Assembly (NCBI GenBank): GCA_002742885.1 | Contig: PDOO01000025.1 | Span: 1-64,000 of the forward strand | DNA from: Candidatus Cloacimonadota bacterium | Lineage (GTDB): Bacteria > Cloacimonadota > Cloacimonadia > Cloacimonadales > GCA-2742885 | Direction: 5' to 3' | Length of the DNA stretch: 64,000 nucleotides | Part shown: positions 1 through 64,000 of the stretch, piece after piece | Position numbering within the stretch: position 1 is the first letter of the stretch | Layout: each line of letters begins with the position of its first letter | Position numbers and translations under genes: made by a program | The notes under the pieces: generated by a model | What the model was told of the DNA's origin: nothing | Seen by the model: only the letters and a program-made list of their open reading frames with translations | Databases searched by the model: none

Positions 1-35
1 TTGCTCTAAGTGAACTTCGGGCAATGTTCCGATAA

Positions 36-67
36 ATAAAAAAAAAGAGCTGCCCCTTCGGGACAGC
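36..67 (-). terminator. Rho-independent terminator after the SGNH pseudogene
   Basis: Read on the minus strand, an 8-bp GC-rich stem (49-56 with 60-67, one G-U pair) closes a three-base loop and is followed by about eleven T. It lies 65 bases past the last stop of the SGNH-like pseudogene, so it probably ended that transcript. Confidence 0.75.
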
Positions 68-131
68 CCTTGATATTTGAATAAATTATCCGTCCGGTTT
101 CAGAGACGCTTTATTTTAATTAATAAATTCC

Positions 132-1025
132 TTATAACTTATTTGCCGCTTTTTTGCTTACCTGATGGTGTCCGTAACAAGACCAATGTCCGTCATGACT
201 TCTTAAACTCCAAGAATCATCATTGGATTAATCCAATAATATTGTTTTTATGTCGCAGGATTTACTCATTTCTATAATTCGGAGGTCGGTATTAGGATGA
301 AAAACAAATATTAAATTATATAATTGATAATTTTCCTTGCAGTATGAAAATAATTTATTAAAAATTACAGCATCATATCTGTCGCTTTTTGGCAATTTTC
401 GGGTAACTTCGCCCTTGTTTTGTTTATTTACAAAAACAGGATATTTAAATACAGCCAATATAAAATTTTAACATTATATAATATTTTTTTCAATCCCGGA
501 GATTTTATAGAAGATTTAAGTATTTTCCGATCATTAACAGAAATCTGCAATCTGTCCTTATACCTGTTTAATTCCGAAACAGATTCATAAAAATCATTTT
601 CATTTAAATAAAGCAGCTGATATACGGGATTTATTTCCTTTTTTACTGATTTCCATTGCTTTTATAAATATAATTCCCGATCTTCCGGCTTCAAAAAAAC
701 AATAGTCAGGAAAATATTTTTGAAGAATGCTTCCTTGATGACATTCAATAGGATTCATTATATTTTCAATATACGAATCTCCTATTACGGAAACGGTAAA
801 ACCTTTTTTTACTCCATGCGTACCCAGCCAGCCATATTCATTGGAATTACATTTTACCGAGGATTTTGCATAATAACCTGACTGCTTAGGTTTATATCTT
901 TGAATCCCGTATTTATCCATATATCTTTCCGGAATATCGGGAACTGATCGAAAATACAAAGGAATATTCAGAAAAAATTTAACAATAATAAAAAAACGTT
1001 TAAATGAAGAATAAGGAGAGATCAA
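132..1025 (-). pseudogene. Decayed SGNH/GDSL-hydrolase-like protein
   Basis: All the blocks of an SGNH-type esterase/acetylhydrolase can be read, but in different frames. The first segment (1025 to about 645) has a hydrophobic N-terminus and block I (VIGDSYIEN), then a block II-like FEAGRSG. After a one-base shift at an A6 run near 643-649 the next frame gives the block III-like YLNENDFYES. A second shift near 458-465 leads to FVFHPNTDLRIIE. An in-frame TAA sits at 228-230, and beyond it the same frame gives the block V-like HDGHWSCYGH, ending with TAA at 132-134. Two frameshifts and one stop make an intact product unlikely. The upstream start is uncertain: 1025 is a TTG preceded by a stop. 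Similar proteins often modify surface polysaccharide, but no substrate can be inferred here. Sequencing error in the homopolymer would explain only one of the three lesions. Confidence 0.8.
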
Positions 1026-1104
1026 AAAAAACTATAGATTTACAATAGTTAAAGAGGAAAATCAAATTTTGAAATAAAATTCATTACTGGTTTAGGCAAA
1101 AAAA

Positions 1105-1191
1105 TGGTGCCGAAGGCCGGACTCGAACCGGCACGAGAAAAATCTCGGAGGATTTTGAGTCCACTGCGTCTACCAGTTTCACCACTTCGGC
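1105..1191 (-). tRNA. tRNA-Leu (CAA)
   Basis: The 87-nt minus-strand sequence folds as a type II tRNA with a 7-bp acceptor stem (GCCGAAG/CTTCGGC), a long variable arm (CGAGA/TCTCG), a TTCGAGT T-loop and an encoded CCA. The anticodon loop CTCAAAA gives CAA, reading UUG. The anticodon stem has a T-T mismatch at its second pair (GTGGA against TCCTC), which is slightly unusual. It lies 12 bases downstream of tRNA-Val and is probably co-transcribed with it. Confidence 0.93.
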
Positions 1192-1203
1192 ACGTTAAAA
1201 TAA

Positions 1204-1280
1204 TGGTGGGTAATACTAGATTCGAACTAGTGACCTCTTCGATGTCAACGAAGCACTCTAACCAGCTGAGCTAATCACCC
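1204..1280 (-). tRNA. tRNA-Val (GAC)
   Basis: Complete 77-nt cloverleaf on the minus strand: acceptor GGGTGAT/ATTACCC, D-arm with AGCTCAGCTGGTTAGAG, anticodon stem CTTCG/CGAAG around TTGACAT (anticodon GAC), T-loop TTCGAAT, and an encoded CCA. It is the first gene of a two-tRNA unit with tRNA-Leu. Confidence 0.95.
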
Positions 1281-1293
1281 ATCAATGAAACCT

Positions 1294-1321
1294 TTTTTAG
1301 AAAACAGGGTTTATATGTCAA
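1294..1321 (-). promoter_or_regulatory. Candidate promoter of the tRNA-Val/tRNA-Leu unit
   Basis: On the minus strand a perfect TTGACA (1316-1321) is followed after 16 bases by TAAAAA (1294-1299), 13 bases before the mature 5' end of tRNA-Val. The -35 is strong and the -10 weak. Confidence 0.45.
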
Positions 1322-1469
1322 GATCAATTTTCAATCATTATCTGTTTTCAAGCTAATATCATTATATAAAATAAAATATAAAATCAGGAATATTAAAACA
1401 GTCGGAAAAGAAAAAACATATCTCTGATCAATCAGCCATAAACCGAGAAATCCGCAAAAAGCAAAAATA

Positions 1470-2522
1470 TCAAAAAACTTTAAGCCGGAAAACATTTTGC
1501 ATAAAGAATAAAGAAATATATCCCGTGAGAGCGGAAGCTGCCGGCGTAATAATCCAACCTAAGCTGATTTTTCCTAAAATTCGATAATTAACGCTGTTCC
1601 AAGCTCCTCGGGCAAAACTGATTCCGATAACCGAACCAACCACTGCCTGCGAGCTGGAAACCGGAACTAAAGGAAAAGCGGGTAAATGGACTGAGAGCAA
1701 AAAACCGCGTAATTCCTGAGACGCAAAAAGAAATAATGTTAAAGATGTTGATAAAACAACGGTTAAAGCGGTAACCGGAGAAAGTTTGAAAATACCGGAA
1801 CCTACCGTCATCATCACCCTCTGAGAGTAAGTGATTACTCCGACGGCGATTGCAATTCCGCCCATCAAAAACAATTGTTGAACCGAAGAGAAAATAAAAA
1901 CATCGGCAATATTTAAATCCTTAAAAGGAGACAGCTTCATAAAAATACCCATTACATTACCGATATTATTCGCTCCCAAACTGTAGGAACCGAAAGCTCC
2001 GACAATTATTAAAAGATGTCTGGTTACAGCGTCCAATCGGATTAAATGTATTTTTACGCTATTTAAAATCAATTTTACCAGATGATACAATAAAAAAGAA
2101 ATTGCGGCAGCCAAAATCGGCGAGAAAACCCAAGTACCCAAAATTTTTCCGAGAATACGGTAATCGGTGGAATTGCCGGAAAAAAAGTTCCAGCCGATAA
2201 TGCCTCCGACTACGGCTTGACCGGTTGAAATAGGTATGCCTGCTCTGGTCATAAAGAAAGAAACCAGAGCTGCCGAAAGAGAGACGGTAAAAGCTCCGGC
2301 AATTGCCGAAATCTGCCCCAATTTACCCAACGTCTGAGAAGCTCCGACTCCGCTTACAGATGCTCCCAAAAGCACAAAGACACTGCAAATAACGGCAGCC
2401 GTTCTAAACTTCAGCATTCTTGTAGCAACAGCGGTTCCGAAGAAATTTGCGGCATTGTTCGCTCCGAGAGACCAACCCAAAAACAAAGCGCCCGACAAAT
2501 AAATCAAAATTTGCAAATTCAT
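1470..2522 (-). CDS. pit: PiT-family inorganic phosphate permease
   Basis: A 350-residue integral membrane protein of the PiT (PF01384) family, which carries phosphate into the cell with a cation. The family's duplicated signature is visible in both halves. The first half has SLGANNAANFFGTAVATR and GIPISTGQAVVGGIIGW. The second has YSLGANNIGNVMGIF and FPLVPVSSSQAVVGSVIG. Each half has about five hydrophobic segments, and the length is normal for a bacterial member. The gene lies 5 bases downstream of the DUF47 partner, and the two almost certainly form an operon transcribed from a promoter near 3238-3268. The ATG start at 2522 directly precedes the first membrane segment. There is no clear terminator between this stop and tRNA-Val. 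Whether it carries phosphate alone or also sulfate cannot be read from the sequence. Confidence 0.9.
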   Translation of the reverse strand: MNLQILIYLSGALFLGWSLGANNAANFFGTAVATRMLKFRTAAVICSVFVLLGASVSGVGASQTLGKLGQISAIAGAFTVSLSAALVSFFMTRAGIPISTGQAVVGGIIGWNFFSGNSTDYRILGKILGTWVFSPILAAAISFLLYHLVKLILNSVKIHLIRLDAVTRHLLIIVGAFGSYSLGANNIGNVMGIFMKLSPFKDLNIADVFIFSSVQQLFLMGGIAIAVGVITYSQRVMMTVGSGIFKLSPVTALTVVLSTSLTLFLFASQELRGFLLSVHLPAFPLVPVSSSQAVVGSVIGISFARGAWNSVNYRILGKISLGWIITPAASALTGYISLFFMQNVFRLKVF

Positions 2523-2527
2523 AAAAT

Positions 2528-3181
2528 CTACAGTCCTCTTTTTATTGCATAAACCGCCAAACGCTCGGCAACCGCCTCGGAAACGTCTGACAACTCAGCC
2601 AATCTTTCCACAAAATATCTCAGGTGCGTTTTCTTGCAGAAATCTTTAATATCGTCTCCGGAAAAAATCCTGCGTTTAATAACTTCTTCCAATTTATCAA
2701 CTTCATGCTCATAAAAATGCACCTTATTTACGTAATCGTTAACAATTCTTATATCCGTAAAAAATGCTCTGGTTCCCCGAACAAGCTCTTCAACCGCTTT
2801 TTGAGACAGTTCAACCAGATTAAGCAGCAAATCTTCCAGACAATCCGGCACGAAAGGTCTTTCTATGCTCAATTGTTCCACGTATTTTTTTGCTATATCG
2901 ACAACATCATCCAGAGTTTCTATCAAGCCCAAAACATCTCCTCTCGATTCAGGGATAAGAGAATAAGTATAAAGTTTATATTTTATTTCGCGCCTCAATT
3001 CGTCAGCTTCATTCTCCAATTGCGACAAATCTTTGCAAAAAATATCAAGACGTTCGTCCTGTTTATTCAAATAAGCCTTAACCCCTTCAAGAAACAGTAA
3101 TCCGGATTTTTCGACTCGGTTTAAATAACTGTCCAAAGAAGCTTGAATTTCTTTACCCTTTGACTGAAATACAGACAGCAT
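2528..3181 (-). CDS. DUF47-family (PhoU-like) phosphate transport regulator
   Basis: A 217-residue, all-helical, charged cytoplasmic protein matching the DUF47/TIGR00153 family, which is distantly related to PhoU and typically encoded next to PiT permeases. Visible family features are the N-terminal long helix followed by LENEADELRREI and a central ETLDDVVDIAKKY, which correspond to the family's metal-binding E/DxxxD repeats. A second copy reads HFYEHEVDKLEEVIKRR. The likely role is to bind and regulate the adjacent PiT permease. That comes from family context and has not been shown for this protein. The start ATG at 3181 has a good ribosome-binding site (AGGAG) 6 bases upstream. It is the first gene of the two-gene phosphate operon. 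Confidence 0.87.
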   Translation of the reverse strand: MLSVFQSKGKEIQASLDSYLNRVEKSGLLFLEGVKAYLNKQDERLDIFCKDLSQLENEADELRREIKYKLYTYSLIPESRGDVLGLIETLDDVVDIAKKYVEQLSIERPFVPDCLEDLLLNLVELSQKAVEELVRGTRAFFTDIRIVNDYVNKVHFYEHEVDKLEEVIKRRIFSGDDIKDFCKKTHLRYFVERLAELSDVSEAVAERLAVYAIKRGL

Positions 3182-3237
3182 AACAACTCCTTTTTTTGCG
3201 ATAAGCTCATTTTATCGTCATAAAATATTAAAGTCGG

Positions 3238-3268
3238 CAAAATTAATAAAAAGTGTTTTTATCGTCAA
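3238..3268 (-). promoter_or_regulatory. Candidate promoter of the DUF47-pit operon
   Basis: On the minus strand TTGACG (3263-3268) is followed after 17 bases by TAATTTTG (3238-3245), about 57 bases upstream of the DUF47 start. TAATTTTG fits the Bacteroidetes -7 consensus TAnnTTTG exactly, and the upstream TTTG at 3266-3269 fits its -33 element. Confidence 0.55.
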
Positions 3269-3269
3269 A

Positions 3270-3498
3270 TTTAATTTTTATTAAAATGAATAAAACCGTT
3301 GTATTTTCCCGGATAATTAAGATATTGAAGAATTACGATATTATTCGCAAAATCGGATTTGTGCCGGCTTTTTTTGTAAAAATAGATTTTATTGTGTCCT
3401 TTTTTTTGTTTTTTTGACGATTGCTATTTGTTTTTGATAAGTTTATATTCAATAATTATAAGCGGTTATATTTTTGTTGTATTTTTAAAAAAAAGAAC
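3270..3498. other. AT-rich divergent intergenic region, no gene seen
   Basis: The 448 bases between the divergent DUF47 and orphan-unit genes are strongly AT-rich and contain several T runs. Apart from the two promoters at its ends and the leader hairpin at 3548-3594, I see no ORF, RNA fold or repeat in this stretch. Confidence 0.5.
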
Positions 3499-3527
3499 TT
3501 GACATGTTTTTTTACTGTACTTACTAC
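3499..3527 (+). promoter_or_regulatory. Candidate promoter of the orphan two-gene unit
   Basis: A perfect TTGACA at 3499-3504 is followed after 17 bases by TACTAC at 3522-3527. This would start transcription near 3534, giving a leader of about 95 nt before the 3630 gene. Confidence 0.5.
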
Positions 3528-3547
3528 TAGGTAAGCTTTTATGGTAA

Positions 3548-3594
3548 AAGACCGTTACGGGGAAAATGATTTTGTCAAAACGGTTTTTATTTTT
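3548..3594 (+). promoter_or_regulatory. Terminator-like hairpin in the leader of the orphan unit
   Basis: Bases 3548-3556 can pair with 3579-3587 (ACCGTT with AACGGT as core). The loop is about 22 nt and the stem is followed by a T-rich tract (TTTATTTTTC). It lies between the candidate promoter and the 3630 start, where it could act as an attenuator. The large loop makes this tentative. Confidence 0.3.
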
Positions 3595-3629
3595 CAAATA
3601 TAACATATTTAACATTAAGGGGGAATCCT

Positions 3630-4364
3630 ATGGAAAGAAAAATAAGTAAAATGGCTCCATTGTTGCATGATATTATGAAAAGAGTCAGTCCGTATCATCA
3701 GTTTATCGGTTATACTGATTTTCCTAAAAATTGGTTGTATAATGAAGATAAAACTTTTGGAAAAGTTGAAAAACTTGAGATAGAGTATGATGATAACGGG
3801 ATATTCAAATCTGTAACGGGGTTTAACAAACAGAAAGAATCTATTTCTTTTGAACGGGCTTGGGATGATGTTAAACATATCGCCTATGGCTTCTATAAAA
3901 AAAATGGGAAGACTGAGCTTGAAATATCTGAACGTATATCGAGAGATACGATAAGTGTATCTTCTAACTATATTAATGACCCAAGGTATAATGTTGAAAT
4001 GGAAGTAACAAGAAAACCCAAATCAACACGTGTTTTTATTGTAACATTGATGTTAAACGGGAAAAAAATAAACGGAGAGGTGGATATTTCTGATATGAAA
4101 ATTCCTAAGATAGCTATGGATATTGTTGAAGAATTGAATAAATTAAGTTCAACCGTTACTGTTGCAGGAATTGAAGATAAACTGTATTCCGTTTTAGTTA
4201 AAGAATTTTGGATTGAAAATTCATATGGCTCATTAGATTGGCAACATGTAGCTGATAATGTTGGAACTTCTCTTTCTGATTTATTCGGTCCATTTGTTAC
4301 GGCTGGTTATGGATTGGTTAGTACTATACTTGCTAATTGGTCTTCTGAAAATTCGAGGAGGTAA
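3630..4364 (+). CDS. Protein of unknown function (orphan)
   Basis: I do not recognise this 244-residue protein. It has no signal peptide: the N-terminus is polar and starts MERKISKMAPLLHD. The first 150 residues look like mixed alpha/beta with many aromatic and charged residues. The C-terminus (about 215-238) holds a moderately hydrophobic glycine-containing stretch (DLFGPFVTAGYGLVSTILAN) that could be a membrane-associated helix. The start is well supported by a very strong Shine-Dalgarno (AAGGGGG) 7 bases upstream. The stop overlaps by one base the start of a 53-residue membrane protein, so the two are translationally coupled. The unit has its own candidate promoter, leader hairpin and terminator, and lies isolated between the phosphate operon and dnaE. 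Its codons look T-richer than those of its A-rich neighbours, which is compatible with horizontal acquisition but not proof. Confidence 0.75.
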   Translation: MERKISKMAPLLHDIMKRVSPYHQFIGYTDFPKNWLYNEDKTFGKVEKLEIEYDDNGIFKSVTGFNKQKESISFERAWDDVKHIAYGFYKKNGKTELEISERISRDTISVSSNYINDPRYNVEMEVTRKPKSTRVFIVTLMLNGKKINGEVDISDMKIPKIAMDIVEELNKLSSTVTVAGIEDKLYSVLVKEFWIENSYGSLDWQHVADNVGTSLSDLFGPFVTAGYGLVSTILANWSSENSRR

Positions 4365-4525
4365 TGGTGAATACCAAACTTATTTTGGGAAGATTACTCG
4401 GCGGAGTAATATTTACTGTCGGATTATATCTGTTTAAAAATGCCGTTCCCGATCCGAAAGCGACTTACGGTCTTCTGCTTGTTGTGCTTGGTTTATTGGT
4501 CGGTTATATGTTTTCAAAAAAGTAA
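4364..4525 (+). CDS. Small two-helix membrane protein
   Basis: A 53-residue ORF starts with ATG at 4364, overlapping the previous stop as TAATG, with GAGGAGG just upstream. It encodes two hydrophobic segments (about residues 6-24 and 34-50). They are separated by a short polar turn containing NAVPDPKAT, with lysines at the C-terminal end, so it is probably an integral inner-membrane protein. The strong ribosome-binding site, the stop/start overlap and the terminator 43 bases downstream support a real gene. Its family is not recognisable. The coupling suggests it works with, or anchors, the 244-residue protein. Confidence 0.7.
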   Translation: MVNTKLILGRLLGGVIFTVGLYLFKNAVPDPKATYGLLLVVLGLLVGYMFSKK

Positions 4526-4567
4526 CGTCGAAAAAATAATTAAATCGTTTAGTTTTTATGTTTAACA

Positions 4568-4597
4568 ATGCTCGCATTATTATGCGGGCATTTTTTT
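4568..4597 (+). terminator. Rho-independent terminator of the orphan unit
   Basis: A 10-bp stem (ATGCTCGCAT with ATGCGGGCAT, one T-G pair) with a four-base loop is followed by TTTTTTT. It ends transcription before dnaE. Confidence 0.85.
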
Positions 4598-4712
4598 GTT
4601 ATCGGATAATTTTCCCGGTAATATGATTTTTAAAAACCCTTTGACAGAATGTACCGCAATTGTCCTCTTGCCGAAAAAAATAAAAATTTTCGGTTTTAAG
4701 AAGGGAAAATAT

Positions 4713-7700
4713 ATGGCTTTTATTCATTTACATAACCACTCGCAATACAGCATGCTGGACGGAGCGTGTCGCATAGATAAAATGGTTGAGAAAGCAAAAA
4801 AATACGGAATGAACGCCGTAGCGGTAACGGATCACGGAAACATGTTCGGAACAGTTGATTTTTGCAACAGAGCAAAAGATGCGGGAATAAAGCCGATTGT
4901 CGGCATGGAAGCATATATCGTCAATCGCGATTTGGATCATCCCGATTCCAAGAAAGATACAAGACATCATCTTATTTTATTGGTTATGAACGATGAAGGT
5001 TATCACAATTTAATGAAACTCTCTTCTTATTCTTATAAAGACGGATTTTACTATAAACCTCGTATCAGTAAATCTTTGCTGAAAAAGTATTCCGGAGGAC
5101 TTATTTGTCTCAGCGCATGTATTCAGGGCGAAATTCCCCGGCTTCTTTTGTCGGACCGAAAACAGGAGGCAAAAGAAGCGGTTGAATGGTTTAAAAATAC
5201 TTTTCCCGATAATTATTATTTAGAAATTATGGATCACGGATTTCCGGATGAAGCAAAAGCCCGAAAAATGCTTATTGAATTGGCAAGAGAAACCGACACG
5301 CCGCTTGTTGCCACTAATGACTGCCATTATCTTAACAAAGAAGATGCGGAAGCTCACGATATTCTTTTGTGCATACAAACAGGAAAATCCGTTTCCGATC
5401 CGTCCAGAATGAGATTTGATTCCCGGGAACTTTATTTTAAGACCGAAGAAGAAATGCGAAAACTTTTCTCTGATGTCCCGGATGCTTTGGATAATACGCA
5501 ATTAATTGCCGACAAAGTAAATTTTGAACTGAATTACAGTGAATTTTTACTCCCCAAAATAGATATTCCTTCCGAATTTAAAGATATGGGCGAATATTTG
5601 CGAACGCTTTGTTATAAAAATGTTCCCGCAAAATACGGCAATTTGACAGATAAGATAAAAGAACGGATAGATTTTGAACTTGATGTTATTCATCGTATGG
5701 GATACGACGGGTATTTTTTGGTTGTCAAAGATTTTATAGATGCGGCGAGAGACCGGGATATTCCCGTGGGACCAGGACGGGGTTCGGCTGCCGGCAGCAT
5801 TGTTGCCTTTTTGCTTGATATTACCAGGCTTGATCCTTTGAAATACGGTTTGCTTTTTGAACGTTTTCTTGATTTAAAAAGAGTCGGAATGCCCGATATA
5901 GACATTGATTTTTGCGCTGAAGGGAGAGCTAAAGTTATTGATTATGTTATTCAAAAATACGGCAGAGAAAGCGTTACGCAAATTATTACTTTCGGAACCT
6001 TGGGACCCAAATCGGTAATTAAAGACGTTTGTCGGACTCTTGATATTCCTCCTTCGGAATCAAACAATATCACCAAGTTAATGCCTTCCGGTCCGACTGT
6101 TACTCTTGAATCCGCCTTGGAAGATTCCAAAGAGTTCAGGAATTTGATGAACGGAAGCGAATTATATAAAACCGTTTTAAAACACAGCTTGGTCCTGGAA
6201 GGATTAGTCAGACAAACCGGAATTCATGCCGCCGGCGTTGTGATAGGTCCCGGAGATTTATCCGACTACGTTCCTCTTGCCGCCCAACAAAAGGAGGGAC
6301 AACAAGCCGTTTTGGTTCAATATGAGGGAAAGTGGCTGGACGATTTAAAATTACTGAAAATGGATTTTCTGGGCTTAAAAACTCTTACCGTCATAAAAAG
6401 AACTTTGCAACTCCTGAAAAAATCTCAGGGAATCGATATAGATATTGATAATGTTGATCTTACCGATAAAAAATCTTATGAACTGTTGTCTGCCGGACAG
6501 ACGGACGGAATTTTTCAATTTGAATCGGGCGGAATGAAAAAATATCTCAAAGAGTTGAAACCCAATATGTTCGACGATTTAATCGCAATGGTGGCTCTTT
6601 ATCGTCCCGGACCGATGCAGTTTATAAATACTTATATCAAGCGCAAGCACGGAGTTGAAGAAATAAAATATGCCCATGAATTAACGCGTGATGCATTGGA
6701 AGAAACTTACGGCGTAACCGTTTATCAGGAACAGGTTATGCTGATTGCAAAAAAAATGGCAGGTTTTTCCAGCGCGGAAGCCGGAGCTTTGCGAAAAGCC
6801 ATCTCCAAAAAGAAAAAAGCTTTGATGGATGAAATGGGGGAAAAATTTATAAACGGAGCCGTGAAAAACGGCGTAGATCGGGTAATTTGCACGAATATTT
6901 GGGAAGATTGGCAGGAATTTGCAAACTATGCGTTCAACAAAAGTCATGCTGCCTGCTATGCTTACGTAGCTTTCCAAACGGCTTATTTGAAAGCTCATTT
7001 TCCCGTTGAATTCATGGCTGCCATTTTATCTTTGGAAAATGATCCTCAAAAAATTCCTTATTTTATGGAAGAATGCAAAAATATGGGAATTGAAATCGTA
7101 CCGCCCAACGTAAATCTTTCGGAAAAAGAATTTACGGTGGAAAACGGAAAAATTCTTTTCGGCATGAGAGGCATAAAAAATGTCGGCAGCGTTGCCATCC
7201 CGGCTATTATCAAGGAGAGGGAAGCAAACGGTAAATTTACGGAATTGGTAGAATTTACCAAGCGTCTCGACTCCATGATCGTTAACAAAGCGGTAATCGA
7301 AAGCCTGATCTCATCCGGAGCAATGGACGACTTGAAAGGTAATCGGGCTCAGAAGTATGCTCTTGTGCAGTCGGCTATAGAATACTCTTCGGGACTTGCC
7401 GGAGAAAAGAAAAAAGGTCAATTGCTTTTATTTGATATGTTGTCGGATAACGGAGAAGATTCCGGTGCCGGAGAAGATATGTTTCAGCCTCAATTACCCG
7501 ATATTCCTGAATGGGGTTTGAAAAAAATGCTTGAAATGGAAAAAGATATTTTAGGCTTTTATATGTCCGGGCATCCGTTGATGAACCATAAAATGATTTT
7601 AAATTGTTTCTGCAATTACGATACAGAAAAATTTGCTGAAAAAGTTAAGACCCCGGGCAAGATAAAGATTGCAGGCATAGTTACATCCGTTACAAGAAAG

Positions 7701-8177
7701 ACGGGAAGAAACGGAAAGCCTTTTGCTTTTGTCGCTTTGGAAGATTTATACAGTAAATTTGAAGTATCGCTTTTTTCGCAGGATTACGAAAAATATTATC
7801 ATCTGATGAGAGAAGGCATAGAAGTTCTTGTTATCGGGAAAAAGGGAAAAAACTTCAACGGAGACGAATCTGTTCTTAAGATTATGCCGCAAGAAATAAT
7901 TCCTTTCGAGAGTTTAAGGAAGACGGCAAAAGGTGATGTTTACATTACTTTAGACGGGAAAAAAGTGAATAAAGAACTCGGACAAAATATAAAAAACATG
8001 TCTCTTAGCGCTCCGGGAAATTTCAAGGTTCATTTTCTGGTAAAAACGGAAAATTTCAAGACTATTCAAATTCATCCGGCTGACTGCAATGTTTTTCCCG
8101 GTACAAATGCTTTTTCTTTTCTGCAAGATTGCATGATTGGAAATCCGACTGTAAAAGCCAAAGAATATGCAAACTGA
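4713..8177 (+). CDS. dnaE: DNA polymerase III alpha subunit
   Basis: This is the replicative polymerase subunit, 1154 residues with the start at 4713, close to the usual DnaE1 length of about 1160. The upstream in-frame codons back to 4596 overlap the preceding terminator. ATG 4713 has AAGAAGG 7 bases upstream and begins directly with the PHP domain (HLHNHSQYSMLDG, residues 5-17). The polymerase core shows GPGRGSAAGS near 352 and the catalytic PDIDIDF (Asp395 and Asp397). The third catalytic aspartate lies in KMDFLGLKTL (about 551). A helix-hairpin-helix region and an OB fold (about 980-1050) follow. The PHP metal-ligand motifs look intact. No proofreading exonuclease domain is inserted, so this is DnaE and not PolC. 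The gene overlaps the next one by 11 bases, which suggests co-translation with the GWxTD genes. Confidence 0.97.
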   Translation: MAFIHLHNHSQYSMLDGACRIDKMVEKAKKYGMNAVAVTDHGNMFGTVDFCNRAKDAGIKPIVGMEAYIVNRDLDHPDSKKDTRHHLILLVMNDEGYHNLMKLSSYSYKDGFYYKPRISKSLLKKYSGGLICLSACIQGEIPRLLLSDRKQEAKEAVEWFKNTFPDNYYLEIMDHGFPDEAKARKMLIELARETDTPLVATNDCHYLNKEDAEAHDILLCIQTGKSVSDPSRMRFDSRELYFKTEEEMRKLFSDVPDALDNTQLIADKVNFELNYSEFLLPKIDIPSEFKDMGEYLRTLCYKNVPAKYGNLTDKIKERIDFELDVIHRMGYDGYFLVVKDFIDAARDRDIPVGPGRGSAAGSIVAFLLDITRLDPLKYGLLFERFLDLKRVGMPDIDIDFCAEGRAKVIDYVIQKYGRESVTQIITFGTLGPKSVIKDVCRTLDIPPSESNNITKLMPSGPTVTLESALEDSKEFRNLMNGSELYKTVLKHSLVLEGLVRQTGIHAAGVVIGPGDLSDYVPLAAQQKEGQQAVLVQYEGKWLDDLKLLKMDFLGLKTLTVIKRTLQLLKKSQGIDIDIDNVDLTDKKSYELLSAGQTDGIFQFESGGMKKYLKELKPNMFDDLIAMVALYRPGPMQFINTYIKRKHGVEEIKYAHELTRDALEETYGVTVYQEQVMLIAKKMAGFSSAEAGALRKAISKKKKALMDEMGEKFINGAVKNGVDRVICTNIWEDWQEFANYAFNKSHAACYAYVAFQTAYLKAHFPVEFMAAILSLENDPQKIPYFMEECKNMGIEIVPPNVNLSEKEFTVENGKILFGMRGIKNVGSVAIPAIIKEREANGKFTELVEFTKRLDSMIVNKAVIESLISSGAMDDLKGNRAQKYALVQSAIEYSSGLAGEKKKGQLLLFDMLSDNGEDSGAGEDMFQPQLPDIPEWGLKKMLEMEKDILGFYMSGHPLMNHKMILNCFCNYDTEKFAEKVKTPGKIKIAGIVTSVTRKTGRNGKPFAFVALEDLYSKFEVSLFSQDYEKYYHLMREGIEVLVIGKKGKNFNGDESVLKIMPQEIIPFESLRKTAKGDVYITLDGKKVNKELGQNIKNMSLSAPGNFKVHFLVKTENFKTIQIHPADCNVFPGTNAFSFLQDCMIGNPTVKAKEYAN

Positions 8178-9237
8178 AATTATTGCTTTCATTTTAATCA
8201 TATCATCTCTTTTCCCCCTTTATTCGGCAGATATTGAACATGAAAAAACAGACTCCAGAGTATTATTGAACATTCTGTTTCCCATGAACGAAATAATTTC
8301 CGATAACTCCGTAAATAAGGAAATTAAGGTAAAAATAACTTCGGGGAAACAAGTAATTTACCAAAATAAAAAAAAAATCATATTTTCTGATGAAAATTTA
8401 GCCGAGATTATTAACTCATATTTGGTTTTTGACCTGAAAGGAGAACTTCCGGAAGGCGAATATACGATTTTAACCGAAATAAAAGATTTAGCTTCCCGCA
8501 AAAAGAAAAAAGAAATAAAAATCATCAAAATATCAGCTCCCCGAAAAACTTTATCCAAACCGAAAATAACATATTACAGAGATAATTTCAGCTTTACCGG
8601 TTGCGTCGGCGGAGAAAACTTCCGCATCGATTCTCTTAAAATTCAGCAATTATTTAATCCTCCTCCGTTAAAATTTGAAGTAAATGCAGACGGGGAGAAT
8701 TTATCTCTAAAACCCGGAAAAGAAATCAGATTTGTCCTAAATAAAAAATTTGATAAAATTCCTAATATCACATTCAATATCAACAATAAAACAGGACGCG
8801 CGGAAGAAATTGAAATCTTAAACTCAAAATATACAGACGAACAAAAACTGGAACAGCTGAAAAATGCTTTTCCGTCTAACGAAACAGAAATTCTGTATTA
8901 TGAAGGAGGAACTGCCCGGGAAAAAATAAATTTATTCTGGGAACTTAAATCAGGCGCGAACAATGAGATAAAAAGAGAAATAGAAAAAGAATTTGACGAA
9001 AAAGCATTATATGTCGACAAAAAATTTTCGATCAGAGGTTATAAAGCCGGCTGGAAAACGGATCGGGGCAAAGTATATCTCAGATACGGAGAACCGAGCG
9101 AAATTACAGAAAATACGCATCCTGCAACAGGTAAACCCTACATTATATGGTTTTATTATTCAGACGGGAAAAAATATATTTTTAAAGAAAAAAGCGGAGG
9201 CGGAGAATATGAATTATCGAACACTGATTTGGATTAG
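8167..9237 (+). CDS. Exported GWxTD-domain protein (short)
   Basis: A 356-residue protein with an N-terminal signal sequence (about residues 4-21, ending near PLYSADIE). It has a beta-rich middle and a C-terminal GWxTD domain (about 235-345) carrying GYKAGWKTDRGKVYLRYGEP. GWxTD domains (PF20094) occur in exported proteins of Ignavibacteria, Cloacimonadota, Marinimicrobia and relatives. Their function is not established. The start ATG lies inside the end of dnaE (11-base overlap) with only a weak ribosome-binding site, so translation may be coupled to dnaE. The next gene, a longer paralogue, overlaps its 3' end by 29 bases. No lipobox is present, so it is likely a periplasmic or outer-envelope protein. 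Confidence 0.8.
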   Translation: MQTEIIAFILIISSLFPLYSADIEHEKTDSRVLLNILFPMNEIISDNSVNKEIKVKITSGKQVIYQNKKKIIFSDENLAEIINSYLVFDLKGELPEGEYTILTEIKDLASRKKKKEIKIIKISAPRKTLSKPKITYYRDNFSFTGCVGGENFRIDSLKIQQLFNPPPLKFEVNADGENLSLKPGKEIRFVLNKKFDKIPNITFNINNKTGRAEEIEILNSKYTDEQKLEQLKNAFPSNETEILYYEGGTAREKINLFWELKSGANNEIKREIEKEFDEKALYVDKKFSIRGYKAGWKTDRGKVYLRYGEPSEITENTHPATGKPYIIWFYYSDGKKYIFKEKSGGGEYELSNTDLD

Positions 9238-10561
9238 TTTACTGATATTTGTTTCTTCTTTAAACTCAATAGGAATAAAAAGCGATTTTGAAGTAAAATT
9301 TGAACCGCAAAGATTCTTTACGGAAGAGGGCTATACTTTATTCGAAACATCCTACAAAATACCTTACAGTCAACTGGAATTTACAAGAATGGACTACGGT
9401 TATCAAGCCGACATAAAAACAGATAAATATTTATTGGTGAAAGGAGAATGGAGATTACTCGAAACTTTTACGGAACATGTCGTTACCAAAAACGAAGTTT
9501 GGACAAAAAGTTATGAAAAGTCCTATAAAGACATTGTAAGCTTAACCTTAAGCAAAGGAGAATACCGTTTAAAACTTATTATAACCGATATTAATTCCGG
9601 AAAATATGCCGAATTTGAGAAAGATCTTAACCTTTTGAATAAGGACGATATAATAAGCGATATTGAAATAAACGCTGTTTTTAAGCCGGACACGTCAAAC
9701 TATCTGAGACGTTTTCAGCGCAACGGCTTCCTTTTTGACCGAGCCTACGGACACATTATCCCCGCAAACTCCGACATAATATATTTTACATTCAATATCA
9801 ACCCCGATAAAAAAAACAATGATTTCATATATAACATTGAAGTAAAAAATAATAATCAAACCATAATAAGCGAAAATATTGAGGCAGAAAACCTAAACGA
9901 CCTCAGAATTATTTCCTTACCCGCAACAAACTTTAAATCGGGCGCATATACGGTCATACTTAACGTAACCGAAAAAGGTATTTTTGTGGTAAATTCGAAA
10001 AATTTCTTCTTTATCCAAGAGAAAAAAAATCATCGCCCCTATTTATTTACGGAAATAGAGGATGAAATAAAATTAATAAAATACCTTCTTAACAGCAAAG
10101 AAAAAAGAAAGTTAAACAGGCTCAGCAAAGAGGGGAAAGAAAATTATTTGGAAAATTTCTGGACAATAAACAACCCCGATCCTAATTCAGGTAAAAATGT
10201 TTTTTTTGAAGAAATAAAAGCAAGAAAAGATTATGCAAATAAATTTTATTCTCATTTCCAAAAAGGCTGGAAATCTGACAGGGGAAGAATTCTTATCAGG
10301 AACGGAAAACCTGACAGAGAACAGGATTTTGCAATGAGCGATGTAATAGGCGATTTCAAAATTTGGGAATATGATAACTTAAATTGCGTATATTTGTTTT
10401 ATGACAGAAATACATCAGGTAAATTTAAGCTTTACTATTCTTCAAATGATGAAATTAACCCAGGCAACCATAATTGGAAAAATATACTGGGACACGTAAA
10501 TTCTATTGACGAGTTGACGGAGAAAATGAAAGAAACAGGCTCCGCCATCACTCGTTATTAA
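9209..10561 (+). CDS. Exported GWxTD-domain protein (long)
   Basis: A 450-residue paralogue of the preceding protein. The start at 9209 is preferred over upstream in-frame codons because it follows a GGAGGCGGAG ribosome-binding site. It also begins a clear signal peptide (MNYRTLIWISLLIFVSSLNS). After a beta-sandwich-like region (about 30-290), the C-terminal GWxTD domain follows (about 310-430). Its motif reads GWKSDRGRILIRNGKPDREQ, with serine in place of the usual threonine, followed by IWEYDN and YLFYDRN strands. The reading frame overlaps the upstream gene by 29 bases and its 3' end overlaps the convergent yraN gene by 14 bases. Two tandem GWxTD proteins suggest a duplicated or heteromeric envelope component. 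The biochemical role is unknown. Confidence 0.82.
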   Translation: MNYRTLIWISLLIFVSSLNSIGIKSDFEVKFEPQRFFTEEGYTLFETSYKIPYSQLEFTRMDYGYQADIKTDKYLLVKGEWRLLETFTEHVVTKNEVWTKSYEKSYKDIVSLTLSKGEYRLKLIITDINSGKYAEFEKDLNLLNKDDIISDIEINAVFKPDTSNYLRRFQRNGFLFDRAYGHIIPANSDIIYFTFNINPDKKNNDFIYNIEVKNNNQTIISENIEAENLNDLRIISLPATNFKSGAYTVILNVTEKGIFVVNSKNFFFIQEKKNHRPYLFTEIEDEIKLIKYLLNSKEKRKLNRLSKEGKENYLENFWTINNPDPNSGKNVFFEEIKARKDYANKFYSHFQKGWKSDRGRILIRNGKPDREQDFAMSDVIGDFKIWEYDNLNCVYLFYDRNTSGKFKLYYSSNDEINPGNHNWKNILGHVNSIDELTEKMKETGSAITRY

Positions 10562-10925
10562 GAACATCGCCGTTAAACGCATCTTCGATGAAATTTATTT
10601 TTTTCAGCTTTCCGCACGCATAAAAAATCACGGTAATAAGATCAAAGGAAATAAAATAATTGTCAAATTTGATATTTTTGCTTAAAAAATGCAAAGTAGT
10701 CTTGACAATTTTAAGCTGTTTTTTTCTTGTTAAACTTGATATGGCAGAATCTTCGTTTTCAGTTCTGCTTTTAACTTCAATAATATGAAGCCTATTGCCT
10801 TTTAAGGCAATAATATCTATTTCGCCGTAACGGGAATAATAGTTTCTTGCGACGATAAAATAGTTTCTTTTTAAGAAATAATTTGTCGCTGCCAGTTCGC
10901 CTTTGGTTCCTAATTCGTTTTTCAT
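10548..10925 (-). CDS. yraN: YraN/UPF0102 family endonuclease-fold protein
   Basis: A 125-residue protein with the family hallmarks: an N-terminal GELAATNYFLKRNYFIVARN helix, then RYGEIDIIALKGNRLHIIEV followed by KSR. That pattern is the E...D...ExK signature of restriction-endonuclease-like folds, with putative metal ligands Glu and Asp in GEID and Glu and Lys in IEVKSR. UPF0102 proteins are near-universal in bacteria and are thought to act on DNA or Holliday-type structures, but no precise substrate is settled. The gene is convergent with the GWxTD pair and divergent from the operon starting at 10984. A TTGACT-N17-ATTATT promoter-like sequence ends only about 9 bases before its ATG, so the transcript may have an almost absent leader. 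Confidence 0.88.
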   Translation of the reverse strand: MKNELGTKGELAATNYFLKRNYFIVARNYYSRYGEIDIIALKGNRLHIIEVKSRTENEDSAISSLTRKKQLKIVKTTLHFLSKNIKFDNYFISFDLITVIFYACGKLKKINFIEDAFNGDVLNNE

Positions 10926-10983
10926 GGCGAAATAATAATCAGGTTTCGCTTTAAGTCAATAATTAACTTGGAGGTTGATAATT

Positions 10984-11919
10984 ATGAAACACTTAGCTGT
11001 TGTTTTTTTTCTAGTATTAAGTTCGGTGTTGCCGGCTGTCCCTTATACCTGCTTAGGCGGAATGACGGTTCCGACAGGTTACGTAATACCTTACAAAGCA
11101 GTTGAATTGGGATTTACAAATTACACTGCTCCGAACGTAGACAACGATTACAGTTATGACTTTGCTTTTTCAGTTAACGGCGGGGTGTATCACTGGGCAA
11201 ATATAGGCGTGGTTTACACGGGGAACAATGTTTTGTCGCTTAATTTAAAAGCAAGAATACTTGAACAAACCGATAAATATCCGGCTATATCAATAGGTGT
11301 GGACAACTTTTTTTCTAAACAAAAAGAAGACGGCGGCAACGAATATGAAGTAAGCGACCCGGATGACTACGCTCGGAATTCTTTCTACGTTGTCATATCT
11401 AAAACTGCTCTTTTAAGGGGCTTACCTTTTTTCGACCATCTTGAGACATACGCTCACTTCGGATTCGGAAGAGGAAGATTCTACGGAAATGTACCGAGAT
11501 CAAAAGCGCTGGGCGGTCTTTTTGGAGCTTTTGAACTGAGACCGAGCGATTATTATTCTTTTCTTGCCGAAATGGACGGTCATAACGTAAACTTAGGCAT
11601 AAACACTTATTACAAAGACTATACTTTCAGAATAGGTATTTACAGACTTGATGAATCTTATAAAAGAGATACTAAATTAGCTATTAACATAAACTATACA
11701 TTTGATAAATTTGTCTCTGACAAGTCTAAAAACACTGTTCGCAAATCAAGAATGAAATCAATGAAAAATTCACAGGTAATTATACAAGAAGGATTAGACG
11801 AACAAACTATTAAAGGCAATCCTCTTTTAAAAGAACTTCAAGAAATGCGAAGAGCTCGAGAAGAGACAGCCAAAGAATTAGAAGAAATTAAGAAATTTTT
11901 ACAAGAAGATGACGAATAA
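10984..11919 (+). CDS. Outer-membrane beta-barrel-like protein, first gene of the motor operon
   Basis: A 311-residue exported protein. The ATG at 10984 is preferred over the in-frame TTG at 10975 because GGAGG (10970-10974) lies 9 bases upstream of it. A signal peptide (about 1-19) is followed by repeated amphipathic beta strands rich in Gly, Tyr and Phe, such as YAHFGFGRGRFYGN, YTFRIGIYRL and AININYTF. This is typical of small outer-membrane barrels of the YjbH/porin-like kind. The last 55 residues form a charged alpha-helical tail (LLKELQEMRRAREETAKELE) predicted as a coiled coil, which is unusual for a barrel and could contact the periplasmic partners. It leads an operon of eight genes with tiny gaps (2-48 bases). 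In the Myxococcus Glt complex similar barrels (GltA/B/H) form the outer-membrane part. That parallel is an inference from gene context. Confidence 0.65.
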   Translation: MKHLAVVFFLVLSSVLPAVPYTCLGGMTVPTGYVIPYKAVELGFTNYTAPNVDNDYSYDFAFSVNGGVYHWANIGVVYTGNNVLSLNLKARILEQTDKYPAISIGVDNFFSKQKEDGGNEYEVSDPDDYARNSFYVVISKTALLRGLPFFDHLETYAHFGFGRGRFYGNVPRSKALGGLFGAFELRPSDYYSFLAEMDGHNVNLGINTYYKDYTFRIGIYRLDESYKRDTKLAININYTFDKFVSDKSKNTVRKSRMKSMKNSQVIIQEGLDEQTIKGNPLLKELQEMRRAREETAKELEEIKKFLQEDDE

Positions 11920-11921
11920 TT

Positions 11922-13937
11922 ATGAAAAAGCTTATCTTTATTCTTATTGCAATTTTTCTGTTAAACAGCTTATTCGGAGATCGGGAAACGGATCGTATGC
12001 TGTTAAGAGAAATACGTCAGGAAAAGAAACTTCTCCAAAAATATAAGGAGCAAATAGATCAATACAGAAAAATTTTGGCTCGAAAAGATGAAGTTTCCTT
12101 ATACGTGAAACAAAACGACACTGAAAACCTGAGAAGAATATTCAATGAGGACTTTCAGGCAGTTTATGATCTTATAAACGAAGGTCAGTATGCAAATGCC
12201 AGAAAAGCAATAAAGATTTATGCCAAAGTGTACAAGGATGCCGAGGATGTTGCCGACGACATTTTATATCTTAAAGCGATAACTTATTTTAAGGAAAGCC
12301 GTTTCGAAAAGGCAGCCGGGTATTTGACGAAGGCAATAAATAAGTATCAATACAGCAATTCATTCGCCAAATCATCCGAGATTCTTTCATTTATAATGCT
12401 TTCCGAAGGTTGGGATGAAGAAACAATAGAACTTTTCGAGAAACAAACGGATGCTAAGCTTCCGCACCGGTTAATTTTCAATGCAGCAAATGCTTATTAC
12501 AATACCGGACAATATGAAGAAGCCGGTAAATTGTGCAAAAAAATAGAGAGTGACAAGCATTTCTCTTTGAGAGTGAAAATACTTCAAATTCTTATTTCCA
12601 TGGATAAAAAATCTGACGCCAAGATAATAGCAGACTTGCAAGAAATAGAAGAAAATACCAATAAAAATGAGCCTTATTTTTATGTGGTTCAATTATTGAT
12701 TGCTCGTCTTTATTTTGCAAATAACGATGTGGAACATGCCTTGTTTTATTACAGCAAATTGTTCAGAGAAGAAAACGACGAAATAAGTCATGAAATTATT
12801 TATGAAGCAGCGGAAGTGTTTAAATCAGTAAAGAATTATGACAAAGCCGAAGTTCTTCTCAATAAAATAATACACGATCCTTATTCCAACGAACATTATT
12901 CTCCGGCAAAGTACTTGCTTTCAGTAATTTATCAGGAAAAAGGCAATCTCGAATTGGCGGATGCCAACATAAAAGAAGCGTTCGGAGAAATAGGCGAAGT
13001 ACTGCAAGGCTTGGCAACCAAAAAAAAAATGGTTAGAAAAATCGAATCATACATGGAAAAGCTCGAAAATGTCAATTCAGAAGAAGAAAGGAAGATTTTA
13101 GATAAAAAGATAAAAATTGCAGAAGACAAGAACAGAAAACTTTCAGATCTTTTAGCCTTAATGCAATCCGGTTTAAATACAAGTCAATTCATAAAAATGA
13201 GAGAAATTGACGAAGAATATCTGAAAATAAATGAGAAGATAGAAGAGTTAGATTTAAATATCAAAATTGTTTCAGCCACTTCAAACAAAGAAATTCCAGC
13301 CAAAATAGACAAAGAAATAGAACGTTTAAACCATGAAAAAACCGTTCTCAAAGTCATGGAATTTCTCGCCCCCATGGAAGATCAATACACATTGGAAGAT
13401 TACGCATTGGCAACCATGTTGGCAGAGGAACTTTTTAATACCGAAGATGCTATTAAGGCATGGAAAAATATTTTACATAAAAGCAAAAACGATCAACTTA
13501 CGGAAAAAGTAACTAAAATATTGGATCTTTTGGATAACAATATGGAGTCGCTTAATTCAATAGCCGATGTCGTATTCGGGAGTTCTTTGACAAAAGACTC
13601 GTCAAGGCTTGCTATCGCCTCAGAAATAGAAGACATAAAGAAAAGTCAAGAAGACCTTAAGATTTTGAAAAAAAATGTTCGCGAGAATTACAATAAAAAA
13701 TTAGTCCGTAAATACAAAAAGCAAAAGATAAGCTTAACGGGAAAAAATAAAAAAGTAAAAGAAAAATATGATGAATTAATTGCTGCTTTAGCAAAATCGG
13801 CAGAGCGCAACGAATCATTTTATAAATTAGCTCGCATTGAAATTATGACTCACGAACGCATACGTCGCGCAAAAGAATTTGAGAAAATGAAAAATCGTCA
13901 AAAAGAAGAACGCAAAAAATATATACAGGGGAAATAG
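11922..13937 (+). CDS. Exported TPR/coiled-coil protein, 671 residues
   Basis: An N-terminal signal peptide (MKKLIFILIAIFLLNSLFG) precedes a long, charged, almost purely helical protein. The first 50 residues after the signal look like a coiled coil. About residues 75-340 contain tetratricopeptide-like pairs of helices, for example FEKAAGYLTKAINKYQ, GQYEEAGKLCKKIE and KNYDKAEVLLNKI. The last third (about 365-465 and 560-671) is coiled coil, with a very basic end (RRAKEFEKMKNRQKEERKK). The start is 2 bases after the upstream stop and its own stop abuts the next ATG directly. It probably lies in the periplasm as a scaffold. In position it is comparable to the TPR proteins GltD/GltE of gliding complexes, but no family assignment can be made by eye. 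Confidence 0.75.
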   Translation: MKKLIFILIAIFLLNSLFGDRETDRMLLREIRQEKKLLQKYKEQIDQYRKILARKDEVSLYVKQNDTENLRRIFNEDFQAVYDLINEGQYANARKAIKIYAKVYKDAEDVADDILYLKAITYFKESRFEKAAGYLTKAINKYQYSNSFAKSSEILSFIMLSEGWDEETIELFEKQTDAKLPHRLIFNAANAYYNTGQYEEAGKLCKKIESDKHFSLRVKILQILISMDKKSDAKIIADLQEIEENTNKNEPYFYVVQLLIARLYFANNDVEHALFYYSKLFREENDEISHEIIYEAAEVFKSVKNYDKAEVLLNKIIHDPYSNEHYSPAKYLLSVIYQEKGNLELADANIKEAFGEIGEVLQGLATKKKMVRKIESYMEKLENVNSEEERKILDKKIKIAEDKNRKLSDLLALMQSGLNTSQFIKMREIDEEYLKINEKIEELDLNIKIVSATSNKEIPAKIDKEIERLNHEKTVLKVMEFLAPMEDQYTLEDYALATMLAEELFNTEDAIKAWKNILHKSKNDQLTEKVTKILDLLDNNMESLNSIADVVFGSSLTKDSSRLAIASEIEDIKKSQEDLKILKKNVRENYNKKLVRKYKKQKISLTGKNKKVKEKYDELIAALAKSAERNESFYKLARIEIMTHERIRRAKEFEKMKNRQKEERKKYIQGK

Positions 13938-16900
13938 ATGCAGAGAAAATATTCCGTTATTATCCTTTTTGTTCTGTTATTTTTTACTGCCTTAAAAGCC
14001 GAATTAACGCAAGAAGAGTTAAAAAGAACCTACTCTGAAAACAGAAAATTTAATATATCCATAGCAGAAGAGATAAAAAAATTTATTAAAGAAAATCCTG
14101 ATTCTGAAGAATTGCCTAAATTGTACTACAGTTTGGCAGAGTTGACTTCCGATATTTACGCTCAGGAAATAATGAGCAATTACAAATATAACTTTGAAAT
14201 TGCAAATTTATACAAAAAGGCAATTTCTCTTAACCCGAATTACGAAACGGCGGATGTTGCTTATTACAATATAGGATATTATACATTTCAAGGATTTAAA
14301 GTAAAAAGGGACCAAGGAAGAAATGCTCAATTTGACAAAGGAAATTACTTTATGGCATCCGATTGGCCTGATTCCTTAAGACTTATGAAAAAAGCGGTCA
14401 ATGAAGCAATAGAAAGTCTAGAAAAAGTTTCTTCTGATTATCCTGAGTCAGATTATCGCAGCGCAACTCTTTATTGGCTGGGCAATATTTATTTTAAACT
14501 TGCCATTGATGCCCCCGGGGATAAAGAAACCTTATATAAAAAAGCAATTCAATATTTTACGGATTTGACCAAAGAGAAGGCATATTCGGAAAGAATTAAC
14601 GGTCTTTACATGAGAGGCTGGACATTTTATGCTCTTAAAGATTATGACGGAGCAATTAATGATTTCTCTCAAATTTTAAAAGAACTGGAACAATCAAGCA
14701 ATAAAGAATTAAAAAATCAATTTGAAACAGAAACAATAGAGATGACGGCTCAAGGTCTTGTCGGAAAAGATGATATTGAATATGAAAAATATTCAAAGGC
14801 AGCTGCAGCAGCTTTGGAAACTTTTTCGGCTCTTGTCGATGAGAATTACGGAAAACAAATCATTAATGAAACGATTAATCTGAAGTTACAATTAAATGCA
14901 CCTATGCAAGCTTTGGATTTATACAACGCCTACCTCAAACTGTATCCGATTTCTATTGAAGCGCCTTCTTACAATGATTCGATTATAAGTATATTGAAAA
15001 GATCAAAAGGAAGAACAAGAAACAATAAAGACGTACGCAAACTTATAAGAAAAGAATATATGCGCATAGCAGATACATACCGCCCTGATTCATTGTGGTA
15101 TCAAACATTCAAAGACGAGAATATCGAATCTCAACTTAAACTGATAAGAGAAGCTTACGAAAAATATGCTTCAGTAAGCTTGTACAATGATTTCGTAAAA
15201 ACCGGCAATGAAGACTTATTAAGAGAGTTAACTCAATTATTAAAAGATTATGAAAAATTCAAGGAATTTTACGATGATAACGGCAAAGCATGGCTGGAAA
15301 ACCAAGAGAATATACTTGTAAACGCCTTTATAAATTCAGCTCAAAAAAACAAATCTGTACCATTATGGTTTAATGCGTTGCAGGAAATTGCCGAATACAA
15401 TGAAAAATATCCGAACAATAAAAACTATTTCAACAATGAGTTTAACGCTTTTCTCTGCACGGAAAACATTTATGAATTGGTAAGAGAAGATATTGAGGCA
15501 ATAAACTCCGGCGACAGTTTAAGAAAACCTGCCATGAGCGAACAGGAAGCGGATTCATTATACCTGACAGCAGCTGACAGATACGAAAAAATTCTTACAG
15601 ATGAGACATATACCGCAAAAAACAAAAAAGACGACTTAGTTAAAATAACTTATAAAAGAGCGGAAATTTATTTTAAATATGCCGACTATGATAGCTCTTA
15701 TCAACTCTTCGAGAATTTATTAGCATTGACTCCCGGAGAAAATATACAAAAAGTTGCCCTGACAAAATTGGCGGAAATAAGCAAAATACGCAAAAATTAT
15801 TTAGTTGCGGAAGACTTTTACAGAAGAGCGGGAGAATTTGCAAACACCCGAGAAAAAAATTTGTATAAAACGAATGCCATGGCTATGATTAAAGCAAACG
15901 CAGATTCATTGGAAATTGCCGGTTCAAATCATTTGGCAGCCGAAGAATATTTAAGATTGGCAAAAGAATACACAGATCAGGAAAAAATTATACCTTTAAA
16001 AGTAAAAGCGGTAAACAACTATAAAAACAGAAGCGAATATGACAAAGCTATTGAACAGATATTGGAAATAGCTCAAATGAAACCGCAAAAAACAGACAAA
16101 TTAGGTCTTTATCGTCAAGCTTGGGATATAGCTGATTCTTTGATGACCGAATATAAAAAAGGCGAAGAGCTCAGAAAAGAATTTATAAGTCTCTATCCTG
16201 CCTCAAACGAAGCTTTCAAAATAAGATCACAAATAATAAAATCTTATGACGGCGGAATATTTGATGACAAAGATAAAGCTGCCGAAATGTATCTTCAACT
16301 CCATAAAGACGTAAGAGAAAAGAAAATAGATAACGGAGATTTTCCGGAAGAACAAATATACCTTTTGGCGCTCAATATTTATCTTAATCAAGAAAAAGAA
16401 GAACAGGAAACAAAAGAAAATTCAGATAAAAAAGAACTTGCCGAAGAAGAAAATCAGACAAAAGATTCTAAAGAAAACTTAACTGTTCCCATGATGCTGG
16501 AATTTGAAAAAATGTATCCTAAGCATGAGAAATCTCTTGCATTCCTTAAAAAAGTCGCTTTGGGGTACAAGAAAAAAAACAACACGGCAAAATACAAAAA
16601 AATGGCTGCTTATATTTACAAAAAACATCCGGAACTTGATCTTGTTTCGACAATAGCAATAGAAGAATTGGCAGAAATATATGCAGAAGCCGATACATTG
16701 TATGAAACTAAAGACTATATCGGCATGAGAGAAAAAATAAAAGAATATAAAGCTCTTGAAGCGTCCTATGTTGCCGAAAAAATTAACAAAGAAAAAATCC
16801 ATAATAATGTTGTTTACGAAAACTTTGATATTTGGGAGGAAAATATCAAATACGAAAAGGATAAAGTCGCTTACATGGAAAAATATAATTCAACTCTCGA

Positions 16901-18479
16901 AAAAGTCGAGCGAGAATTCCTTGAAGTATCTTACAACAGCATATTTAAAGTTAATAACTTAACCAAAATCAAGCAACATTACGTCAAAAGGATTAAAGCT
17001 TTGAATAACCAACCGGATAAATACGGTAAAATGTTATTGGAACTTATTAAAGAAGGAAATAAATTCGAAATAACAACCGAACAAATAACCCGAGCTTTAT
17101 TTTTGAGGGCGGAATGTTATAAATACACAGCGGAAGCTTTAACGGCTCAAGCTCAAAAATTTGCAGAAATTTCAACCGAAATTAAACAAGTGGAAAAAAT
17201 CAGTATTATCAAAGCCAAAAACCTGAAAAAGCAATGTCTTAATATGGCTGCCCAAAAAAAGAAACAACTTGATAAAGCTTGGTTACAAGGTATTGCAACT
17301 ATCTATAAAAAGTTCATGAAAGATAAAGATTACGAAGATGAGTGGACTTTAGCGGCTAAAAATATATTGATAGAAAAAGGGATATTGAAAGATGAAATTT
17401 CACTAACATACGATTATTACGGCAAAATATTTATCAATAACCAAAAACCGAATCAATCCCTGAGCAAAACATTAAAAACTGATTCTTTATGGAGCAATCT
17501 GCCGACAAGAGAAACATTATCCGACAATAATTCTCTAAAAATAAAAGAAATTGATACAGACTATATAAGTTTTGTAAACATAAAAATAATACCGGAAACC
17601 ATTCCGTATAAAATAGAGGTTGATTATTATGCCAAAGAAGAAAAAAACTTCTTATTTAACGGAATGCCGGCAGATCGACAAGTCAGCGTCAAAGAGAACT
17701 TAACCATTGATTCTCTTTCTTTAACTCACTATAAATTCAGTTTAATTAAAGATTTCCTGCCGGAAAATGATTTGAGTTTCATCTTCAGAAGAGATACAAC
17801 AACTGTCGAAAAAGATTTATTTGATTGCAACATTTCAATAGTTTATATCAGAGAGAAATTAGAAGAGCACAGAGTGACCAGGAAAATGCATCTTAATACA
17901 GACAAAAGCTGGATGGTTAAGTTAAACGAAGAAATAAACCCTGATACAATAATTGAAATTGATTCATCTTGGACACTTGCCGATACTGCAGATTTTTCAG
18001 TCTTTAAATCTTCTTTTATCGGAATGGAAAACTCTCCTGCTGAAGTTATTTGGCACTCGCAAGAAGATACAAGTTCAGTTGATACAATCTGGTTGATTAA
18101 AAATATTTATATCCCGGAGAAATTTGTTTCCGGAGAAATGAAATTTATAGGTCAAAAAGAATTATCAGCTTGGATTAACGGAACGCCTATTATCGAGAAT
18201 TATAAGACGGAGTATGATGCGACGCTTATAAAATGGTTACCGAAAGTAATAAAACCGAATCCTTCTCTGTTTAGAAAAGGAGAGAATCAGATTCTTTTCA
18301 AAGTTAAAGACGACAGAGTTTACGGCGGTTTCATTATGGAATTTGATTATACGGAAAAGAAAAAGCAGGAAAATCAAGAAATTAATAAAAGCGTTCAGGA
18401 TAATCAGAACAGCGCAATAAAAAATCAAAATGAAGAAAATGACAAAGAAGAAGAAAAATCAAACTCGGGAAATGAATAG
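13938..18479 (+). CDS. Giant exported TPR protein, 1513 residues
   Basis: The ATG directly follows the previous stop. A signal peptide (about 1-20) precedes about 1050 residues of helical TPR-type repeats. Examples are LPKLYYSLAELTSDI, YRSATLYWLGNIYFKLA, GLYMRGWTFYALKDYDGAIN and VKITYKRAEIYFKYADYD. A low-complexity acidic/lysine insert sits near 815-850 (KEEQETKENSDKKELAEEEN). From about 1150 the composition changes to beta-rich, with Trp- and Ile-rich strands and a jelly-roll-like stretch ending WINGTPIIENYK. This suggests a C-terminal globular sandwich domain. The final 40 residues are a disordered K/E/N/Q tail. The protein is likely a periplasmic scaffold of the same complex as its neighbours. 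Large TPR proteins (AgmK/GltI) accompany TolQR-type motors in Myxococcus gliding, and the similarity here is architectural only. Confidence 0.75.
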   Translation: MQRKYSVIILFVLLFFTALKAELTQEELKRTYSENRKFNISIAEEIKKFIKENPDSEELPKLYYSLAELTSDIYAQEIMSNYKYNFEIANLYKKAISLNPNYETADVAYYNIGYYTFQGFKVKRDQGRNAQFDKGNYFMASDWPDSLRLMKKAVNEAIESLEKVSSDYPESDYRSATLYWLGNIYFKLAIDAPGDKETLYKKAIQYFTDLTKEKAYSERINGLYMRGWTFYALKDYDGAINDFSQILKELEQSSNKELKNQFETETIEMTAQGLVGKDDIEYEKYSKAAAAALETFSALVDENYGKQIINETINLKLQLNAPMQALDLYNAYLKLYPISIEAPSYNDSIISILKRSKGRTRNNKDVRKLIRKEYMRIADTYRPDSLWYQTFKDENIESQLKLIREAYEKYASVSLYNDFVKTGNEDLLRELTQLLKDYEKFKEFYDDNGKAWLENQENILVNAFINSAQKNKSVPLWFNALQEIAEYNEKYPNNKNYFNNEFNAFLCTENIYELVREDIEAINSGDSLRKPAMSEQEADSLYLTAADRYEKILTDETYTAKNKKDDLVKITYKRAEIYFKYADYDSSYQLFENLLALTPGENIQKVALTKLAEISKIRKNYLVAEDFYRRAGEFANTREKNLYKTNAMAMIKANADSLEIAGSNHLAAEEYLRLAKEYTDQEKIIPLKVKAVNNYKNRSEYDKAIEQILEIAQMKPQKTDKLGLYRQAWDIADSLMTEYKKGEELRKEFISLYPASNEAFKIRSQIIKSYDGGIFDDKDKAAEMYLQLHKDVREKKIDNGDFPEEQIYLLALNIYLNQEKEEQETKENSDKKELAEEENQTKDSKENLTVPMMLEFEKMYPKHEKSLAFLKKVALGYKKKNNTAKYKKMAAYIYKKHPELDLVSTIAIEELAEIYAEADTLYETKDYIGMREKIKEYKALEASYVAEKINKEKIHNNVVYENFDIWEENIKYEKDKVAYMEKYNSTLEKVEREFLEVSYNSIFKVNNLTKIKQHYVKRIKALNNQPDKYGKMLLELIKEGNKFEITTEQITRALFLRAECYKYTAEALTAQAQKFAEISTEIKQVEKISIIKAKNLKKQCLNMAAQKKKQLDKAWLQGIATIYKKFMKDKDYEDEWTLAAKNILIEKGILKDEISLTYDYYGKIFINNQKPNQSLSKTLKTDSLWSNLPTRETLSDNNSLKIKEIDTDYISFVNIKIIPETIPYKIEVDYYAKEEKNFLFNGMPADRQVSVKENLTIDSLSLTHYKFSLIKDFLPENDLSFIFRRDTTTVEKDLFDCNISIVYIREKLEEHRVTRKMHLNTDKSWMVKLNEEINPDTIIEIDSSWTLADTADFSVFKSSFIGMENSPAEVIWHSQEDTSSVDTIWLIKNIYIPEKFVSGEMKFIGQKELSAWINGTPIIENYKTEYDATLIKWLPKVIKPNPSLFRKGENQILFKVKDDRVYGGFIMEFDYTEKKKQENQEINKSVQDNQNSAIKNQNEENDKEEEKSNSGNE

Positions 18480-18527
18480 ATAAAAAACTCCCGAAGAAGA
18501 CAATGAAAAAGAAGCAGAGGCAAAAAA

Positions 18528-18818
18528 ATGAGAACTAAAATCTTACTTTTCATAATAATCATTATCGTTTTTACAATGCTGGAAGCGGAAAATAAGAAAA
18601 AATCAATCAAAAGCAATAAGAAAAAAGCAAAAAAATATATTGAGTTTGTAGATAAAGACGAAGGCGACGAAGAGCAAGCATCTGTTTTAAAAAAGCCTTC
18701 TGAAATTCAAACTGCCATAAGCAGAAAAAATAAATTTTCAGCTTATCAATACAGTCAAAACAAAAGAGCGAAAATAATAAAAACAAATCGCTTATTGTAT
18801 AAAAAAATGGAGGATTAA
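18528..18818 (+). CDS. Small basic exported protein of the motor operon
   Basis: A 96-residue protein with a hydrophobic N-terminus (about residues 4-18, IIIIIVFT core). A highly lysine-rich segment (about 22-40) follows, then an acidic patch (KDEGDEEQ) and a basic tail. It has a plausible ribosome-binding site (AGAGG, 8 bases upstream) and lies in the operon between the giant TPR gene and the TolQ-like gene, with a 4-base gap to the latter. It has no recognised family. The N-terminus could be a signal peptide or a single membrane anchor. It may link the stator proteins to the periplasmic TPR proteins, but nothing in the sequence proves that. Confidence 0.6.
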   Translation: MRTKILLFIIIIIVFTMLEAENKKKSIKSNKKKAKKYIEFVDKDEGDEEQASVLKKPSEIQTAISRKNKFSAYQYSQNKRAKIIKTNRLLYKKMED

Positions 18819-18822
18819 GATT

Positions 18823-19572
18823 ATGATTTCTTTAAAAAAATGGCTTTCTGTAAGTGTAAGTTTAGCAACAGGATCAATATTATTTGCAGAAGAGGCTGCT
18901 TCCTATTCCGGAAAAGTAAGCATTGTAAAAATGTATAATGAAGGCGGTGAATTTATGCCCATCATTGCCGGATTGGGAGTTATCGTTATTCTTATGGCAA
19001 TAGTTAAAACTTTCAGACTTTCCATAAAAGAAAAGTTTGATGCCAAAAACTTTTATTTAAAACTTAAAGGGTACATCAAAAACCAACAATATGACGAAGT
19101 TCAAAAAATATGCTCTAATTTTAAAGACAAGACTTTGGGATTTATTTTCTGGAACGGCTTTATTACTTTTAATGATGCCAGAAAATCAGGAATCAAAGGC
19201 AAAGAATTAAAAGAAGTTTTGGAAAATGCTTTTGAAGAAGCAGCTATGCAAAAAATTCCTGAAATCGAAGCAGGTCTTTTCTGGTTTGACGTTTTCGGGC
19301 AAGTCGCAACTCTTATGGGACTTCTGGGAACAATTTTCGGTTTGGTTCAGTCTTTCGATGCTTTGGGTAATGCGCCCGAATCAGAAAAATCAAAACTTTT
19401 GACAAGCGGTATTTCAACAGCTATGGGTACTACAGCTTTCGGTCTCGTAGTTGCGATACCTACGATGTTTATTAAAGGCGGATTACAGGTAAAAGCTAAA
19501 AAAATCGTTAATCAAGTTGACGAATACAGCGTTAAGATGATTAATCAGGTATCTAATTCATTGGGAGAATAA
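18823..19572 (+). CDS. MotA/TolQ/ExbB-family stator protein
   Basis: A 249-residue inner-membrane protein of the MotA/TolQ/ExbB proton-channel family (PF01618). There is an extra N-terminal hydrophobic segment (about 5-22), then the first core helix (about 45-62, FMPIIAGLGVIVILMAIVK). A cytoplasmic helical domain of about 100 residues follows. The two conserved channel helices come next: ATLMGLLGTIFGLVQSF, then GISTAMGTTAFGLVVAIPTM. The conserved Thr/Ser residues of these helices are present. It would form a pentameric stator around a TolR/ExbD dimer and use proton flow to do mechanical work across the envelope. It is directly followed by two TolR/ExbD-like genes (3 and 8 bases away). No TolA, TolB or Pal is nearby, so this is not a classical Tol-Pal cluster. 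Confidence 0.9.
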   Translation: MISLKKWLSVSVSLATGSILFAEEAASYSGKVSIVKMYNEGGEFMPIIAGLGVIVILMAIVKTFRLSIKEKFDAKNFYLKLKGYIKNQQYDEVQKICSNFKDKTLGFIFWNGFITFNDARKSGIKGKELKEVLENAFEEAAMQKIPEIEAGLFWFDVFGQVATLMGLLGTIFGLVQSFDALGNAPESEKSKLLTSGISTAMGTTAFGLVVAIPTMFIKGGLQVKAKKIVNQVDEYSVKMINQVSNSLGE

Positions 19573-19575
19573 ATT

Positions 19576-20109
19576 ATGGCTCGTGTTGCACCCTCGCAAA
19601 AAAGGAGAGGGAATTTTAGCGAATCCAAAGAGCTTAATTTGATTCCTATTATGAACCTCTTTATAGTGGTTTTACCCATGCTTTTAACAATTTATGTCTC
19701 AGTAAAGATGACTATGTTGGAAATAGCATTATCAGCCGGAGGCGCTTCCGCTTCCAATGAAAAAATAACGGAAAAACCGCCGAAAAAAATAACATTGGGT
19801 TTATTTGAAAGCGGATTTGAAATAAAAGTAGGAGAAGACTCAAAAAAGAAAAAAGCTCCCGTTATTAAAATACCGGCTAAAGATATGTCTCAAACGACAG
19901 CAAATCTTCATTATGATTTCATAAAACTTGACGAAGAGCTTGAAAAGTTAAAAAAAGAACACAAAAATCAATCGACAATATCAGTAATACCTTCAGATAA
20001 TCTGAAGTTTGAAGCTTTGACAACAGCCATTGACGTATGTAAAATGAATAATTTTACAGACATTAATTATACGCCGATGCAGAAAAAATACTTTGGGCGT
20101 ACCAGGTAG
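19576..20109 (+). CDS. TolR/ExbD-like protein lacking the channel aspartate
   Basis: A 177-residue protein with the TolR/ExbD layout: short basic cytoplasmic N-terminus, one membrane helix (about 23-44), then a periplasmic alpha/beta domain. The segment ELNLIPIMNLFIVVLPML aligns with the family motif NxxPLxDVLLVLLIxF, but the invariant proton-carrying aspartate is replaced by asparagine (codon AAC in IMNLF). The periplasmic domain is preceded by a lysine/proline linker (EKPPKKITLG). It lies between the TolQ-like gene and a second TolR-like gene that keeps the aspartate, so the stator may contain one active and one inactive TolR subunit. Myxococcus also pairs two TolR homologues (AglQ, AglS) with one TolQ homologue (AglR). 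Confidence 0.85.
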   Translation: MARVAPSQKRRGNFSESKELNLIPIMNLFIVVLPMLLTIYVSVKMTMLEIALSAGGASASNEKITEKPPKKITLGLFESGFEIKVGEDSKKKKAPVIKIPAKDMSQTTANLHYDFIKLDEELEKLKKEHKNQSTISVIPSDNLKFEALTTAIDVCKMNNFTDINYTPMQKKYFGRTR

Positions 20110-20117
20110 GAGTGGTT

Positions 20118-20612
20118 ATGGTAAGAAAAAGCAGAATTACTCCGCAAAATAAAGAACTGAATATCACATCATTGATTGATATTTTAACGATATTACTTGT
20201 TTTCATGATTAAAAATGTTTCTATGGATGCTCAAAAATTGATTATTCCTGAAGGAATGGATATTCCTAAAACTTACACAAAAGAACAAGTACTTGAAAAA
20301 GGTAATGTTGTTCTTGTAAAATTATATGAAAACCAAATATTGGTAGGAAGCGACAGTCAATTTGCGGGAACTCCAGAAGACTTCATAAAAAGAGAGAAGA
20401 CAAGAAAAGTACTGCTTAAATTATTGGAATCGGAAGCTGATGTTATTAAAGCAAACAATTCAGAAGCCATCCCTTGTCTTATGATACAAGCAGACAAAAA
20501 TGTAAAATGCAAGTACCTTACACAGCTTATTTTGGCAGGTGCAAAGGCTTCTTTTTCGAATATTTATCTATCTTCAACAGAAGCCGGCAAGGCTGAAGTG
20601 TTGGGAATTTAA
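20118..20612 (+). CDS. TolR/ExbD-like protein with intact channel aspartate
   Basis: A 164-residue TolR/ExbD-family protein. ATG 20118 is preferred over the in-frame GTG at 20112, because TAGGAG ends 5 bases before it. The membrane helix reads LNITSLIDILTILLVFMI, with the conserved aspartate at the expected place, so proton translocation is plausible. The periplasmic part (about 45-164) contains an ExbD-like beta-alpha-beta pattern ending with IQADKNVKCKYLTQLIL, where ExbD/TolR proteins usually have a DxxxxYxxVxxVM-type helix. A proline-poor linker follows the membrane helix. With the two preceding genes it forms a TolQ-TolR-TolR stator set, and it lies 12 bases upstream of the AgmX-like gene. 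Confidence 0.88.
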   Translation: MVRKSRITPQNKELNITSLIDILTILLVFMIKNVSMDAQKLIIPEGMDIPKTYTKEQVLEKGNVVLVKLYENQILVGSDSQFAGTPEDFIKREKTRKVLLKLLESEADVIKANNSEAIPCLMIQADKNVKCKYLTQLILAGAKASFSNIYLSSTEAGKAEVLGI

Positions 20613-20624
20613 AAGGGGGATTTA

Positions 20625-22079
20625 ATGGCAAATAAATTATTGGATATGACCCTCTTTTATAAAGGGAAAAGGCTAAACTTTGCCAGAGAAGGTCGTGAAA
20701 TTAAATCTAAATTTATTATCGGATCAAATATTAATTTGTTTTGGGAAATTTTAGATTCAAAATTCCCCGATAAATTTGAATTTCTCACCAAAAAAGGCAA
20801 CAGATATATAATAAATCTTCATTCTTCAATGTCATTTGAAGTTGAAGAAAACAATCTTGTATTATCGCCGGAAGAATTAAAAATGAAAAAAATTCTTTCC
20901 GGTAATTCTATAATTTTAAACGAAAAGATATCCGGAACGGTCAGTTTTTCGGAACACTACAAAATTTCCTTCCGCTATAAAAAACCTTATTTGCGACCTA
21001 TTTCGGCAGCCGATAAAGAACTTATCAGAAAATACAAAAGAAGGCAAGAATATCGTAAAGGAGCCGTAGGAGAGTTTATATTTATTTTCGGCGGTTTAAC
21101 GACGTTCATGATAATTTTATTTTACCTGATGTCTCAATACGAACCGCCTGTCGAAGAAAATATTTTGCAACAGAAAATTGCAAGAGCGAAAGAATCGGTT
21201 CAAAAAATTCAGTTTGAAGAGCAAAAAGAGACTCCCGAGAAGAAAAAAGAACAAAAGATAAATACAGCCAATATTACCCAAAAAAAACCTGAATCCCAAA
21301 AAGAACTGAAAAAAATAGTTAAAGAAGCCAATAAACAGGCAGAGAAAAGAATTCAGGATATTATCGGTGATTTGGATCTGGGAGATTTCGGAGGAGCGGG
21401 AGACGTTGACCTTAATGCCGATACCGATTTCGGAGCAGAAATATTAGAAGCAAATGTTTCGGCTGAAATTGTTGTATCGGGATCTCGCGGAGGTAAAAAA
21501 AGAAAAGTTAATAAAGCGGCTGTTGCCGATTTTAACACTTCAGCGGTTAAATCCTCAGGTGACTTATTGGAAGATACCGGCAGTTTAAGCAATCTTGTCG
21601 GAGATGCCGATCTCGGCGATATAGGAGATCTGGGATTAGGCGAGATGGATTTATCTGATCTCGGAGGAGTAGAAGATATTAAAACCAAAGAGATAAGCGG
21701 AAGCGTTGAATTTGCCAAGGTAAAAGCAAGTTACGCTGCCCTTGCAATGGTTTCCGAAGAAGAAATAGATCTTACATCCATGAGTCAAGAAGATCAAAAT
21801 CAGTTTGCTTCCATAAAAAATCAGGTAGCTACTTACAGATCCCGTTTAGTCAGTCTTTACAGTCAAGAATCTCTGATTGTAGATATGGGCGGTTATTTAA
21901 ATATTACTCTTTACATATCAGGAAGCGGTAAAGTGGAAGGAGTTGATATTGAAAGAGTTTCGGGTTCCAATTTTACCGATGATTTTATAAATAAGTGTCG
22001 TAAGCTTATTATGAAATGGAAGTTCGGGGTAAAAAAAGCCTCAAAATATCAATTCAGACAAAAACTTCAAAATATATAA
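20625..22079 (+). CDS. AgmX/TonB-like trans-envelope protein
   Basis: A 484-residue protein of unusual layout. A cytoplasmic, beta-rich N-terminal domain (1-120, possibly FHA-like) is followed by a basic stretch (KYKRRQEYRK) and one membrane helix (about 146-167). A long periplasmic linker rich in Lys, Glu and Gln (170-245) comes next, then an Asp/Gly-rich segment (DLDLGDFGGAGDVDLNADTD, repeated again near 325-350). The last 90 residues resemble the AgmX/PglI C-terminal domain, which is TonB_C-like. Conserved elements include GGYLNITLYISGSGKVEGVD and a terminal Cys-Arg-Lys helix ending WKFG. Such proteins transmit force from TolQR-type stators to outer-membrane partners, as TonB or GltG/GltJ do. 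Its ribosome-binding site is AAAGGGGG. It is the last gene of the operon, and a strong terminator starts 7 bases after the stop. Confidence 0.75.
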   Translation: MANKLLDMTLFYKGKRLNFAREGREIKSKFIIGSNINLFWEILDSKFPDKFEFLTKKGNRYIINLHSSMSFEVEENNLVLSPEELKMKKILSGNSIILNEKISGTVSFSEHYKISFRYKKPYLRPISAADKELIRKYKRRQEYRKGAVGEFIFIFGGLTTFMIILFYLMSQYEPPVEENILQQKIARAKESVQKIQFEEQKETPEKKKEQKINTANITQKKPESQKELKKIVKEANKQAEKRIQDIIGDLDLGDFGGAGDVDLNADTDFGAEILEANVSAEIVVSGSRGGKKRKVNKAAVADFNTSAVKSSGDLLEDTGSLSNLVGDADLGDIGDLGLGEMDLSDLGGVEDIKTKEISGSVEFAKVKASYAALAMVSEEEIDLTSMSQEDQNQFASIKNQVATYRSRLVSLYSQESLIVDMGGYLNITLYISGSGKVEGVDIERVSGSNFTDDFINKCRKLIMKWKFGVKKASKYQFRQKLQNI

Positions 22080-22085
22080 AGCAAC

Positions 22086-22109
22086 AAGCCCCTTCGGGGG
22101 CTTTTTTTT
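22086..22109 (+). terminator. Rho-independent terminator of the motor operon
   Basis: A 7-bp GC-rich stem (AAGCCCC with GGGGCTT) around a short loop is followed by eight T. It begins 7 bases after the stop of the AgmX-like gene. Confidence 0.9.
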
Positions 22110-22148
22110 GATTCAGAAAAATTAACCTGTATGCAAACAAGAGATAAA

Positions 22149-24032
22149 ATGGCAGAGAATACGGTTTCAATAGAAAAAATAAGTAAAAAATACGGTGAAA
22201 AAACAATTATAGAATCAGTATCATTCGGGCTGAAAGAAAACGAAAAAATAGGATTAGTCGCCATAAACGGTTGCGGCAAAACAACCTTGCTTAAAATGAT
22301 TGCAGGCGAAGAATATCCCGATACAGGTAAAATAACTTTCAGAAAAAACTTAAAAACGGGTTATTTGCCCCAAAAGCCGAAACTTAATCCGGAAAACACA
22401 GTTTGGGAAGAGATATTTGAAAGCAAAGACGAAAAATTTCTTTTACTGAAAGAATACGGACGTATATTATTTCAATCGGAACACGAACAATCCGCTGAAC
22501 TTTTTGACAAGCAACAAACAATTTATGACAAAATAGAGCATTCCGGAGCCTGGGAAATTGAAACAAAAGCAAGAAAATATCTCAGCCTTTTAGGTCTAAA
22601 AGACCCAAACAAAATAATCGGAAATTTATCCGGGGGCGAACAGCGCCGAGTTGACATTGCCAGAGTTTTAATGTCGGATCCCGATGTTATCCTTCTGGAC
22701 GAACCGACCAATCATCTTGATATAGACAGCATAGAATGGCTTCAAGATTTTTTAAGAGACAGCAAATCAACCTTGCTTTTCGTAACTCACGATCGTTATT
22801 TTTTGGACGAAGTTTGCACAGGAATCATGGCAATTGATGAGGGGAAAGTTAAATTTTATAACGGAAATTATTCCTATTATCTGGAAAAAAAGGCAATGGA
22901 ACTCATCGATTTGCAAAGAAAAGAAACACGCCGTCAGTCTCAATTAAAGCGAGAATTAAAATGGCTGAATCGCGGAGCAAGAGCCAGATCTTCAAAACCG
23001 AAGAATCATCTCGACAGAGTGCATGATTTGATGAATAAATCTTATCTTAAACCGGAAAACAAAATGAAAATATCATTTCAAACTGTCCGACAGGGAAAAA
23101 CTGTTTTGGAAGTTCACAATATTACAAAAAAATACGACAAGAATTTATTCAGTAACTTTTCTCACTTCTTTACTAAAGGAGAAAAAGTCGGAATTATAGG
23201 CGATAACGGTTCAGGCAAGACAACATTTCTAAAAATACTGACAGGAACCGAAAAACCTGATTCAGGATTCGTAAAAACAGGATTAAACACGAGATTTTCA
23301 TATTTCAGACAGGAAGATGAAATTTACGCTGCCGATATTTCAGTTACGGATTATATAAACGAATATGCTCCGAACGTAAAAACGGGAACAGGATCTTTAC
23401 TTTCGGCATCGGAAATTTTAAAACGTTTTCTGTTTAACGGAAAGATGCAGCACAGTAAACTCTCTTCTTTATCGGGAGGCGAAAGAAGAAGATTATTTTT
23501 ATTGAAATCACTTTTATTCGGCGCCAATTTCCTTATCATGGATGAGCCGACCAATGACTTCGACATCAAAACTCTGGAAATATTGGAAGATTATCTCGAT
23601 GATTTCCCGGGTTGCTTGCTGATTGTTTCCCACGACAGATATTTTCTGGACAGAACCGTTGATTCCCTGTTTGTTTTTGAAGAAGGGAAAATAATAAAAT
23701 TTCCGGGAAATTATTCCGATTTCCTGTTGGTAAAGAAATACAAAAAAGAAAAAAAAGAAGAAAAAATCAACAAAAAAGAACTTTACAAAGAACAAAAAAG
23801 CATTAAAATCAAAAAAATATCTTACAAAGATAAATTGGAACTGGAAGCAACGGAAAAGGAAATTGCCGAACTTGAAGAAAAATTGGCGGAACAGGAAAAA
23901 GAATTATCTGAAAATTCCGCAAATTTGGGAAAAGACGATTTTATAAGAATATCCCGGGAAAGCGAAGAAATTGAAAAAAAATTAAACATTAAAATGGAAC
24001 GCTGGGAAGAATTGGAAGCCCTTAACAACTAA
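22149..24032 (+). CDS. uup: ABC-F family ATPase (Uup-like)
   Basis: A soluble protein of 627 residues with two ABC cassettes and no membrane segments. The first cassette has Walker A INGCGKTTLL (about 39-48), signature LSGGEQRR, Walker B VILLDEPTNHLD and switch VTHDRYFLD. The second has DNGSGKTTFL, LSGGERRR and FLIMDEPTNDFD. Between them is the charged two-helix linker of ABC-F proteins. A C-terminal coiled coil (about 540-625) matches Uup, which acts at ribosomes and in DNA metabolism. EttA lacks that extension. ATG 22149 is preferred because AAGAG precedes it, while the in-frame ATG 22131 has no ribosome-binding site. The gene starts 40 bases after the terminator and is followed by the kinase fusion gene after 4 bases. 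Substrate or antibiotic linkage cannot be read from sequence. Confidence 0.88.
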   Translation: MAENTVSIEKISKKYGEKTIIESVSFGLKENEKIGLVAINGCGKTTLLKMIAGEEYPDTGKITFRKNLKTGYLPQKPKLNPENTVWEEIFESKDEKFLLLKEYGRILFQSEHEQSAELFDKQQTIYDKIEHSGAWEIETKARKYLSLLGLKDPNKIIGNLSGGEQRRVDIARVLMSDPDVILLDEPTNHLDIDSIEWLQDFLRDSKSTLLFVTHDRYFLDEVCTGIMAIDEGKVKFYNGNYSYYLEKKAMELIDLQRKETRRQSQLKRELKWLNRGARARSSKPKNHLDRVHDLMNKSYLKPENKMKISFQTVRQGKTVLEVHNITKKYDKNLFSNFSHFFTKGEKVGIIGDNGSGKTTFLKILTGTEKPDSGFVKTGLNTRFSYFRQEDEIYAADISVTDYINEYAPNVKTGTGSLLSASEILKRFLFNGKMQHSKLSSLSGGERRRLFLLKSLLFGANFLIMDEPTNDFDIKTLEILEDYLDDFPGCLLIVSHDRYFLDRTVDSLFVFEEGKIIKFPGNYSDFLLVKKYKKEKKEEKINKKELYKEQKSIKIKKISYKDKLELEATEKEIAELEEKLAEQEKELSENSANLGKDDFIRISRESEEIEKKLNIKMERWEELEALNN

Positions 24033-24036
24033 GTTT

Positions 24037-27000
24037 ATGTCAAAATCAAAAAAATCCTCCGAAAATATTCCTGCCGTATCTCAAGGCGAAATAATAAACG
24101 AGCGTTATCTGATCAAAAAAAAATTGGGCGCAGGTTCTTTCGGAGCAGTTTATCTTGCGCAGGATTTGAAACTTGATGTTGAGAAAGCAATAAAAATCTT
24201 CGGTTACAACGAAAATACGGAAAGCATGATTTCCGAATTAAGAAAAGAAGCCAGACATCAGGCAAAAATAAGACATCCCAACATAATTCATCTCAATGAC
24301 TTTGACGCTTCAGGCAAATATCTCCTATTGGACATGGATTATATCGAGGGAGTAACTCTTGCCGAAAAGTTAAAAAAGAAAATACCGCAAATCGATAAAT
24401 ACGAATATTCTTTGCAAATTGCTTCGGCTTTGGAAGCTGCTCACGAGAAAAACATAATTCATCACGATATTAAACCTTCCAATATCATGATTAACAGACA
24501 AAATACGGCAAATTTAACAGATTTCGGGATATCGGAAGTTACTGATTATCATAACAATAAAAAAAGCGCTTCCGGTTCTCGCCCTTACATCGCGCCGGAA
24601 AAAATCAGAGGCCAAAGATCTTCTTTTCGATCCGACATTTTCTCTTACGGAGTTCTGCTTTATGAATTATATTACGGGAAACGTCCGTTTAAACCGGATA
24701 AAAAAGGCATTCCTGATTATAAAATACCGAAGAATATAATTAAAAGCCGGAGACCTTTGGATAAACTCATAAAAGAATGCCTGAATCAATATCCTGATTT
24801 ACGACCTCAATCTTTCAGAGAAATTACGGAAAGACTGAAAAAAATAAAAAATGAAGCAACCAAAGGAAAAGTAAAAATAATCAGAGAGTATATAGAGAAA
24901 AAAATCAGAGTCAGAGACATGGACTTTGAAACGAAAAGAGATATTGCTCTTTTATTTTTACTGATGATTTTACTGGTTATTGCAGGACCTTACTATCTCA
25001 AAGCGATGGATACCTTGCTGAAATCCGGAAAAAACACCATAATAGATTTCCCTTCCTCAGCCGGTTTCGTTAACGGAGAGTACAAAGGAGTTACTCCCAT
25101 TAATGCCCGTTTGGAAGAAAATGATTATTTTCAAGCCGTAAATCCCGTAAACGGTTTTAAACTGGACGGACTTTATCAAGGCGGCAATTATCTTCGTTTC
25201 AGAAAAGAAGGAAACAAAATTTACCTCAACAACAAACTTTACGGGCAAATGGTAAATTCCGGAAAAGATTTGCCTGTCGATCCGGAAATAACATTTTTAT
25301 ATACCGATACAGATATTCCGATTCAGCAATTGAGAAGCATAAAAACATCGCATCCGCTAATATCTCTCGGCGAAAATTTCCCTGCTAAGTCATTGTATAA
25401 ATTGCCGATGAAAACAAAATTCTTACGCATTGCAAATCCTGATTTTCATGATTTAAGAAAAATATTCTTTTTAAAAGATTTGATAGGTCTGGATATTTCC
25501 GAAAAAAATAAAATAAATTTATCTTACATTAAATTTTTCAAAAAACTGCAACATTTAAACATTGCAGATTCAAACAAGGATAATCTTGATTCAATTTACG
25601 AACTCAAAGAATTACGTTCCCTTAATTGTTCTCACAATAAACTTTCTTCTCTTGCAGGAATAGAAAAACTTACCAATCTGAAAAGTATTAACCTTGATGA
25701 TAATTTCGATCTTAATTCTTTGCAAAATTTAAAAAATTCGGATAAATTGGAGTTTGCTTCCCTGGATAAACTTCCCCTTATTTCTGATGAAGATAAAAAT
25801 ATATTGAGACATCATCTGAGAAATAACAGAAAAAAAGCTGATGAAATCGGTAAAAAAAGAATTATTCCTCAAGGATTTATATTCCAAAAAATTATCGTTT
25901 TTCTTGTTTTTGCCGTATTTATCCTCATCCTTATTATTCTTATCGGATTATTGGGAAAAATGAACTTCAAAAATAATCAGGCAAAATCAAACAAAAGATC
26001 AGAAGAAGAAAAAACTTACAAAGAAGAGATTGAAGATATAAAAAAACTGATTATTGCAAACCGACTGGTAAAACCGGAAAAACACAATGCTCTCCAAAAA
26101 ATAACCGATTTGCTGAAAAAAGATCCTGACAACGAAAATCTTAATCAGGAAAATAAAAATATCTTAAAAAAAATAAATGAAAAAATAAAAACTCATCAAA
26201 AGCGAGGAGAAACAGAACCGGTTTATTTATTGTCAAATGCGGCAAGAAATATCCAACCAGATCCGGGATTAAACTCGATTGCCTTAAAAAGTTTAAAGAA
26301 ACTTGTTTCAAAATCAGAAGAAAATTTCGTTCTGATCAAAGGCGGTTCTTTTGAAATGGGAGATTTTACGGAAAAAGGTCAAAACAGCGCAAAACCGGTT
26401 CACAGGGTAAATTTAAACGATTTTTATCTCAGCGACACAGTCGTTACAAACGGACAATTTTGCGAATTTCTCAATAAATTCGGCAACATTAAAGATCAAG
26501 GAGTCTATGCCGTAAATATCGGCAGTCCGTATTGTCAGATCCGTTACGAAAAAGGTAAATATTTCCCGAAAGAACCATATCACGATTTTCCTGTAATCGA
26601 AGTAAGCTGGTTCGGAGCAATGCGTTATTGTCGCTGGAGAGACGGAAGACTTCCTACGGAAGCAGAGTGGGAATATGCGGCAAGAAACAGAGGCGAAAAG
26701 ATAATATTTTCAACAGGCAACAAAAATTCTCTGAAAAAAAGCAATTTTTTGATAGATAAAAACGATGATCGCTGGCATTCTTCGGTTGCGGTAAAAACCT
26801 ATAAACCGAATAAGTTGGGAATTTATCAAATGAGCGGAAACGTTTTGGAATGGTGTTTAGATTATTTCGATCCCGCCTTTTACGGAAAAGGCATCATCGA
26901 TAATCCGTACGGTCCGAAATCAGGGATGACAAGAACAGTCAGAGGCGGCGGCTGGTGTTTTCATTTGGACAGAACCGCAACTTTTTATCGAGGATCGGCG

Positions 27001-27054
27001 CAAGACACTTCCAGAACTAATTTTATCGGATTCAGAGTAGCAAAAGAAGCGTAA
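24037..27054 (+). CDS. Ser/Thr kinase - LRR - FGE-like fusion protein
   Basis: A 1005-residue membrane protein with an uncommon domain order. Residues 23-275 are a Hanks-type kinase with all key residues: GAGSFGAVY loop, AIK lysine (53), catalytic HHDIKPSN (about 141-148), DFG (162) and an APE-like motif. A membrane helix lies near 305-324. An extracytoplasmic region follows with a PEGA-like beta segment and leucine-rich repeats (about 470-585, with LRSLNCSHNKLSSLAGIEKL). A second helix (about 620-640) puts the remaining part back in the cytoplasm. After a helical linker comes an FGE/SUMF1-like domain (about 762-1005) with GGSFEMGD, RLPTEAEWEYAARN and GNVLEW. Only one of the two catalytic cysteines of formylglycine-generating enzyme is present (Cys974; Arg at +5). 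Sulfatase maturation is therefore unlikely, and ligand binding or a structural role more so. It starts 4 bases after uup. Confidence 0.88.
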   Translation: MSKSKKSSENIPAVSQGEIINERYLIKKKLGAGSFGAVYLAQDLKLDVEKAIKIFGYNENTESMISELRKEARHQAKIRHPNIIHLNDFDASGKYLLLDMDYIEGVTLAEKLKKKIPQIDKYEYSLQIASALEAAHEKNIIHHDIKPSNIMINRQNTANLTDFGISEVTDYHNNKKSASGSRPYIAPEKIRGQRSSFRSDIFSYGVLLYELYYGKRPFKPDKKGIPDYKIPKNIIKSRRPLDKLIKECLNQYPDLRPQSFREITERLKKIKNEATKGKVKIIREYIEKKIRVRDMDFETKRDIALLFLLMILLVIAGPYYLKAMDTLLKSGKNTIIDFPSSAGFVNGEYKGVTPINARLEENDYFQAVNPVNGFKLDGLYQGGNYLRFRKEGNKIYLNNKLYGQMVNSGKDLPVDPEITFLYTDTDIPIQQLRSIKTSHPLISLGENFPAKSLYKLPMKTKFLRIANPDFHDLRKIFFLKDLIGLDISEKNKINLSYIKFFKKLQHLNIADSNKDNLDSIYELKELRSLNCSHNKLSSLAGIEKLTNLKSINLDDNFDLNSLQNLKNSDKLEFASLDKLPLISDEDKNILRHHLRNNRKKADEIGKKRIIPQGFIFQKIIVFLVFAVFILILIILIGLLGKMNFKNNQAKSNKRSEEEKTYKEEIEDIKKLIIANRLVKPEKHNALQKITDLLKKDPDNENLNQENKNILKKINEKIKTHQKRGETEPVYLLSNAARNIQPDPGLNSIALKSLKKLVSKSEENFVLIKGGSFEMGDFTEKGQNSAKPVHRVNLNDFYLSDTVVTNGQFCEFLNKFGNIKDQGVYAVNIGSPYCQIRYEKGKYFPKEPYHDFPVIEVSWFGAMRYCRWRDGRLPTEAEWEYAARNRGEKIIFSTGNKNSLKKSNFLIDKNDDRWHSSVAVKTYKPNKLGIYQMSGNVLEWCLDYFDPAFYGKGIIDNPYGPKSGMTRTVRGGGWCFHLDRTATFYRGSAQDTSRTNFIGFRVAKEA

Positions 27055-27188
27055 AAATCGTTTCGCAGTCATAAATCTTTAAGAATTATATTTTTACGTA
27101 ATATTTATTTAAAAAACGGGTTTAAACTATACAAAATTAACGTCTTCTTAAAAATGGATCAGTCTAATAAAATTTAACGGAATAAAAT

Positions 27189-30100
27189 ATGAAAAAAATA
27201 TTTATCGCAGTCGCAATACTGATTTTCAGTCTGCTTAATGCATCTCTCAGATACAATAATAACCCGGAACATATAAATACTGAAATTCGTTCGGAAGAAA
27301 TTCCGGATTTACGATATTATTCAGGAGACCCCGTTTATTTATGGTATAATACGGCTCCGGAAGATAAACATTACTGGGCTCAGGAATTTGTTGTTGATGA
27401 TTTTTTCAGAAAGTTTTCCGTTAATATTCCGGACAGTCTCCGAGAAGAAAGTTTTACCTTAAAAAGAGTACGTTTTTACAGTTTATTCAATGCTCCTGCC
27501 GTAAAATTCAATTTTTTTATTGATGATAAAGTTAATCAAGCAAAAGAAAATGTCAACCTTCTGCCGGATCATTACGAAACTGCGGATATAGTCGAAGGTT
27601 GGAACGAATTGCTTTTAGAAAAAGAATTAATCGGGCTGAAATTTTTCGTTACTGCCCAAATCATAACCGATCATGTTTCAGGATTATATATCGCCGGAAC
27701 GGACGGAACAGGAGAAAGAAGTTATTATTATCGCAACAGCGGCGGCAGCTCCTCCGATCCTTTTTATCAATTTTCTCCTCTCGGCGACTACGGATTCAAA
27801 TCTGATTTCGTCTTTGACGCTTTCGGAGATTATTCTTTAAAAAAGAGCGGAACAGACATCCCGGTTGTCGTTATAAAAAATTTTTATACAGGAAGAGAAT
27901 TTGCTCCCGGAACCGAATACCAACCTAAAATTATTCTGAAAAATCAATCTTCCGGAATTTCCGAAAAGATAAAGGTTAAATTTGATTTAAATTTAGGAAA
28001 CAGCTTTTTTAAATCTGACGGTTTGCCTTTACAATCCATGACTGCTTATGAAGAAAAAGAATTTTACGGATTTACGGACGAAGATTCTTATACGGTAAAA
28101 GACGAAGTCGGAACTTATCAGTTGCGAGTAACAGTCAGTCCGCAGGACAGTCTTTCCCAAGAAGAACGAGAAACTGAATTCAAATCAATATTTAAAGAAG
28201 CAATGCCCCGGCATTTATTGGAAAATTTTTTGATTTCCGATAATGCGGCTCACAACGAATTGGTTTTGCATGAAAATTCGGTTGAAGACACATCTATTGT
28301 TATAATGAACTTTTATCCGGATCAAGGCGACATAAAATATTCTCAGGCAGCCAACTCCCGATTTTCTTTCTATAAATTGTTTTCTTATCCGGATATTGCG
28401 GTAAACGGCAATTATTTCCTAAAAAACAAACACGTTACAGAGGAAAATATTGATGCTGCAATTGATTCTTTGGCAAAATTTAAAACATTTGTCGCTTTTG
28501 ATCGAGATTCTCTGAAAGCCGCCTACAGCGGTAACGGAACGGCAATAACGGCAAAAATACCGTTAAAATCAAATTCATTGAATATTCTTCCTGCCTATTA
28601 CGAAAAGTCGTCTTTTCATGCCGTGTTAACTGAAAGAGACAGTCTTGACGGAGAATTTATCGGAAACACGGTTATCCATCAATTTACGCCTTATTCCGGA
28701 ATTGAAGGAATTGCGCTTGATACATTGAATACATTTTTTTCGTTTTCCATAAATCCTTTAAATATCAATTTTCATAATGCAACAGTAAATTCAATGGCTG
28801 AAAAAACCGATATTTGGTTTTGGTATCAAGCCGAAGATCAGATTCTTTATTTGAATAAAATTAATTACTCGGAAATTGTCGCTTTGGCAAATGATCCCGT
28901 AAAAATTTTAAATATTTCTATAAGACCGAGCGTGATAACGGAAGAAAGCCATGATGACTCATCCCAAACAGAGGTTTATGACGGTCTTATTTTCGGAGCA
29001 GCGATAGAAAGAGACGGAAAACTTGATTATTCGGACTTAAAAATCCATTTTAATATCAAAAGCAAATCCGACCCGTCTTACAATAAATCTAAACAAGTTA
29101 CTTTGGATTCGCCCTTTGAAGGAACGACAAAATTTATTGTTTCCGATTCTCTGTTTACGCTTAAACTTGAAAACGATATATCTTCGGATTTGCGAGTTGA
29201 AGTTTACTTGGACTGGAACACAACCAACGGTGAAACAGGAGAATCCGCTTTTAATTCCGTTTATTTTTTCACGGTAAACGGGGTTGAGCATGAAAAGATT
29301 ATGCTTGATATGTTTGCCAATCGTCCTTTTGAAAATATTCAACAAATGTCTGAAGCTTTAGCTTTGGCAGAAAAATACAATAATATCGATGTGCAGGCGT
29401 TATTTCTCAATAATTCGATAATTCCTGAATCTGAGGCGGCGGCAAGAATCAGCGAGCTGGGATTTTCTGTTTCCATGATGCCGGGACTCAGGGTAAACGG
29501 CAACTTCTATCATGCCGATCCGAATGCGGAAGAATTGGAAGCTTCCGTGTCGGATTATTTGTCCCGAACAACTTTTGTCGAAGAAGATTTGATTGAAGCA
29601 AAAGACAATACCGGAGATATTACGGTTATTGTTTCGCTGAAAAATCCCGGGATTCCAGTGTATGAAGAAAGATTGAGACGATTACGTTTTAAAGCTGCGG
29701 TTACCGTCGATACTCTTGCTTACGGAAATAATGTGCCGGAATATTATATGAATTTAATCCCGGAAGGTATTCCTGTTGAATTTTTGAGTATGAATACGGC
29801 ACAGGAATTTCAATTTTCTTTACCGACGGATCCGGCAGTTTACAGTTTTGCCGATGATTCGGAACATGACCTTGATTTACGGGTAAAAGTTCATTATTGG
29901 TTGGAAGATGAGGAAAATAACTCTATTGCTTTTTACAATTCCCTCACCATGAGAGAAGTTAAGTTACTGAGAAAACGTTTTGAGAACGTTCCTCCTTCCG
30001 CAAGCCTTAAACTTTACCCTAATCCTTTTGATTTAAGACACTTGTTGAGAATAGACTTTACCGCCGATCGTTCCGTAGATAAAGCTTCGGTTTCCGTTTA

Positions 30101-30287
30101 CAACATAAAAGGTCAAAAAGTAAATGAGTTTTCCAAAGAAATCAGAGGAAGAAGCGGCACCTTGATTTGGAACGGGAAAAATTTAAAAAATAAAAATGCG
30201 GCAAACGGAATTTATTTTATGAAAATAAAAATTGAAGCCGACAAAAAAACAAAAACTTACGTAAAAAAATGTTTATTGCTGAAATAA
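27189..30287 (+). CDS. Large secreted protein with T9SS C-terminal sorting domain
   Basis: A 1032-residue protein with signal peptide MKKIFIAVAILIFSLLNA and a C-terminal type IX sorting domain of about 90 residues. That domain shows LKLYPNPFDL, VSVYNIKGQKV, IWNGKN and NGIYFMKIKI, and ends with LLLK. The body is beta-rich. Two segments recall the ends of thioredoxin-like Omp28 domains without any CxxC: VIMNFYPDQG through YPDIAVNGNYFLK (about 370-420), and FLNNSIIP through MMPGLRVNGNFYHA (about 735-780). This suggests a divergent tandem pair that lost redox function. The protein should be exported by Sec, then by T9SS to the cell surface or medium. The PHP gene starts one base after its stop, so the two are co-transcribed. 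A 134-base AT-rich gap precedes it. Confidence 0.78.
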   Translation: MKKIFIAVAILIFSLLNASLRYNNNPEHINTEIRSEEIPDLRYYSGDPVYLWYNTAPEDKHYWAQEFVVDDFFRKFSVNIPDSLREESFTLKRVRFYSLFNAPAVKFNFFIDDKVNQAKENVNLLPDHYETADIVEGWNELLLEKELIGLKFFVTAQIITDHVSGLYIAGTDGTGERSYYYRNSGGSSSDPFYQFSPLGDYGFKSDFVFDAFGDYSLKKSGTDIPVVVIKNFYTGREFAPGTEYQPKIILKNQSSGISEKIKVKFDLNLGNSFFKSDGLPLQSMTAYEEKEFYGFTDEDSYTVKDEVGTYQLRVTVSPQDSLSQEERETEFKSIFKEAMPRHLLENFLISDNAAHNELVLHENSVEDTSIVIMNFYPDQGDIKYSQAANSRFSFYKLFSYPDIAVNGNYFLKNKHVTEENIDAAIDSLAKFKTFVAFDRDSLKAAYSGNGTAITAKIPLKSNSLNILPAYYEKSSFHAVLTERDSLDGEFIGNTVIHQFTPYSGIEGIALDTLNTFFSFSINPLNINFHNATVNSMAEKTDIWFWYQAEDQILYLNKINYSEIVALANDPVKILNISIRPSVITEESHDDSSQTEVYDGLIFGAAIERDGKLDYSDLKIHFNIKSKSDPSYNKSKQVTLDSPFEGTTKFIVSDSLFTLKLENDISSDLRVEVYLDWNTTNGETGESAFNSVYFFTVNGVEHEKIMLDMFANRPFENIQQMSEALALAEKYNNIDVQALFLNNSIIPESEAAARISELGFSVSMMPGLRVNGNFYHADPNAEELEASVSDYLSRTTFVEEDLIEAKDNTGDITVIVSLKNPGIPVYEERLRRLRFKAAVTVDTLAYGNNVPEYYMNLIPEGIPVEFLSMNTAQEFQFSLPTDPAVYSFADDSEHDLDLRVKVHYWLEDEENNSIAFYNSLTMREVKLLRKRFENVPPSASLKLYPNPFDLRHLLRIDFTADRSVDKASVSVYNIKGQKVNEFSKEIRGRSGTLIWNGKNLKNKNAANGIYFMKIKIEADKKTKTYVKKCLLLK

Positions 30288-30288
30288 A

Positions 30289-31338
30289 ATGAGAAAGCTT
30301 AAAATATTCGGTCGAAATGTCATTGAACTGACCGGGGCGATTCATATTCATACAAGCCATTCCTTTGACAGTGAAACTCCCATAGAAAAGATAATAAAAA
30401 CAGCTCGTAAATACAGAATTGATTATTTGATGATTACCGATCACAATAACCTCGAATGCCGAAACGAAAAATCGGTCAAAGAATCTGATTATCCGAAAGT
30501 AATAGTCGGAACAGAAGTAAACGACAAACAGCTTAATAATCATTTACTTGTTTTCGAGTCTGATAAAATTTATACAAATTGCGATGCGAGAGAGTACACC
30601 CAAAAGTATCATGAAGAAAAAGCAATTTCATTTGTTGCTCATCCGTCAGAAAAAAGAGCATGCGGAAAATATCGTAAATATGAATGGACTCTTAATGATT
30701 TTTCACAAGTTGACGGACTTGAAATATGGAATTTTTTATCCTCTTGGCTCGGAAAACTGCGTCCGTCTTTAAACGGTATTTTTATGGTATTGTTCCCTTT
30801 TTTATTTACGGGAAAACCGGAAAAGGAAAATCTGGAAATTTGGGACAGAGTTAACGTAAACGGACAAAGAAAAGCCGGGATAGGTTCCATAGATGCTCAC
30901 GGAACTCCCGTATCTTTCGGAAAATTTACTTTTCACATTTTAAAGCACAAACTTTTATTGCGTTCTCTCAGAACCAACATTTTATTAGAAGAAAATACGG
31001 AAATATCAAACAGGTCAATTCTCCGGGCATTAAAAAACGGAAATTCCTATATAGTTAATTATCGACGAGGAATGCCTTATAATTTTTATGCCGGCATATC
31101 CGGCTTGAACGGCAAAGAAGCAATTTTCGGAGAAGAAATAAATTTTGCGCCGGGCTTAAAATTTTATTTCAGACTGCCCGGAATATGCAGAATTGATCTT
31201 TATCGAAACGGGAAAAAATCGGATTTCGTCAAAGACGAAAAAGGTTTTTTTGAAATTAAAGAAAAAGGTTCCTACCGACTGGAAATTTTACGTTACGGTC
31301 GAGGATGGATTTATACCAATAATATTTATGTCATTTGA
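30289..31338 (+). CDS. PHP-domain phosphoesterase
   Basis: A 349-residue cytoplasmic protein with an N-terminal PHP metal-dependent phosphoesterase domain. The motifs are GAIHIHTSHSFDSETP (metal ligands His-x-His), YLMITDHNN (Asp-His), FVAHPSEKRA (His) and IGSIDAHGTP (Asp-x-His). All four ligand motifs look intact, so catalysis on a phosphoester (nucleotide, sugar or phosphohistidine) is plausible, but the substrate is unknown. The C-terminal 120 residues form a small beta-rich extension seen in some PHP proteins. It begins one base after the T9SS cargo gene and its stop lies 10 bases before the HD-domain gene, making a four-gene run through 33117. Confidence 0.82.
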   Translation: MRKLKIFGRNVIELTGAIHIHTSHSFDSETPIEKIIKTARKYRIDYLMITDHNNLECRNEKSVKESDYPKVIVGTEVNDKQLNNHLLVFESDKIYTNCDAREYTQKYHEEKAISFVAHPSEKRACGKYRKYEWTLNDFSQVDGLEIWNFLSSWLGKLRPSLNGIFMVLFPFLFTGKPEKENLEIWDRVNVNGQRKAGIGSIDAHGTPVSFGKFTFHILKHKLLLRSLRTNILLEENTEISNRSILRALKNGNSYIVNYRRGMPYNFYAGISGLNGKEAIFGEEINFAPGLKFYFRLPGICRIDLYRNGKKSDFVKDEKGFFEIKEKGSYRLEILRYGRGWIYTNNIYVI

Positions 31339-31348
31339 TGAGGAAAAA

Positions 31349-32305
31349 ATGGGAAATACAGATAAAATATACGTAAAAGAATTAAGCGAACACATAAACA
31401 AAGAAGTAATATCAAGTTTTTTGGTTACTCACAAAGAACTCAGAGAAGGCGCAAATAATCTTTTTATCAGATTAAAATTGGGCGACCGAACAGGGCAAGT
31501 CGTTGCCAATATTTGGAAGAATGCCGCAAATTTTAATGAAATGTTTGCCGAAGGCGATATTATAGAGATAAAAGGAATTGTAATTCTGTATAAAGGTCAG
31601 GTTCAGGTAACAGTCAATAAATTGCATAAACTTAATGAATTGCAATGCGATCTCAGCGATTACGTGCAAACTGCCGAACGCGGAATTCAGGATTTGGCGG
31701 CAGATTTCTTTAAATTTATAGACAGCGTTCAAAATCCGCATTTAAACTCTTTGCTGAAAAAAATATTTGATGAAGATAAAGAATTTTTCGCAAAATTTGC
31801 CAAAACACCGGCAGCCAAAAGCTGGCATCATAATTATATGGGCGGTCTTTTGGAACATTCTCTCGCAGTTGCTTCCATCTGTAATTTTTGCGCCAATCTT
31901 TATCCGGTTGACCGTGATCTCCTTGTTACGGGAGCATTATTGCACGACATAGGCAAAATGCAGGAATATAACGTTCAACCGTCAATTGAATTCAGCGATA
32001 TAGGACGCTTGATAGGTCATATATGCCTGGGGGATCAATTGATTTATGAGACGGCTTCCAAAATAAATCTTTTTCCCAAGGATTTACTCATGAAATTAAG
32101 ACATCTGATATTGTCTCATCACGGAGAATACGAAAAAGCTGCGGCTCGTCTCCCCCAAATGCTTGAAGCAACCGTTTTACACTTTGCAGATAATATGGAT
32201 GCGCAATCCGCCGGAATAACTCAATTAATAAAAGCAGCGGAAAACAACGTCGGCAAGTGGACGGAATTTGATAAATTCAATAATCGCTATTATTACTTAG
32301 GCTAA
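31349..32305 (+). CDS. YhaM-like 3'-5' exoribonuclease (OB fold + HD domain)
   Basis: A 318-residue protein with an N-terminal OB-fold nucleic-acid-binding domain (about 10-105; LFIRLKLGDRTGQVVANIW). An HD phosphohydrolase domain follows (about 150-310) with HHNYMGGLLEHSLAV, LLHDIGKM and LSHHGEYE as metal ligands. This order and length match YhaM/CbfI of Gram-positive bacteria, a 3'-5' exonuclease acting on RNA and DNA ends. ATG 31349 is chosen because GAGG lies 6 bases upstream. The in-frame codons further upstream overlap the PHP gene. It sits between PHP and beta-lactamase-fold hydrolase genes, and a link with nucleic-acid turnover is plausible. The family call rests on domain order and motifs. 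Confidence 0.85.
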   Translation: MGNTDKIYVKELSEHINKEVISSFLVTHKELREGANNLFIRLKLGDRTGQVVANIWKNAANFNEMFAEGDIIEIKGIVILYKGQVQVTVNKLHKLNELQCDLSDYVQTAERGIQDLAADFFKFIDSVQNPHLNSLLKKIFDEDKEFFAKFAKTPAAKSWHHNYMGGLLEHSLAVASICNFCANLYPVDRDLLVTGALLHDIGKMQEYNVQPSIEFSDIGRLIGHICLGDQLIYETASKINLFPKDLLMKLRHLILSHHGEYEKAAARLPQMLEATVLHFADNMDAQSAGITQLIKAAENNVGKWTEFDKFNNRYYYLG

Positions 32306-32331
32306 AATAAGCCCGAAAATTAAGGAAAATT

Positions 32332-33117
32332 ATGTTTCAAACATCCGTATTGGCAAGCGGCAGCAAAGGCAATGCTTTTTTAATAAAAACCTCTAAAACT
32401 AAGATTTTGATCGATGCCGGATTAAGCGGGAAAAAAATAATTGATGCAGTAAATTATCATAATTTAGATGAAAGCCGTCTTAAAGCCGTAATTGTCAGTC
32501 ACGAACACTCCGACCATGTCGCAGGAGCCGGAGTACTTTGCCGAAAGTTGAAAATTCCCCTTTATATCTCAAAATTAACACACGAAGCAGCATTAAAACG
32601 CTTAGGAAAACTGCCGTCCGGAGTTCGTTATTTCAGCGGCGGAGAATATATTAAAATACATGACTTAACTGTTCATCCTTTTGTTGCTTCTCACGATGCC
32701 GTCGATCATCATAATTTTGTCGTAACAAGTCCGGATTATGAAAACAAAAAACTGGCGGTTATTACAGACGTGGGCTATGTTTCTCGATTATTGATTGAAA
32801 AATTAAAGAACGTAACCACTCTGATTTTGGAAAGTAACCACGATATTGAAATGCTGATGAACGGTCCTTATCCTTGGGAATTGAAACAGAGGGTAAAATC
32901 ACGGTCAGGACACCTGTCTAACGAGCAAGCGGTGTCAGTTATATCTCAAATTCATCATCCTGATTTAAAAAATATAATCTTAGCTCATTTAAGCGAACAT
33001 AACAATACTCCCGAGTTGGCAAAATCGGTAATGCAAAATTTCCTGGATACAGTCAGGTCAAATGCAGAGCTTTTTGTTGCAGAACAATATAAACCGTCAG
33101 CGCTTCTTGATGTATAA
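32332..33117 (+). CDS. Metallo-beta-lactamase-fold hydrolase (YycJ/WalJ-like)
   Basis: A 261-residue protein beginning MFQTSVLASGSKGNAFLI, the typical start of the YycJ/WalJ/VicX subgroup. The zinc-binding motif VSHEHSDHVAG is complete. Further ligands lie in VASHDAVDH, ITDVGYV and LAHLSEHNN. Members have been linked to DNA metabolism (5'-3' exonuclease activity in Firmicutes). Here, next to a YhaM-like nuclease, a nucleic-acid role is plausible but inferred. Ribosome-binding site AAGGA lies 7 bases upstream. It is the last gene of the run starting at 27189, and a bidirectional terminator follows about 70 bases later. Confidence 0.88.
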   Translation: MFQTSVLASGSKGNAFLIKTSKTKILIDAGLSGKKIIDAVNYHNLDESRLKAVIVSHEHSDHVAGAGVLCRKLKIPLYISKLTHEAALKRLGKLPSGVRYFSGGEYIKIHDLTVHPFVASHDAVDHHNFVVTSPDYENKKLAVITDVGYVSRLLIEKLKNVTTLILESNHDIEMLMNGPYPWELKQRVKSRSGHLSNEQAVSVISQIHHPDLKNIILAHLSEHNNTPELAKSVMQNFLDTVRSNAELFVAEQYKPSALLDV

Positions 33118-33188
33118 AACAAATCCCGAATATTTTAAAATTAAGAATGAATTATCAAAAAATGTGAAAAATGAAAACAACCCGAAAG

Positions 33189-33220
33189 CAAAAAAAAATC
33201 CCCTAAAAGGGGATTTTTTT
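33189..33220. terminator. Bidirectional terminator
   Basis: A 7-bp stem (AATCCCC at 33197-33203 with GGGGATT at 33209-33215) is flanked by an A run on the left and a T run on the right. It can therefore end transcription of the hydrolase gene from the left and of the tRNA cluster from the right. Confidence 0.85.
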
Positions 33221-33228
33221 ATTTAAAA

Positions 33229-33303
33229 TGGTGAGCCAGGATGGATTCGAACCATCGACTCTCTGCTTAAAAGGCAGATACTCTACCACTGAGTTACTGG
33301 CCC
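33229..33303 (-). tRNA. tRNA-Lys (TTT), copy 2 of 2
   Basis: A 75-nt cloverleaf with acceptor GGGCCAG/CTGGCTC, anticodon stem TCTGC/GCAGA around CTTTTAA (anticodon TTT) and an encoded CCA. It is identical to the copy at 33531-33605. Fourth in transcription order in the Lys-Glu-Glu-Lys cluster. Confidence 0.95.
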
Positions 33304-33342
33304 TTACCTTTAAGAAAAGGCAAGATTTATCTAAATGAAAAG

Positions 33343-33418
33343 TGGCATCCCGTAGGGGAGTCGAACCCCTGTTGCAGGAATGAAAATCCTGAGTCCTAAA
33401 CCACTAGACGAACGGGAC
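33343..33418 (-). tRNA. tRNA-Glu (TTC), copy 2 of 2
   Basis: A 76-nt cloverleaf with acceptor GTCCCGT/ACGGGAT (G-T first pair), anticodon stem CAGGA/TCCTG around TTTTCAT (anticodon TTC), an encoded CCA and discriminator G. Identical to the copy at 33450-33525. Confidence 0.95.
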
Positions 33419-33449
33419 ATTTTAATTCAAAATTGATGTCGTAAAAAAG

Positions 33450-33525
33450 TGGCATCCCGTAGGGGAGTCGAACCCCTGTTGCAGGAATGAAAATCCTGAG
33501 TCCTAAACCACTAGACGAACGGGAC
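33450..33525 (-). tRNA. tRNA-Glu (TTC), copy 1 of 2
   Basis: Same 76-nt sequence as the copy at 33343-33418. It lies 5 bases downstream of tRNA-Lys copy 1, so the cluster is one transcript. Confidence 0.95.
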
Positions 33526-33530
33526 GCAAA

Positions 33531-33605
33531 TGGTGAGCCAGGATGGATTCGAACCATCGACTCTCTGCTTAAAAGGCAGATACTCTACCACTGAGTTACT
33601 GGCCC
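33531..33605 (-). tRNA. tRNA-Lys (TTT), copy 1 of 2
   Basis: First tRNA of the cluster, identical over 75 nt to the copy at 33229-33303. A candidate promoter lies just upstream at 33625-33653. Confidence 0.95.
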
Positions 33606-33624
33606 ACTTGCAACGAACAGAGAC

Positions 33625-33653
33625 AAACTATGAATGCCCTGTTTTTGCGTCAA
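33625..33653 (-). promoter_or_regulatory. Candidate promoter of the tRNA Lys-Glu-Glu-Lys cluster
   Basis: On the minus strand TTGACG (33648-33653) is followed after 17 bases by TAGTTT, which continues into G as TAGTTTG. It ends 20 bases before the mature 5' end of tRNA-Lys. The same TTGACGCAAAA -35 context precedes tRNA-Phe. Confidence 0.6.
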
Positions 33654-33681
33654 CAACTTTTTCCTGATTTTCTGAAAAATC

Positions 33682-33852
33682 TTATAATTCGATTGCTTCG
33701 GTCGGACATGCGGATACACATGCTCCGCAATCTACACATGCACTTTCATCAACATTTGCTTTTTCTTCTTTCATTTCCAATGCGCTTACGGGACAAGTAT
33801 CTACACATGCTGAACATCCTACGCATTTTTCTTTGTCGATTTTTACTGCCAT
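33682..33852 (-). CDS. 2[4Fe-4S] ferredoxin
   Basis: A 56-residue clostridial-type ferredoxin with two complete cluster-binding motifs: CVGCSACVDTCP (about 9-20) and CVDCGACVSACP (about 38-49). It is a low-potential electron carrier in the cytoplasm, typical of an anaerobe. ATG 33852 is chosen because it has AAGGAG 8 bases upstream. The upstream in-frame codons (MIRKVNKKTNK) are untypical of the family. It is monocistronic, in front of the tRNA cluster on the same strand. A TTGACG sequence on the minus strand near 33932-33937 may be part of its promoter. Confidence 0.93.
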   Translation of the reverse strand: MAVKIDKEKCVGCSACVDTCPVSALEMKEEKANVDESACVDCGACVSACPTEAIEL

Positions 33853-34007
33853 GATAATCTCCTTTGTTTTGTTTGTTTTTTTGTTAACTTTTCGTATCAA
33901 TCATTACTGCTAAAATTCAGGAGATCGTATATTGCGTCAAATAAAAAAAACAAAAGGGCATTAAGTTCTATCACCCTAATTTTAAAAGAAGTTAGCGTTA
34001 TTTTTGT

Positions 34008-34808
34008 CTAACATTTATATTTAGATTTTAAAAGTTTCGACATAATAAGACGTTCCGACGAATTAATAGATTCAACTAACTCAAATTCATCATCAATCCA
34101 GTATTCTTTAAAGCCCTGAATAAATTTTCCGACAGCTTCCGCAAAATTGTATTTTTTAGAGGTTACCATATTAACGGCTATCGTCTTTTTACGTAGAATT
34201 TCTGCAATTTTTGCGCGTTTTACATCAGAAATTCCCGGTAAAAGTTCAGCAATTTCTTCCTGATTTTCATTTAAAAGAATTGAGCCGTGTTGCAAAAATG
34301 CAATTTTTGACCTTACTTGCGCAGAACCGATTATTTTTTTACCGAGACAATTTATTTCATAGCGCGAGCTGCTTGTAAAACAGGGATTGGCGTTCATGCG
34401 CTGTTCAGATACGGAAAGGGAACCTTTTTCAAATTCATTCGGAATACCGAGCAAAGTTAATCCGGCAGAAAGAGCTTTGCTTATTTCCGAGTATGTTTGA
34501 GTAATATTTCCTTTCATTTTACCGTCCAAAGAGGTAATCACGGCATAAGTAACTTCATTTTTATGCAAAACCATCCGTCCGCCGGTAGGACGTCTGACAA
34601 CGGCATATCCTTTCGATTTTACTGCATCAAGATTAACTTCCTCTTCAGTTTTTTGATTATTTCCGAGAGAAACAGTCGGAGGATCCCAGTCGTAAAATCT
34701 TATCAATGGTTGAGAAACCCCTTCCTGAATCCCAAGAAAAACAGCTTCGTCAAGCGCCATATTTTCATAAGGCGACATCGGCTTGTTTATTAAAATTCTC
34801 CATTTCAT
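34008..34808 (-). CDS. Lipoyl/octanoyl transferase, LipM-like
   Basis: A 266-residue protein of the biotin/lipoyl protein ligase fold. Visible motifs are NMALDEA (about 16-22), RRPTGGRMVLH (about 92-102), CFTSSSRYEI (about 148-157) and GKKIIGSAQVR. The cysteine in CFTSSSRYE corresponds to the active-site Cys of the LipM-type octanoyltransferase (CFDAPSxYE in that family), and the central lysine of GKKIIGSAQ is present. This favours octanoyl transfer from acyl carrier protein to GcvH or an E2 subunit over ATP-dependent lipoate ligation. No lipA or substrate gene is in the window. It lies 26 bases downstream of the metalloprotease/barrel gene on the same strand. Confidence 0.83.
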   Translation of the reverse strand: MKWRILINKPMSPYENMALDEAVFLGIQEGVSQPLIRFYDWDPPTVSLGNNQKTEEEVNLDAVKSKGYAVVRRPTGGRMVLHKNEVTYAVITSLDGKMKGNITQTYSEISKALSAGLTLLGIPNEFEKGSLSVSEQRMNANPCFTSSSRYEINCLGKKIIGSAQVRSKIAFLQHGSILLNENQEEIAELLPGISDVKRAKIAEILRKKTIAVNMVTSKKYNFAEAVGKFIQGFKEYWIDDEFELVESINSSERLIMSKLLKSKYKC

Positions 34809-34834
34809 AATAATCTCTTAATTCAATTTATTTT

Positions 34835-37800
34835 TTAAAAATCTTCCAAAAGCGAGATAAAGAACCTCGGTTTTGAGTTTCTCACCAAATCAGTTTCCCA
34901 CGCAAAATCAAGTTTAAGGACAAAAAATCCGAGATTAAAACGAGGTCCGAAACCGTATCCCATTTTTATATCTTTCAAGCGATCATCTTCATAACCTCTG
35001 AATTTATCATCCCAAACCGCTCCCAAATCAACATAAGCGCTTCCTCTGAGATTGCCGAATTCGAGCGGCAACGGAAATCCCAATTTAAGATAATCAAGCA
35101 AATTGAATCTCAATTCCAAAGACGTAACAATTTTTTTGTGATAATCCGGATGAGAACGAGGCATCTTATAAGCTCGTACGTCAAAAAATCTGTTAAGTTC
35201 AAAATTTTGAGCATCGGGTCCGAATGAAGCTCCGCTCGCAATCTTTAAAGCAAAAGAATATTCTTTGGCAAAAAGTTTATAAAACCGCAAGTCGGCATAA
35301 TGAGTTATATATTGAAAATTGGAAAAAATACTTTGGGAAACATAATACAAGCAACGTTGTCCGTCAATCGGTCCTGCCGAACCGTACAGAGCATTATCAT
35401 AAACAAAGCTCAAACGAGGCGCATAAACCATTCTTTTTTCGTTCAAACTCGGTTGCAAAACATAATCATCATTGATCAATTTTTCCCATCTCTCGGATTT
35501 AACATAAAAAGTATGATCCAAATCTATCCGGAAAAATTTACTTAGAGGATAACTGGTTAAGCCGTAAAATCCGTATTCTCTTTCCATTTCCCTATAACGA
35601 CCTTTATATTCTCCGTCAATCCAACGTCGCCAATGATTTTCCTGAGAGACATGGAAAACTCCGACTCCGTAATCTATTCTGTCCGCAAAATACAAATAAT
35701 TAAAAACAATGCTTGATTCTTTCCAGCTGCCGGCAATACCCAACATTGTTCCCACGGCATGATTTCCCATCAAATCACTCATTGATAACTGCAATTGCCC
35801 GACTGTTCCTCTGGAGGAAGAGTAAGCCATCCCTCCCCAAAGATTGTCCAAAGAAAATTTCGGTTTATAATCGGTAATTATCGGAATTTCGCTGATTTCC
35901 GTCGGTTGCTCGTCTATTTTTATGTTATGCTCGCGAGCAAGGCTGTCTCTTTTGGCAAAATCAGCAAAATCAATAACACTTTCTCTGCCGGAATTTCCTC
36001 TAAAAGATATTTTTTTAAATTTCCGATTTCTTTTACCGTATAATTTATAATTTTCGGACGGGAAATTTTTATTGAAATCATATCCCCGAGTATAAAGTTG
36101 AGGTTTATATCCTTTTGAGAAATTAAGATTTTGAAAAGGATTTTCGGCAAGATAAAGATCCCAGCCGTTCTCATAATAGACAGATAAAAGCAAATTTTTA
36201 TCGTCGGGAGAAAGAGCGGCATTATAAACTCCGGACAAAATTTTGCTGATTCCGGCTCTGCTTCCGCTTTCAAGATTTACAATTTCCAAATTACTGATTT
36301 TCAGGGAATCGGAAACAAAAACAATATTTTTAGAATCTTGAGTCCAAATCGGCCATGCATTATTAAATTTATCATCGGTAATCTGCATAATCTTGCCTGT
36401 TGCAGGTTCAAAAGTAAAAATATCGCTGTTCAAAGAGTAGAAATTATGAAAATTACGCAGGCTGTCATTTACGGATCTTTCACTTGAAAAGGCAATTTTT
36501 TTGCCGTCCGGACTCCAAGCAGGCTGAGCGTCATTATATTTATCATTCGTAATGCGAGTTGTTTTTTCCGTATCCAAATCATAAATATATAAATCCGTTT
36601 GCAACAATGATTCCGCTGTAAAAGCAATTTTTTTGCCGTCGGGCGAAACCGAAACTTCATAAACTCCTTCAAAATTACCGGGACTTATTTTTTGGTATAT
36701 TTTATCTTCTTTTAACCCGTAAACATAAATAAAATCGCCAAATGAAGTCTTTGCAACAAAAGCAAATCTGTCATTATCGGGAAACCAGGAGACATTATTG
36801 CGGTGAAAATGAAAATCCTCAAAACTTGCATTTTTTTGACCGACAATAATTTTTTTATCTTTGAAATTATCATCATCAACCGAACCGAGACAAATGGAAG
36901 TTCGCATATTTTGATTGGAAAAATACAGATAACTTTTCCCGTCAGGAGAAAAAGCGGGCGAATAATTCATATTGGCATTTTGTTCAACATGATCTGTTTT
37001 GCGTTTATAAACCTCGTAAGGAATCGAATAATCGCGATAAAGATAATTATATTTTCGATTGAGATAATTTTTCCACATTTTTTGAGCTGTCTTAAAATCA
37101 TGCCCCAAGACATTTTCAAATGCTTTTTCAATATCGGAGTTATAACGAACAGCATGAACCAAAGGCATTATTTTATCTTCTCCGTACTCAGATGCAATAT
37201 AAGCAAGAAAAGCTTCTCCTTCCCTGTAAGCAAGATATCCGCCGAGTTCATCCATGGGATAAAGATAATCGTTTAACATCATATCGAAAACAAACATATT
37301 ATTGTAATTATCCATACCGCCGACAGCCAGATATTCGGGAAGTCCTTCAGACAACCAAAACGGCAAATCCTTCCCGCCTCTTCCTACAACAAAACTTCCT
37401 TTTAAAAAATGATCCAAAGAATTTACGTAAGCATGAGTAAGTTCATGAATTAAAACGGATTCCAGTTTCCGGTAGCTTCCGTCAAAAGGAACAACAACCC
37501 TGTTTTTGACATGCTCGGTAAATCCTCCTATTCCTTCGTTCAACAAAGGATAAATAATATTAGTCTTTTCAAAATCCGTGTGAGTTGAATAAAAAATAAC
37601 CGGGAAACGGTAAGTTATCGGTTGTTTGAAAGATTTTTTAAGATAGTAGTATGCTTCCTCCGTCATCAATGCTGCCAAATGTCCGAATTCTTCATTGCCT
37701 TTTTCAAAATAAATATCAAAATGCATTGTTTTGATGACAGACCATTCAAGCTTTTCTTTTTGAATTTTATTTTTACCGAAGCTTATAGCCGATAAAATAT

Positions 37801-37843
37801 TTATTCCGGCAAAAATCAAGATTGCAGTTATTATTTTTTTCAT
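34835..37843 (-). CDS. Metalloprotease-like / beta-propeller / surface-antigen barrel fusion
   Basis: A 1002-residue exported protein (signal peptide about 1-19) with three parts. Residues 30-270 resemble a gluzincin peptidase domain with LIHELTHAYV (zinc ligands His133 and His137, catalytic Glu134). The third ligand is probably Glu166 in LSEGLPEYLA. Residues about 290-570 contain PD40/TolB-like propeller blades with repeats such as FSPDGKSYLYFS, VSPDGKKIAFTAE and WSPDGKKIAFSSE. Residues about 660-1002 look like an Omp85/surface-antigen beta barrel ending in Phe (ISLLEDF), as expected for Bam-dependent insertion. The architecture is known in FCB bacteria but its function is unproven. A surface-tethered protease or a receptor is plausible. 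It lies 12 bases downstream of the MCE-family gene. Confidence 0.82.
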   Translation of the reverse strand: MKKIITAILIFAGINILSAISFGKNKIQKEKLEWSVIKTMHFDIYFEKGNEEFGHLAALMTEEAYYYLKKSFKQPITYRFPVIFYSTHTDFEKTNIIYPLLNEGIGGFTEHVKNRVVVPFDGSYRKLESVLIHELTHAYVNSLDHFLKGSFVVGRGGKDLPFWLSEGLPEYLAVGGMDNYNNMFVFDMMLNDYLYPMDELGGYLAYREGEAFLAYIASEYGEDKIMPLVHAVRYNSDIEKAFENVLGHDFKTAQKMWKNYLNRKYNYLYRDYSIPYEVYKRKTDHVEQNANMNYSPAFSPDGKSYLYFSNQNMRTSICLGSVDDDNFKDKKIIVGQKNASFEDFHFHRNNVSWFPDNDRFAFVAKTSFGDFIYVYGLKEDKIYQKISPGNFEGVYEVSVSPDGKKIAFTAESLLQTDLYIYDLDTEKTTRITNDKYNDAQPAWSPDGKKIAFSSERSVNDSLRNFHNFYSLNSDIFTFEPATGKIMQITDDKFNNAWPIWTQDSKNIVFVSDSLKISNLEIVNLESGSRAGISKILSGVYNAALSPDDKNLLLSVYYENGWDLYLAENPFQNLNFSKGYKPQLYTRGYDFNKNFPSENYKLYGKRNRKFKKISFRGNSGRESVIDFADFAKRDSLAREHNIKIDEQPTEISEIPIITDYKPKFSLDNLWGGMAYSSSRGTVGQLQLSMSDLMGNHAVGTMLGIAGSWKESSIVFNYLYFADRIDYGVGVFHVSQENHWRRWIDGEYKGRYREMEREYGFYGLTSYPLSKFFRIDLDHTFYVKSERWEKLINDDYVLQPSLNEKRMVYAPRLSFVYDNALYGSAGPIDGQRCLYYVSQSIFSNFQYITHYADLRFYKLFAKEYSFALKIASGASFGPDAQNFELNRFFDVRAYKMPRSHPDYHKKIVTSLELRFNLLDYLKLGFPLPLEFGNLRGSAYVDLGAVWDDKFRGYEDDRLKDIKMGYGFGPRFNLGFFVLKLDFAWETDLVRNSKPRFFISLLEDF

Positions 37844-37855
37844 AATATATCCGAT

Positions 37856-38758
37856 TTAAAAAACTTTCAGTTCCAAGTATTTTTTGGGATTTTTCTTAAC
37901 GTCTTTCAAGAGAGAATCAAGAGAATTGACTGAATTGCGCAAATCCTCATATAATTGAGGATCATAAATAAATTTGTTTGCAGAACCGTCTCCCGATTTA
38001 ATTTCATCGGAAATTTCCGCTATTTGCGACATAATTTGCGAAGCTTTGTCTATTTCTCTGTCTAATTTATCGGCAATTTCTTTTGTTTTGACAAACGTTT
38101 CGTTAATATTACCTTTATTCTCTCCGATAATTTCCGATAATTCAGAGGAAACGGAAGAAAGCGAGGTCAAGGTTTCCGTTAACTCTTCTTTATTTTCGGA
38201 AATTAAATTATTTATACTGTTTATAAAAACTTTTATCGAGTCTGAAACCGAATGAAAATCGGCAAAAACTTTATCGGCAGAATGTTCGCCGTCAAATAAA
38301 ACTCCGGCTTTATCGACAATATCGGAGAATTTTTTTACCAAATCGGCAATACCTCCGGCAGCAGTTCCTTCGTAAACAAAATCATCAGAGCTTATTTTGC
38401 CTGTTTCAGAAGGATAAACAGCAATTCTTTTTTCTCCCATCATATTGCTTTCTTCCGAAACAAAAACCGTTCCTTCTCGCAGAGGAAAAGGAATTTTTAC
38501 CCAAGCGGAAATACAGACTCCTTTTTCGGAAAGAGTTATTTTTTTTACCTTGCCGACTTCCACGCCGTTTAAAGTAACTCTGTCTCCGGGATCAATTCCT
38601 CCCGAATGATCAAAAAGAATATTTATTTTTTTATATTCGCTTGAGACAAAAATATCTCTTAACCAAGCATAACTGAAAAAAAGAATAATTACAGCAATAA
38701 AAACGGTAATTCCTGCTTTTATTTCCGCCGTTCTTTGATTTTTATAAAAATGGGTCAT
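37856..38758 (-). CDS. MCE/MlaD-family lipid-transport protein
   Basis: A 300-residue protein with one N-terminal membrane helix (about 14-31) followed by the MCE domain (about 36-115). The domain has INILFDHSGGIDPGDRVTLN, GVEVGKVKKITL and FVSEESNMMGEKRI. The rest is helical with coiled-coil character (about 175-290). MlaD-type proteins form hexameric periplasmic rings that carry phospholipids between membranes, together with MlaE/MlaF. Neither partner is encoded in this window, so this one either uses a distant ABC pair or is an orphan. It is the first gene of a unit with the barrel fusion protein downstream, which might offer an outer-membrane end. That link is inferred only from adjacency. 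Confidence 0.85.
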   Translation of the reverse strand: MTHFYKNQRTAEIKAGITVFIAVIILFFSYAWLRDIFVSSEYKKINILFDHSGGIDPGDRVTLNGVEVGKVKKITLSEKGVCISAWVKIPFPLREGTVFVSEESNMMGEKRIAVYPSETGKISSDDFVYEGTAAGGIADLVKKFSDIVDKAGVLFDGEHSADKVFADFHSVSDSIKVFINSINNLISENKEELTETLTSLSSVSSELSEIIGENKGNINETFVKTKEIADKLDREIDKASQIMSQIAEISDEIKSGDGSANKFIYDPQLYEDLRNSVNSLDSLLKDVKKNPKKYLELKVF

Positions 38759-38785
38759 TTATTCTCCGTATATTTTGCAATAAAA

Positions 38786-38817
38786 GAAAAAAGACTGTTC
38801 CGAAACACGAAACAGCC
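38786..38817 (-). terminator. Rho-independent terminator after the aminotransferase
   Basis: On the minus strand a 10-bp stem (GGCTGTTTCG with CGGAACAGTC, two G-T pairs) and a five-base loop are followed by TTTTTTCTTTT. It lies 11 bases past the aminotransferase stop. Confidence 0.85.
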
Positions 38818-38827
38818 TTATGAAAAA

Positions 38828-40045
38828 TTACATCTCGCTTTTTATCAACTCAGCCAATCTCTCTATGCCTGTTTCAATTTGTTCCGGTGTCGGGTATGAA
38901 AAATTCAAACGCATGCAATTATATTTTTCTCTTCCTTTCGGATAAAAATTACTGCCGGGAATAAAAGCAATTTTGAATTTTTTTGCTTTTTCAAAAAGTT
39001 CGTCTCCGTTAATTTTTTCGGGCAACTCTATCCAAAGAAACATGCCACCGTCGGGTTTAGTCCATTTCAATCCGTCCGGCATAAATTTATTCATTGAATC
39101 AATCATAGCGTTCATTCTCGGGCGATAAAAATCTCTGACCGTTTCAACATGAGGCATCAAAAGATCTCGTTTCAAATATTCGGCAACTGCTCTCTGCGCA
39201 ACACAATCAGGCGACACATTGACTTTTTGCATCCATGAGCACATTTTTCCGATAAGAATTTCCGAACCTATGATATAAGCAAGACGTAAACCGGGACCGA
39301 GAATTTTGGAGAACGATTTTACCATAGTAACCGTATCCGGATTTCCCATTTCGTATCTTGCAATCGAGTACATTGATTTAACCTTCTCCCCCGCATACCT
39401 CAAAGGACCGTAAGGATTGTCTTCAAGGATAGGAATATTATATTCAGAGGCAACTTCTATAATTTCTTTCCGACGTTTATGACTCATGGTTGTGCCGCGA
39501 GGATTTTGGAAATCAGGAATCAAATAAAGGAATTTTATGTTTTTTCCTTCTTTTTTAAGCTGTTCGGCGACTTCTGACATTTTTTCGGGAATGATGCCTT
39601 CATCATCCATATCTATGCTTACCAAATCTGCTCCCATAGATTCAAATGCCAGTAACGAGCCGAGAAAACTCGGAGCTTCCGCAAGAATAACATCTCCTTC
39701 GTTAACTAATGATGCAGCATAAAGATAAATACCGTTAGTAGATCCTACCGTTACCAATATTTCTTCGTCTTTCAGACCTTCAAGATCGGTTTCAACTCTG
39801 CGAAGCTGTTCTTTCAACAGTCTGTCGCCTTCACTGGCTCCGTACTGTAAAATATCATCGCCTTCGTTTTTTATAACATCAGCAAAGATTTGAGCAATAT
39901 CTTCCTTGGGAAAAGTTTCGGGGGCGGGAAATCCTCCGGCAAAAGAAATCAAACCGGGAATTCCTTTCGTAGAAGAAAGCATCTCTCTTATTATGGAAGA
40001 TCTCATATTCAAGGTTTGTTTCGAGAAAAGCTTATTATAATTCAT
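38828..40045 (-). CDS. PLP-dependent aminotransferase, class I/II (LysN/AAD-like)
   Basis: A 405-residue fold-type I aminotransferase resembling 2-aminoadipate/aromatic aminotransferases of the MocR-catalytic-domain group. It starts with SSTKGIPGLISFAGGFPAPETFP, the N-terminal glycine-rich segment of that group. The PLP-binding motifs YLIPDFQNPRGTTM, ILEDNPYGPLRY and VKSFSKILGPGLRLAYI are complete, the last with the Schiff-base lysine. The C-terminal substrate arginine region is MRLNFSYPT. ATG 40045 is preferred over the GTG at 40051 because AAGAGGTGG sits just upstream. Substrate preference (branched-chain, aromatic or aminoadipate) cannot be decided. It is monocistronic, closed by its own terminator. 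The tryptophanase gene on the same strand about 1.7 kb upstream hints at amino-acid fermentation. Confidence 0.87.
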   Translation of the reverse strand: MNYNKLFSKQTLNMRSSIIREMLSSTKGIPGLISFAGGFPAPETFPKEDIAQIFADVIKNEGDDILQYGASEGDRLLKEQLRRVETDLEGLKDEEILVTVGSTNGIYLYAASLVNEGDVILAEAPSFLGSLLAFESMGADLVSIDMDDEGIIPEKMSEVAEQLKKEGKNIKFLYLIPDFQNPRGTTMSHKRRKEIIEVASEYNIPILEDNPYGPLRYAGEKVKSMYSIARYEMGNPDTVTMVKSFSKILGPGLRLAYIIGSEILIGKMCSWMQKVNVSPDCVAQRAVAEYLKRDLLMPHVETVRDFYRPRMNAMIDSMNKFMPDGLKWTKPDGGMFLWIELPEKINGDELFEKAKKFKIAFIPGSNFYPKGREKYNCMRLNFSYPTPEQIETGIERLAELIKSEM

Positions 40046-40153
40046 AACCACCTCTTATCATATTTTTTGTTTTTTACGCAGATTTAAATTGCCGGCATAT
40101 CGGTCAAGCCAAACATCTCGGATATTTAAGAAAACCTGGAATTATTTGTTATA

Positions 40154-40180
40154 ATGCCCGAAACAGACATATACGGGCAT
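40154..40180 (-). terminator. Possible hairpin after the lipoprotein pair
   Basis: On the minus strand ATGCCCG and CGGGCAT pair around a 13-base loop, 45 bases past the 177-residue lipoprotein gene. The following T tract is poor, so this is only a tentative terminator. Confidence 0.35.
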
Positions 40181-40224
40181 ATAATTGATTTTATATTTCT
40201 GAATTCCGGTCAATCCAAGTTTAT

Positions 40225-40758
40225 TTAATCTTCTTCGGGATTAAACGGATTTAAAAAAAAGTTCAAAGTTTCGATTTGTTTTTGGAATCCTTTACTGCGA
40301 AAAACAATATTTTTTTTGTTTGTTTTTACTGAAATATGAAAATCACCCAATTCAGTAAATTCTTTTTTCTTTTTATTGGGAAAAGTTGTCGTATATCTTA
40401 TCAAATTTTTTTCTCTGTCTTTAAAAATAATTATCGGATTATCAAATATAATCTTGCGTTCTTTTCCGCTGAGAATAAGTTTTTTTACTTTTGCGGCAGA
40501 TTTTTTATCCGAAGAAAGAGAAAAATTTACGGTAATCGAATCATTAACGGCTTTTTCCCCTTCTCTGAAAGTATAATCAATTTCAAAAACATAGCCGTCG
40601 GCTTCCGCTTTAGCCGGTTTTATAAAATATTGCATTAACCCGACATCTTTAAAAAAGGAAACATAATTTTTATTTTTTGCTCTGCCGGGTTTCATGCCGG
40701 CATTGACTGAGCATCCGCCTAAAAATAATATCAAGCATAGACTAAAAAAATATTTCAT
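40225..40758 (-). CDS. Predicted lipoprotein, unknown function
   Basis: A 177-residue protein with a clear lipoprotein signal (MKYFFSLCLILFLGGCSVNA; lipobox LGGC, Cys16). The mature part is beta-rich and lysine-rich, with alternating patterns such as YVFEIDYTFREGEKAVNDSI and GDFHISVKTNKKNIVF that suggest an immunoglobulin-like sandwich. Its start overlaps the stop of the upstream lipoprotein gene by four bases, so the two are translationally coupled and probably function together at a membrane. No family is recognised. Confidence 0.75.
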   Translation of the reverse strand: MKYFFSLCLILFLGGCSVNAGMKPGRAKNKNYVSFFKDVGLMQYFIKPAKAEADGYVFEIDYTFREGEKAVNDSITVNFSLSSDKKSAAKVKKLILSGKERKIIFDNPIIIFKDREKNLIRYTTTFPNKKKKEFTELGDFHISVKTNKKNIVFRSKGFQKQIETLNFFLNPFNPEED

Positions 40759-41249
40759 TTTATTCTCTCGGCAAAATATTGATCATTATTAAAAAGTTTA
40801 TTTATTTTTTCGGGATCGGAATCAAAGTAACTTATTACGGCAGCGCCTTTTTCGTTTTTTATAACAAGTTTAAGCTGAAAATCTCCGTTCTTTTTCACTA
40901 AATAAAGATTTTCTTTTTTGCCCGAGACGGATATTTCTTTTTTATCAATGAAACCGTATCCTTTTGAATTTTGTAAATCATCTTCTAAATCTTCCGGTTT
41001 TACTTCAAAGGGAACGGCAATAAAAATATAAGAAGCGACATCCGATAAAATCATTTTGTTCAAAATAACATTTCTATTTTCAAAAGCGCAGGTTTTTTCG
41101 TATAAATCATGATAAGATTCAGTTAAACCGACACTTCTTTCGAAAGAACTGAGTTTATATTTGAAAAACGGTCCGAATACGACGCTTCTGCCCGATTTAC
41201 ATCCGATAATCAGCAATAAAGAAAAAAGCAATAAAACATTTTTTTTCAT
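40755..41249 (-). CDS. Predicted lipoprotein, unknown function
   Basis: A 164-residue protein with lipobox IIGC (Cys17) after a hydrophobic signal (MKKNVLLLFSLLLIIG). The mature domain is mixed alpha/beta with several aromatic residues (VVFGPFFKYKLSSFERSVGL, YFDSDPEKINKLFNNDQYF). I do not recognise its family. It overlaps the next lipoprotein gene by four bases and lies about 60 bases downstream of the TRL-like lipoprotein gene, separated from it by a terminator. It therefore probably has its own promoter or relies on read-through. Confidence 0.72.
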   Translation of the reverse strand: MKKNVLLLFSLLLIIGCKSGRSVVFGPFFKYKLSSFERSVGLTESYHDLYEKTCAFENRNVILNKMILSDVASYIFIAVPFEVKPEDLEDDLQNSKGYGFIDKKEISVSGKKENLYLVKKNGDFQLKLVIKNEKGAAVISYFDSDPEKINKLFNNDQYFAERIK

Positions 41250-41265
41250 TATTTTACCTCCAATA

Positions 41266-41291
41266 AAAAAACCGGCTTTTACGCCGGTTTA
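41266..41291 (-). terminator. Rho-independent terminator after the TRL-like gene
   Basis: On the minus strand an 8-bp stem (AAACCGGC with GCCGGTTT) and a six-base loop are followed by TTTT. It lies 21 bases past the stop. Confidence 0.88.
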
Positions 41292-41311
41292 AACAAATAA
41301 AAGTCAGACTC

Positions 41312-41584
41312 TTATTCGCCTGTTACGATACAAGTATAAGTTTGAACAAAACCCAACAAGTCGGTTTTCTTGAAATCAACGGTTGAGATTTTTTTGATTC
41401 CGCCGTTTCTGGCTGCAGTTTGAATACTTGCGTCAACGTCAAAATTCAAAATGCCGAGATATCCGGTACCCATAGCTTGACCGACTTTGTTTCCGACAGT
41501 ATTTGAAGTTGCGCTAACGGGAATCGTAATTGAGCAGGCTCCCAATACCATAACAACCAATGCCAATAAAACAAGTTTTTTCAT
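41312..41584 (-). CDS. TRL-like family lipoprotein
   Basis: A 90-residue lipoprotein (lipobox LGAC, Cys17). The mature part matches the small TRL (tRNA-associated locus) family: IPVSATSNTVGNKVGQAMG, then DASIQTAARNGGIKKISTVD, and TYTCIVTGE at the end. In other bacteria TRL proteins are found beside tRNA genes and in lipoprotein clusters, and their function is unknown. Here the nearest tRNA is 8 kb away. The ribosome-binding site AAGGAG lies 7 bases before ATG. A TTGACA sequence on the minus strand about 60 bases upstream of the start may be its -35. It is monocistronic, bounded by its own terminator. Confidence 0.82.
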   Translation of the reverse strand: MKKLVLLALVVMVLGACSITIPVSATSNTVGNKVGQAMGTGYLGILNFDVDASIQTAARNGGIKKISTVDFKKTDLLGFVQTYTCIVTGE

Positions 41585-41693
41585 GTTTCACTCCTTTATA
41601 AATTTTTTAACATCAAGGTAAATACATCATAAATGTGTCAATCTTTTTTTTTTAAAAAAGAATAAATATTATTTCTCAAGCAATATTTAATCT

Positions 41694-41730
41694 GCAAAAA
41701 AATACCCGCTCCTGAAATCAGGAAACGGGT
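41694..41730 (-). terminator. Rho-independent terminator of tnaA
   Basis: On the minus strand ACCCG and CGGGT enclose an inner TCCTG/CAGGA stem, followed by ATTTTTTT. It starts about 10 bases after the tnaA stop. Confidence 0.85.
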
Positions 41731-41739
41731 AAAGATTGA

Positions 41740-43119
41740 TTAATCAATAACTTTGAAAGTTGAGGTAAAGTGTCGCATGATAGGAGCTTCGTAAGTAATC
41801 TCCAATCCTTTAAGTTCTTCTTTGCGTTCAGCAATTTGTTTTAAACCCCAAACAATAACTTCCATATGGTTATTTGTGTAAACTCTTCTCGGTATAGCCA
41901 AGCGAAGCAACTCAAGTTTAGCCGGACGATTTTCTCTGGTAACAGGATCTCGGTCTGCCAAAACTGTTCCGATTTCAACTCCTCTTACCCCTGCTTCTTT
42001 GTATAATTCAACTGCAAGAACCTGAGCCGGGAATTTTAATTGAGGAATATGCGGAAGAAATCTCTTGGCATCAACATAAACGGCATGACCGCCGAACGGT
42101 TCCATTACGGGAATACCTTCTTCTTTTAAACGTTCTCCCAAATACTGAACCTGCTTTATTCTTGAATCAAGATAATCAAATTCGGTACCTTCGTCCAAAC
42201 CTTCGGCAAGCGCGGCCATATCTCTGCCTGCCATTCCGCCGTAAGTCAAATATCCTTCATACATGATATTGAAAGTTGTGCATTTTTGGTAAAGTTCTTT
42301 ATCGTGAAGAGCAATAAATCCGCCGATATTTACGATAGCGTCTTTTTTGGAAGACATAGTCATTCCGTCGGCATAAGAATACATTTCTTTAACGATTTCC
42401 TTGATGGATTTGTCGGCGTAACCTTCTTCTCTTATTTTGATAAAATAAGCATTTTCGGCAAATCTGGCGGAATCATAGAAAAGAGGAATATTGTTTTTAC
42501 GGCAGATTGCCGCAACTTCCTTAATGTTTGCCATAGACACCGGCTGACCGCCTCCGGTATTACAGGTAACGGTTAAAATAACAACCGGAATTTTATCGGT
42601 TCCGTGTTTTTCAATAGCAGCTTCCAATTTTTTGGGGTCGATGTTACCTTTGAAAGGATGAAGATTTGTCGGATCGGCAGCTTCGTCTATCGTACAATCG
42701 ACAACAAAAGCTTTTCGAAATTCGATATGACCTTTGGTGGTGTCAAAATGCGCATTGCCGGGAACAACGTCTCCTTCTTTAATGAGGGCGGAAAACAAGA
42801 CATTCTCGGCTGCTCGTCCCTGATGAGTAGGCAGAACATGATCAAAACCCAAAATATTTTTAATGGCGTTTTTGAATTTGAAAAAACTTTTTGAACCGGC
42901 ATAACTTTCATCTCCGAGCATTAATTCAGACCATTGTTTGTCGCTCATCGCTCCGGTGCCGGAATCGGTAAGAAGATCAATAAAGACATTTTCGGCTTTC
43001 AGATTAAACAAGTTTAATCCGGCTTCTTCAATATACTTTTCTCTTTCTTCTTTTGTCGTCATTTTAACGGCTTCAACCATTTTAATTTTATAAGGTTCAG
43101 CGTAAGGCATTTTTGACAT
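41740..43119 (-). CDS. tnaA: Tryptophanase (tryptophan indole-lyase)
   Basis: A 459-residue PLP enzyme of the tryptophanase/tyrosine phenol-lyase family that cleaves L-tryptophan to indole, pyruvate and ammonia. Family motifs are intact: IDLLTDSGTGAMS, PTHQGRAAEN, GGGQPVSMANI, YDSARFAENAYFI, and the Schiff-base lysine in MSSKKDA (about Lys259). Three positions that separate the two activities favour tryptophanase: DSARFAEN (DATRCVEN in phenol-lyase), GVEIG (isoleucine where phenol-lyase has arginine), and the C-terminal MRHFTSTF (histidine where phenol-lyase has phenylalanine). Ribosome-binding site AAGGAG is 8 bases upstream. No TnaB permease or TnaC leader is next to it, so regulation must differ from E. 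coli. It is monocistronic with its own terminator. Confidence 0.9.
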   Translation of the reverse strand: MSKMPYAEPYKIKMVEAVKMTTKEEREKYIEEAGLNLFNLKAENVFIDLLTDSGTGAMSDKQWSELMLGDESYAGSKSFFKFKNAIKNILGFDHVLPTHQGRAAENVLFSALIKEGDVVPGNAHFDTTKGHIEFRKAFVVDCTIDEAADPTNLHPFKGNIDPKKLEAAIEKHGTDKIPVVILTVTCNTGGGQPVSMANIKEVAAICRKNNIPLFYDSARFAENAYFIKIREEGYADKSIKEIVKEMYSYADGMTMSSKKDAIVNIGGFIALHDKELYQKCTTFNIMYEGYLTYGGMAGRDMAALAEGLDEGTEFDYLDSRIKQVQYLGERLKEEGIPVMEPFGGHAVYVDAKRFLPHIPQLKFPAQVLAVELYKEAGVRGVEIGTVLADRDPVTRENRPAKLELLRLAIPRRVYTNNHMEVIVWGLKQIAERKEELKGLEITYEAPIMRHFTSTFKVID

Positions 43120-43376
43120 ATTTAGCTCCTTAAATATTTTATTTTTTTGAAATTTTTTCGGCTTACAGTTTTGTCAAATAAAAAGAAAATGACTTTAATT
43201 TTAATATTTATTTTTACGGAAATAACCTCATTTTTCATAGAAAAACAATTTTTGCGTTACTGCTTATCATGTGTTATGCTTATTTATGAGTACAAAGGTT
43301 TTAATACGGATCAGTATTATTTTTGAGCAAAAACGGCAACAGAATATTATATTATGCGGAAAATCGGCACAGACGG

Positions 43377-45809
43377 TTATTTGACGATTAAAACTTTTTC
43401 AAATAATTCTTTGTTTTCGTAAGTAAGTTTATAAAAATATTGTCCTGAAGGTATATTTTTACCGTCTTCATCTTTAATATGCCAATCAACGCAATGAGAA
43501 CCTTCGGAGAGTTCTTTATCAATCAGCAACTTTATCATTTGTCCTTTGATATTGTAAACCGCAAGTTTAACTTTTGAAGCTTTAGGCAAGGTAAATTCTA
43601 CGGTTGAAACAGATCGATCCGCATCAGGCAAAACAGGATTAGGATATTGAAAAAATTTAAATTCAGGTTCCGAGATTTCTTCTTCATCTTTATGAGAGAC
43701 TTCCCGTATCAGATGAAAATTTACCGCAAAATCAGCATGATTATCGTTTATGGTCTTAAAATTTATTGCAATATCGGACTCGAAATCTCCTTCGTAATCA
43801 GAACTGAATCGAAAAGGCAAGCTTACTTCCCTTGAAACAAACTCCGAGAAAGCAAGTGCAATTTCAACCGAATCGCTTACAGAAACGAAACGATATATGC
43901 AGTCCGGCACAGAGTCTTGCTCTGCTCTGAACAAAACAAATTGAGGATCGTATTTTATCGTTATTTCGGCGGAAGCCCAATCAATAACATTGTATAAATT
44001 CAAAGGCAAAGAAAAATCTTCGCCCGGATTTACCGAAATAATCTCATCATCGGCAGATAAACTTCCGCTTACAGAGTCAAATTCAACGGGGAGCTCGGTT
44101 CCGTCCTCAACGGAATTATAAATAAGAAAAGCATCCATAGTCGAAACAGAATTATTTTGATTTACATCCGCATTGGCAAATTCAACGGAATCAAGCGCAG
44201 TTTCTCCCAAGATGCAATCAAGAGCATTGTCAACATCGTCAAAATTAACGACTCCGTCTAAATTCGCATCTCCCGGGATAATCGGCATGACTCGGACAAT
44301 GCCGTGTTCGAGATTTTCGAGATAATAAGTGTCGAAGACAGCATAATCAATATTTATGGGAACAGTTCCGGACTCAATTGATCTGTTGAATTTAAGATAA
44401 AACAAAACTCCGTCGTCAGTAACGGTTTCTGTTCCGGCTCCCGCGATTTTTACGCCGTCCCCGGTGTCGTTATCCAAAATCATCATATTGTATTCAGCTA
44501 AAACACAATTTTCCTTTTCTATTTCCAGATATTCCAATTGTCCGTAAAATCCTGAAATTTGCAATTCAAAAGACGAATAGTCGGTTAATTGTTCCGCCGT
44601 TACTCCGACTCTGATATCTTCATCGCCCAAAATAAAGACGGAATCTATCGTTAAGGATGAATTCTCGTCAACAACGGTATAAATTTCATTAGCCGGCAAA
44701 TTATATAAATTTAAGACCCTTCCGTCATTCCAGATTATTTTTACGCTGTCCGCTTTTTCGGCATTTTTTAAACCGAATTCCAAATATTCTGCTTCTTCAA
44801 GAATAACTGTTTCCGATTCGACGGCAGAATCGTCGGGGCGAAAAGCAATTTTAATTTCTGTTCCGACAGGATTTTCTCTTTTTTCTTTATCAATCAATAC
44901 AAATTTTATCCAATTTCCGAGTTGCGTATTTTCATACAATTTAATTTTTCCGTTATAAATTGCAAAAATATCGATGTCTCCGTCATTATCGAAGTCTTCA
45001 TAAGAAAAAACTTTTTTGTCATCAAGCAAAAAACGATCATGAAAAACAAAACTGTTGCCCTTCCGGATAAAAAGCTCCAATAAATTTGCATTTTCATAAA
45101 GAATCAAAACATCCTCTTCCCCGTTATTGTCAAAGTCGGCAAAAAATGTTTTTTCCGTTTTTAAAGAATCGTTGAGATTAAGATTTTTTTTGTCAGGCAT
45201 GAAAAAGACTTCAGTGTCTGCGGAGATATTTTCTTTTTGATAAGGAACAAACAGAGAATCATTGTTCGATGCAATAAATTTATCCTCAAATAAATTTCCG
45301 CTTTTCCGATTGAAGAAAATTATCTTTTCTCCGGAATTATCGAAAAGACATAAGTCAAGTGTTCCGTCTTGATTAAAATCTCCCGGCTCGGCAGAGATTA
45401 TTTTTTGATTTTTCAAATCTATGCCGCCGTCTTCGGCAACAAAATTTCCGGAAGAAATGCGATAAATAAAATTATTTTGTCCTGAGCCGGCAAATAAATC
45501 CTTCAAACCGTCTCTGTCTGTGTCAACGGGCTTTACCGTTATATCGGGAGCATCTGTTTTTTCGAGAATGTTTTCAGACAGGTAAAACGATTTGTCTTTT
45601 TTGTTTATGTAAATTTTGAGACAATTGCCTGAATCGTATTCCAAGCTTTCCCAAATCAATAAATCTTTATAGTCGTCATTATTCAAATCAGCCCAAATCA
45701 TTGATTTTACGTATGCGGAATCCTCTCCGATATCAAGAGTTTTTTCCGCAAAATGTTGAGCATTTAAACACACGCACAAAAGAAATGCGAAAATAAATCT
45801 AAACTTCAT
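43377..45809 (-). CDS. Secreted FG-GAP/dockerin-like protein with T9SS sorting domain
   Basis: An 810-residue protein with signal peptide (about 1-17). Residues 25-330 carry FG-GAP/VCBS-type repeats with calcium-binding loops such as DLNNDDYKDLLIW, DTDRDGLKDLFAG, DFNQDGTLDLCLFD and DFDNDGDIDIFAI. A linker is followed by a cohesin-like domain (about 375-500) and a dockerin-like pair of EF-type loops (about 505-565): GDANLDGVVNFDDVDNAL and ADVNQNNSVSTMDAFLIY. A second cohesin-like beta-sandwich comes next (about 575-700). The last 85 residues are a T9SS sorting domain (FFQYPNPVLP, LAVYNIKGQMIKLL, IPSGQYFYKL). It should be displayed on the surface. Dockerin and cohesin-like parts in one chain suggest self-assembly, but binding is not shown. 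It lies about 257 bases from tnaA without a clear shared transcript. Confidence 0.8.
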   Translation of the reverse strand: MKFRFIFAFLLCVCLNAQHFAEKTLDIGEDSAYVKSMIWADLNNDDYKDLLIWESLEYDSGNCLKIYINKKDKSFYLSENILEKTDAPDITVKPVDTDRDGLKDLFAGSGQNNFIYRISSGNFVAEDGGIDLKNQKIISAEPGDFNQDGTLDLCLFDNSGEKIIFFNRKSGNLFEDKFIASNNDSLFVPYQKENISADTEVFFMPDKKNLNLNDSLKTEKTFFADFDNNGEEDVLILYENANLLELFIRKGNSFVFHDRFLLDDKKVFSYEDFDNDGDIDIFAIYNGKIKLYENTQLGNWIKFVLIDKEKRENPVGTEIKIAFRPDDSAVESETVILEEAEYLEFGLKNAEKADSVKIIWNDGRVLNLYNLPANEIYTVVDENSSLTIDSVFILGDEDIRVGVTAEQLTDYSSFELQISGFYGQLEYLEIEKENCVLAEYNMMILDNDTGDGVKIAGAGTETVTDDGVLFYLKFNRSIESGTVPINIDYAVFDTYYLENLEHGIVRVMPIIPGDANLDGVVNFDDVDNALDCILGETALDSVEFANADVNQNNSVSTMDAFLIYNSVEDGTELPVEFDSVSGSLSADDEIISVNPGEDFSLPLNLYNVIDWASAEITIKYDPQFVLFRAEQDSVPDCIYRFVSVSDSVEIALAFSEFVSREVSLPFRFSSDYEGDFESDIAINFKTINDNHADFAVNFHLIREVSHKDEEEISEPEFKFFQYPNPVLPDADRSVSTVEFTLPKASKVKLAVYNIKGQMIKLLIDKELSEGSHCVDWHIKDEDGKNIPSGQYFYKLTYENKELFEKVLIVK

Positions 45810-45911
45810 TTGTATCCTTCCTTATTGTAAGCAAGGTCTTGCACAGGTATCAATACAGCAAGGCATTAAAATCTTAACTCATTTATTTTCAATAAAATAA
45901 TAACTGTCATG

Positions 45912-45979
45912 TCTGTCATTTAAACTAAATTAACCTGTTTTCCATTCTGTCATTTAAACTAAATTAACCTGTTTTCCAT
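45912..45979 (+). repeat. Perfect 34-bp tandem direct repeat
   Basis: Two adjacent identical 34-base copies (45912-45945 and 45946-45979), each starting TCTGTCATTTAAAC and ending CCTGTTTTCCAT, lie in the 313-base divergent region between the genes at 45809 and 46123. No difference is visible between copies, so the duplication is recent or maintained. The rest of the divergent region is AT-rich with no gene. Confidence 0.95.
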
Positions 45980-46122
45980 TACGTTCAGGAAAGAAAAAGA
46001 GTCAAGAGAATTAGAACTTTTTTATCATTTCAGACTTATTTATTTATTTCCTTGCTTAATTAAACCGTTTTTTTCATATTTGACGCTGTATTATTACGAT
46101 AAGATATTCCTGGAGCGAAAAA

Positions 46123-49100
46123 ATGCGTAACATATTTATTTATATTTTATTGTTAAGCGTAGATATTTCATTCTGCTTGCCCAAACTGAACGAGATTTTA
46201 TACGATCCGGAAGGAGCAGACTCGGGAAAAGAATGGATTGAAATTTACAATAACGGAACGCAATCCGTAAATCTTAAAAATTGGATTATCCAAAGTGCGG
46301 GAACCGAGTTTCAAACCGAGGGAATTTTACCGGAATTTATTCTTGAACCTTCTCAATTTTGTCTTATCGGCGATTCTTTGGTCAAAGACTGCGATATTTT
46401 TATGAAACTCAGCTTGCAAAACGGCGGTTCCGCTTCCGACGGGGTACGCATTCTCTCTCCTGACAGCTCTTATTTTGATACTATTATCTATGATAAGCCT
46501 AATACCAATAATTTGCCTGATGACAAAAGCGATCCTGCCGAAATTTTTGCTCCCGATGTTTCCCGAGGAGAGTCTCTTGCCAGAATTTATGACGGAGACG
46601 ATGCCAATAATAATGCCGAAGATTGGTTTTGCTGTCAAAATCCTACTCCCGGGCTTCCGAATGTTTATCCGACAGATTTAAAATTATCTCCTCTTAAAAT
46701 TGAAATATTTCCCGAAAAAGCAAAGTTTTCCACTTACATAGTTAACTTATCCACGGTAAATGTGGATAACAGTGGATTTTCTGTTCATTTCTCCGCAAAC
46801 ACCGGTTTTGAAGAAACTTTTGTTCAAAATAATCTGGAAGCGGGCGATTCGGTTAAAGCTGTTTTTTCGTTTACAAAACCGGATATTCCTTACCTCTATG
46901 CAGATGCTTTTTTAGAATTTAGCAATGATCCCGTTTCGGAAAATAATCAAACCTCCGCCTCCGTATTTTTGGAAGATTCTCCTGTCCTGATAAACGAAGT
47001 AATGTTTAAACCGGAATCAGATCAGACAGAATGGATTGAACTGTTTAACCGTTCCGACGCTGATATTGACTTGGATAATTTTTTCGTCAGAGATGCTTCC
47101 GGGGCGAAAATTACCTGTAAAAAGAAGATATTATCTCTTGATTATTTAATACTTTGTCCTGATTCGGCATTGACGCTGGACAGATATCCACATATTTATC
47201 CACATCAAATTACAGAAACCGATGACTGGACTTATCTCAATAATTCCGCAGAAAAATTGATACTTTCGGACACAAATAATTCTGTTTCAGACAGTATATC
47301 ATACCTTATATCAAGTTGGGAAAGCGGCATATCCTTGGAACGAATAAGCACGGAAAATGATATTTTCCAAGGAGTTGCGTGTATAGACCCGGACGGAGCA
47401 ACACCTGCAAAAGAAAACAGCGCGCAAAATCTATCCCCGGATTTGAGCATTTCGGTCAAAAGTACGGAAATTACAGACACTTACCTTACTTTTGATCTTT
47501 GCATAAAAAACTTATCCACATTCCCGGTGCATAATGTTTCTCCCAAAATAAAATCTCTTTATCAAAACAATATTTATGAATACGGTTTAGACGTTTTGCC
47601 CGCTCCGAAAGACTCGATTCTGCTGAATTTAAAATTTGAAAATCCCGGGGCTATTGAAGAAATCGCTTTTCAAATTATTAACGAAGGCGATCTTAATCCC
47701 GGCAATAATTCAGATACGATTGCCGTATCCGTCAGTCCTTTTGCGACGGCAATAAACGAAATTTCGGCAAATCCTCCGGAAGATCAGCCCGAATGGTTTG
47801 AGATTTATAATCGTTCCGGAGAAAATTTGGAATTTACGGCAACCGTAAGAGACAGAGTTTCCCGATCCCGTCCTTTCAAATTAAATCTTGCCGTCGGAGA
47901 ATTTAAAGTTGTTGCGTCCGAAAAAGAAGCCCTGCTGTCCCAATATCCTCATTTGTCGGAAAAAATGATTCAAGAATACGAAAAACCGATTTCATTTAAT
48001 AATTCCGACGACAATATTTATTTGGACTTATACTATTCCGATGAGAATATAGATTCGGTTTATTATGAACAAAAACCGTCTTCATACGGACGTTCTCTGG
48101 AAAGAAACAGACCTGATTCCCAAACGGAATATTGTTTTTTGCCATCCGAAAATCCGAATTCGGCAACTCCCGGTTTCATAAACAGCATCGTTCCCCCGTC
48201 ATTTAATTTGACTTTTGCAGAGGCGACTCCCCATTTCGGCGAAAATTATTGTTATCTTAAAATTCGGAATACGGGATTAGAAAAAATCAACGATTTTGTC
48301 CTTACCGCAAAAATTTTTGATCCGGAGGAAACCGATTATATTGAATCAGGAGTTTTTTCCTTAAAGGACAGCGCAGAATTAAAAACGGAACTTCCGCAGG
48401 CGGAAGAAGGCGAATATTTAAAAGTATTATTTGAATTAAACGCCGAGGAGGATGAAGATCTTTCCGATAATCGGAAAACTGTTTTTATCGGGAACAACTC
48501 CTATCCGGCAACAATAAACGAAATAATGTCAAACCCGAAAAAAGATTTTCCCGAATGGCTGGAAATTAAGAGATGCAATAATTTTTATTATCCGGACACT
48601 TTGCAAATAATTATCAAAAACGATACTTGTCGAGTTGTTCTTCCCCGAGAAAAATTATGTTTGATTACAGGTAACGATTCAGATAAAAAAAAGCTTTCCT
48701 CCCTGTTTAATCTGCCGGAAAATCTTATTTTGACCGGCTTGCCCGCTTTACCGAACGGAGGAGCGTCAATTCTGGTATCCGATAAATTCTCTAATATTTT
48801 TGATGATTTCATTTACTCTGAGAGTACGGAAAAAGGAATTTCTCTTGAGCGGATAATATCTGATTCTGCCCCGGATTTCACTAATTGGGGAAACTGCATT
48901 AATCCCGAAGGATCAACTCCTCTTGCCGAGAACAGCATTATGCTGGAATCGGTTCCTTCCGAAAAATACATAAACATTTCGCCCAACCCTTTTTCTCCTT
49001 CCAAAGGCGAACATGCTTGCATAAGCTTAGCCTTTCCCGAAAAAACAATTAAAACTGATTGCAAAATTTTTGATTTGAAAGGCAGATTAATTCGCAATCT

Positions 49101-49263
49101 TCGTCATGAAGCTCCTTCTGCATCCGTAAGCAATATTATCTGGGACGGAAAAGACGACTCAGGAAAAACAGTTGCTTTAGGATTGTATATAATAAACATT
49201 AAAGCCGTAAACAGATTCGGGAAAACTTACGAAAAAACAAAAACCGTCGCCGCAGGAAAATAA
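46123..49263 (+). CDS. Secreted lamin-tail-domain protein with T9SS sorting domain
   Basis: A 1046-residue exported protein: signal peptide about 1-17 (MRNIFIYILLLSVDISFC). It contains four lamin-tail-like (LTD) modules starting with KLNEILYDPEG (about 21), LINEVMFKPESDQTEWIELF (about 290), AINEISANPPEDQPEWFEIY (about 545) and TINEIMSNPKKDFPEWLEIK (about 795). Between them are CARDB-like beta sandwiches (for example LSISVKSTEITDTYLTFDLC). The C-terminus is a T9SS sorting domain with ISPNPFSPSKG, CKIFDLKGRLIRNL and LGLYIINIKAVN. LTD modules in bacteria are typical of secreted adhesion or nuclease-associated proteins, and no catalytic domain is visible here. The gene is monocistronic, divergent from 45809, and its coding sequence holds several DnaA-box-like 9-mers. 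Confidence 0.83.
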   Translation: MRNIFIYILLLSVDISFCLPKLNEILYDPEGADSGKEWIEIYNNGTQSVNLKNWIIQSAGTEFQTEGILPEFILEPSQFCLIGDSLVKDCDIFMKLSLQNGGSASDGVRILSPDSSYFDTIIYDKPNTNNLPDDKSDPAEIFAPDVSRGESLARIYDGDDANNNAEDWFCCQNPTPGLPNVYPTDLKLSPLKIEIFPEKAKFSTYIVNLSTVNVDNSGFSVHFSANTGFEETFVQNNLEAGDSVKAVFSFTKPDIPYLYADAFLEFSNDPVSENNQTSASVFLEDSPVLINEVMFKPESDQTEWIELFNRSDADIDLDNFFVRDASGAKITCKKKILSLDYLILCPDSALTLDRYPHIYPHQITETDDWTYLNNSAEKLILSDTNNSVSDSISYLISSWESGISLERISTENDIFQGVACIDPDGATPAKENSAQNLSPDLSISVKSTEITDTYLTFDLCIKNLSTFPVHNVSPKIKSLYQNNIYEYGLDVLPAPKDSILLNLKFENPGAIEEIAFQIINEGDLNPGNNSDTIAVSVSPFATAINEISANPPEDQPEWFEIYNRSGENLEFTATVRDRVSRSRPFKLNLAVGEFKVVASEKEALLSQYPHLSEKMIQEYEKPISFNNSDDNIYLDLYYSDENIDSVYYEQKPSSYGRSLERNRPDSQTEYCFLPSENPNSATPGFINSIVPPSFNLTFAEATPHFGENYCYLKIRNTGLEKINDFVLTAKIFDPEETDYIESGVFSLKDSAELKTELPQAEEGEYLKVLFELNAEEDEDLSDNRKTVFIGNNSYPATINEIMSNPKKDFPEWLEIKRCNNFYYPDTLQIIIKNDTCRVVLPREKLCLITGNDSDKKKLSSLFNLPENLILTGLPALPNGGASILVSDKFSNIFDDFIYSESTEKGISLERIISDSAPDFTNWGNCINPEGSTPLAENSIMLESVPSEKYINISPNPFSPSKGEHACISLAFPEKTIKTDCKIFDLKGRLIRNLRHEAPSASVSNIIWDGKDDSGKTVALGLYIINIKAVNRFGKTYEKTKTVAAGK
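46747..47520. other. Cluster of DnaA-box-like 9-mers inside a coding sequence
   Basis: Three perfect TTATCCACA 9-mers (46761-46769 on the minus strand, 47196-47204 and 47512-47520 on the plus strand) lie in less than 800 bases. With them are one 8/9 match at 46747-46754 (TTATCCACG context) and one near 47185 (ATATCCACA). I saw no other perfect copy elsewhere in the window. The sequences are observed. DnaA binding is an inference. Confidence 0.5.
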
Positions 49264-49400
49264 TCCTGAAATAATTCAACGGAAAACCTGAAAAGGCAAA
49301 AAATAAAATAATTTCACGGCTTTGACGTTTTTAATAAAAGAAATTGCTTTACATTGAAACCGGACAATAAAAATTTGCAAAAAAAACTTCGGAGGATAAC

Positions 49401-51002
49401 GTGAAACGTATCTTAGGAATATTCATTATATTAAGTATGGCATTCGGCTTGTTTGCCGAAGATAAACTTAAAATTGCTGTTCTTCAATTCAAAAAAAACG
49501 ACTCGGACTCTCAATATATTGCCGGTCAATTGATGAAAAGAGATTTTAAATCCATTTTGAAAAAATCAGACAAATACGAACTTATCAAACAGAAAAAAAC
49601 CGATGAAGCCGTAAAAAAATCAGGTTATACAAACTTGATGGCAGCCGATAAAGCCGATATTTTATCAATAGGAGACGCCATCGGAGCCGATATTATGATT
49701 TGGGGAAACGTGAAAACCAAATCTCACGAAAAATTTGTCATTACCAGTAAAATTCTCAGCAAAAAAACCGGAGAGATTAAGGTTCAAAGCCATGAAGTTA
49801 CATCCAAAAGCAAGGATCGTAAAGCTGTTTTGAAAAAAGAGATTATAGACATTCTCGAAAAATTTTCAACCGGAGCCATCGATAACCAAAAAAATCTCGG
49901 ATTAGCTGCTTTTGACAGCAGAAACTGGGCTGATGCAGCAGCAGCTTTCGAAAGAGTTTACGAACTGGATAATCAAAATATAGACGCAATTTTTTATCTT
50001 ACCCAAAGTTACTACATGCTCGGTCAATACGAAAAATCAATAGAATTTGCCGAAAAAGGTATTGCCGCAGAACCGGAAAACAAAGAATACTACATTTTTA
50101 AAGCTCGCAGTTTTGAAAAGAACGATGATTTGGAACAAGCTGCAGAAGCCTACAAAAAAGCTTACGAAGTTTGCGGAGAGATTGCCTTATTGGAAAAGAC
50201 CGTAAATATTCTTGTCGAAAACGAAGAAACCGAAGCATTGCTCGAATTGGCTGATTCTATTTTGGAAACGGATGAAAACAACCTTATTGCTTTGACCGCA
50301 GCAGCCAACACCCATTACGATTTGGAAGATTACGAGTCTGCGATTCCTTATTTGGAAAAAGCGGTTGAACTTGACGAAGAAAACGAAGCTTTACAAAAGA
50401 AATTGGCAAAATCATACAGCAAAACAGATCGTTTGGATGCCGCCATAGAAAATTATAAATCCGTCTTGGCATCAAATCCGAAAAACATTAAAACCAGATT
50501 CTATCTTGCCAATGCCTACAGAGCAAATGAACAATTGAAAGAAGCGCTGAACGAATTTAAAGAATTGCAACGCCTTGATCCCGAAAATCCGAAAGTTTAT
50601 CAAGGACTTGCCGATGCAGCTATTGCCTTGAATAAATTTGAAACCGCTGCAGAATACGCTTCTGTCGCAAAAGATAAAAATCCGTCCGGTTACGAAGGAT
50701 ATTTGCTTCTTGCCGTTGTTTACGAGAAAAAAGGTTACGGAATCTACAACAACTATATCACATTGGAATCAGATATTGAAGCAGGAAAGCAAAATGCCAC
50801 TCTTTACGGCGAAAAACTCGATAAACTTATTGCCAAAAGAGATAATTTGAAAGCCAAAGCAAACGCTACTTTTAAGAAAAGCATTTCTTATCTGAATCAA
50901 GCAGCCAAGCAAACGGATAAACCAAATATCATGAAAAAAATAAAAACTCAGAAAGCTCGCGTAAAAGAATTGGTAAAACAAACCAAAGCGGGACAATTCT
51001 GA
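49401..51002 (+). CDS. Exported CsgG-like/TPR protein
   Basis: A 533-residue protein with a signal peptide (about 1-19). Its N-terminal domain (about 22-155) resembles the CsgG/FlgT nucleotide-binding-like fold of envelope lipoproteins: LKIAVLQFKKND, ILSIGDAIGADIMIWGNVK and ILSKKTGEIKVQ. From about 165 to 450 it has at least seven TPR repeats, including RNWADAAAAFERVYELDNQN, GQYEKSIEFAEKGIAAEPEN and EDYESAIPYLEKAVELDEEN. A basic helical tail follows. No lipobox cysteine follows the signal, so it is a soluble periplasmic protein. Ribosome-binding site CGGAGG is 6 bases upstream. It is monocistronic with a strong terminator. It may scaffold an envelope complex. Confidence 0.8.
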   Translation: MKRILGIFIILSMAFGLFAEDKLKIAVLQFKKNDSDSQYIAGQLMKRDFKSILKKSDKYELIKQKKTDEAVKKSGYTNLMAADKADILSIGDAIGADIMIWGNVKTKSHEKFVITSKILSKKTGEIKVQSHEVTSKSKDRKAVLKKEIIDILEKFSTGAIDNQKNLGLAAFDSRNWADAAAAFERVYELDNQNIDAIFYLTQSYYMLGQYEKSIEFAEKGIAAEPENKEYYIFKARSFEKNDDLEQAAEAYKKAYEVCGEIALLEKTVNILVENEETEALLELADSILETDENNLIALTAAANTHYDLEDYESAIPYLEKAVELDEENEALQKKLAKSYSKTDRLDAAIENYKSVLASNPKNIKTRFYLANAYRANEQLKEALNEFKELQRLDPENPKVYQGLADAAIALNKFETAAEYASVAKDKNPSGYEGYLLLAVVYEKKGYGIYNNYITLESDIEAGKQNATLYGEKLDKLIAKRDNLKAKANATFKKSISYLNQAAKQTDKPNIMKKIKTQKARVKELVKQTKAGQF

Positions 51003-51021
51003 TCGATAATCCGAAAAATTC

Positions 51022-51053
51022 AAGCTCCGCCCTTAAAAGCGGAGCTTTTTTTT
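51022..51053 (+). terminator. Rho-independent terminator after the CsgG-like/TPR gene
   Basis: A 9-bp stem (AAGCTCCGC with GCGGAGCTT) and an eight-base loop are followed by a run of T. It starts 20 bases after the stop. Confidence 0.9.
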
Positions 51054-51226
51054 ATATTTCAGAGCAAATTAAAAGATCAACAGATGATATATCGAGAAGT
51101 CAAAATACCGGTAATTTTTGATTACAGGATAAAAAAAAAGATCAAAATACCAAAGCCTCAACTCGTTATTTTGTGCAGTTTACAAGTCTCTAATCCGGAT
51201 ATTCAAAGAAAAAAGAAAAAATATTC

Positions 51227-51255
51227 TTGACGCAAAACTCAGGATTTCGTTCTTT
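51227..51255 (+). promoter_or_regulatory. Candidate promoter of tRNA-Phe
   Basis: TTGACG (51227-51232) is followed after 17 bases by TTCTTT (51250-51255), continuing into G as TTCTTTG. It lies 25 bases before the mature tRNA. The -35 context TTGACGCAAAA is identical to that of the tRNA-Lys cluster. Confidence 0.55.
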
Positions 51256-51279
51256 GGTTTCCGTTGATTGCAACACATT

Positions 51280-51355
51280 GGCGGGATAGCTCAGTCGGTA
51301 GAGCAGAGGCCTGAAAAGCCTTGTGTCCCCAGTTCAAGTCTGGGTCCTGCCACCA
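51280..51355 (+). tRNA. tRNA-Phe (GAA)
   Basis: A 76-nt cloverleaf: acceptor GGCGGGA/TCCTGCC, D-arm TAGCTCAGTCGGTAGAGCA, anticodon loop CTGAAAA (anticodon GAA), T-arm CCCAG/CTGGG with loop TTCAAGT, and an encoded CCA. A single-gene transcript with promoter and terminator of its own. Confidence 0.96.
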
Positions 51356-51364
51356 TATATATTC

Positions 51365-51390
51365 AGACGCTGTAAAGCGTCTTTTTTTTT
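51365..51390 (+). terminator. Rho-independent terminator of tRNA-Phe
   Basis: A 7-bp stem (AGACGCT with AGCGTCT) and a GTAA loop are followed by about nine T. It begins 10 bases after the tRNA. Confidence 0.9.
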
Positions 51391-51402
51391 TGGGGAAATT
51401 TT

Positions 51403-52935
51403 ATGTTCATAGTTCAAAATCTTACTTGTCCGATCGATAATCCTATACCGTTATCCAAACTTATCTCCGTAAAGTTACGTATTCCGGAAAACTCTCTCCC
51501 GGAATTTGAACTTCTCAGAAAATCCATAGATGCTCGCAAAAAAAACAATCTTAAATGGAACTTTACCGCTTTGATAAGCGAAAATATCGGAGGAAATTTA
51601 ACCGAATGGAAAAAATCCGAACCGGAAGACGTTGAACACTTTGTCATGAGTTCCGAAAATCCTTTTATTATCGGAGCCGGTCCGGCAGGATTATTTTGCG
51701 CTTTGGAGTTAGTTGAAAAAGGTTTTAAACCGGATATTTTCGACCGAGGGAAAAAACTTGAAGACAGAGATAAAGACACGGAACGTTTTTGGAAATCAGG
51801 ACATCTTAATACCGAATCAAACTCCCAATTCGGAGAAGGCGGAGCAGGAACTTTTTCCGACGGTAAATTAACGGCAAGGAACAAAAATTTTTACTCCGAA
51901 AAAGTATTCGATTATTTAATAAAATTCGGCGCCGATCCCGAGATAAAAACGCAGTCTCTTCCCCATCTCGGCACGGATAAATTAAGATCAATCATAAAAA
52001 ATATTCGCAATTATTTGCTTGAAAACGGCTGTAAATTTCATTGGTCAAATCGCCTTAACGATATTTATTATAAAAAAGACAAACTCATCTCCGTCAAAAT
52101 AAACAATATTAATTATTCCCCTGAAGCTCTGATTTTGGCAACAGGAAATTCTGCCGGAGATACTTTTAAAATGCTGTTTGAAGAAAAAATAGCCCTGGAA
52201 TCCAAACCGTTTGCGGTCGGATTCAGAATAGAACATCAGCAAAAATTCATAAACCGAGCTTTTTACGGAGAAAAAACCGACTTTTCCGTTACCGGCGCAG
52301 CCGTTTACAGATTAACGCATAAACTTACCAATCGGGGAGTTTACAGTTTTTGCATGTGTCCCGGCGGTTATGTCATTGCTGCCGCTTCCGAATCGGGAGG
52401 ACAAGTCGTCAACGGCATGAGCTTCTCCAAACGCAACAATAAATACGCAAATTCAGCTGTTGTCTGCACAGCGGATAAAAGAGATTTCGGCTCTCATCCT
52501 CTGGCGGGCATAGAGTTCCAAAGAGCTATTGAAAGAAAATCATTCTTGCCTTCTCACCCTTATCGAGCCCCGGTAAATTCGGCAGGGAAATTTTGTTCTT
52601 ACAAAACAAATATCAAAAAAATTCATTCCAGTTATCGTCCGGGCATAATCAAAACTGACCTGAATGCCGTTTTCCCGGCTGCGATTACCAAAGCATTGCA
52701 AAAGGGCTTAATGAAATTTGAATCTCAAACCGAAGGTTTTGTCCAAAACGGATTGTTGATCGGTTCGGAAACAAGAACATCGTCTCCGGTAAGGATTTTG
52801 CGCAATAAAAAATCGGGAGCAAGCCTGACCGTCAAAAATCTTTTCCCTGTCGGAGAAGGTTCCGGATACTCGGGAGGGATTATCAGCAGCGCAGCGGACG
52901 GCATCAGAACAGCCTCGGCATTTACCTTAAAATAA
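51403..52935 (+). CDS. FAD-dependent oxidoreductase (COG2509-like)
   Basis: A 510-residue cytoplasmic flavoprotein. The first 75 residues form a small N-terminal alpha/beta domain usual in this group. The FAD-binding motif is FIIGAGPAGLFCALELVEKG (Gly91, Gly93, Gly96). SQFGEGGAGTFSDGKLTARN follows, with the second nucleotide-binding GATG-like motif LILATGNSAG (about 245). The C-terminal FAD motif reads LFPVGEGSGYSGGIISSAADG. This matches the COG2509 family of predicted FAD-dependent dehydrogenases, whose substrate is unknown. Length is normal for the family. The start ATG lies 13 bases after the tRNA-Phe terminator and has no strong ribosome-binding site (GGGGAAATTTT is the closest purine stretch). 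It is likely expressed from its own promoter hidden near the tRNA or by read-through. Confidence 0.85.
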   Translation: MFIVQNLTCPIDNPIPLSKLISVKLRIPENSLPEFELLRKSIDARKKNNLKWNFTALISENIGGNLTEWKKSEPEDVEHFVMSSENPFIIGAGPAGLFCALELVEKGFKPDIFDRGKKLEDRDKDTERFWKSGHLNTESNSQFGEGGAGTFSDGKLTARNKNFYSEKVFDYLIKFGADPEIKTQSLPHLGTDKLRSIIKNIRNYLLENGCKFHWSNRLNDIYYKKDKLISVKINNINYSPEALILATGNSAGDTFKMLFEEKIALESKPFAVGFRIEHQQKFINRAFYGEKTDFSVTGAAVYRLTHKLTNRGVYSFCMCPGGYVIAAASESGGQVVNGMSFSKRNNKYANSAVVCTADKRDFGSHPLAGIEFQRAIERKSFLPSHPYRAPVNSAGKFCSYKTNIKKIHSSYRPGIIKTDLNAVFPAAITKALQKGLMKFESQTEGFVQNGLLIGSETRTSSPVRILRNKKSGASLTVKNLFPVGEGSGYSGGIISSAADGIRTASAFTLK

Positions 52936-53012
52936 AATTAAATTTTGACAGTTAAGACAAAAATCAAATTTTGAATAATCCGTAACGAAAATAAATAAAA
53001 TAAGAGGAAAAT

Positions 53013-53744
53013 TTGCAAAAAATACTGATTTTAATAATATCTTTTATCGCAATTCCGCTTTTTGCAGACAATAACTTGAAAATAAATATCTTTTTTAATC
53101 CGGAATTGGATAAAGATAAGGTTATGTCCGGAGATGCCGGAGAGTTAATAAAAAAAAACGTTGCCGATACAATCCGCGCGGAAAAAATAATCATCGCAGC
53201 CGGGAAGATTTTCTCAACGAAGCAAGATTCGTTTTATGCAGATCTGCTTGATCGTCTTCCTTTTGATCAGGTAATTCCGACAGATTTTGACGTTGCGTCG
53301 GCATTTTCAAATTCATCAGTCATAAATCGAGGCAACATGGGTTCCGCAACAATATCGACTTTTTTCTTTGATTCTCTTTCCGTTGCCGTCGGAGCAATTT
53401 ATTCTCCCGATTATTTGGTAAAAAACAAATTTTCTCAAGAAGGGAGCAAGTTCGGCGATCCTTTTGCCGATTCTCGAGCAATGATGCAAAAAATGCAATC
53501 TTTTGACGTAAAAATTCTTTTTGTCGGACTATCCAAAACAATTGCTTTGGATATGCTTGCTCAATTAAAACATAAACCTGATTATCTTGTTTCTTTCGAC
53601 TATAAGTTCAACGGTTCCCAAACTGTCGGCAAAACATCTTACATCTCGCTCAGAGACAATAAAAAATACGGAATTCTTATTGATTTCTTTTCGGTTAACG
53701 GAGAATTGAAAAGCAAATACTCCAAGATAGAATTAAAGCGATGA
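53013..53744 (+). CDS. Exported protein of unknown function
   Basis: A 243-residue protein starting with TTG at 53013. AAGAGG lies 5-8 bases upstream, and the same AAGAGGAAAATTT context precedes the start of the lipoprotein pseudogene at 62541, which supports this choice. The signal peptide is MQKILILIISFIAIPLFADN. The rest is alpha/beta, with a segment (IIAAGKIFSTKQDSFYADLL and RLPFDQVIPTDFDVASAFS) that distantly recalls metallophosphatase/5'-nucleotidase folds. The metal-binding Asp/His/Asn motifs of that family are not visible. It is therefore best left as unknown. Its stop is 3 bases before the recombinase ATG, so the two genes are transcribed together. Confidence 0.7.
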   Translation: MQKILILIISFIAIPLFADNNLKINIFFNPELDKDKVMSGDAGELIKKNVADTIRAEKIIIAAGKIFSTKQDSFYADLLDRLPFDQVIPTDFDVASAFSNSSVINRGNMGSATISTFFFDSLSVAVGAIYSPDYLVKNKFSQEGSKFGDPFADSRAMMQKMQSFDVKILFVGLSKTIALDMLAQLKHKPDYLVSFDYKFNGSQTVGKTSYISLRDNKKYGILIDFFSVNGELKSKYSKIELKR

Positions 53745-53747
53745 ATT

Positions 53748-54659
53748 ATGTCTGATTTTCTTAAACTTATCAATGACTTTATACAAGCCGAAAAGGCAGG
53801 CGGAGCTTCGCCTCACACAATCAGAGCTTACGAAAGCGATTTGCGGCAATTCAGTGATTTTATTTCAAAATTTTTTGAAAAAGAAAAAATACAGGCAGAT
53901 CAAACAGAAAAAATAATGATCAGAGATTTTCTTCGAGATTTAAGCGATAAAGGAAGAAACAATCGAACATTAGCGCGAAAAACCGTATCCTTGAAAAAAT
54001 TTTTCAAATTCTGCAAAAACGGTAAATACATAAAAAAAAATCCTGCCCTGAATCTTTTAAATCCGAAATTTGAAAAAAAACTGCCGGAATTTTTCAGTGA
54101 AGAAGAAATGCAAAAAATGCTGGAAATTCCTGATTTATCTTCTAAATTCGGCATCAGAAACAGGGCAATCATCGCAACTATTTATTCCTGCGGATTAAGA
54201 ATAAGCGAAGCCGCATCAATAAAAATCGGACAAATAGATTTTAATTCGCTTTTAATTCGCATTATCGGAAAAGGACAAAAAGAACGGCTTATACCTTTGG
54301 GAAGAAAAGCGTCCGAATACATAAAAAATTATCTGAAAATCAGGCATAAATTTATTTCTCGCAAAAACGAAGACACTCTTTTTCTGAGTAAAAGCGGCAT
54401 CCCTCTTTCTGCCGACGAAATCAGAGCAATTTTAAATCGTTACATAAAACTGACAACAAGCAAAAAAGGCTTGTCGCCTCACTCGATTCGTCATTCTTTC
54501 GCCACTCATCTTACCGATAACGGAGCTGACCTTAAAGCCGTGCAGGAAATGCTGGGTCATGCCAACCTTTCTTCTACGGAAATCTATACTCACGTTTCCT
54601 TTAAAGAAATAATAAAACAATACAACAAAGCGCATCCTCGTTCAGAAAAAGAAAAATAA
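53748..54659 (+). CDS. Tyrosine recombinase, XerC/XerD type
   Basis: A 303-residue tyrosine recombinase with the two-domain layout of XerC/XerD. A SAM-like N-terminal domain (1-110; SPHTIRAYESDLRQF) is followed by the catalytic domain, whose residues are all present. Arg151 lies in SCGLRISEA, Lys is in IIGKGQKER, and His245 and Arg248 lie in HSIRHSFATHL. His271 lies in LGHANLSS and the nucleophile Tyr280 in TEIYTHVS. Length matches the chromosomal dimer-resolution enzymes (about 298). XerC and XerD cannot be told apart by eye. It follows the exported unknown protein by 3 bases. No mobile-element partners or attachment repeats were found nearby, so a housekeeping role is most likely. Confidence 0.9.
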   Translation: MSDFLKLINDFIQAEKAGGASPHTIRAYESDLRQFSDFISKFFEKEKIQADQTEKIMIRDFLRDLSDKGRNNRTLARKTVSLKKFFKFCKNGKYIKKNPALNLLNPKFEKKLPEFFSEEEMQKMLEIPDLSSKFGIRNRAIIATIYSCGLRISEAASIKIGQIDFNSLLIRIIGKGQKERLIPLGRKASEYIKNYLKIRHKFISRKNEDTLFLSKSGIPLSADEIRAILNRYIKLTTSKKGLSPHSIRHSFATHLTDNGADLKAVQEMLGHANLSSTEIYTHVSFKEIIKQYNKAHPRSEKEK

Positions 54660-54780
54660 TGAACATAAATCAAGTTGTAAACATTTCGGCATTGACGCAA
54701 TCGGTATATTAAAATTTTGATGTTCGGATTATAAAAAGTTTAGAATAAAATAACAAATAATCAAAAAAACAGGAGAAAAC

Positions 54781-57700
54781 ATGAAAAAAGCATTTCTTTT
54801 AGGGTTGTTCTTGAGTTTATGCGTCGCAACTTTCGCTTACGACAGCAAAATTGAACTTGAAGGGAACCGATCAGGAATTCAACTTATCGAAAGCTCAGAA
54901 CTTTCAATGAAAGCAGAAGTTTCGATTAAATCAATCAGAACTTTTGACGTAACAACCAAAAAAGGCGTTTTTACCGAAACGTCAATTAACGGTTTTACCA
55001 AAACAAACAAAATCGGAGAACCTGCCTTACCGATAATCCGTCGCATTATCCAAGTACCGGTAGGCGCCGAAGTAAATATTTCGGTTGATAATTTTACGAC
55101 TTCAGAATACGATTTGGCTGATTTCGGAATTACAAACTTAATTATTCCGGCTCAAAAACCGGTAGCCAAAAACGAAAATATCGAAGATTTGCCTTTTGAA
55201 GTAAACGAAGCCGCTTATGCCGAAAACGATTTTTCAAGAGCGGAAAAAGTAACAGTTGAAGAATTGGGTATCCTCAGAGGCATCAGACTGTTCGCAGTGC
55301 AAGTTAATCCGATTGCTTACAATCCGGTAAAAAATTCAATCAGAGTTTATAACAATATTGAATTTTCTTTATCTTTTGACAGAGCGGATCTTGAAGCAAA
55401 CAATGAATTGCGAGCCAAAACATTCTCGCCGGCTTTCGAATCTGTTTACCAAAAATCTATTTTCAATTATTCTTTAAATCAAAATCGCGATCAATTAACC
55501 AAAATCCCGACTAAAATGCTCATTATTTCCGATCCTATGTTTGAAGATCAGCTTCAGCCTTTCATTGAATGGAAAATTCAATCGGGAATTCAAATTATCG
55601 AAGCTTATACCGGTTCTCCGGAAGTCGGAAACACCTCATCATCAATTAAATCTTATATTGAGTCTGTTTGGGAAGATGCAACGGCAGAAGATCCCGCCCC
55701 GACTTATCTTTTGTTCGCAGGAGACCAAGCCCAGATTCCCGCATGGACAGGTACAACCAATTCAGCGCACATTACTGACTTGAACTATGTAAGACTTGAA
55801 GGCAACGATTTTATGCCGGAAATATATTATGCAAGATTCTCTGCCAATAATGTCAATGAATTGCAACCGCAAATAGACAAAACTCTCGCTTACGAAAAAC
55901 TTGATATTCCCAGTACGGAATACATGAATGAAGTTACCCTTATTGCCGGAATGGATTCAAATTGGGCTCCGACAAACGGAAATGGTCAAATTCATTATGC
56001 CACAGACAATTACTTTAATGCCGCTAACGGTTTTGACGTAAATGCTTATTACTATCCGGAAAGCGGAAACAGCGCTTCGCAAATCATTAATGATGTGGCA
56101 GAAGGCGTAGGTTATATCAACTATACCGCTCACGGATATTTTCAAGAATGGAGCGATCCGCATTTCGGAATCTCAGACATAAACAGCTTGGGTAATGTTA
56201 ACGAATATACTTTTGCGGTAGGAAACTGTTGTCTTACCAATCATTTCCAAACCCTTACCTGTTTCGGAGAAGCTTGGTTGAGAGCCGAAAACCAAGGATC
56301 TGTCGGTTACATCGGCGGAACAAACTCAACTTATTGGAACGAAGATTATTGGTGGGGCGTAGGAGCCGGACCGGTTGTTGCTTCAGGAGCTTCTTACGAA
56401 CAAACAGGCATAGGCGTTTATGACGGAATTTTCCACTCTCACAACGAACCGTATGAAAACTGGTATTTTACCGCAGCATCAATTATTATGTGCGGTAACT
56501 TGGCAGTAGTCGAAGCCGGAAGCGAAGCCGTTAATTATTATTGGGAAATTTATTCTTTGATGGGCGATCCTTCTCTTATGGTCTTCATGGGACAACCGGA
56601 AGAAAATAATATAACCTGTCCGTCGGAAATCCTGATGGGAACAACTAATTATCAAGTAACAGCCGAGCCTTATTCTTACGTTGCTTTAACAAAAGACGGC
56701 ATAATTCACGGATATGATCAAGTCGGAGCTTCAGGAGTTCTGGACTTGACAATCACTCCGTTTACAACAGCAGGCGATGCTCAACTTGTTGTTACCGCTC
56801 AGAACAAAGAACCTCATATTCAGTCAATCAGCTCAGTTCCCGCCGATTGTCCTTACGTAACTCTGGCAAGCGCCGAGATTAACGGAATCGTTGAATATTC
56901 TCAAGAATTGACTCTTTCAACCGTATTTGAAAATATAGGTTCAGTTGATGCAATTAACGTTAACGCCGTAATGTCTTCCCAATCAGAATACATAACTATT
57001 ACGGACAACAGCGAAAATGCAGGCGATGTGGAAGCCAATTCATCCGTAAGCTTGGACGAAGCTTTTGCTTTCACGGTTGCGGATAATATTCCCGACCAAA
57101 ATTCCGTCTTATTTAATTTTTCGTTGACTGACGGGGAAGCATATCCTTGGGTCTCAAGTTATAATATTACTTTCAATGCTCCGGCTCTTGAAGTTACCGG
57201 AATAAGTCTCGACGATTCATCCGAAAACAACAACGGTATCTTGGATCCGGGCGAAACCGCAACAATTACCGTAACTGCCGTAAACAACGGTCATGCTGCA
57301 ACGATTGCCGGAGAAATGACTTTATCTTCAATTCATCCGATGATCGTAATTGAAAACGGTTCTTCCGAAATTGAAGCCTTGGGAACGGAAGAAACCGTGT
57401 CTGCCGAATTTGAAGTAACCGTTGACGCAAACTTCCCTGCCGGCACAAACGCTCGACTTACTGCAGGCATTCAAGCCGGCGCTTACTCAGACGAAAAAGT
57501 TAAAATTTATCCTGTAGGAATCAATTTAGAAGATTTTGAAAGCGGTGATTTTACATCTTATGACTGGGAAATGTCAGGAGTTGCAAACTGGACAATATCA
57601 GAAGATGCCTATTCAGGAGCTTATTGCGCCAAATCAGGCAATATTTCAGATAATCAGCAAAGCAGTATTTTCGTAACAATGGACATTGAAGAAGACGGAG

Positions 57701-58581
57701 AAATTTCTTTCTTCAGCAAAGTTTCATCAGAAACAAACTACGATTTCCTCAGATTCTATATCGATGGATCTCAACAAGCTCAATGGTCAGGCAGTGCAGA
57801 TTGGACCGAATACGTCTATGACGTTCCTGCCGGCGAGCACACCTTTAAATGGGAATATGACAAAGATGTAAGTCAAAGCAGCGGCGAAGATTGCGCTATG
57901 CTGGATTATATTGTTTTCCCGGGAAGCTCAGCATCGGCTCCGATTCCGATTTTCGGTCTTAATATCGAAGAAATTAATTTCGGAGAAGTAAACATTGATT
58001 CCCTTGCAACAGCCAACTTTGTGATTCATAATCTCGGAACAGCCGAATTAACCGGTACAATAACAACTTTTGAAGGTTATGAAGTTAACGAATTTGAAAG
58101 AAGAAAAGCAGCAAGAAACGAAATTTCTTATTCAATCTCGGCAGGAGAAACTCAAGAATACGAATTAAGCTTCATGCCAACGGAAGAAGCCGAGTACAAC
58201 GGAAATATCGTCATCACAAGCAACGATGAAAACAATGCCGAAAATCATATTGCCGTAACCGGTACAGGTATTCCGGCATCAACCAACGATATTATAATTC
58301 CTGCCGTCACGGTCTTCAAAGGAAATTATCCCAATCCGTTCAACCCGACGACCTCAATTGCCTTTGATTTGGCAAGAGACTCAGAAGTTTCTTTGGTCAT
58401 TTACAATGTGAAAGGTCAAGCGGTAAAAACATTGATCAAAGATCGAGTGCATGCCGGTCAACACAAAGTTCAATGGAACGGAAAAGACGATAACAACAAA
58501 TCTGTTTCAAGCGGAATTTATTTCACTCGTTTTATCGGAGACAATAAAGAAGTTGCCGCCAAAATGATATTAATGAAATAA
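54781..58581 (+). CDS. Gingipain-like C25 cysteine peptidase with T9SS sorting domain
   Basis: A 1266-residue secreted protein with signal peptide (about 1-19). The propeptide-like region (about 40-225) carries GEPALPIIRRIIQVPVGAEV, followed by the C25 catalytic domain (about 240-600). The catalytic His is probably His451 (NYTAHGYFQE) and the nucleophile Cys484 in VGNCCLTNHF. Their spacing of 33 residues equals that of RgpB (His211/Cys244), and the CFGEAWLR that follows is a family hallmark. Next come beta-sandwich domains (about 610-900), a MAM-like or concanavalin-like lectin module (about 915-1050) and a choice-of-anchor Ig-like domain. The C-terminal T9SS sorting domain reads NYPNPFNPTTS, VIYNVKGQAVKTLI and SSGIYFTRFI. 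The ribosome-binding site is AGGAG. Proteolysis outside the cell is likely. P1 specificity is unknown. Confidence 0.9.
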   Translation: MKKAFLLGLFLSLCVATFAYDSKIELEGNRSGIQLIESSELSMKAEVSIKSIRTFDVTTKKGVFTETSINGFTKTNKIGEPALPIIRRIIQVPVGAEVNISVDNFTTSEYDLADFGITNLIIPAQKPVAKNENIEDLPFEVNEAAYAENDFSRAEKVTVEELGILRGIRLFAVQVNPIAYNPVKNSIRVYNNIEFSLSFDRADLEANNELRAKTFSPAFESVYQKSIFNYSLNQNRDQLTKIPTKMLIISDPMFEDQLQPFIEWKIQSGIQIIEAYTGSPEVGNTSSSIKSYIESVWEDATAEDPAPTYLLFAGDQAQIPAWTGTTNSAHITDLNYVRLEGNDFMPEIYYARFSANNVNELQPQIDKTLAYEKLDIPSTEYMNEVTLIAGMDSNWAPTNGNGQIHYATDNYFNAANGFDVNAYYYPESGNSASQIINDVAEGVGYINYTAHGYFQEWSDPHFGISDINSLGNVNEYTFAVGNCCLTNHFQTLTCFGEAWLRAENQGSVGYIGGTNSTYWNEDYWWGVGAGPVVASGASYEQTGIGVYDGIFHSHNEPYENWYFTAASIIMCGNLAVVEAGSEAVNYYWEIYSLMGDPSLMVFMGQPEENNITCPSEILMGTTNYQVTAEPYSYVALTKDGIIHGYDQVGASGVLDLTITPFTTAGDAQLVVTAQNKEPHIQSISSVPADCPYVTLASAEINGIVEYSQELTLSTVFENIGSVDAINVNAVMSSQSEYITITDNSENAGDVEANSSVSLDEAFAFTVADNIPDQNSVLFNFSLTDGEAYPWVSSYNITFNAPALEVTGISLDDSSENNNGILDPGETATITVTAVNNGHAATIAGEMTLSSIHPMIVIENGSSEIEALGTEETVSAEFEVTVDANFPAGTNARLTAGIQAGAYSDEKVKIYPVGINLEDFESGDFTSYDWEMSGVANWTISEDAYSGAYCAKSGNISDNQQSSIFVTMDIEEDGEISFFSKVSSETNYDFLRFYIDGSQQAQWSGSADWTEYVYDVPAGEHTFKWEYDKDVSQSSGEDCAMLDYIVFPGSSASAPIPIFGLNIEEINFGEVNIDSLATANFVIHNLGTAELTGTITTFEGYEVNEFERRKAARNEISYSISAGETQEYELSFMPTEEAEYNGNIVITSNDENNAENHIAVTGTGIPASTNDIIIPAVTVFKGNYPNPFNPTTSIAFDLARDSEVSLVIYNVKGQAVKTLIKDRVHAGQHKVQWNGKDDNNKSVSSGIYFTRFIGDNKEVAAKMILMK

Positions 58582-58601
58582 AATCTCAAAATAAATTATC
58601 A

Positions 58602-58632
58602 AAGCCTCGGATATTTATTCGGGGCTTTTTTT
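58602..58632 (+). terminator. Rho-independent terminator of the C25 peptidase gene
   Basis: An 8-bp stem (AAGCCTCG with CGGGGCTT, one G-T pair) and a ten-base loop are followed by a T run. It starts 20 bases after the stop. Confidence 0.85.
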
Positions 58633-58661
58633 ACCTGTAAACGAGAAGAAAAAGGATTAAA

Positions 58662-59564
58662 ATGAAAAAAATACTTATCTTTGCGGCTGCCGTTTTGTCC
58701 ATGCTGTTTTGGAGTTCCACTTTTGTATGGTTTAAAGTTGCTTTAAAGTACTATAAACCGATGACCATTGTTTTTCTGCGTTTGGTTATCGCTTCCGTTT
58801 TTTTGACGGCATTGATTCACATTTTCGGAAAATACGAAAAAATAAAAAAAGAAGATTACAAGCATTTTTTCCTGCTGGCATTCTTCGAACCTTTTTGTTA
58901 TTTTCTGGGAGAAGCTTTCGGAATGCAATTTGTCAGCTCGACGGCAGGCTCGATTATAGTTTCCACGATTCCTCTCGTTACGCCTTTTTTTGCTTGGGTA
59001 TTTCTAAAGGAGAAAATAACGGCATACACCTTTGCCGGTTTGGTTATCTCTTTTATCGGAGTAATTTTAATTGTTGCGAAAACCGCCGGAGAAGAGTCAT
59101 CGCTACTTGGAATTTTACTGATGTTTTTTGCCGTTTTATCCGGCACAATGTACGGAATTCAATTGAGAAAAGTATCTTGCAAATACGGAAGTTTTACCAT
59201 TGTAAGAGCTCAATCCGTTATAGGAATGCTTCTCTTTCTTCCTCTGTTTGCGATTTTTGAGAGAAAAGAATTTTTGCAGACAATTCCCGATGCGGAAATT
59301 ATTTTTATTTTAATAAAATTGTCCGTTTTTGCTTCCTGCTTTGCCTTTATCCTATTTACTTACGTTATCAGAGATATGGGAATATCTCGAGCCAATATCT
59401 ACACTAATCTCATTCCCGTTTTTACTGCCGTAATTGCAAAATTTGAACTCAACGAACAGATAAACTTCAACAAAATTGCAGGAATTATTATTGTCGTTTC
59501 CGGGCTGTTCGTTGCTCAAATACCGTACTTCAAAAAAAGAAAATTCAGATTGCAAAAATTATAA
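58662..59564 (+). CDS. EamA/DMT-family transporter
   Basis: A 300-residue membrane protein with ten hydrophobic segments arranged as two EamA repeats, the fold of the drug/metabolite transporter superfamily. The first repeat starts MLFWSSTFVWFKVALKYYKP and ends with VISFIGVILIVAK. The second starts ILLMFFAVLSGTMYGIQLRK and ends IAGIIIVVSGLFVAQ. Ribosome-binding site AAAAGGA is 7 bases upstream. Such proteins export amino acids, nucleosides or other metabolites, and the substrate cannot be inferred. It is monocistronic between two terminators, convergent with the MscS gene. The basic tail (FKKRKFRLQKL) is cytoplasmic by the positive-inside rule. Confidence 0.88.
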   Translation: MKKILIFAAAVLSMLFWSSTFVWFKVALKYYKPMTIVFLRLVIASVFLTALIHIFGKYEKIKKEDYKHFFLLAFFEPFCYFLGEAFGMQFVSSTAGSIIVSTIPLVTPFFAWVFLKEKITAYTFAGLVISFIGVILIVAKTAGEESSLLGILLMFFAVLSGTMYGIQLRKVSCKYGSFTIVRAQSVIGMLLFLPLFAIFERKEFLQTIPDAEIIFILIKLSVFASCFAFILFTYVIRDMGISRANIYTNLIPVFTAVIAKFELNEQINFNKIAGIIIVVSGLFVAQIPYFKKRKFRLQKL

Positions 59565-59612
59565 AATTGTTTTGCAGGAAGATAATAAAAAAGTAATCGA
59601 AAAAATTTTAGA

Positions 59613-59638
59613 AAAAAGGCTATCTTTTTAGACAGCCT
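59613..59638 (-). terminator. Rho-independent terminator overlapping the MscS stop codon
   Basis: On the minus strand AGGCTGTC (59631-59638) pairs with GATAGCCT (59617-59624) and is followed by TTTTTT. The stem begins inside the stop codon region of the mscS gene. Confidence 0.8.
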
Positions 59639-60926
59639 ATTTTGTTATATCATTACCGGGTTTTATATATTTTTCAGGAATAATTTTTCCGTCAACCACT
59701 CGTTTTACATGATAATGAGGAGACAATATTTCAATACCGCTTTCATTAAAGCAATCTTGTAAGTTTTGATGCAGGAGAGAATAGACAAGACCCATTTTGG
59801 AGGGATTCTTGCAATAAGCGTTCAATTCATAAGAGACGCTGAAATCATTTAATTCCGTTTGTAAAACAAAAGGTTCCGGCTTTTTCGCAATATCTTCCGT
59901 TCTTAAAGCGGATTCAATCATAAGTTCATGCACTTTACGCCATTCGACATCATAACCTATCGTAACAGTGGTATGCATAAAAAATCCCCCGTCTATAGCT
60001 TCCGAGCTGTAATTAACAATTTGGTTTTGAGTAACAATTTTATTAGGTAAACTTATTTCTTCGTTTTTAGGAGTTTTTAACCTGGTTACAAGCATTCCTT
60101 TATGAATAACCGTACCCATTGTATCACCTATTTTAACAACATCACCTACGATAAAAGGACGCATATAAATCATCATTAAACCGCCTACGGCGTTTGCAAT
60201 AAAATCCGTGGAACCCAAAGAAAGAAGAACCCCCATAAAAATAGAGACTCCCTGGAATGCCGGAGAATTAGCTCCGGGAAGATAAGGGAAAATAATAACA
60301 AACGAAAAAGCATATATTATTATTTTAATAATGGTGTAAGTCGGTTTTGCCCACTCTTTGTAAAATCCTTCTATTTTTAAACGTTCTTTGGCAATTTCAT
60401 CGGCAAAAAAGACTAACGCTTTATTTATATAATGAACAATGATAAGTACCGTTATAATAAAAAAAAGACCGGGTAAAAAATTAATAAAAGAAATAATCAC
60501 CGCTTTCAAAGGTTCTGTCACATACCCTATTAAAGTATTGGAAATACTTTTAGTTGCCGGAAAGATACCAAATAAAAACGAGAACCAAAAATAGATAATC
60601 GAAGCCAGTAATATTACTCGAATAATTTTCAATACGGTTATACTTATTTTGTAAGTATATTTAGCCGGCAAAATATCATAATTCTTAATTTTTACCGTTT
60701 TAATTTTAGTTTTCGATACAGCTTCAAATTTTTTATGAACTGATTTGAATAAACGATTTATCCAATACAGGCTTCCTATCGTAACAAGAACGGAAATAAT
60801 AACCGATGCAATCTCAATTTTATTGGGGATCTTGTTAAAAATCCCCACAATATAATTCGTTGTTTCTTTTCCTGCCGCTTCTTTGGCTTTTAAAACGGAA
60901 TCAATTACAACTTCTGTAGTCTTCAT
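59637..60926 (-). CDS. mscS: MscS-family mechanosensitive channel
   Basis: A 429-residue protein of the small-conductance mechanosensitive channel family, larger than E. coli MscS (286) owing to an N-terminal extension. Hydrophobic segments lie near 36-56, 92-115, 150-170, 187-215 and 225-250. The pore-lining TM3 region contains GVSIFMGVLLSLGSTDFIAN and AVGGLMMIYM. The beta domain follows with VGDVVKIGDTMGTVIHKGML and ISLPNKIVTQNQIVNYS. The C-terminal alpha/beta domain is FVLQTELNDFSVSYELNAYC. It releases solutes on hypo-osmotic shock. It is monocistronic; its own terminator starts at the stop codon. Two TTGACA sequences on the minus strand within about 90 bases upstream may serve as promoters. 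Confidence 0.92.
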   Translation of the reverse strand: MKTTEVVIDSVLKAKEAAGKETTNYIVGIFNKIPNKIEIASVIISVLVTIGSLYWINRLFKSVHKKFEAVSKTKIKTVKIKNYDILPAKYTYKISITVLKIIRVILLASIIYFWFSFLFGIFPATKSISNTLIGYVTEPLKAVIISFINFLPGLFFIITVLIIVHYINKALVFFADEIAKERLKIEGFYKEWAKPTYTIIKIIIYAFSFVIIFPYLPGANSPAFQGVSIFMGVLLSLGSTDFIANAVGGLMMIYMRPFIVGDVVKIGDTMGTVIHKGMLVTRLKTPKNEEISLPNKIVTQNQIVNYSSEAIDGGFFMHTTVTIGYDVEWRKVHELMIESALRTEDIAKKPEPFVLQTELNDFSVSYELNAYCKNPSKMGLVYSLLHQNLQDCFNESGIEILSPHYHVKRVVDGKIIPEKYIKPGNDITK

Positions 60927-61770
60927 AAATAAATCCTCATCTATTTTTTTCGTTATGAAAGCAATGTCAAACCGCCTGAATTTACAGGTTTAATATTATG
61001 TCAAGAGTTTTTATGCAGGATATTTTTGTTGCAGCCAGAAGGTATCAATATATTAAATGCAATATAATATGTTAAGGGATTCTTACAAACGATATAAATT
61101 TTGGTAAGGGTAAGAAGAGCAGGATAAAACTGACCTGATCTGTCTCTTGGAATTTGAAGTCTTATATCTTAACCAAGTTCAAAAGATCTTCCGGATTGAT
61201 ACCCGTCAGCCTTATTTTACGGCAACCTTGTTCTGAGAAATTCCTTGCTATCCTGTTTCACACCAGATAATTTACCGGTATTTCCGTAATTTGGTTTAGA
61301 AAGGATTATCTTATAATTAGGTTAATTGCTAATATGTTAAGCTAATAAAAACCGAATTTGATTATTGTTGTATTCAACAGGAGTTTTTTACATTTTGCCA
61401 ATAATACATACTTTACCGGACAGCGGTCTCCGAAAGGACATAGAATATGGGCTTTTCGGGTCTGATAAATTTATAATATAAACCCAAAAAAATTCGTATC
61501 AGTTTCCGATATACATGCTCTTAGTCTCAAAAAGACGAATCATGGGAAATTGACAGATTCCGGGTCTTCGGAGAATAAAATTTTATTTATCATTATAAAG
61601 TATTCATAATTAATAAAAACGCCGGTAAAGTTGTTACTCGAAATATTTACCAGAGATGTCATAAAAATTTATAAATTTCAGCTACCTTATCAGGCGAATT
61701 ATAATTTTTTCCCGGGAAATTTTCTGCCTTAAAGGCAGCATATTTCAGTTTAAGGGAATAAGAATTTATC
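60927..61770. other. 844-base region without an intact gene
   Basis: No ORF of meaningful length is open here. On the minus strand around 61164-61265 an uninterrupted stretch of about 30 codons reads like protein (QGCRKIRLTGINPEDLLNL), then TAA at 61162, then about 30 more open codons. This could be a remnant of a decayed gene, but the family is not clear. The rest is AT-rich with no stable hairpin, tRNA or repeat that I can see. Confidence 0.5.
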
Positions 61771-62541
61771 CTAATTTTTTAAATATACGGGAACGGTAAC
61801 CGGATCTTTCTCGGAATCATTGACCGAAAGTTTTAAATTAAATAATTTTCGCTTATTATAAGTATCTTTTTTGTCAGACTTAATTTATTTTTATCGTAAT
61901 CAAGTTTAAAATTTGTCATGCCGAGAGAATCAGTGATTTGTGTTTGATTTTTACCGATAAAATATTGTCTAAATTCTTCAGGTACGGATAACATTACCTT
62001 TGCCTTATTTAAAGGACCCCGGTATATTTCGGAATTTACAAAATTTCGGTTTACGATTTTCTCCTCTGTTTCTATATCTTTCGGAAGTTTATCTTCAGAA
62101 TAAAGTTTTTTTCAATTCTTCATCTTCTTAAGAAGGATAAGATAAAAAAAGAGAACCGGCAAATACGCTTAAAGCAGCAATATTCGCAATCTCCAAATTA
62201 TCTTGTCTCGAATATTTATCGATATTATCGTTACTTTCCGTATCTATTGAAAAGAAAGCAATCAGCCATACTAAGACACCGCCCGAAAGCGGCAATAAAG
62301 GATTTTTGGACAGCCAAGGTTCCTTACGTATGAACACTTCTTTGGTTTCCGAATATTTATTCAGCGTTTTTTCTTCTTCACATTTAATATTGAGAATATC
62401 GTTTTTAAGTTCCGTTTTTACGATAATCTTATTGTTTTCCGTTAATTTCGTTTGCGGAGAAGATTCCAATACGACAACTGTGCATCCGTTTACCAAAAGA
62501 GTTAAGACAAGAAACAGAATTATATTTTTAAACCACCCCAT
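61771..62541 (-). pseudogene. Decayed lipoprotein gene, unknown family
   Basis: The first part (62541 to 62128) is an open frame with lipobox VNGC after a hydrophobic signal. A soluble stretch and a second hydrophobic stretch (PLLPLSGGVLVWLIAFFSI) follow, then a helix ending FAGSLFLSYPS before TAA at 62128-62130. Beyond that stop the reading continues: EDEELKK in the same frame, then, after a shift at an A7 run (62106-62112), a long stretch including KAKVMLSVPEEFRQYFIGKN. After another shift near 61867-61872 it gives TYNKRKLFNLKLSVNDSEKD and finally TAG at 61771. One stop and two shifts, both shifts in A runs, indicate a broken gene. The start at 62541 is chosen over 62556 because of the AGAGG ribosome-binding site. 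Sequencing error could explain the homopolymer shifts but not the in-frame stop. Confidence 0.72.
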
Positions 62542-62628
62542 AAATTTTCCTCTCATATAAATTTTATGAATTTCGAAATAAAAAAATCATTATATTGTCA
62601 AAATAAAACAAGGGTAATTCATAAAGCA

Positions 62629-62666
62629 ATAAAAAAAACAGGGAACACCCAATAATGCTCCCTGTT
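62629..62666 (-). terminator. Rho-independent terminator after the small T9SS gene
   Basis: On the minus strand AACAGGGA and TCCCTGTT pair around a 14-base loop, followed by eight T. It starts about 18 bases after the stop. Confidence 0.85.
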
Positions 62667-62684
62667 TTAATAAAAAATAATCTG

Positions 62685-63413
62685 CTATTTCATCAAAACC
62701 ATTTTTTTGCTTTTGCTGAATCCGTTTCCGGTTAAACGATAGTAATAAATTCCGCTTGATACGGATTTTCCGGAATTATCTTTACCGTTCCAAATAACCT
62801 GTCCTCGCTTTCCGTCGCTTTCAAGGCGGTTAAATATTTTCACCAATTGCCCCCGTGAATTATAGACGGAAATTTTTGCGTCTTTTGCTTGCTTGGGAGT
62901 AAGGTTATAAGAAAGTGCGGTTACCGGGTTAAACGGATTGGGATAATTACCCAATTTAACTTGATTTTCGGCAACAACTTCATCGTCATTAGCTACGCCT
63001 TGCGAAGAAAAAGTCCAGTTATATTCAACGGAATCAATCGTAAACGGAACCGGGAAAGTTGCATCAGAGCTTCCGTAATAAAAAACGTAGTGAATAGGAG
63101 CATATCCGCCGGCAGGAATGGTTATTTGCGTCGGAAAATCAGCCATATAACATGTTTCAGTGTTACATACGGAAATAGCCCAACCTTCGGGAACGTCATG
63201 GTTAGTATATTGAAAGACAATAGTTATTTCCTCATCTGTATCGTTGTTGATGTGAGCCCATCCGGTTTCCCAGTGATCTCCTTCCAAATCAGCCGAAAGA
63301 GGACCGTGAATGGTCATTGTTTCTTCGTCAAAGCATTCCGGATATGTGATGTTAAGCGCCGTAAGAGACGCTAAGGCGAATAAGCCTAAAATTATCAATA
63401 TGAATTTTTTCAT
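62685..63413 (-). CDS. Small secreted protein with T9SS sorting domain
   Basis: A 242-residue protein with signal peptide (about 1-19, MKKFILIILGLFALASLTA). It has one beta-sandwich domain of about 120 residues containing four cysteines (Cys27; Cys82 and Cys87 in SVCNTETCYM) and aromatic strands (GWAHINNDTDEEITIVFQYT). The C-terminal T9SS domain is canonical: KLGNYPNPFNPVTALSYNL, ISVYNSRGQLVKIF, SSGIYYYRLTG and end KMVLMK. It is the shortest cargo protein in the window and has no catalytic motif. It is separated from the upstream barrel gene by 30 bases on the same strand, so the two may be co-transcribed. Confidence 0.83.
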   Translation of the reverse strand: MKKFILIILGLFALASLTALNITYPECFDEETMTIHGPLSADLEGDHWETGWAHINNDTDEEITIVFQYTNHDVPEGWAISVCNTETCYMADFPTQITIPAGGYAPIHYVFYYGSSDATFPVPFTIDSVEYNWTFSSQGVANDDEVVAENQVKLGNYPNPFNPVTALSYNLTPKQAKDAKISVYNSRGQLVKIFNRLESDGKRGQVIWNGKDNSGKSVSSGIYYYRLTGNGFSKSKKMVLMK

Positions 63414-63443
63414 ATTATACCTTCCTTTTTTTTATTTTTTAGA

Positions 63444-64000
63444 TTAAAAACGGGTTGTAATTGATACTCTTACTCCCTCAAAAGGAGCCTGGTTTTTGCA
63501 AACGCCGTTACGGCAAACGATTCCGCCTTTTTCGGAGCCGGCAAAAACTTTTAATTCCGAATGTTCTTTTATCGGAGTTTTTACTTCTACTCCGATTTTT
63601 GCAGTTTGATCCGTTAAGTTGTTTTTATTTGAGAAATTATAAGTAAACAAGACGGAAACATCAAATTTGCCGATTCCCAAATCAGTTTGGAATTCCGGTT
63701 CGTAATGATATTCTTTATGCCCGTCGTAATATTTGTCTTTGGTTTTCCATTTAGCTTTTATCAAAAACGGCATCTCCCCGATGTTTGTATCAACGGAAAT
63801 TTTTTGCGATTCTTCGTTATCGCCGTAGTTTTTGACTCCGCTTTCATCTATTCTTTCAACTTTATCATATTCTAAGGTAAGTGTAGCCGCGCTCATTTCT
63901 CTTTTGTATTCAATGTGAGTATCGCTCATTTTAACCTTATCATTTGATGACCAAGCTTCGGAATAATCGGCTGTAATTTCGTTTTCAAAATTGGGATTAA
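63444..64000 (-). CDS. Outer-membrane barrel-like protein, C-terminal part (gene runs off the window)
   Basis: The frame is open from the window edge to the stop at 63444, so the first Met visible (63929) is internal and the 5' end is missing. The visible 185 residues are amphipathic beta strands of the outer-membrane barrel type (IEYKREMSAATLTLEYDKVE, FQTDLGIGKFDVSVLFTYN). They end with VFAGSEKGGIVCRNGVCKNQ and then FEGVRVSITTRF. This C-terminal GGxxCxxGxCxxxPxFxG pattern with a final Phe is typical of DUF6029-like barrels in FCB bacteria. The terminal Phe fits insertion by the Bam complex. The function is unknown. Confidence 0.75.
   Translation of the reverse strand, partial: NPNFENEITADYSEAWSSNDKVKMSDTHIEYKREMSAATLTLEYDKVERIDESGVKNYGDNEESQKISVDTNIGEMPFLIKAKWKTKDKYYDGHKEYHYEPEFQTDLGIGKFDVSVLFTYNFSNKNNLTDQTAKIGVEVKTPIKEHSELKVFAGSEKGGIVCRNGVCKNQAPFEGVRVSITTRF

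Follow-up and report, generated by a model that had tools for sequence, protein, structure and literature searches.

The Agl/Glt (and Nfs) core complex has been described in Myxococcota, Bdellovibrionota, Gammaproteobacteria and Fibrobacter (Luciano et al. 2011, PMC3169522; PMC3858216), and its occurrence in one member of the Fibrobacteres, an FCB phylum, was already reported at that time (Luciano et al. 2011, PMC3169522). The core genes are reported there to be insufficient for motility (PMC3169522). In Myxococcus, AglQ and AglS are both said to carry a conserved Asp, and whether they form homo- or heterodimers is left open in print (PMC9389320); we take the presence of these residues from the statement in that review rather than from sequences. 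The AglQ substitution D28N is reported to abolish proton conductance and to paralyse Myxococcus gliding (PMC3858216).

Two other described gene sets bear on the locus presented here. In F. succinogenes a block comprises FSU_2396 (OmpA), FSU_2397 and FSU_2398 (TPR), FSU_2400 (TolQ), FSU_2401 and FSU_2402 (ExbD) and FSU_2403 (TonB); its products are reported at higher abundance on cellulose, FSU_2396 and FSU_2397 are reported in complex with cellulases, and the published interpretation of the block is TonB transport of cellodextrins (PMC6851124, PMC4619616). Systems of the type vWA-TPR-TolQ-TolR-TolR are known in PVC bacteria (PMC12204202).

The window, a stretch of 64,000 nucleotides of a Candidatus Cloacimonadota genome, carries eight ORFs on the + strand at 10984-22079, which the ORF call recovered as the first-pass annotation had placed them. 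They are listed below with the hairpin that follows them:

10984..11919, + strand, putative outer-membrane barrel protein, 311 aa, with a signal-like N-terminus and a charged, coiled-coil-like C-terminal tail
11922..13937, + strand, exported TPR protein, 671 aa, in GltC-like position (TPR_19, 1.7e-11, Pfam)
13938..18479, + strand, exported large protein, 1513 aa, in GltD-like position (TPR hits below the Pfam cut-off, best 6.5e-5)
18528..18818, + strand, small basic exported protein, 96 aa, pI 9.9, with an N-terminal hydrophobic stretch
18823..19572, + strand, TolQ/ExbB/AglR-type proton-channel protein, 249 aa (PF01618, MotA_ExbB, 4.9e-25)
19576..20109, + strand, TolR1, ExbD/TolR-type (PF02472, 8.7e-9), with Asn27 (codon 19654-19656) at the position of the proton-binding Asp
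20112..20612, + strand, TolR2, ExbD/TolR-type (PF02472, 1.6e-11), with Asp23 kept (codon 20178-20180)
20625..22079, + strand, AgmX/GltG-like force transducer, with an N-domain, one TM helix at about 151-169, a low-complexity linker and a TonB/AgmX-like C-domain at about 396-476
22086-22103, + strand, intrinsic terminator-like hairpin with a T run, starting 6 bases past the last stop codon

From the first gene to the eighth the intergenic gaps are 2, 0, 48, 4, 3, 2 and 12 bases. The first four products each have one N-terminal hydrophobic stretch, TolQ has three, and both TolR proteins and the AgmX-like protein have one apiece. The proposal of a trans-envelope motor operon driven by the PMF is supported. 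The argument for the hairpin rests on its position and T tail, because it is one of 12 terminator-like sites found (7 pairs, 5 G-C), where chance alone would give 7.4 in the 12-kb region. Among 70 Cloacimonadota loci, collected via TolQ alone and counted with the small gene left unlabelled, the order from barrel to AgmX is complete in 43 and a partial series in 27 (including L079 and L113, where a label is missing owing to ORF picking), and no locus has another order; the block is therefore far beyond chance. The TPR and barrel genes thus keep company with TolQ and TolR across these loci, a synteny on which the first-pass annotation had made its reading depend. Upstream of the operon lie dnaE, one or two GWxTD genes and yraN in 12 of the 15 relatives in which that side is readable. 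In one Calditrichota locus (L154) all eight positions are present, the barrel similarity there being weak (E 8e-3).

The motor kinship with Agl/Glt proposed at first pass is borne out by TolQ trees. The window TolQ and the TolQ of Bacteriovoracaceae Glt clusters lie on one side of a branch (100/100 in the first tree, 100/99 in the second), and the other TolQ/ExbB-type proteins tested fall apart from both, in trees that were midpoint-rooted only. In the first tree L216, an 'other' row on a branch of 3.2 that represents a second, divergent TolQ-TolR-TolR copy in G003, fell inside the clade; for the second, the L216 and L203 rows and all rows of at least 300 aa were removed and six rows were added. 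The trees leave out five of the 23 'other' MotA/TolQ/ExbB-family loci (L001, L191, L195, L204 and L208, missed by the TolQ profile at E<=1e-3) and PF01618 matches lacking a fetched locus, and the 'other' rows stand in them as one set, not sorted individually into Tol, Ton and Mot. Thr163, Thr170, Thr203 and Thr204 of TolQ are invariant in 22 sequences, and the protein scores 73.9 bits against the cut-off of 221 of the NCBIfam TolQ model. Two TolR/ExbD genes adjoin TolQ, as the Agl/Glt core requires, and the genes form one genomic cluster, as in core complexes outside Deltaproteobacteria.

The transducer matches NF033768 (AgmX/PglI C-terminal domain, NCBIfam) with an E-value of 0.0015 and 18.6 bits, below the cut-off of 40; this model matches 51 of the 62 aligned transducer members at E<=0.01, and a transducer profile built from 23 sequences reaches PDB TonB chains at E 0.0036. 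Profile-profile comparison gave probabilities of 95.4 with GltG-like, 98.2 with Fibrobacterota and 97.7 with Calditrichota transducers, and 58.3 with that of L184. Outside the phylum, transducers match the GltG model in L151 (6e-27) and L154 (7e-25), both below the cut-off. The N-terminus, where GltG would be expected to have an FHA domain, looks suggestive of FHA by eye and has a profile probability of 10.8 with it against 0.8 for a reversed decoy, which does not establish the domain. Inspection of the TM stretch by eye revealed no SxHxLxS motor-binding motif of TolA/TonB in the window protein.

For the TPR proteins, profile-profile probabilities of the 671-aa protein were 89.5 with GltC-like, 75.5 with GltD-like and 43.7 with GltE-like proteins, scores that TPR repeats alone can yield. 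The 1513-aa protein gave 95.0 with GltD-like, 2.0 with GltC-like and 3.8 with GltE-like proteins, to which TPR repeats may contribute, and 99.1 with the Calditrichota gene. Compared with L184, the 671-aa protein gave 95.1 for the second TPR protein and 43.9 for the first, which occupies the matching position, and the 1513-aa protein gave 3.3 for that first protein. Profile scores among TPR proteins do not always track gene position. The two genes are fused in family f11 and in G001, and tblastn found no match to the 1513-aa protein in plasmids.

The 311-aa protein is putatively a barrel, on the look of its sequence and of 16 relatives that align with it, tail included. It matched no Pfam or NCBIfam family (best Pfam E 0.039), had no similarity to the Bacteriovoracaceae OMP in profile-profile comparison, and gave a probability of 9.2 with the Calditrichota counterpart. 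In L128 two barrel genes stand in tandem. A small ORF lies at the place of the 96-aa gene in 58 Cloacimonadota relatives, a dozen of which, printed in alignment, have a KSNKLLY-like C-terminal motif; its profile-profile probabilities were 30.1 with Fibrobacterota and 8.9 with Calditrichota.

The NCBIfam models do recognise a Glt cluster at L149, where OMP_myx_plus matches above its cut-off (5e-22) and GltC (2e-31) and GltG (7e-25) match below theirs, and GltC-model matches occur at all four clusters of that genome. Neither GltC (NF033756) nor GltG (NF033760) matched the operon genes in any of four Cloacimonadota genomes. The claim that each gene class has a Glt/Agl counterpart goes too far: the operon has no GltE-like third TPR gene, its barrel is unlike the Bacteriovoracaceae OMP, and the GltC and GltG models are unmatched. 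Judged from sequence, the motor is truly related to Agl/Glt, and for the other parts the relationship is distant or unproven.

The two TolR proteins differ at the residue on which proton transfer depends. The membrane stretch of the window TolR1 has no acidic residue at all, and with duplicate loci (L180, L181, L185, L186) removed, the TolR1 site is Asn in 68 of 68 Cloacimonadota copies, window included (three loci of this phylum have neither TolR and three TolR1 only), Asn in 32 and Gly in 20 of 52 Fibrobacterota copies, and Asn in both Calditrichota copies. Overall, TolR1 is non-acidic in 131 of 137 clusters and TolR2 has Asp in 134 of 134, counts in which the 70 Cloacimonadota and eight other loci were found through TolQ and so are unselected for the residue, and to which a TolR1 profile added more loci from Fibrobacterota, Bacteriovoracaceae, Calditrichota and the L150 group; this profile may favour non-acidic copies, though it recovered Asp copies as well. 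Both Asp residues are kept in 6 of 8 clusters of two Bacteriovoracaceae genomes, and both partners of ordinary paired ExbD have Asp (L005, L197, L199, L200). The TolR1 profile matched in 5 of 49 genomes of the L150 group (titled Deltaproteobacteria, with the tree label Myxococcota), none of which could be recognised as Myxococcus, and TolR1 is absent from three near-complete Cloacimonadota genomes (G008, G009 and G033; 98-100% complete). A search of titles and abstracts, with subscription papers largely outside its reach, found nothing on a TolR/ExbD partner without Asp. The loss of this residue from TolR1 had gone unmentioned in the first-pass annotation.

The operon is very probably a force transducer of the Agl/Glt core type. 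The best explanation in our judgement, and a reasonably probable one, is an Agl/Glt-type trans-envelope force transducer in which each rotor pair has a single charged subunit. By analogy with known 5:2 motors, five TolQ in the inner membrane would enclose a pair of TolR proteins. This pair would most likely be one TolR1 and one TolR2, leaving the proton-binding Asp on one of two rotor helices; the Asn/Asp split is observed, and we infer from it that a mixed pair in the pore is somewhat better than an even prospect. The AgmX-like protein would dock on the motor via its single TM helix and pull with its TonB-like C-domain, for which the small basic exported protein may be the grip point. The TPR proteins could bridge the periplasm or serve as a scaffold in it, and the outer-membrane end would be the barrel, coiled-coil-like tail included. 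Our leading guess for the load, a tentative one, is the handling of a surface polymer or adhesin, so that a surface or outer-membrane complex (polysaccharide, adhesin) would be moved rather than the whole cell. In favour of this load, genes for polysaccharide export (SLBB, Wzz, glycosyltransferase) come after the L151 copy, and the F. succinogenes block has its reported links to cellulose and cellulases (PMC6851124, PMC4619616). A Fibrobacterota motor copy (L168) adjoins a TonB-dependent receptor, which indicates that loads can differ.

TolR1 might instead never enter the pore, with a TolR2 homodimer supplying the usual two Asp residues inside TolQ and TolR1 serving outside as a peptidoglycan anchor, plug or regulator. 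This is rather doubtful. Loss of the acidic residue in nearly all TolR1 clusters is what such an accessory would be expected to show, and the TolR2 membrane motif is an ordinary ExbD-like one with its Asp. However, the TolR1 membrane helix is conserved, P24, M26, N27, F29 and P34 being invariant around the site in 22 sequences, and most Bacteriovoracaceae clusters have Asp there, which together point to a helix working in the pore.

Other readings concern the task of the whole machine. A substitute for Tol-Pal in this phylum, stabilising the outer membrane at division, would fit the absence of TolB_N from all eight Cloacimonadota genomes searched (3 of 14 control genomes were positive, E. coli among them) and the dnaE, GWxTD and yraN genes upstream, but is unlikely, since the three near-complete genomes without TolR1 are among those without TolB_N and so manage with neither. 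A search of the operon also found no OmpA/Pal gene, and TolA, TolB and Pal are absent from it by Pfam and NCBIfam, as first noted. To energise a dedicated outer-membrane channel in the manner of TonB, with the barrel as receptor, is a still less probable role: the C-domain profile does find TonB chains and the L168 motor does stand beside a receptor, yet the barrel has no plug or receptor domain and the operon no TonB-dependent receptor by Pfam. Two large TPR proteins also speak against it, and to our knowledge such proteins have no role in Ton systems. Had the genes been a standard TonB-ExbBD with its receptor elsewhere, the first-pass reading would have fallen; an ordinary TonB-ExbB-ExbD-ExbD set with its own receptor was found separately in the genome, at C10, with an ExbB that falls outside the Glt-type clade. 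A Myxococcus-like gliding machine is very improbable, although the motor clade is common with Glt clusters. The operon has no recognised Group A parts, a flagellar cluster (FliM, MotB, FlbD) is present in the genome, and TolR1 is without the Asp that AglQ and AglS are both said to have (PMC9389320). The earlier suggestion of motility is not borne out, given the flagellar cluster and the reported insufficiency of the core genes (PMC3169522).

In a stronger form of the preferred reading, the rotor is an obligate TolR1-TolR2 heterodimer with TolR2 as sole proton acceptor. This would apply to every copy examined from Cloacimonadota, Fibrobacterota and Calditrichota, and perhaps to most of the Agl/Glt-type motor clade outside gliders; we rate this a little short of even. 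If true, single-carboxylate rotary motors would be widespread, with half the proton-binding events per turn of ExbBD, TolQR and MotAB, and labour would be split between one helix for protons and one for load. A fixed Asp loss in one TolR bears on the question of AglQ/AglS homo- or heterodimers as it stands in print (PMC9389320), and the natural Asn of one Cloacimonadota partner is the same kind of substitution as the reported AglQ D28N (PMC3858216). Across Cloacimonadota the Agl/Glt-type envelope motor is a stable set of genes, and one Calditrichota genome shares its eight-gene layout. This suggests that such machines are more than a deltaproteobacterial speciality with a few transfers.

As to range, the first-pass placement of the operon outside the known hosts does not stand as worded, the Fibrobacteres core complex having been in print since 2011 (PMC3169522). 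From the sequence comparisons, Cloacimonadota and Calditrichota do extend the known range of the Agl/Glt-type core; a search of titles and abstracts, with most subscription papers beyond it, found nothing linking Cloacimonadota with Tol, Agl, gliding or T9SS. The Pfam and NCBIfam hits included no model for GldL or GldM, the operon having TolQ and ExbD families instead. Like Tol-Pal, the operon combines a PMF motor with a TonB/TolA-like transducer, but it has no Pal and its phylum, in the eight genomes searched, no TolB_N. In the PVC systems, as described, the vWA protein is the transducer, whereas here it is AgmX/TonB-like (PMC12204202). The reported FSU_2396-FSU_2403 block has the same order of OmpA, TPR, TPR, TolQ, ExbD, ExbD and TonB-like genes, and its presumed counterpart L249 (so matched by order and sizes, not by the strain's sequence) also has a non-acidic TolR1; unlike the window, L249 has OmpA plus a beta-helix as its outer-membrane gene, a TolR1 of 298 aa with Gly at the site, and a shorter transducer. 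The operon differs from Agl/Glt in the Asn of TolR1, the missing GltE-like gene, a barrel family and small protein of its own, and TPR genes that are fused in some relatives. It shares with Agl/Glt the AglR-type TolQ clade, two TolR genes, a transducer with a TonB/AgmX-like C-domain, large exported TPR proteins and their arrangement in a single cluster.

The eight genes of the first-pass annotation are present in one + strand run, with intergenic gaps of 2, 0, 48, 4, 3, 2 and 12 bases. The features of the window discussed here are as follows.

8167-9237: GWxTD-domain protein (PF20094), between dnaE and the operon
8993-10561: second GWxTD-domain protein (PF20094), in the same interval
10984-22079, + strand: the operon, encoding a putative barrel, a 671-aa TPR protein, a 1513-aa TPR protein, a small protein, TolQ, TolR1, TolR2 and an AgmX-like transducer
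24037-27054: 1005-aa fusion of a Ser/Thr kinase, a leucine-rich repeat (under cut-off) and an FGE-sulfatase-type domain

Hydrophobic stretches number three in TolQ, one in each TolR and one, near residue 151, in the AgmX-like protein; the N-termini of the first four products are hydrophobic and resemble signal sequences. Pfam recognises TolQ as MotA_ExbB (E 4.9e-25), both TolR proteins as ExbD (E 8.7e-9 and 1.6e-11) and TPR repeats, and the AgmX/PglI C-terminal domain of NCBIfam is found under its cut-off in the last gene (E 0.0015). A hairpin and T run begin 6 bases past the last stop codon. Downstream lie an ABC-F-like gene (so called on sequence) in the window and priA in L038, the one relative tested, and we therefore regard the AgmX-like gene as the last of the operon.

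The arrangement is conserved within Cloacimonadota, the phylum to which the window is taken to belong. The AgmX-like protein profile has matches in 87/124 Cloacimonadota genomes at E<=1e-5, and a single nearly full-length match in 74 of the 124 (list read by eye). A TolQ-profile scan of named genomes left 78 loci, 70 of them counted as Cloacimonadota by title, including three titled Tenebribacter or Syntrophosphaera that we take to belong to the phylum. The order barrel, TPR, TPR, TolQ, TolR1, TolR2, AgmX is contradicted in none of these 70, the labelled series running from barrel to AgmX in 43 and being partial in 27. The two TPR genes are fused (about 1940-2140 aa) in family f11 and in genome G001. 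Upstream, dnaE and yraN (the latter on the opposite strand) accompany one or two GWxTD genes in 12 of the 15 relatives readable there, the exceptions being L038, L054 and L065; one or both GWxTD genes recur in the dnaE-operon interval in 12/15. TolR1 of the motor is absent from three genomes that are 98-100% complete (G008, G009 and G033).

Kinship of the motor with that of Agl/Glt, as first proposed, is borne out by TolQ trees comparing cluster TolQ with other MotA/TolQ/ExbB-family proteins (PF01618) of the same genomes reachable with the TolQ profile. Cluster TolQ, including that of the window, lies on one side of a branch with support of 100/100 in a 60-row tree (one 'other' row, L216, falls inside), and a second 60-row tree separates 44 cluster from 16 other rows at 100/99. 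Position 163 is Thr in 38/38 cluster rows and Pro in 17/18 other rows, the exception again being L216. In the second tree TolQ of the Caldithrix locus L154 is sister to Cloacimonadota (86/90). L216 itself (G003, contig C4) is a divergent TolQ-TolR-TolR set with a very long TolQ branch and Gly at the TolR1 site.

At the position of the proton-binding Asp, TolR1 has Asn and TolR2 has Asp. Read through the profile column in 137 clusters, the TolR1 residue is Asn in 68/68 Cloacimonadota and in both clusters of the one Calditrichota genome, Asn (32/52) or Gly (20/52) in Fibrobacterota, Ser (3/6), Asn (2/6) or Cys (1/6) in the group of L150, Gly in the second Cloacimonadota copy, L216, and Asp (6/8) or Ser (2/8) in two Bacteriovoracaceae genomes. 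TolR2 has Asp in 134/134. Among control ExbD-like proteins next to these genomes' other TolQ/ExbB genes, chosen and read by eye, Asp is kept in 18/18, and four pairs (L005, L197, L199 and L200) have it in both partners.

The remaining eight of the 78 loci lie outside the phylum, in Chitinivibrionales (two), Fibrobacter, Fibrobacterota, Caldithrix, Bacteriovoracaceae (two) and one titled Deltaproteobacteria, and TolQ, TolR1 and TolR2 occur together in all eight. Caldithrix L154 has eight genes in the same order as the window, its barrel gene matching weakly (E 8e-3). Bacteriovoracaceae L149 is a recognisable Glt cluster, with OMP_myx_plus above cut-off (5e-22) and GltC (2e-31) and GltG (7e-25) both under theirs. 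At E<=1e-5 the TolR1 profile has hits in 76 of 80 Fibrobacterota-group genomes, often multiple hits in one genome, and some are confined to the N-terminal half. A TolQ-TolR1 fusion of about 427-438 aa stands next to a second TolQ in L171 (8934-10217), L174, L175 and L227. In the polysaccharide-linked Fibrobacter copy L151 a STAS-domain (anti-sigma antagonist-like) gene (11155-11481) lies between TolR1 and TolR2; an ORF of about that size occupies this place in L147 and L152.

The claim that each protein class has a Glt counterpart was too broad. In profile-profile comparisons, run on single pairs with scores that are only indicative, the transducer scores 95.4 with GltG-like, 98.2 with Fibrobacterota, 97.7 with Calditrichota and only 58.3 with L184 transducers, and the 1513-aa protein 95.0 with GltD-like, 2.0 with GltC-like and 3.8 with GltE-like proteins. 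The 671-aa protein is less specific, because its GltC-, GltD- and GltE-like scores are 89.5, 75.5 and 43.7; of the two TPR proteins of L184, the second scores higher with it (95.1) than the first does (43.9). By the same indicative measure the presumed counterparts of the small protein score 30.1 (Fibrobacterota) and 8.9 (Calditrichota), and there is no match between the barrel and the Bacteriovoracaceae OMP (3.4). In 4/4 Cloacimonadota genomes the operon genes go unmatched by the curated models for GltC and GltG, the sole GltG-model match in the window's genome being the TonB on contig C10. Among 62 aligned transducers (four from other phyla), the AgmX/PglI C-terminal model finds 51 and the GltG model five at E<=0.01, and profile comparison did not establish an FHA-type N-domain. 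On these results the machine would resemble the Glt core in mode of working, its motor groups with that clade, and full membership is only a possibility.

More familiar identities were considered in the window's genome (2.17 Mb, 53 contigs). A Tol-Pal system is rejected, as TolB_N is missing in 8/8 Cloacimonadota genomes. Plug domains of TonB-dependent receptors occur at four places. An ordinary TonB-ExbBD set sits on C10, with consecutive genes for a receptor, ExbB, a pair of ExbD and TonB (order from L062; Plug and TonB_C matched), and its ExbB (L005) falls outside the window's TolQ clade in both trees. A flagellar cluster on contig C7 (L058) includes FliM, MotB and FlbD.

As to the load, Fibrobacterota copies have genes for glycosyltransferase and polysaccharide export (L151) or for a TonB-dependent receptor (L168) after them, or lie beside SecA and an S41 protease (L171). 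The layout of FSU_2396-2403 of F. succinogenes S85 is like that of the operon (PMC6851124, PMC4619616), with product sizes reported (PMC4619616). Its OmpA, TPR, TolQ, both ExbD and TonB-like proteins are described there as more abundant on cellulose, the TonB/ExbB/ExbD part being read by the authors as cellodextrin transport (PMC6851124), and FSU_2396 and FSU_2397 are reported as complexed with cellulases or with vesicle proteins (PMC6851124, PMC8092306). Fibrobacterota-group locus L249 has the gene order and the product sizes of this block (511, 746, 206, 298, 164 and 334 aa), compared without the second TPR position and FSU_2399, and this agreement is all that links the two. Because of these neighbours and the cellulose data, our leading, tentative guess is that the machine may move or tension surface complexes. 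At L168 (2338-8538) the receptor, which adjoins an Asn/Asp TolR motor, has its own N-terminal TonB_C domain; ORFs of comparable size lie close by in L170, L172 and L173.

The first-pass annotation placed the system outside the known host range of Agl/Glt. This needs revising for Fibrobacteres, since the core complex described in 2011 included one member, its genes being reported as insufficient for motility (PMC3169522); Cloacimonadota and Calditrichota extend the range in our searches. The Agl-Nfs variant is reported to move spore-coat polysaccharide (PMC3858216), and a review gives the Asp as present in both AglQ and AglS, with homo- versus heterodimer called unknown (PMC9389320). As far as open-access titles and abstracts show, what is new is the Cloacimonadota and Calditrichota members, the arrangement of their eight genes and their fixed lack of an acidic residue at the TolR1 site.
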